The notes below the pieces were generated by a model that was given only the letters and a program-made list of their open reading frames with translations, made no database searches and was not told the origin of the DNA. The position numbers and the translations under genes are program-made. Below are positions 1-29,679 of a stretch of DNA of 29,679 nucleotides, one piece after another. This stretch comes from Spirogloea muscicola (lineage: Eukaryota > Streptophyta > Zygnematophyceae > Spirogloeales > Spirogloeaceae). The stretch spans positions 1,124,080 to 1,153,758 of the forward strand of contig WELB01000009.1 of the NCBI GenBank assembly GCA_009602725.1, given 5' to 3'. Every line of letters starts with the position of its first letter. The stretch's first letter is position 1.

Positions 1-659
<659 letters not shown>

Positions 660-1815
660 ATGTTGGGCTGTAGGCGCTTTATTTTTGCTTTTGTGAGCAG
701 CATTCTCCTGCTTTCGTCCTCACAGCCGACTTCACACCAGGCAGCAGGCTCCTGTGGCCTTCTCGGAATCCCTCTGGGCAAAATCGTCTACGTCACCAAG
801 TTATATGGAGCTAACGTAATTACGAGTCCAGGCAGCCCCAGAGGGTCTGGGCAAGCTGTTCTTATCTTTGACTTCAGAGTGAGCAGCACGGCCTTGCAGA
901 AAGTGTATGAAGTAGGATGCAGTTTGTCAGGACACAGTCTCTCGTACAAGAATGTTTCTCATCTTGAGCTGTTAGTCAATGGTAGAACCTCTTGTCCCTT
1001 ATTGAGTTGCTAGCGAAATGTGTGGCTGTCATCATTCAGGCAACGGCAGCCACAAGCTGCACAGGCACAACAATCAAACGCTCTTCAAACAAGTTGCTGA
1101 ATCTGAAATGTCTTGCATTGCAGCTCCTACTGGTCACGTACAAAATCTGGGATCTCAAAGGCATATCCGAGCCAATCTCAGCTGGTCTGTTTGTTGGATC
1201 ATACTATGGTAATGGACCGCTCATTGTAGATCTAATGACTATCGACACATATATTGACAGCCGTGCTGAGGTGAGCTGCTGTCTTCTCGTTGAACACGAG
1301 TCTCTGTATGAGCTCTAACTTTGTCGTTTGCTGGAGATTGTTATACCGCCCACCAACCAGCGGATGTACACTACGCTACAGTACCATTGTCATTCCCGTC
1401 ACAGGAATTTGCTCACAAAGACCCAGCGCAGTCGAGTTGCGACGACTTTAAGCTTGATAGAGTATAAGCATTGTACCCAATGACACTTCCTGAGCATCGC
1501 AGTAGAGCCCGAACTTAATTCTGCTTGAGGACTTACAATGTCTGAGACGACCACCTTCTTCACCAACTTAATGTGGCCGTAGGCCTGCCAAATGTTGTCA
1601 TGCTCATGTAGGATCTGGAAACGGAAGTAAGTGGACGTATGTTTGCTCTTCAAGGAGTCGTACACGTGGATTATAGCACAATGAAGTACCTGGCCGATAA
1701 ACCTGAGCTTTACAATGTCGTAGTTAGAAGCAGAGAGTATCCACTAGGTGCTGTAAGGGGACAATTGGGACAACTTGACTCCACAATCTTGTCATTCTCT
1801 GGTCAAGTGCTGTAA
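660..1815 (+). CDS. Putative secreted CHRD-domain protein
   Basis: Proposed exons are 660-878, 1124-1270, a less certain short exon near 1405-1435, and 1655-1815, giving about 185 residues. The ATG at 660 opens a signal-peptide-like stretch (basic CRR, then FIFAFVSSILLL). The CHRD match is spread over the exons. Exon 1 has the family's first strand with a GAN..SPGSPRGSGQA pattern. Exon 2 has VTYKIWDLKG and then GNGPLIVDL, in place of the usual AAHIH..GENGPVVVDL. The last exon has YNVVVRSREYPLGAVRGQL, which resembles the family ending YVNVHT..PGGxIRGQL. The usual HIH histidines are not seen. CHRD domains occur in secreted or surface proteins of bacteria, plants and animals, and their function is poorly known. 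Splice borders at 878|1124 and 1270 are good GT/AG sites in phase 0. The middle exon is chosen mainly by phase. The stop TAA at 1813 overlaps a TGTAA motif. Confidence 0.58.
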
Positions 1816-2801
1816 ATATGATAGCCACCACCTTGTAATGGCCCCTTGCTTGGAGGTATTTGACCCTTTCCGGCCCCTTTCGACCGTGTCAACTTTCTGG
1901 GCTGCTTAATCTAGTGCCTACCGATAATTCTCTTAAAACCTGGACTGGCAATAACATTGTGCTCTGACCAACTACAGCAGCTTCATATGTATGCCTGGAT
2001 TAGTGCCTGCATGCTTCTCGCTCTGCGGGAGTGGTGCAAATAGCAGCTAAAAGGTGCGATACGCTTGTCAGAGGTGTAAGCCTGCACTAAGCTTGGCCTG
2101 CGTTGAGAGGAAGAGCTGAAGAGTGACGAGCTCCAAAGGTCGCCCAAGTTGATTGCTGGCGTCCCAGTGTAGACGCACTTTGCAACATTGCTCTTCAATC
2201 TTGTTTCTGGGATGGCCAATTACTGCCATCGCCCCCCACTGGAAGAGTCTATCTCTCTCAGCAGATAAGCTTGACAATCCACTGTGCATATATCTGGTCT
2301 AGAGTGAGGCAGCAAGCAGGCGAGATGCAAACTACGCCCAAAAATCCTCACCTAAATCTCAATCGCTCTGCTCTGCGCTCAATGCTTGTGCTTGTGAGAG
2401 ATGCCCAAGTTTGCCACAGCTGCCGAATACAGAAGATTAAGCAACATGTAATTGCTCTTTCATAGACCATAACTAGCATGCCAAGATTCAGTAAGCAATG
2501 TACCAATCCTCCAAGCGACGAATGTATACTGTTCAGCATCGTTTCTTCTTACGACATTCCATCAATCAAATTCCTCTTGAAATTCTACATCTGCAATCCT
2601 TTATGCCTGAACCGATGGTCAACATGTATATGCATTATTGTAAATTTGCTTCGTGGCATGTGTGGGCAGCACAGCTTAGCTGCCCACCCATTAGGACACA
2701 ATTAAATTTGTCCATCAGCCCTACTGAGGGAATGAACAAATATTTTGTGAAACTTAAGTGCCAATGCTTGGGCACTTGCAAAGAGATAGGCAGCACATTG
2801 T
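1816..2801. other. Intergenic region between two 3' ends
   Basis: This stretch lies between the stop of the plus-strand CHRD-like gene and the stop of the minus-strand LIG6-like gene, so the two are convergent and it should hold both 3' UTRs. I see only short open frames with no recognisable family, no repeats of note and no RNA gene. AT content is higher than in the neighbouring exons. Confidence 0.6.
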
Positions 2802-5800
2802 CTAAAGTCCTAGTTGTTGCGTATTGTCCTCGAGCGCAGTGCTCTCCGCTTCGCTCAAGGAGCCATCGCCGTCTTGCTTGACATCTATGTCATTGTTCAA
2901 TTCAAAGTGTCCACTATTCTCCTCATTCAGAGGACTGTTGTTCCCCTCCTTGGCAGCCTCTATCTGCTTTGCTTTTCTCTCATCCTCGTCGCCATCCTGC
3001 ATGTCAAGCTTTCGGGTTTGTTTGAGGAAGAATTCTGCCACGTCGGACGCTGTATTGGCGTCCTCCGGCTTCTTGTCAACCCTCACTTGGAGAAATCTGG
3101 GGAACCTCATTGAGATGCCTCTTGATGGGTGCACCAGTCCAACAGCAGCCTTGTGCACCGGCGAGACGGTCAGATCTGTCAAGCCCACAACCACACGTCG
3201 GGTGACACATTAGAACAAGACATCTCCATTGTGAAGTTCATGTAAGCAAGCTAATAACTACATACTCAGCTCCCGAATGGGGTCCATTGCATTCGCAAAT
3301 TGCTTGTTTACTTCACTGATAGGAAGCTCAACTATGCATATCTTAGTATGCACCTGCTCCTCGCATCTCCCATACATCGTGGGCGGAGAACCAAACATCA
3401 GGCTGCTCATCAGTGATGTAGTATGGTGGTCTCCTATCTAGTACCCGCTGTTCCCTGTACAGCTTACTTGTCTGTCAAATGTGCAAAGAAATACACACAG
3501 TCAACTTAACAGTTTGTTCTATGCTGTATATACGGCTTCTTGAAGCTTCTTAGATGTCATGCACAGTGAAGCCATACAACTTGACTTACAGAGTAATATT
3601 TATAGCTTAGAGGGTTGTAAAGTAAGCAGAGCAATGTCTGCTCACATGTGAGTAAGTACCAACTTGTGTTCAGTCAGGTATCACAGTACCTCTGCATAGA
3701 AAGCATCCGTGAAGCCGGACATGCAACGGCAGACGCTTTGGTACTCCTCTCTGTCTGGGTCGTAGCACGCCAAGAGGAAGGGACTGAACCTGCCAACCCC
3801 ACAAGCAAATGTTTTAGTCTGATTCATGCTGAGATACATAGACATCGAGCTCGCCAGTGGGAGTACTGCTTACCACTTCACTTTACGCCCCTGACCATAC
3901 CATGCCCCAATGGGGACTAAGTCCAAGGTATCATGCATTCCTTCCACATAGTCCTTCTTCACCTGCAGTCAAGGGACTAGCATCAGGTCAATTAATCAGT
4001 GGCATCTTCTTGTCTGGTGATGTCTCACATAGATTGGAAAAAGCTATTTGTTCTTGTGGATTTGGGAAGCACCTTGAGCCATGAATCGCTCCTTTTGGCT
4101 GCGTAATCCGAGCCTTCATCGACTGCCTTCACCATGACTCCCTCGGAGCCCGCTTGGAGTGCTTCACTGAGAAAGCTCTCTACCGCCTGCGTCCTGTCCC
4201 CCTCATCGTCCATTTCCTGAGGTTCTAACTGCAGCAAGAACAACCTCTACTTTATCGAGCGTACTGAAAACCTTTGAATCTAAGAGGCAACCTTATAGAG
4301 GAAAAAGAATAACAAACTCTGAGTCTGCAGTACATCATGCTCGCCGAACAAGCTCTTGTAAGCCGTTGCAAGTTGCACGACATGCACCAATCATTTCTAT
4401 CCAGCATTGCTCAATTCTCCGACAATAGTTCCCAGACTTTGTGGGTTGGAGTTTGCACACAGTGCCAACAAATGCTCTTGTAGAGGTTACACACCATGAT
4501 CTGGTCCGCATAGTTGAAGTAGCCTGCCTTTACGCTCGGGAAGACCTCATACATCCCTGCAAGCACACAAGATCGTTGCAAGAATGACGGATTCAGACCA
4601 CTGAACGCTATAGAAGCAAGTCAATAAAGTCCAATAAGGTCAATCTTTCTAACGTAGCCCGTGATCACATGACTGGCAGGAACACTGGCAATGGCTCCTA
4701 CTTTTTCGTCGCTCCCGAAAGGACGCCTTCACCAAGCTGCCAGCAAGGAGAGCGCCAAGTCATGTCAGGATGAGCTTTGCAACAAGGAGGTTGCTGTGAT
4801 GTGAGGCAGAGACTTCTTCATTTGTGTCTGATTACAAAAAGGCAGCCAATGATTTCTGAAGGCAAGACATAGGTATCATCTTCGTGCTCCTACGGTTGCA
4901 TGTTAGGCTTCACACTCGACATGCTACTGGAGCAGCCACAAGCTGCAAAACATTCGCGCAACAGTTGAGCACTTGGCATTGCGACGTACGGATTCCCATC
5001 CACATACAAGATGTCGAAGACGAAGATGCACACATCAACCTGCACACAGAAAAGGCAGGCACAACCCATTTCTTAGAGGAGGCAATGGACACAGTTGGAT
5101 ACAATTATCAGCTGGGATACTACAGATAATGGTTGTACAGCAAGTGCATGATGACATAGACGGCTTATGTCTATTGACCAAAGTTTTCCGCTTGGGTTTT
5201 CAGCTCTAATGCAGACTGGGTCTCACACACCTTGATCGACACCAAGCTGACACTTGCTCCATCGCGTCCGCCCCTCTCCCGCGTGCTCAGGTGCTGGAAA
5301 GCCCTCAAGCGGTTGCCGTCTGCTCTGTCAACGGCCACCACCTGCAGGGCAGGGAGTTGCTCAAGACATATGATGAGCAGGCACATGTTGCTCATATAGA
5401 TATGCAAAGTTGCGTATATGGCGAGATGGTCATTTTCTGTGAGCTTGGTGGCGCTTCAGAGAGGTCGTCTTGCTTGGACTTCTAAAAATAACTCTTTGGA
5501 ATGCCAAAGTAGTCATCTCCAGGACTGCACATATACTCCATAAGTACGCCCAAAACAGAAAACCTACGCCAATCATGTTGTAGCCAGCCACTATGTTGCA
5601 TGTCGACTTCATCATCTCAGTTAAATTGTAACTGGGCATTTGTGTACCTCACTGTCTATGATGAAAGATTGTATGCCAGCCTTGGCAGCATCTCTGACGA
5701 TGTCGGATACGTCAGGGAATCGTGCAGTTATGTCGTCAGAGTTCCTGGAGAAGATCCTGATGTCGCCTCCTGGCAGCAAGTGAATCTGAGCACGTTGCCC

Positions 5801-8800
5801 ATCGTATCTGCACACACTCTCCCCTTATTAAGCTTCATAAATATTCATGAAAACTTTTCCAACCAAGTGCAAATGCCTGCCTAAGCTGCCCTTCCAGTCA
5901 AGGAACCCTGTCCTTCTGACAGAGCCAAGAGGAGAGGCTGCCACAGAGAGGTATTGACTGGACGCATGTGAATCCTGAGCCGATTGTACCATCTATACTG
6001 CAGGGCCTTGGACTCTGAGCACAAAGTCTCAATTGGGTTGGAGGGCGTGTATACGTACTTGTATTCACAGGTGAATGCTTGACCTTGGAACCTCTTCAAC
6101 ACCTCTGGTGTGCCATTGGTTATCCTGCAGATACGCATGATGGCCAAATTCACACCATGATTGGAGCATGCAAGTTCTTGTTTACTAATTTCTCCTCCTC
6201 AGTTGCTCGGCGACAACTATTTTGACAAGTTTCAAACAAGGGCTTGCACAACCTTCTTAATCATAAGGTCTGAACTTCCAGAGACATGTTACAGATGGCA
6301 ATCCAAGCAAGTCAAGCGGTTCATGCGCAAGACACTAATATCCCCTGATTAATTGAGCACAGAGCGAGCGCTGACATTTTTTGCTCGCGCATCTTGCAGC
6401 AAACACGAGCAACTCAAATTTGACCTCTAGTTGCACCATGCATGCCTGTTCACCATGGTAAGTTACTGACAGAAGTACAAGCAAAAGGGACAAAACCTGC
6501 GAAAACAAGCAACAGATTACGCACTTGGCCAGCATAGGCTTGATGGGCGTGCCGGGTGACACGACACCGGCCGCGGCCATGGCCTCCACCCCTCCCTCCA
6601 TCATGGCAGGCACCAGCAGATCCTGTGCAAATATGCTCAATGAGCACCCCACAGGGACGAGCCCGCATGTTCTTGACTTGTCTTGCATTTGCATGCAACG
6701 TGGTTATGCAAAGCAGGTTCACTGCTGAATGACAGCCCACATCCCTTATGATTTATCGATGTTGCAAGTTCAGAGCTGCTGACACTGCTTGGACTGCGTG
6801 CTGCGACCACCTACCAGGTTCGGCAAGTAATTGTAGGCCTCCACAGCAGCAGCAGCTGCAGTCTGTCTCATGACAGCCAGGCAAATTAAGGTCAGCTATG
6901 CCGTTCAGCATTCGCAAACCGACACACAACAACTTTGAGGTATGTGGAAGCAGCAAGCTAAGCACAAGGTTGTCCTCAGGGTTCCAAGATCATTCTGCGG
7001 TGCAAAGACCTGCAGCTGTGGCTTCAAGATGTCGACAGCTGCAACTGGAGCACGGTGAATGAGGACTGCCTGCGCCAGAGCTGGAAGCACAGTTCTGATG
7101 TTTGCACCGATCCGCATATTTTGCACCTGGAGAAAAGTTGGATAGTTGAGCAAGTAACACATGGCACATGTATATTTAACACATTGCAGCTAAGGAGAAA
7201 TCCCTCCTCAGAGATTTCACGGAGGTATGGGCTCAATCTCTCTAATTGTCTGTGCTTGAGTGCATGTGGGGGGCTTCCATAATCGAGATACTTGGTGCAC
7301 ATACGAGCGTGCGAACAAGGAACTGTGTCTCCTTCTCCCGACATGCTCTCAGGAGGCCCATAATGAGAGCCTTCTTCCTTGCGCCACTGCCGCTTCCACT
7401 CTCCTTGCTAAATTGGTATTGTAACCAAGAATGCATGAATAGATTTATCAGACTTCAAATGCACCTGCTTTGAATTGTCCACCAGTAGCAAATAAGGCAC
7501 ACGCATGCAGCACATTGATGGAAGGGCTTGGTCAGTCACCTGATCTTCATGAGGGTGGAGAACACCTGCTGTATCGTGAGCGGGGGGAATGCAAATAGCA
7601 TGCCCTGCGTCTGGCGGCAAGCCTGTGCCGCATCCCCTGCGTAGCAGGCAAACACACGACCCATGCAATAACACTGTGAACTCCCTCAAGGACATTACAA
7701 GTGAGTAGCACCACAGCACACATGAGTGAGAATGGCATATTGCAGCTTGGATGGACCAGCACTTCAAGTAAAGGCATAGGGACGCTCGTATCCCCGAGTG
7801 GTTTCAGATGTGTGGGACTACTTACCAAGATCGCCAGTGGATGTGTACAATTCCCGGATTCGGCTCCGAGGAATGCCAGTTGCTCCAACCACGGCCTCGG
7901 CGACTGTACTTCCGCCAACATTCAGATCCTGTAACAGCAATTTGGTGATACATTACGTGGCATGGCTGGGAGTATTGTGGGAAATTGAAGGCCCTTCTAA
8001 AACGGGGGCTAGGAAGGAGAGCTTCATAGACCTGGCTGCCCTTAACTTTGACATTGAGAGGGGCTAATTGCTTACCACGTTCTGAAAGTCAGGGGCAAGC
8101 TTGTTGAGCGCGAGGTAGAGGGCAGGTAACACGTCAGCTGGTGTAAGTGCGAGCAAGCTGCACCACAGGAAGGGCAGCATATGCACCTTAAGTCACTTAG
8201 CTTGACATAAGTGCTCACAGATTTTTTACTGGTCGCACTGAACAATGTATAGCATCGCGCTCATCTTGCATGCACTAATCGGAGCAGCAGAGGGCCTCAA
8301 AGAGAGCAGACCTGCGAAACATGTTGCAGAGCATGTCGGTGCTCTTGAGCCGCCCGCTCTCCTTCTCGAGCACCTCGAATGTCCTTGCCAGGTGCAGATA
8401 AGGCGCGGGCTCCCCGGCAGACCAACAAGCTGCAAATGTCAAGAATCGCATGAGGTGCAAAATGCAGGCACTAATCTAGTAGGTGACTATTATACATGAT
8501 TCCTGCCCTCTGGTTGCCAAGCCCTGATGCTGACCTATGGCAATATATATCAATTTTGCTGTCATTATCTGTAACAAGCTGCGATGGATCTTTGGAAGCA
8601 ATGACCGTTTCTGCTGTGCTTAGGCACATGGATGTCTGACCGTGCTCCACAGGCTTGTACTTGCTGGTGGCAAGAGAGATGGCCCAGCGGTTCTCCTCGC
8701 TGGCCTGCGGTTTTGTCAGCGCCAGCACCGCAGCGCGGCCGTCATCCAGCGCTGGAGTGACATCCTCACTGAGAGTGGCAGCCATGCCATCTTTCTGAGA

Positions 8801-11800
8801 GCCCACAACAGCACTGAGAACCTCCTTCCCATTTATGGTGCCTCGGTGCTCTCCTCCAGCTTTGCCAGATGGGTTTTGGAGGACAACAGTAGCCGCGTCC
8901 GCTGTGGGAGGCGCACCACTCGGCCTCTCCTCGCTAGCATCCCCAGAACTGTAGAACAGGTTTACAGCCATGTTGACATTCCAGTCGGTCAGGCTCAGCA
9001 GGTCCCGCGCCTTGTCGGCCGTCACGGAAGCCCCCAGGACCAGCAGGAGCTGCTCCAAGGCCTTTCCTGAGCCCTCGGCTGCGCCGACCTCTGGCGACGG
9101 CTTGTCAAAGAACCTCAGAATTGACGGCTGCTGGTCTCCTCGTGCGCCATTGCTGGGCACTCTGCGCCTTCCCCTGCCTCTCTCGGCCTTCTCTTTGGGG
9201 CTCGCCATGGCCGCCCGCCTCGCTGCCGCTGCTGCAGGACCCGGCGATGGCGTCCGAGGCCCATCACTCGTTGGTCCCAAGCTCGGCGGCGTCCCAAATG
9301 ACTGGAGGTCCTCCTCACGAGCCGTCCCATTTGGCCTCTCGACAACACTTTCGTGTCCCTCTTCTTGGCAGCTCTGAACGTCACTTTGTAAGTCAATGGT
9401 GCAGACTGTCGAGTCGAAGAAGAGGCTCACGGCCTTGGTGACATCGCCGCCGGCCTGCGTGATGAGCCCCTGGAGCACGTCACGCGACACACTCTGCGGA
9501 AGTATGGCCTTGAGCTCGTCGAGTGGACCAGGCACAGTCTTGGCTGCCCTCGTTCCGTCACAACTTGTTGCCAAGTCTATAGCTCTCATGGGGCCCTCCT
9601 CCCATGTAATCTCCGTGTCACGTTCTGATGGCACCTCCATATTCTCCAGCTTAGGTGCAGCCATGGCAGCTGCCTCGACCTGCCGGTGTCGCTTCCGCGC
9701 ACCTCGGCCGAAGGCTACTACTGGCGGCGATGCAGCCTCAGTAGGCTCACGGTCGGCGGCAGATAATGGCGGCTTCCGTGAGCTCCGGCGGAGGCCGCTA
9801 CCACCGGCAGCCTGCTGCTGCCCGCTAGTGGACCCCGGCCCCGGCCCTGCACGGCTTGGCGACCCCTTCCGATCCTCCATGTCTTGATCTTCGCCATGCT
9901 CATTCTCAGTCACACTGATGCCAGTTCCCTCGTCCAGTGAAGGCCGTAATTTCTCCTCGAATGGCATTGTGATGTACTGCTTCTTGCCATTCTTCAGTTT
10001 GTTCTCACTGGGTGCCCCACTCACCACAGTGAGGGGCAGCGAAGCATCAGGCTCGTCGGGACGACATCGTGACAGGGATGTCAGGAAGCGCCTCTTGCTG
10101 GCCGTCTCATCCACTAAGTTGCGGAAGTGCTTGCGCATTGTTGCCACCGCCTTGCTGCCCATGTCGCTCCCTGCATCTCCAACAGGCAATCCTTGACAAC
10201 CGCAATCTCCCAGGAATTGCCTCAGTCCTAAGCAGATCAATCTTGTTTTTCACAACTTCAGAATGTCTTTGATGATGTTCTGACAGTGATGTGACGTCGG
10301 CCCTGCTTAGACTTCATGAAGCAGAGAGGTGCACAAGATGTTCTGACATTAAGTGCCAAGCCCATCTCCCCTTCATTGTTCCAAGACTGTGGCTTGATGG
10401 AATACAACCGAAACCCCAAGCTTGATGTGCTCGTCCCAAAAACAACCTGCATATCCATTACTGCCAAGAGATGTCGATCTCACCCTCAATACCAACTGTT
10501 GGTATAATCTGGTGAGGCCGCAGATAACGCACATACTCTCGCAGCTCATCGTAGTTGGAATGCTCGCTGTATGGCACCAGATGGATTTCAAATGGGCCCT
10601 GCAGGGCAAGTCTTTGAGAACACAGTCAAAGCTATCACACTGATAATCATCTGACATGTCACATTCACAACCACTGCACCTGGCAATGCACAGCTGCGCA
10701 GACACAAAGCATTAGACACATCAATTGTTTAAAGTGCTGCACAGTGGCGCATGTCAGTTGTTTGTCACAACCTCAATTTGACCAGGTTAGGCACTCCCAC
10801 CTTGCGTCGCACGGAGAAAGTCTTCTTCTTGACCTCATATGTCCACCCTGTGGGCACGAAGCCCACAACTCGCTTGTAACCAGCGCTGCGCTGCATCGCC
10901 CTTGCCATGTTCTTGAAGTTGGGCCGGAAGAAGGGCCAGGTTTCCCCCAGGAAGCTCCATCCCACCACATGCACCCTGGCAATAGTCGCCAAAGTCCACC
11001 ATGGTGTCAAAGCAGAATCTCTAGGCAGAAGTCAGAACAGAGTGTGATCAGTACTTGACAAGACCCCGGCACCTTGTGGCTGTCGGGTCGGTCGTGAAAA
11101 TGCTCATGTCCTCGAGGCCGAGGCAGCCGAGGATCGCAAGCTTGCGCTCCGTGACGTGGAGCTGGCAGCCGCAGCGCCGCGCCACGGCAGTGAGGATCTT
11201 CTCCTTGCCGATGACATATGTGGATAGCAGATACAGAGTGCCGCCAGCCGCCTTCCCGGAGGCCTGCGGCAAGGACGGTGGCGGTAAGGCACTGAGCTCG
11301 TCTTCGTCCACCTCGCAGGTCTCTGGCACCGGCAGGTCTGGCCTGGCGGCAGAAGCCGGCGTCGGCTCCAGCCCCTCTCCACCCAACCCATCCTCTCCGC
11401 CCCCCTCTTCCTCATCTCCTCCCTCTTCCCCTCCTTCCTCCTCCTCCAGCCTGCTCTCCTGCACGCCTGCCTCGCCTCCCTCTCCTTCAGTGGGCACGTT
11501 GCTGTCTGCGTCCGCTGCGCCACCACTGTCCTGCTTGACGCCCTCCTCGCTCTGCATGAGTTGGTGGACGGTGTCGGCGACGTAGGCCACCGACTCCGCC
11601 TGGTCCGGGAACACATATCGAGGGTTGCAGTACGTGGTGTCCAGGAACACGGCATCAGCACCGACGAAGGCTGCCAGGTGGGGATCGGCCCGCATCGCCG
11701 AATCGTAGCGCATGTCGCCCACGTGCACGTACCTGCAGCCGGACGTCGCACACAGTACCACCAGGTCACTGTCTGCACATACCATCTGCCTCCAATAGCA

Positions 11801-13674
11801 TCGCGAATCTAAAGCAATCACCGTGACCAGAGTCCCTATGACTATCAATGACATTGACATTTCTAAATCAAACTGCATCAGCACAAATAGGTTAGTGGCG
11901 AGCGGCACGAGCAGCGGCCCCCTGAGCTGCAGCTCAGCCCCAGCACAGCTGACTCTGTCAGCCGCCAGAACCCTCGTTACCGAGGTGTGGGTCTGCAGAT
12001 GGTGCCTGCGCGTGGGCTCCCCGGGGATGCGGAAGAGGAACTGCACGGCGCCGGGGCAGTGGTTGGCGTCCACCATCGTCACCTCCACGCCGTCCACCTG
12101 CAGAGGCGGCAGAAGCTGGGGTCGTGAGCACTGCCTGTCCACGCCTTCCCAAGCCGTTCCCTCCAGCCTTCTCAAGCCATTCCAAGAGGTCCTAAGGGCC
12201 TCTGACTGCCGACTCGACCCGAAGCAAGCAATTGCAGGCCTGTCCAGTGCCTATCTACGCTTTCCCAAGCCCATCCTCAGCCTTGTCCAGCTTTTCCAAG
12301 AGCTTCTAAAGGCCTTCAGCGGCCGATTCGAGCCAACGCAAGCTGTGCAAGCCTTTCTTAAATGCCTATTCATCCTGGCATGACCAATCTGCTCACAGCT
12401 CCGTAGTCCTTCCCAAAGTGCCAGCAGCCTGCTGCAGCAGAGCCCGACATGTTTTGGGGGTTCAGGAATGAGGGTGAGGGTTGGGGTTTAGCGTTCAGGG
12501 CGAGCAGATGGCACGGCGGGCCGACGCCTAACCGTGAATGATTGATCCATAACCCGAACCCCCCAAACCGAAACGGAAGACTGAACAAGGTCCAAAGCAG
12601 AAGACGCTTGCAGTAGAGGGCGATGGCTGTGAGCGGCCAGCCCAGGAAGAGGGATGGATAAATAACGGTCTCTGACGAGTCATGTGCCAAGTGGAGGGGA
12701 CCTGGAAGGGCGCGGCGAGCGGCGCGGCGCGGAGGAGCGGGCGCGGGAGGCCGAGCGCCAGCGCCACCAGCCGCGCCGTCGTGGGCGAGCAGAAGACGAG
12801 GCCGCCGCGCCAGCCCGCCGTCAGCCCCGCGTAGTGGTCCGCGTGGAAGTGCGACAAAAAGTAGGCGCGGCTCCAGGCGCCGCCGTCGCCGCCGCCGCCG
12901 CCGCCGCCGCGGAAGCCGTCGACCACGAAGCGCGTCCCCGGGATGAGCTTGTACGACGGCAGGCCCGGCGGGGGCGCCGCCNNNNNNNNNNNNNNNNNNN
13001 NNNNNNNNNNNNNNNNNNNNNNNNNNNNNNNNNNNNNNNNNNNNNNNNNNNNNNNNNNNNNNNNNNNNNNNNNNNNNNNNNNNNNNNNNNNNNNNNNNNN
13101 NNNNNNNNNNNNNNNNNNNNNNNNNNNNNNNNNNNNNNNNNNNNNNNNNNNNNNNNNNNNNNNNNNNNNNNNNNNNNNNNNNNNNNNNNNNNNNNNNNNN
13201 NNNNNNNNNNNNNNNNNNNNNNNNNNNNNNNNNNNNNNNNNNNNNNNNNNNNNNNNNNNNNNNNNNNNNNNNNNNNNNNNNNNNNNNNNNNNNNNNNNNN
13301 NNNNNNNNNNNNNNNNNNNNNNNNNNNNNNNNNNNNNNNNNNNNNNNNNNNNNNNNNNNNNNNNNNNNNNNNNNNNNNNNNNNNNNNNNNNNNNNNNNNN
13401 NNNNNNNNNNNNNNNNNNNNNNNNNNNNNNNNNNNNNNNNNNNNNNNNNNNNNNNNNNNNNNNNNNNNNNNNNNNNNNNNNNNNNNNNNNNNNNNNNNNN
13501 NNNNNNNNNNNNNNNNNNNNNNNNNNNNNNNNNNNNNNNNNNGGCGCCGCCGGCGGGGAGCCGGGAGCCGCCTCCCGGCGGAGGCGCGGCTGCCGAGCTC
13601 GGCGCCAGCCTGCCCTGGAGCCCCGTCGACGCCGTGTGGGAGGTGCGGCCCCGGACCTGCAGCAGCCCCGCCAT
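2802..13674 (-). CDS. LIG6: SNM1/beta-CASP nuclease fused to ATP-dependent DNA ligase (LIG6-like)
   Basis: About 25 exons: (13674-12702, cut by the N gap), 12097-12006, 11732-11073, 10975-10801, 10598-10484, 10170-8641, 8429-8312, 8157-8076, 7928-7826, 7636-7540, 7407-7305, 7126-7010, 6862-6815, 6622-6525, 6124-6059, 5807-5648, 5341-5231, 5039-4990, 4736-4702, 4556-4495, 4228-4073, 3962-3874, 3789-3690, 3471-3354, 3175-2802. Exons 2-25 alone give about 1,550 residues, and all phases join. The N-terminal SNM1 nuclease keeps HFHADH (12834-12851), [12 protein letters not shown] (family HTGD), FVPTGWTYE and [13 protein letters not shown] linker in the 1,530-base exon 6 carries UBA-like helices and a PIP box. 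The ligase has the DNA-binding domain ([12 protein letters not shown]...LCNMFR), nucleotidyl-transfer motif KYDGQR, DSEV, EGVMVK (4127-4144), SDSWLKVKKDY and an OB-fold ending [15 protein letters not shown]. Plant LIG6 combines end-processing and nick-sealing in one nuclear repair protein. The start is uncertain because of the gap. Confidence 0.93.
8641..10170 (-). other. LIG6 linker exon: UBA-like / PIP box / UBA-like
   Basis: This single exon joins the nuclease to the ligase. It begins with the end of the SNM1 domain ([21 protein letters not shown]) and ends at the first residues of the ligase (KYKPVEH, then ACW in the next exon). Between them are basic stretches such as [10 protein letters not shown] and GRGRRRV, which could act as nuclear localisation signals. 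Two short helical segments have UBA/CUE-like endings: [14 protein letters not shown] (segment 9523-9411) and [14 protein letters not shown] (segment 9061-8939). Between these lies QPSILRFF (9130-9107), which fits the PCNA-interacting PIP-box pattern QxxIxxFF exactly. The reading is that the protein may be recruited by PCNA and by ubiquitin or a ubiquitinated partner. That is inference from motifs, not from a domain search. Confidence 0.72.
12098..12701 (-). other. LIG6 intron 1 with retroelement 3' fragment
   Basis: This intron of about 600 bases is bounded by a weak donor (GTCCCC after ...APFQ) and a strong acceptor (CCTCTGCAG). At 12580-12650 it holds a piece related to the retroelement cluster at 20-24 kb. 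CAGTAGAGGGCGATGGCTGT (from 12612), continuing GA, recurs at about 23734-23755 and is followed in both places by relatives of the GGCTGTGAnnnGCCAGCCC hairpin. The element sequence is in the same orientation as the copies in the cluster. Confidence 0.7.
12885..12912 (-). repeat. GCC-repeat coding a glycine run in LIG6
   Basis: A (GCC)n trinucleotide run on the plus strand reads as about seven consecutive glycines on the minus strand. It sits between VDGFR and [11 protein letters not shown] of the metallo-beta-lactamase fold. Homologues have a short variable loop here, so a glycine expansion is likely to be tolerated. The tract lies next to the assembly gap. Confidence 0.85.
12982..13542. other. 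Assembly gap (561 N) inside LIG6 exon 1
   Basis: A run of 561 Ns in very GC-rich DNA. Both edges carry the same nine bases, GGCGCCGCC (12973-12981 and 13543-13551), so the gap may partly be a failure to join a repeat. The proposed start at 13674 is not in frame with the nuclease exon if the Ns are taken literally. Either the gap length is arbitrary, an intron lies inside, or the start is elsewhere. Confidence 0.97.
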
Positions 13675-13945
13675 GGTGCCTGAATTGACATATTTATGAT
13701 CATTAGGAATTGAACCTCGTACCTGAACCTTGAAACTCTTAAGGAGCGCCGAGGAAAGACATCCCAACTGCAGCCTCCGCGAAGCAGCAATCCTGCCAAT
13801 GCGCCAAACCCCTTAAACCCTCAGAGCTCATGACGCCCACACCCGTCGAACCTCAGATCTGAAAACCTCAACTCTTAACTCTGGGTGAGGGGCTGACACC
13901 CCACCTGCAGCTCGTGGGCGGCAGCAGGCCTCGGAGGCGGACGCC
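13675..13945. promoter_or_regulatory. Shared upstream region between LIG6 and ycf21-like gene
   Basis: The proposed starts of the minus-strand LIG6 gene and the plus-strand Ycf21-like gene are only about 270 bases apart, so this region probably contains both promoters or a bidirectional one. No TATA box stands out. CACCTGCAG at 13900-13910 resembles a plus-strand splice acceptor, so part of this interval could be the 3' end of an intron in a longer ycf21-like transcript. Confidence 0.5.
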
Positions 13946-15037
13946 ATGGCCAGCAGCGCGCTGCGGCGGCGGCTCGCGCCGCCCTGGCGCGTCCTGCTGC
14001 TCAGCGACGGCTCCGTGACGCGCCACCTGCAGCTCCTCGCCGACTGCGGCGCCATCGCCGCCGACTGTTTCCAGATGGCGCCGATTGGGCACAGCGTCGT
14101 CGGCCTCCCGCCTGCCGTCGCCCTCATCCCGGGGCCCCGCCTGCAACGCCAGGTGCGCTGGTGCCGCCAGCAGACCCCCCTGTCAGCAGCCCTTGTGTTG
14201 CATTGTTGTTGACCTTATTATAGATGGTAGTAAGCACTATCTACAAGTAGTTGATGCATTGCAGTCGAGGTGATGGCGCAGTGTCTCAGCAGTATGTTGC
14301 TAGTGTAGGCCGGAGTCAGGTCAAGACTTATGTAGTTGAGTCAGTGCGTGCTTGCTGAAGCAGGTGTTCCTGCGGAGCTCCTCGGGGCAGGCGTTGGTGT
14401 ACGCAGCATCGTGGTGGGCCACCGATACGGCGGCAGCGGTCCTTCAGCAGGTTCAGCGGCCCATGTGGGTGAGCCTAAGCGCGCAACGCGCCGAGCTCTT
14501 CCGTGATGTCCAGCGTCTCTACCTCGGCTACTCCAAGCCACTTGAGAGGTATGCGCGTCTGCGGGTTTTCTTGGACCCTTTGCTTCAATCTGGCCTGCAG
14601 TCACCTCACTCCTACTTGATAAGTCACGAAGTCTCTGAGCAGCCAACAGCCAGACAATTCATGCTGGACGGATTTTCAATATTGCTTATGCCAACCTGCC
14701 GCTGTCAGACCTGACGGAACCAGTAGCGGATTGTTCCAGGATCCCTACTGTCTGACTCATGATGTACTTTCATGGGTAATTTGGTGGCAGTATTTGACCT
14801 TCATTCCCACATAGTCACCTTACACTTCAATCTCGAGCTCACGGTGAGTCACAGTGAGTCATGTGCAGGGCGTTTGGCACAGAAGGCCCCTTTTGGGCGA
14901 GGCACTACGTGTTCTACCGCGATGGCAAGGCCATCACACTGATCTACGAGGTCTTCTCGCCCGCACTTGACCAATACCTTGGTCCATCAGAGCTTGACAA
15001 GCATTCATCACTAGGCCTGCCATCGCAGCCTTCCTGA
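13946..15037 (+). CDS. ycf21: Ycf21/DUF98 chorismate-lyase-like protein
   Basis: Three exons: 13946-14152, 14364-14548 and 14869-15037 (186 residues; phases 0, 2). The family pattern is clear: WRVLLLSDGSVTRHLQLL at the start, RLQRQ|VFLRSSSGQALVYAASWW across intron 1, LFRDVQRLYLGYSKPLER|AFGTEGPFWARHYVFY across intron 2, then ITLIYEVFSPALDQYLGP near the end. The family includes Ycf21, encoded in red-algal plastids, and the cyanobacterial chorismate lyase that makes 4-hydroxybenzoate from chorismate. Plants make plastoquinone by another route, so the role here is open. Length matches the bacterial family, which leaves almost no room for a transit peptide. The frame upstream of the ATG is open to a TGA about 60 bases away, with an acceptor-like CTGCAG in it, so an extra 5' exon with a targeting signal is possible. 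Confidence 0.85.
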
Positions 15038-15451
15038 GCACGTCACTTCTGCGATTACGTTACTGTGAAGCACAGTGCTGATAAATGTGTGGTCGCTTCT
15101 GGCTTAAGGACTCGGTCAACTCTCTTTAAAGTGCTGAGCTACAGGGTGCACAAGGGCTACTGGGTGCAGGGTATGCCCATCCTCCCATTGTTTTGAAGCC
15201 TCCGCCTATAGTCTATGGAGCTTGTTGCCAGTATCACAGCTCCATTGGACGTATTAGTGCAGTAGCAGGGGCACAGAGTCGAGAATGTTCCAGCCTCCTA
15301 TGGTTAAGCAAAAAAAGTCCCACCTGAAATCAGCAAACCCCCGCTTTCTCTGTCCACGGTACTTTCATGAATGATATGAGTACATGGCCATGTGCCATAT
15401 GAGCACATGTCTACACTTGCTAAATAAAGCCAGCAATGGCCGGAAGATCTG
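15038..15451. other. Short convergent intergenic region
   Basis: Lies between the stop of the plus-strand ycf21-like gene and the stop of the minus-strand EDEM-like gene, so it holds the two 3' UTRs. Open frames here are short and unrecognised. I see no repeats or RNA genes. Confidence 0.65.
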
Positions 15452-18400
15452 CTATGGAGTGGAGGCAGGGAGGCCGCAGTACTTGGCAGGGCTGCAAATG
15501 CGAGCGCGGCAGCTCTCTGCATCCACTCCGCAGTCGGACTCAATCCGGCAAGTGTGATCACGCCGCCTGTCAGCAACATGGCAGGCGCTCCGGGGGTGCC
15601 AGGCAGTGGACCCTGTGTGCGCACCTGGCCTCAAGTCCGGGCACATGCGGTGGCTCATAGCTGACCCCTTCTTCGACTGTGCAAGAGTTGTCAAGGAGAG
15701 GTTTAGGATTCACATAAACCAGCCCAGTGGCAAGTCCTTTACTGTAAGCATGGACGCTCTTTAACGGCCTTGGAGTCAGTGAATGCTTTGGGACGCTGCA
15801 AACAATTCGAAAGCAGAGCACACCAGAGAGCTCCACCATAAGTCACCTGCTTGCCACGACTGGTGACCGTGACATTGCCAGACTTCGCTCGTTGTCGGTG
15901 CCAGGCCTTGAGCACAGGCAGGGGGTGGCCCTCTGTTGAAAAGATGTAATTCCCTCCTTTCATGAAGGTGTCATCAAAGAGTAGGTATAGGTATTTACAC
16001 CTGCAAGTCTTCTCCACTCAAATTCAGCACTTTTCTTCTCATTGAGCATACTTCACAGGTGTCATCACATTCATACTGTAGGAATAGGTGACAGACTGTG
16101 ATACTGCATATATACCACCAGTAGCAGGATGATCCTATTTGCAGTTGCTGCTTGCAAAATTGCAATTGAGAGGCTGACATGGGCGGGCTGCATACAGGAC
16201 CAGCCTTGAGCAAGAGTAGGACCTCACGTTTCAGCTAGGAAGAAGCTGTGCTGGTGGTCTTCTAACTCCATTGTGGTGACATCACGCACACTAGCAAATC
16301 CTCCAGCTACACGGGTCAACACGTTTAAAGAATTCACAATCGTCCTTCCCACCTCCAGGTACCAGGGATCTGTTCACTGGCTTGGTCAGAGTCAGTGCTA
16401 AGGCCTCCCACTACATGCCACAAATTCCAGCCTCTCAATATCAGATGGAACGCAATGCTTACTCACTCAAGCGCCTTGTATGCAGTATGCAGATCGAATA
16501 GTGCGCCGAGAACCACAGGGGCATGCAATTGATCAATCAGTGAAAAGCAGATGGTGACCTTCACGGCCAAGGAAAAGGTTGGAGTACCTTGTGTTGCCTG
16601 GTACAAAGCAAACGTTGACTCCGCGAGCTCAGGCCTAAGCGGGTAATATCTCTCAGTAGGATGAGGTACTTGGTGGCTGTAAAAGTACCTGTTACAAGGA
16701 CTAGAAAGGGTTCTGAAAAGCTGGACGCAAGTGTCACCCCTTAGGCAAGTGGCGTAGCAGCCACAGGCTGTACAGCCTAGGCACCTGTCTCCTTCACCAG
16801 AAAACGTGAAGAAGGTGCAGTCAAGGAACAAGCATGACCTTTCTGGGAAGATCCCAAACTTCTCCCAGACACTGAAGAAGCTCCGGTGACTCTCATTGGC
16901 AGCAGATACGTCTCCCATCAGGACCTACCACAATATCCCACAAAGACATCCGAGTCAGACCAAACATGAGGAACTGAAGTTCTGCCAACGGAGGGAAGTG
17001 GCCCAGGGGGCACATGCCTTACCTGGACAGCAGGCCAGAAGGCCTGCAGACTAGTGAATTGCAGATGAGTAGGCTGCCCTGTGTGCATGTCTGCTTCATG
17101 GTACCTGAGGTTGTTGATGTATGTCCAGACCACCAACCCATCAACTTTGACTTATCAAACTTACAATGGAAGTTACTCTTCAAGTAGAGGTTTCTATGTA
17201 CACAATAAGCAGCTTCTCCTGGCTCACAGCGTAAGGGATGTGCTGTAGCAGCTTTGCAGGTAAACAAAAGTATGTAAGTCAAATTGCAGATTGAGGCTGA
17301 TTGTACCAGGGCCCTGATCTGTAGTGCTGCTGGACAGCTGAATAGGCCGTCTGGAACATATGCCAGTACTCGTCTTCGCCAAAAAGGATGTGAGCTTTCA
17401 AAAGGTACTCAAAGAAAGAGTCAACACCTGCAGGCACGTGCTACTTTGAGTGACTAAGAAGCTCAGGTGGGTCCTCACTTCGACAATTGAGATCTCATAA
17501 TAGTGACTAGGATCTGTAAGATAGGCGAGCATAATTGATCAAGAGCAAGGTTGAGATTTCAGAGACTTTGAGACTAGCCAAGTTGAGCAGTCATTAAACA
17601 ACGATCTAAGTAGTGGATGAGCAATCATGTGAAGCTACCCAACAATTGTCGAGATACCAGCCAACATGCATCAGCTATTCCAGTGTGGGCAGTGAAATAG
17701 TAGAAGACAAAGTGAACACGAAGGCCATGCTGACGTGATCTATACCTGCCCCTATACCAGAGGATTGTTCAATCCATTCTCCTGTCTCTACATTCAGGGT
17801 TGTGCCAACAAGGTTCAAGCTGCTCCGCATGCCCCACAGCTTTCTAAGAGCTCTGAGGGCAACGGACTCATAGATGTCATTCTTGGTGAGGCGGGATAAG
17901 ATCCCAAACTCGAGGATAAACGATCCTGCAAGAAGACGGCCAAAGAGACAATTGCCTTTGGTCAATGTCCTACAAGACTTCTGAACACAAATGGAAAAGG
18001 AAAAGGCTTGAGTTCTGGCACAATAGAGAAAGAGAAAAACAATATGAGGTGAGCACACTCCCTAAGCCTGATATCTGATTGATAGCAGATCCAGCAAAGT
18101 CAATCATTACTGACATCTACAGAAAGTCCTAAAGTAGATTTTACCACAGCCTGCCGTGCTTGTCTCTGCTGTTTCATTTTCCCTGACACCGTGCTGCACA
18201 CACGCCAGCTCATGCAGGTCAGAAGGATGCAGAAGGATGATCTCCTTACTTATGTCATGTCGTAAGGAGCTTTATCCAAGCACTCAAATACACTATCTGA
18301 CATCAATACCAACAAAACATGAGTGCATGTGCACGCACTTGTGGTGGATCCGTGGAGCCAATACACTTGCCTTGAGATTGACCCAAGCATATGGGATGCC

Positions 18401-20013
18401 TGTGGGACTCTGGAAAGCTGGAAGAAGGCGCCGTCCTAGATCCTCTGCCAGTACCAGGAGGCGCCCGTCATACCACTTTTGAAGCAACTTGCTCCCAGGA
18501 CTCTTGGCTAGTAGATGTGCCGAAAGCAATCCTCCCAGTATGCGAATATTACACTGTCATGCACACTAGATACACATGTCAGGCTGACCACAAACATGCA
18601 CCGCTTTCACACCTATGTGGTTGTCTTACTGTGTCTGTGACATGTGTGTCTGTGTCCGAGGCTGGTCCCTAAGCTAATACGCACTTGCATGTGAACATTG
18701 GATCAAATCTTTACCTCAAACACATTGACCCGCACATCAGTATCAAAAGAAATGGATTTGCTGAGCCATTCTATGGACTTCTCAAATTCTGATCCATTTC
18801 CAAGCACTGCAAGACTGCCAGCTATGGAGCTTGTCAGTTTGTCATATGTCCTGTACACATGAAGAAATCTTGGACGGCAGACAGATTCAGAACTCCACAT
18901 ATATATGAAGGTCTTTGATTCACCTTGTCAAGGAATCTATAAGGGTGAGAGCTGTTCCATTGTATGTCTCAGACAAATGCTCCAACTGCATCATGTCACG
19001 GAGTAAAGCAGGTTACACAAAGTCAAGTATATCCCACTTCAGAAGATATCACAGGACAGAGGATGCAGTAAGCACAGGTACACCGACTATACAACAGTGT
19101 GATTGTTTTCTAACAGAGGGCTGTTTATGAGAATTGTATTAACATGTGAATGTCAAATACCTGCAGATTGCCAAGCTCCCCAAGGGAGTCCGTGTACGAC
19201 TTCGTCAGAGGTTTCAGCTCGTCGTGCTATCACCAAGTGCGCAGAGTAACCCCTCAATCAGCTCTCATCCACAGCCTTGTGATCATTTGGCTTGCCACGT
19301 ATTCACACAAGGTTGGATGATACATCTTGTGTAAGTTCCCTTCAAGGTCTGGCTTGCAGCAGTTGTCTGGTTCTGTGAGCTTCAATCAGCCAGACTATGC
19401 AATTCGCTGTCCTCATTAGCCAGCTTGGACGAGCTTCCACTTACAGGAAAAGCGTGCAGCATGTAGTTGTCATAAGCGTGGTAGAACCTGTGTAAAGCGC
19501 AAAATTGTCTGGCACTAATTAAAAAAGAGGTGCAGGGTAAATAGTACACAGTGAAGCGTGCAAAATAATATAAGCAATTCGGGAGGACAGGCAAGCGACC
19601 ACTCTATAATTCTTAGCACGAAGACGAGCCACGACGTCTGGTATCACTGGATGATGAAGGGAAAGGGATGTGAATAGGGATGAAAGGAACGACTGTGAAT
19701 CTGATCTGTTACGATATCTGCTTTCTCCACTGATAGAGCTTGGCGAAAAACAGCAATCAATGTCGAATTGCTGTGGAAAAGCGACGGCCGCTCGTCGTGG
19801 ACAAGTCATTGGCCACAATGGAAGGTAGAGTGGTTCGCAATTGTCGCTTTAGATGGGCAGCTATTGGCCTCGAACAAGGAGGAAAGGCGCGTACATCTGG
19901 CGGACGTCCTCTCGTAGCGCCGCCTTGTCCTCCAGGAGCATGGCCATCGCAGAGCGCGCGGCGAGGACGAGCAGGAGGAGCAGCCGCGCGAGCGGGAAGC
20001 AGCCCCCCACCAT
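15452..20013 (-). CDS. EDEM: EDEM-type GH47 alpha-mannosidase-like protein
   Basis: Fifteen exons: 20013-19895, 19487-19445, 19226-19161, 18985-18924, 18814-18715, 18553-18371, 18193-18145, 17925-17746, 17427-17307, 17104-17023, 16924-16839, 16688-16588, 16369-16228, 16000-15847, 15676-15452; 570 residues. The start at 20013 was chosen because it opens a signal peptide (PLARLLLLLVLAARSAMA); the frame is open further upstream. GH47/EDEM blocks follow in order: RQMFYHAYDNYMLHAFP, HDELKPL...LGNLQ, LTLIDSL, SIEWLSK..FDTDVRVNVFE, RLLPAFQSPTGIPYAWVNLK, ETSTAGCG, LEFGILSRLT, GIGAGVDSFFEYLLKA, SLQAFWPAVQVLMGDV, FPERYFY, YYPLRPELAEST, GGFASVRDVTT, ETCKYLYLLFDD and NYIFSTEGHPLP. EDEM proteins act in the ER on misfolded glycoproteins and direct them to degradation. 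The tail adds a cysteine motif (TCRIESDCGVDAESCRAR...KYCGL), as in one of the two plant EDEM types as I remember them. The closest match is EDEM1-like. There is no KDEL. Confidence 0.94.
18194..18370 (-). other. GC-AG intron in the EDEM-like gene
   Basis: The exon ending ...WVNLK is followed on the minus strand by AAG|GCAAGT, a textbook GC-type donor, and the acceptor is GTGTGTGCAG. Removing this intron joins WVNLK to HGVRENETAETSTAG in phase 0, exactly as in EDEM relatives. No GT donor nearby gives a working frame. Confidence 0.88.
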
Positions 20014-20224
20014 CGCCGGCAGCCCTGCGGAGGGCCTCCGGCACCATGGGCGGCGCCGCGAGAGGACCTCCCGCTGTCGAAGCTCCGCCGTCGCAGAGGC
20101 GGGCAGTGGCTGCCACGCCGCCAGTGGCGCCGCCTGTGGCGCGAGGCCGCCACGCCGAGGCTGGTCGCCGCTCTGGAGTAGGACCCGTCTGATCAGGTCA
20201 GAAGTAGGTCGCTGCATACAAATA
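20014..20224 (-). promoter_or_regulatory. EDEM 5' leader and upstream region
   Basis: The EDEM reading frame stays open upstream to an ATG at about 20217, but the extra residues are proline- and arginine-rich and would bury the signal peptide, so I treat this as 5' UTR or promoter. It directly abuts the 3' terminus of the first retroelement copy (TTAATACACACGCATT in element orientation), leaving at most about 200 bases of native upstream DNA. Confidence 0.5.
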
Positions 20225-20226
20225 AT

Positions 20227-20397
20227 AATGCGTGTGTATTAAGAGATGGGGAGGCCATGTGTGGCCAAGTACAAAGGCAAGCACATTGGACAAATGTACG
20301 TCACCTGCTGCTAAGCTGATCCGCTCAGTAACCACGAGTCAGCACATAAAATGCGTGTGTATTAAGAGATGGGGAGGCCATGTGTGGCCAAGTACAT
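20227..20397. repeat. Direct repeat of retroelement 3' terminus
   Basis: AATGCGTGTGTATTAAGAGA (plus strand), continuing into TGGGGAGGCCATGTGTGGCCAAGTACA, occurs at 20227-20273 and again at 20350-20396. Between them is the fragment that encodes only YVLTRGY and a stop. A longer unit, AGTACAAAGGCAAGCACATT on to CAGTAACCACGAGTCAGCAC, also occurs at about 20268-20345 and 20545-20622. These mark at least two tandem 3' ends of the element. Confidence 0.85.
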
Positions 20398-20601
20398 ATT
20401 TAGGCCGAGGCTATTTCTCGCTTCAGCGGGAAAGAGCTTGCCCATTGAGGATAGGGGCTGGAACAGCCAGCCCAAAAAAGAATGAGCAGAGTACAAGAAG
20501 CCCAAGAAGAAGGGGGCCAGGCGAAGCACTAAGGCGAAGCACTAAGTACAAAGGCAAGCACATTGGACAAATGTACGTCACCTGCTGCTAAGCTGATCCG
20601 C

Positions 20602-21045
20602 TCAGTAACCACGAGTCAGCACATAGAGGTCGCTAGCTGACGCTCGAATACCGGACGGCTAGCTCTTGTGCCAGCAGCTAAGGCTCGACCAGCTTTCTGA
20701 TGCAGAGCATTCGCCTGAGCTCGCTGCAGAGAGGTTGACACTCGACGTCGCAGAAATGACAGATAGGCTGCCGGCATACCCATCTGGGCTGGGAGCATAT
20801 CCTCGCGTCTTGCATATCCCAGACTCGCTATGTTCCTCGAGTAGGGTATGGAAGCGAGGACCCAAGCAGCCGAAAGTGTCGATTGCAGCCGGGAGGAGGT
20901 GGTCACTGCGGGGAATACAAAGGTCCGGGTGATCGACAAAAAGTGGCTCTCTCAAACGAAGAATGTGCTCGCCCAGAGAAAAGATGAATTTTCGTGTATT
21001 TGAAACAAACGAAGGCCAAATGGCCAAGTACAAAGGCAAGCACAT
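20602..21045 (-). pseudogene. Retroelement ORF C-terminus, frameshifted copy
   Basis: A second remnant of the same ORF: LLPAAIDTFGCLGPRFHTLLEEHSE in one frame, then SFLRRRVSTSLQRAQANALHQKAGRALAA in another, then ASDLYVLTRGY and a stop in a third. At least two frameshifts and a stop separate the blocks, so it is clearly dead. It is more diverged than the copy at 22781-23190. Confidence 0.66.
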
Positions 21046-21443
21046 CTAAGACCTATATAACCTACAACAGAATGAAGAAAGAGCTCGCCCACTCAGGATA
21101 GGGGCTGGAACAGCCAGCCCAAAGAAGAATGAGCAGAGTACAAGAAGCCCAAGAAGAAGGGGGCCAGGCGAAGCACTAAGGCGAAGCACTAAGAAAGAAG
21201 CACACAAGAAGAAACAAAGCAGCTACTAACTACTCAGTAACCCCTGCTAAGCAGGAATGACCCAATCAGTACCCGCGGGTCAAAACATAAAGGTCGCTAA
21301 TCGATGCCTGAGAAAAGAGGGGCTGGCAGAAGCCAGCCGGAAAAGAATGGACAAAATCCAAAGAGCTCCAACAGATGCCAGAAAGAAGGGGAAAGACACA
21401 GCTAGGCATCTAGACAAGTAGACACGACGAATCCACAGGAAGC

Positions 21444-21610
21444 TCAATACCCGCGGGTGAGCAACATCAGGTCAGAATAGCTCGAAGCTGGAAAAGAAGC
21501 ATTCAGACGCGACCCAGAAGCAGCCCCGAGAGCGCGGCCTGCACGCGAGTGGACGGCATGGGCGAGCACTTTCTCATGGGCGCGGGAGCGTTGGAGGGAC
21601 ACGAAGAAAA
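21444..21610 (-). pseudogene. Retroelement ORF end, short copy
   Basis: Reads VSLQRSRAHEKVLAHAVHSR, then AGRALGAASGSRLNASFPAS and SYSDLMLLTRGY with a stop at 21444. It is truncated at its 5' side, where it runs into 3' UTR sequence of another copy with the hairpin GGCTGTGAGAGGCCAGCC near 21631. Confidence 0.66.
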
Positions 21611-22295
21611 GCTCTTCCCAAATCACGGCAATGGCTGTGAGAGGCCAGCCAAAAGGAATGTACAGGGCTCTTTCAAGGCGATGGAAAAGCGTGTGCAGTA
21701 AGAGATGAAGGGCCTGTGTGGCCAGGGGTGCGAGGGCTGTGAAAAGCCAGCCCAGAAAAAGTGACAATTGGACAATTTGTTCGGTGGATCTAGACAAGCG
21801 TCTAACTGTCGGGGTCGACTTGTATGAAAAGAGGGCGGGCGGTGCGCATAAGATGGAAGTGATGCCAAAGCAAGCCACTACACTGTGGATGAAGAACAAG
21901 GGGAAACAGAGGACTTTTACCATTGCGTGGAAGCTACGAAAGGGTACTTGATTACCTCAGTGGGCTTACGCAAAGGCCACCATAGCGGCTAGCTGCGTGG
22001 GAGCTATACGCAAATGTAGAAGTGATGAATCGAAGCAGCTTCTGCTAAAGGGAGCGAGGGCTGTGAAATGCCAGCCCACAACTAAGAGGCACATCCAGCA
22101 GGCAGGCATCCTTTCGTCTCTACTCTTTCCTGCTCCTTTGCTTTCATTCTTTGCTCATTCTTTTGTGTCCTCCAACACAAGGCAAGGGCTGTGAATAGCC
22201 AGCCCAGAAAGAATGGACAAGGTCTGAAGAGCCGAAAGAAAGAAGAAAGGCACCTAGACCACACAAACATGCAAGAGACTACAACGGATGGGAGC

Positions 22296-22412
22296 TTAGT
22301 AACCCCGTGTTAGCAGCAGCAAGTCGGAGTGACTGGCAGCTTGAGAAGAGGCACCCCAACGAGACCCGAAGCAACAGCCATAGCGCGGCCTGCCCTCAAT
22401 GGGCAAGCATTC
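22296..22412 (-). pseudogene. Retroelement ORF end, very short copy
   Basis: Contains RAGRAMAVASG in one frame and ASHSDLLLLTRGY plus TAA in another, so it carries a small frameshift. Its 5' side abuts the 3' UTR of the next copy (whose stop is at 22482) near 22425, where the shared UTR sequence GGCCCCC stops matching. Confidence 0.6.
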
Positions 22413-22780
22413 TATTCTAGGGGGCCAGGGGAAGCGCTAAGAAAGACAAGCACGCAAAGAAACGAAGCAGCTACGAATCACTCAGTACCCCCTGCTAAGC
22501 AGGCGCAGGCCAGGGGAAGCGCTAAGCGCTAAGCGCTAAGAAAGGGGCTCTCGAAAGGGGGAGGGCTGTGATAAGCCAGCCCAAAATAGTGGACAAGGCC
22601 CAAAGCGTCCCCCTGTTGGAACGTGGAGGCAGCAGCCAAGACGAAGAAGAAAGAGCTCGCCCATTGAGGATAGGGGCTGGAACAGCCAGCCCAAAAAAGA
22701 ATGGACAAAGTACGAGAAGGGAGCCAGGGGAAGCGCTAAGAAAAACAAGCACAAGAAGAAACAAAGCAGCAACGAATGAC

Positions 22781-23190
22781 TCAGTAATTCCTGCTGAGCA
22801 GCCGCAGATCAGAGATGCTAGGGTCCTGGAAGTGGGTCCCCTGGACAGAGCCAGAGGCAGCAGCTAGGGCTCTCCCGGCACGAAGGTGCAGCGCACGGGC
22901 CATGGACCTCTGCAGCGAGACGGCCAAGCGCATGCGATACACTTGCGCCAGCGACCCGGCTGCAGGAAAGTCTACCGGTTCACCATGGAAGCGACAGGCG
23001 ATTGCGTGGCGGGCGAGCTGGTTAAGTAGCTCAAGTCACCGAGCGCCCAGTGCCCCATGGATGTCAATTGCCAACGGGAAGAACTCGTCTTCCGGCGGAT
23101 GGTCGGCGTACTTGATCTCTTTTGCCCGAGCGGCGCAGGCGACCGCATACCCAGCCTTGGTGGCCAAGACGCGGCCTGCTCGGCAGTGCA
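22781..23190 (-). pseudogene. Retroelement ORF C-terminus, one in-frame stop
   Basis: The longest coding remnant of the cluster, about 135 residues. It reads through HCRAGRVLATKAG, EIKYADHPPEDEFFPLAIDIHGALGAR, an in-frame TGA, then LELLNQLARHAIACRFHG, AGSLAQVYRMRLAVSLQRS, ALHLRAGRALAAASGS and finally SISDLRLLSRNY and a stop. The block FFPLAIDIHGALG followed by a ...SLQR...RAGRA helix resembles what lies downstream of reverse transcriptase in some plant and algal non-LTR elements; that comparison is from memory. Only one stop and no frameshift make it the youngest-looking copy here. Confidence 0.7.
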
Positions 23191-23214
23191 AAAGCCAAGG
23201 AACGCTGCAGAGAA

Positions 23215-23322
23215 AAGTTGGCTCTTTCAAGGGGGCGAGGCTGTGAAAAGTCAGCTCCATGGCGTTTTAAGTTGGCTCTTTCAAGGGGGCGAGGCTGTGA
23301 AAAGTCAGCTCCATGGCGTTTT
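23215..23322. repeat. Perfect 54-bp tandem duplication
   Basis: Two identical 54-base units (23215-23268 and 23269-23322) begin AAGTTGGCTCTTTCAAGGGG and end CCATGGCGTTTT. Each holds the hairpin-like element GGCTGTGAAAAGTCAGCT. Perfect identity inside an otherwise diverged cluster points to a recent local duplication or an assembly artefact. Confidence 0.95.
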
Positions 23323-23895
23323 GAAGCCGGGCAGATCGCTATGTTGGAAGAGCTATTCTTCCAAGAGACGTAAGGGGCTCTTCTAAGGACTAAGACATCA
23401 AACGAGGCGAGGGCTGTGAAAGAAGTGGCTCTCCCCATTGGGGCAAGGGCTGTGCTCAGACAAAGCACACAGCGCGCAGAGGAATCTAGCTAGGTGCCTC
23501 CGCTTGAGCTGGTCAAATCGAAGCCGTCGGTGATCCACTTGACGCCTGCGATCTCCTGTCTTCAAGCTCTGGTGTCCACGCTCCGCTAAGAAATGGGCAA
23601 CAGCCCGACACGAGCTTCGCTCGGGCGGAAGCCTCGCCTCGGATTGGGCAGCAGCGGTGGCCAATGGCGGGCTTGCCAGGTTGCCGATGAAATAATTCTG
23701 CCGGGTAAATGGTACATGAGAAGGACGGCCCTTCCAGTAGAGGGCGATGGCTGTGATCGACGGAAAAGATCGTGTATTAGAAAGAAATGTAGGCCATGGG
23801 ACGGAAGGACTCTTCCGACCCATATAGAAAGAATCAACGAATGGCAAGTAATAGAATTCGAAACGGCCAGGAAAAGGGTACATAATAATTACCAC

Positions 23896-23968
23896 AGCGC
23901 CACCGGGCGCCAGTAGCTTAGTTAGCTAGCTCCCCGCACCTTACGCGACCGCGGCGGCGGCGGCGGCC
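23896..23968 (+). promoter_or_regulatory. Upstream region of ATP synthase beta gene
   Basis: Only about 70 bases separate the repeat-rich DNA from the first ATG of the ATP synthase beta gene, and part of that is a (GCG)n run. No TATA box is evident. The promoter of this essential gene must either be very compact or lie within the repeat-derived DNA. Confidence 0.4.
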
Positions 23969-27346
<3,378 letters not shown>

Positions 27347-27728
27347 TAGACATCCCGCACCTGTACCCAAGACGCAGCCCCTTAACTCTCAACTCGACCG
27401 TTGCCCTCACCAAACCAATATTGTGCAGGACTCATCTGACTGCAGCACCTGCTCTTGCTGATTCTGGCGTAAACTTGCTCGCCTATCCTGTTGGTGGAGC
27501 AGAGAGGGAGGCTGGTGTGCACAGTATATGCCAATGAGTCCCCTTGTTGGCCTGCAGAACTGCAGTGGCCGAAGGCACAAAAGCTTGCAACTTTGGGAAG
27601 CAGGGGCAGGCCACGTGATACGGGCAATTAATATACTGGAAGTCAGAGCTCATTGAAAGCACCCAGATGTAATTTGGAAGTGCTCAAGCAGTGAATGTGG
27701 GGGTCATATTTCACAAGTTGGTGTACCA

Positions 27729-27752
27729 CCAGACCACCTCTAGGTGGTCTGG
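27729..27752. repeat. Perfect 10-bp hairpin
   Basis: CCAGACCACC, loop TCTA, GGTGGTCTGG: a perfect ten-base-pair stem with a four-base loop, about 380 bases after the ATP2 stop. It could form in either convergent transcript. It may affect 3'-end formation or be the relic of a small inverted-repeat element. Confidence 0.9.
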
Positions 27753-28179
27753 AGTGGGAGATTGTATTTCCTGCAATAACTGCAAGAGCAGAGCAGCGGC
27801 AGATGTGGAAGCAAGTTGTGAGGAAGAAAATCCTAATGTTTTGAGCCTACTCCTTGTGGTAGTACAAGTAGATTCCGATGAGCAACCGGCCGAGGCAAAC
27901 CATGCTTCCTCGACAAAAGTAGAGATGATGGTAATGGCGTGGTCAGCAATGGTGATGGCGATGGTGGGTGCAGAAGCAGCTACATAGTGGACCTGCCAGT
28001 CAAGGCCAGCTGCCCAAGTAGCAGATTCAGCTCTCCCAGCGATTCCACCAGTTGTTTGGCTTGGCATTACCAGCTGCAACACCGGCAAACATCACGTTCG
28101 TGTCTGAGGTCACTGTGAGGTCTGTACCAGTACTAGCATTGACGTAGATGGCGGTGACAACAACTGCTAATTAGCAATG

Positions 28180-28207
28180 CTGGTATTGGCATTACCGTCA
28201 ATACCAG
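28180..28207. repeat. 9-bp inverted repeat near STN7 stop
   Basis: CTGGTATTG and CAATACCAG form a perfect nine-base stem around a ten-base loop, 46 bases past the stop codon of the minus-strand kinase gene, so it falls in that gene's 3' UTR. Repeated GTATTGGCATTAC-like words around it suggest a decayed short repeat. Confidence 0.75.
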
Positions 28208-28252
28208 AGCGCCAGCATTAGCGTTAGCTCCTGCTATCTGGGGGGGTGCGAG

Positions 28253-29679
28253 CTACTCACTGGTGAGGGAGTCGAGGCTGCTGGAGGCGGTGCGCTCGAG
28301 CTTGCGCTTGATGCGCAGCGCCGATGCCAGCGCGTTGCGCTGCAGCGTCGACTTGCGCGCCTTCCGCTCCCGCTGCTGCAGCACATGGCAGCCGTTGCCG
28401 AAAGGCCCAGCGTCAGCACTAGCAAGCTGACTACTGAGCAAGCAAGCATTGAAGGAGGAATGGAGATATTATTGGGTGCTCATGATCTTATAACAGGGGA
28501 AGGACTGGGACACTGAGGGTAAAGGCTAGGAGTGATGTAAAGACGAGGAACGTCACGAAATAAGAGGATCTGTAGAGGGAGGAGAGCAGGAAGAGGAGGA
28601 GGCCGAGGGGCGGAACTTACGCGGAGGCTCTGAAGCTGGGCCTCGCTCATGGCGCCTGTATCGCCCGACTTGGAAAGGTAGCCAAGCATCCTCTGCGTAA
28701 ACGCAGTGTTGTCGCGCTGCAGCAGGCGCAGCGCCGCCACCCGCACCTTCTGCAGTAGGGGCAACCCGCCTGGCGCCAGGAACGGGTGCGCCAGCGCCAG
28801 CCCCGCACTCACCTGCAGCAGCAGCCCCCGAGTAAGAGGAGAAGTGTCAGGGAGGAGAGGAAAGGGCATTACAAGAGAGGACGATGAGGAAGGAGGCCAG
28901 CGAGGATGGAGATTAGTAGCACATAGAAAGTGGACAAGACTTGTAGGAGGGGGGGAGAATGAAGCAGAGGGGGAGCAAGCAATGGAAGGAGGAGGATGGC
29001 AGAGTGCTCGTGAAGGCAAGGAGCGGGAGATGGAGGGAGGGAGGAAGGAGAAAGGGTAGGAGTGTAGCCAGGTACCCGCTGGCGGCCCTTGAAGCGCATC
29101 ATGGACTGGAGGAGGTCCCAGCCGGCGCCGCCGTCGGCTTCGAGCAGCTCGAAGCCGTGCTGCATGTCAGCGCCGGCGCGCTTCTCACAAGCCTCGCGCC
29201 ACGCTGCGAGGTCGTAGTTGCACCGCTTGAACTGCCGGTTGAACTGTATCAGCGCACTGTCTGACCGCAGCGACGGGAAGACCTGCAGGCATGACGCAAC
29301 ATTCGCGAGCAGAGACGATCCTACTCAGACATTGGCACAAGGAGGGAGAAAATGTAGGAGTAGAAGGGGCGGGATGGGGAGGGGAGAGGAGGCAGGGGGC
29401 AATGAGCGAAGGAAGGACAAGGAGAGGGTATTTGGAGCGTCAACAGGGCTTGGATGAGGGAAAGGGAAGGAGGGGGGGAGAGGAGATGGGGGATGAGAAG
29501 GATGAAATTCAGCTCCAGAGAGGTGATGTACTGGGTAGGACAAGGAGATGCCAGGGGGAGGAGGTAGGGGGAGAGGGGAGTATGGACAGTGGAGAGAAAG
29601 CAGCAGCAGGAAAGCATACCATCTGCAACAGGATGAGGCCCGCGCTGTAGACGTCAAAGCGGTCAGGAATATTCATCTG
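28253..29679 (-). CDS. STN7: Chloroplast state-transition kinase STN7/Stt7, C-terminal part
   Basis: Partial: the gene runs off the right edge. Exons seen: 29679-29620, 29282-29076, 28812-28621, 28375-28253, all phase 0, giving 193 residues. They hold the end of the kinase domain (IPDRFDVYSAGLILLQM, then FPSLRSDSALIQFNRQLKRC, GGAGWDLLQSMMRFKGRQR, SAGLALAHPFL) and the conserved tail AQLQSLR...QRNALASALRIKRKLERT. These match STN7/Stt7 rather than STN8, which differs at the LIQFNRQLKR block. STN7 sits in thylakoid membranes and phosphorylates light-harvesting complex II when plastoquinone is reduced, moving antenna between photosystems. The redox-active N-terminal cysteines and the ATP site lie outside the window. 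The third acceptor could also be used three bases later (CAGCAG), which would drop one glutamine. Confidence 0.92.
29283..29619 (-). other. Purine/pyrimidine-biased intron of STN7
   Basis: This intron of about 340 bases is strongly GA-rich on the plus strand (CT-rich in the transcript), as is the next one (28813-29075). The transcript side is therefore an extended polypyrimidine tract. I see no coding potential or mobile element; the long open frames here are a by-product of the biased composition. Confidence 0.7.

Follow-up and report, generated by a model that had tools for sequence, protein, structure and literature searches.

Zepp is an L1-type element, and nested non-LTR copies were reportedly already observed in its original study in Chlorella. 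The mechanism of R2 template jumping yields head-to-tail joins of 3' ends, and the insertion of Alu and LINE elements into the A-rich tails of earlier copies leads to same-direction stacks. In Coccomyxa, Zepp copies are nested in one another and form about one cluster per chromosome, which is probably centromeric (PMC3446292). For the elements with a restriction-like endonuclease (RLE), the description of Utopia reports a single ORF with an N-terminal zinc finger, a central reverse transcriptase (RT), and a C-terminal finger and conserved domain, as well as occasional tandem insertions of Utopia and many non-specific families in the HERO clade (PMC4640811). In the literature on nested, same-orientation, tandem, or template-jumping non-LTR insertions, as represented by titles and the beginnings of abstracts and with subscription papers mostly outside, the pattern presented below was not described.

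The window analyzed in this study is a 29.7 kb stretch of the Spirogloea muscicola genome. Within 20.2-23.8 kb, 17 signatures of retroelement 3' ends were identified by profile search, with E no higher than 1e-3 for any of them. All 17 lie on the minus strand; the rest of the window holds only two, one per strand. Window copies were left out in building profiles C, D, E, F, and G, and the window's own A ends were included in profile A via loci L001 and L009; the family labels A, B/F, C, D, and G were assigned in this analysis. A first-pass annotation had counted seven or eight ends in one direction, of which the single direction was confirmed and the count was too low. A script scanning both strands recovered its eight stops on the minus strand (20325, 20602, 21234, 21266, 21444, 22296, 22482, and 22781), spaced 32-852 bases apart as claimed, and found no further frames closed by LTRGY, LSRGY, or LSRNY plus stop in the window. 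The proposed LTRGY or LSRGY endings were present in all frames except that at 22781, which ends in LSRNY. Two genes flank the array: a minus-strand GH47-like gene (domain match at 16463-16924; start near 20010 by eye) and, beginning at about 23950, a plus-strand gene for mitochondrial ATP synthase beta. No RNA family reached the gathering score in an Rfam search of the window, and a Pfam search of the ORF tails in the window gave no informative match. The window copies belong to several related non-LTR families rather than to a single element, and the array is composed of the following parts:

20227..20348, minus strand: A-family copy 1, 122 nt, with the last seven codons (YVLTRGY) and the 3' UTR; stop at 20325; 3' terminus TTAATACACACGCATT
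20349..20913, minus strand: A-family copy 2, 5'-truncated within the ORF; stop at 20602; split by a C-type insertion; directly adjoins copy 1
20397..20543, minus strand: C-type (C2 subfamily) 3' end in A copy 2; flanks repeat TGTACTT; includes 33 nt mostly without a match among the sampled loci
20987..21307, minus strand: A2 copy inside a B/F-type 3' end; stop at 21266; UTR end AAATACACGAAAATT; duplication TCTTTTCTC
21076..21254, minus strand: C2 copy in A2, just beyond the A2 stop codon; stop at 21234; flanks repeat TCATTC
21308..21566, minus strand: B/F-type copy; stop at 21444; 3' terminus resumes at ~20986-20955 past the nested A2 (by eye)
21605..21669, minus strand: G-type 3' end; profile match, E 6e-12
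21687..21725, minus strand: A-type 3' fragment of 39 nt within a D-type 3' end; E 1e-4; duplication not significant
21726..21766, minus strand: D-type 3' end, split by the A fragment; profile match
22039..22088, minus strand: D-type 3' end; profile match
22178..22393, minus strand: B-type copy with a D-like 3' end; stop at 22296
22389-22418, antisense: short piece from a C 3' end, directly after the following C-type fragment
22419..22513, minus strand: C-type fragment without the 3' terminus; stop at 22482
22542..22587, minus strand: D-type 3' end, split by a C copy; upstream part at ~23165-23214
22645..23164, minus strand: C-family copy inside the D-type copy; stop at 22781 (LSRNY); flanks repeat CGTCTTG; 97.5-98.5% identity to the closest sampled copies
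23215..23322, minus strand: two D-type 3' ends in a perfect 54-bp tandem duplication
23419..23454, minus strand: D-type 3' end; profile match
23719..23758, minus strand: G-type 3' end; profile match; A-like UTR end ahead at about 23796-23769

In the genome (153 Mb, repeat-rich, 471 contigs), family A has copies with a long ORF. Among the matches listed, an open frame of 1267 aa was present in 8 of 150 places, including L079, whose ORF matched RVT_1 (Pfam, E 1e-18). An AP endonuclease was not found in the family A ORF by Pfam at E up to 1, where only RVT_1 and a zinc finger were returned, the latter being an N-terminal zf-C2HC_2 match of 20.5 bits, below the cut-off of 27. Compared with PDB entries, the RT matched those of group II introns, R2, and L1 about equally weakly. 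The C-terminal regions of A and C share conserved C-x-C..H..C and R..D..D..K..Y residues, read by eye, which may represent a CCHC finger and PD-(D/E)XK endonuclease motifs; a PDB search with a profile of only two sequences of this domain returned no match. An intact C-terminal domain is absent from the window. The absence of an AP endonuclease would agree with the RLE-type group (R2/R4/NeSL/CRE/HERO), with the RLE itself being putative.

Copies of family A have a common 3' end and variable 5' ends, and together with the RT ORF this supports the classification of the families as non-LTR retrotransposons. Exact 3'-end sites numbered 2,780 for family C (1416 forward, 1364 reverse) and 90 for family A, with the 3' ends dispersed over many contigs and both strands. 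The 5' truncation is extreme: 24 of 50 A copies with the exact 22-nt terminus were shorter than 130 nt, a count in which L038 (23 nt) is uncertain and from which L042, L053, L064, and L039 copy 2 were set aside, as their printed lengths are too short where divergence or a nested insert halted extension. The A termini comprised 50 of the 90 exact ones, read with their flanks, plus further loci from other genome searches; copies were removed ahead of counting if they contained N, lay at a locus edge, or had an incomplete 3' end. Of the best 40 candidates scored for the stretch of A copy 1, 36 were other genomic places matching it at 98-99% identity. Loci L057, L076, L015, and L078 likewise contain 8-9 ends in a row on one strand over about 3 kb, and the window array is therefore not unique in the genome.

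The annotation had also suggested repeated target-primed insertion into the element's own 3' end. Insertion around 3' ends was borne out by five nested window insertions with target-site duplications of 6-9 nt (CGTCTTG, TCTTTTCTC, TCATTC, TTTGTAT, and TGTACTT), for which the chance per site was 0.005-0.05, values made optimistic by element boundaries placed by eye from alignment coverage. Two further window inserts had only 4-nt flank matches, at the chance level. Duplications occur at multiple levels of nesting among 5'-truncated copies, and they are clear in a minority of copies. For example, among 66 family A insertions, the duplication score was 8 or more in 11, compared to 0.7 in shuffled pairs, and under 6 in 43, so that most copies lack a clear duplication; some duplications lie several nt away from where the element ends. 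In the window, host and guest usually belong to different families and some insertions are internal, which does not support a target that is simply an element's own 3' end. At L071, a single site, CTATCATG, was used by both A and C in the same direction.

The insertion sites are rich in pyrimidines. At positions +1 to +4 past the 3' end, C/T was found in 65, 62, 62, and 56 of 73 family A copies (L079 included) and in 62, 56, 53, and 42 of 66 family C copies, three of which come from the window. At the flanks of 66 A insertions, pyrimidine content was 65% upstream and 75% downstream, compared to 50% in controls. In the A flank analysis, there were 14 hits at a threshold of 10 bits, 13 at 14-18, and 9 at 30, compared to 3.5, 3.2-3.3, and 2.2 at random. 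Up to two window copies (L039) are included in each of these A sets and in that scored for duplications. The sense strand of most of these 3' ends is itself pyrimidine-rich, at 72% in the C 3' UTR and 63-69% in the D-G ends. In family A, however, the 3' UTR (58%) barely exceeds the ORF (56%), which counts against the insertion model set out below.

A same-strand bias was observed outside the window as well. Neighboring 3' ends 60-250 bp apart were on the same strand in 99 cases and on opposite strands in 34 (p 1.5e-8), with 51 and 31 cases at 250-500 bp and 40 and 28 under 60 bp, where single palindromic hairpins called on both strands may account for part of the pairs. Among 124 A and C copies outside the window, 25 started within -20 to +25 nt of another 3' terminus that lay on the same strand; for the opposite strand the count was zero. 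A pyrimidine-matched control, in which one copy was unmatched, gave expectations of 11.4 and 2.8, so that pyrimidine preference explains about half of the count and 3' ends are still hit roughly twice as often as it predicts. The idea of a self-targeting element was partly right, the targets being 3' ends of related families and internal sites as well. For family A alone, the tight measure of -6 to +14 was not above the matched control (5 vs 3.5 expected, p 0.27).

Taken together, we assign a probability of roughly 80% to the stretch having been built mainly by nested target-primed insertion of severely 5'-truncated, related non-LTR families, with some tandem duplication. The one-way stacking is probably owed in good part to a preference for C/T-rich targets combined with many C/T-rich tails. 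Pyrimidine-rich sites, often CCTT- or CTTTCT-like on the sense strand, would be entered through target-primed reverse transcription once the strand facing the pyrimidine tract had been nicked, possibly by the putative C-terminal restriction-like endonuclease. Copying would begin at the element 3' end, often halt after some tens or a few hundred bases, and leave the pyrimidine tract preserved or duplicated. Since most 3' ends are pyrimidine-rich in the sense direction and the tract is kept, old copies would provide new targets of matching strand orientation, and the ends would pile up one way. The 54-bp repeat, and perhaps the A dimer, arose through local tandem duplication.

A more specific reading, which we regard as tentative and rather doubtful, is that these families have a common 3' stem-loop end, which serves both as their own start of reverse transcription and as a preferred mutual landing site, giving oriented stacks of 25-500 nt tails. 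If true, every insertion would renew a strand-oriented safe harbor, with growth in one direction at dispersed sites.

Template jumping, in which the RT leaves a truncated RNA for the 3' end of another and produces head-to-tail 3' ends in one event, is improbable as the general source of the array, although certain junctions resemble its products. Seven same-family pairs adjoin within 5 nt (the window A dimer, L047, L002, L048, L062, L076, and L017). In the window dimer, the junction at about 20350/20348 reads TTAATACACACGCATT, a single T, and TATGTGCTGACTCG, leading into YVLTRGY-stop as previously noted; TTTGTAT flanks the whole dimer, and copy 1 alone lacks a significant duplication. In addition, the neighbor was clearly not the closest relative in six of nine pairs with gaps up to 31 nt, which fits the use of different RNAs. 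However, several window copies are split by the next one rather than adjoining it, five with duplications, and the interrupted, duplication-flanked cases involve a host and a guest of different families. Target DNA is also retained between the copies at L071.

Tandem duplication of 3' ends, also raised in the annotation and considered here at the DNA level through slippage or unequal exchange, is a still poorer candidate for the array as a whole. It accounts for the perfect repeat at 23215-23322, and perhaps for the two window A ends, which are identical over their overlap and have a common variant, GCGGATCAGC, found in only one other genomic place. The C141 dimer (L002) has the same start as the window dimer, and both of its units carry a one-base deletion absent from the other loci compared. 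In contrast, the irregular spacing, the differing families, and the nested insertions with duplications do not conform to this process, and the closest-relative comparison of the close pairs, the C141 pair included, ruled it out for most adjoining ends. Tandem duplication is thus insufficient for most of the array and likely for one or two junctions.

An assembly artefact with collapsed or chimeric repeats, conceivable in a repeat-rich genome of 471 contigs, is hardly credible, as no N letters were found in the array stretch, and nested duplications and the same pattern at many independent loci are not expected from misassembly. Amplification of the 122-nt unit as a satellite or SINE was ruled out by other copies that reach upstream to varying lengths, and a satellite array by the irregular spacing, in agreement with the earlier argument: in the array stretch, TRF detected only the two-copy 54-bp repeat and two short 13-bp repeats, with no regular period.

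Among described systems, the Zepp and Zepp-like LINE clusters of green algae are the nearest precedent. Nesting of non-LTR copies is common to both, whereas the roughly one cluster per chromosome given there differs from the 2,780 C sites dispersed on both strands here (PMC3446292). The window array lies between two ordinary genes. Unlike what would be expected of an L1-type element such as Zepp, family A yielded no AP endonuclease. The single-ORF layout with fingers and a central RT would resemble that of Utopia (PMC4640811). In contrast to HERO and Utopia, the RLE here is a candidate based on residues read by eye, and insertion goes to loosely defined pyrimidine tracts instead of a gene. The head-to-tail 3' joins are similar to those of R2 template jumping, but several of them are nested with target-site duplications. 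As with Alu and LINE insertions, retroelement tails serve as landing sites, though with pyrimidine tracts and several families in place of poly(A).

These results suggest that a loosely targeted retrotransposon can give rise to a pattern that reinforces itself and is locked in direction even though site specificity is not strict, and that the strand composition of the tails may suffice to turn old copies into targets. With its thousands of copies, this one genome makes it possible to measure how targets are chosen, how copies are truncated at the 5' end, and how target sites are duplicated, and it could show how much is due to composition and how much to recognition of 3' ends.

A frame scan of the window recovered all eight LTRGY- or LSRGY-type stop codons where the first-pass annotation had placed them and no further frame with such an ending, and the junction it had described, TTAATACACACGCATT followed by T and then TATGTGCTGACTCG, was present as stated. 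With 3'-end profiles, 17 signatures were found between 20.2 and 23.8 kb, all 17 on the minus strand, while the remainder of the window held two, one per strand. The array filled the intergenic space between two genes (window 20000-24000):

domain match at 16463-16924, minus strand: GH47-like gene flanking the array, its start at about 20010 judged by eye from open reading frames
other flank of the array, plus strand: ATP synthase beta, to which the array is antisense

The window corresponds to C9:1124080-1153758 in a eukaryotic genome that comprises 471 contigs and 153.1 Mb. Elsewhere in the window were a 114-bp repeat of 1.8 copies (12132-12343) and an N run of 561 bases within open frames (12982-13542).

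The pieces belong to related non-LTR families, subfamilies or 3'-end types, labeled here A to G. Within the best 40 of 2,717 scored candidates, 36 other places matched the 122 nt at 20348-20227 (A copy 1) at 98-99% identity, and the 22-nt A terminus CATCTCTTAATACACACGCATT occurred exactly at 90 genomic places, including two in the window. Family A, the family of the window's ORF tail, contained a 1267-aa open frame in eight of 150 listed places. One such copy (L079) encoded a reverse transcriptase (RVT_1, E 1e-18) and had a C2HC finger match below threshold, while an AP endonuclease was not matched in its ORF at E up to 1. Its C-terminal 271 residues shared 41% identity with family C, and both included C-x-C..H..C followed by R..D..D..K..Y, which we read as a putative finger and a putative restriction-like endonuclease of the R2/HERO type. 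The family C 3' end reads ...GGGCTGGCTGTTCCAGCCCCTATCCTCAATGGGCGAGCTCTTTCT, and a GGGCTGG..CAGCC hairpin with a pyrimidine-rich end was common to the related 3' ends D, E, F, and G. The A and C elements are classified as non-LTR retrotransposons and nothing narrower.

Nesting and target-site duplications were observed for five pieces of the array, where chance is the probability that random flanks from the same region would match over at least the same length:

23164-22648, minus strand: C copy interrupting a D-type copy; flanked by CGTCTTG (chance 0.018)
21307-20987, minus strand: A2 copy interrupting a B/F-type 3' end; flanked by TCTTTTCTC (chance 0.005)
21254-21076, minus strand: C2 copy interrupting that A2 copy; flanked by TCATTC (chance 0.049)
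20913-20227, minus strand: A dimer, flanked as a whole by TTTGTAT (chance 0.021)
20543-20397, minus strand: C2 piece interrupting the upstream A copy of the dimer; flanked by TGTACTT (chance 0.019)

The nesting boundaries were picked by eye from alignment coverage, and some duplications were offset from the element ends by up to 4 nt. No significant duplication flanked a 39-nt A fragment in the window (chance 0.40). Between element 3' end and duplicated target lay 33 nt in the window (20397-20429), 14 nt at locus L036, and 6 nt at L007, representing either source-flank read-through or untemplated addition. At 22389-22418 lay a short snippet copied antisense from a C-type 3' end, directly following a C fragment without its own 3' terminus.

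Repeated insertion into the element's own 3' end and tandem duplication of 3' ends had both been proposed for the array. For the A dimer, local tandem duplication of 123 bp or a single-event template jump is favored over two independent insertions: the dimer has a duplication while copy 1 taken alone has no significant one (chance 0.40), and both ends were identical across their overlap, the C2 insert aside, and shared the variant GCGGATCAGC, whose only other exact occurrence was at C190:5498. The evidence was mixed for a second A dimer with the same start (L002, contig C141): a one-base deletion occurred in both units and was absent from the other loci listed with it, while the units differed at their ends and the neighbor came only 44th in a similarity ranking against 58 other copies. 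Among nine close same-family pairs (three A, six C; gaps of -2 to 31 nt), the neighbor tied as closest relative in two and came second in one; in the other six it was clearly not the nearest. The perfect 54-bp repeat at 23215-23322 is simply tandem.

Truncation at the 5' side was often severe: 24 of 50 A copies with an exact terminus were shorter than 130 nt, with four set aside for too short a printed length (L042, L053, L064, and copy 2 of the window). Nine were 25-36 nt long, five of which (L030, L046, L055, L057, and L076; micro-copies of 33-36 nt) had their start within the loop of the GGCC..GGCC hairpin at the terminus, the pattern to be expected if reverse transcription, or the RNA itself, ended at that point. 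Another start, at query 3913-3918, recurred at L002, L044, L045, L047, L056, L061, and the window, and included C-end to A joins at four places, L045 among them. Microhomology with pyrimidine targets may underlie the recurrent starts. These four joins, each of a C 3' terminus to an A tail starting TATGTGCTG, lie at C15:765454, C38:95344, C62:466, and C77:7533, where the C end shows three different letters.

Other sampled loci averaged 1.9 ends per kb, which is not a genome average because the loci were picked for containing an A or C copy. Same-strand runs of 8-9 ends per ~3 kb occurred at L057, L076, L078, and L015; the window array is therefore dense yet not unique. Adjacent 3' ends in these loci were on the same versus opposite strands in 99 versus 34 cases at 60-250 bp, 51 versus 31 at 250-500 bp, and 29 versus 29 beyond 500 bp. 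A sample independent of neighborhood comprised the first 100 exact C ends by contig order (2,780 in all); a manual count in it gave five same-strand pairs and one opposite within 500 bp, where we estimated about one pair under uniform placing, and four of the ends followed one another on the minus strand at C2:571270-572058.

Pyrimidine targeting probably accounts for part of this bias. C or T was in the majority at +1 to +4 past the 3' end in families A and C, falling to about 50-64% at +6 to +8, and a CCTT-like start was frequent among duplications. At L071 a single site was used twice: CTATCATG precedes A, recurs between it and C, and follows C. The sense strand was 72% pyrimidine in the C 3' UTR, 63-69% in the D-G ends, and only 58% in the A 3' UTR; the array minus strand reached 59%, versus 50% at window positions 1-20000. 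Preferred strand-specifically at insertion, pyrimidine tracts thus turn many earlier copies into targets for insertion in the matching orientation, and the array's single direction would follow from this.

The 5' junctions were examined in 63 A copies and 61 C copies that lay outside the window and had a complete 3' end. Starts lay -20 to +25 nt from another 3' terminus in 25 of 124 copies on the same strand and none on the opposite, against 4.7 and 4.8 for random positions in the same loci and 11.4 and 2.8 for controls pyrimidine-matched in both flanks (same-strand excess p 3e-4). In the tight range of -6 to +14, 14 were observed against 6.9 matched (p 0.012); family C alone gave nine against 3.5 (p 0.010), and A alone showed no excess (five against 3.5). 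In empty-site scoring, 13 of 66 A insertions lay inside a same-strand 3' end of a different family; random placement predicted 3.3 and matched controls 6.8 (of 62; p about 0.02).

The nearest precedent for non-LTR copies nested in each other is Zepp of trebouxiophyte algae; the array differs from Coccomyxa Zepp, described as having about one cluster per chromosome (PMC3446292). The RLE elements covered in PMC4640811, which include non-specific HERO families and Utopia copies occasionally in tandem, have a domain order similar to the putative one of the elements studied here. The window array is real, well-marked, direction-locked nesting that is ordinary in kind, and targeting of pyrimidine tracts is likely to be a large part of what drives it; beyond such targeting, a roughly two-fold preference for 3' ends remained in the sampled loci.
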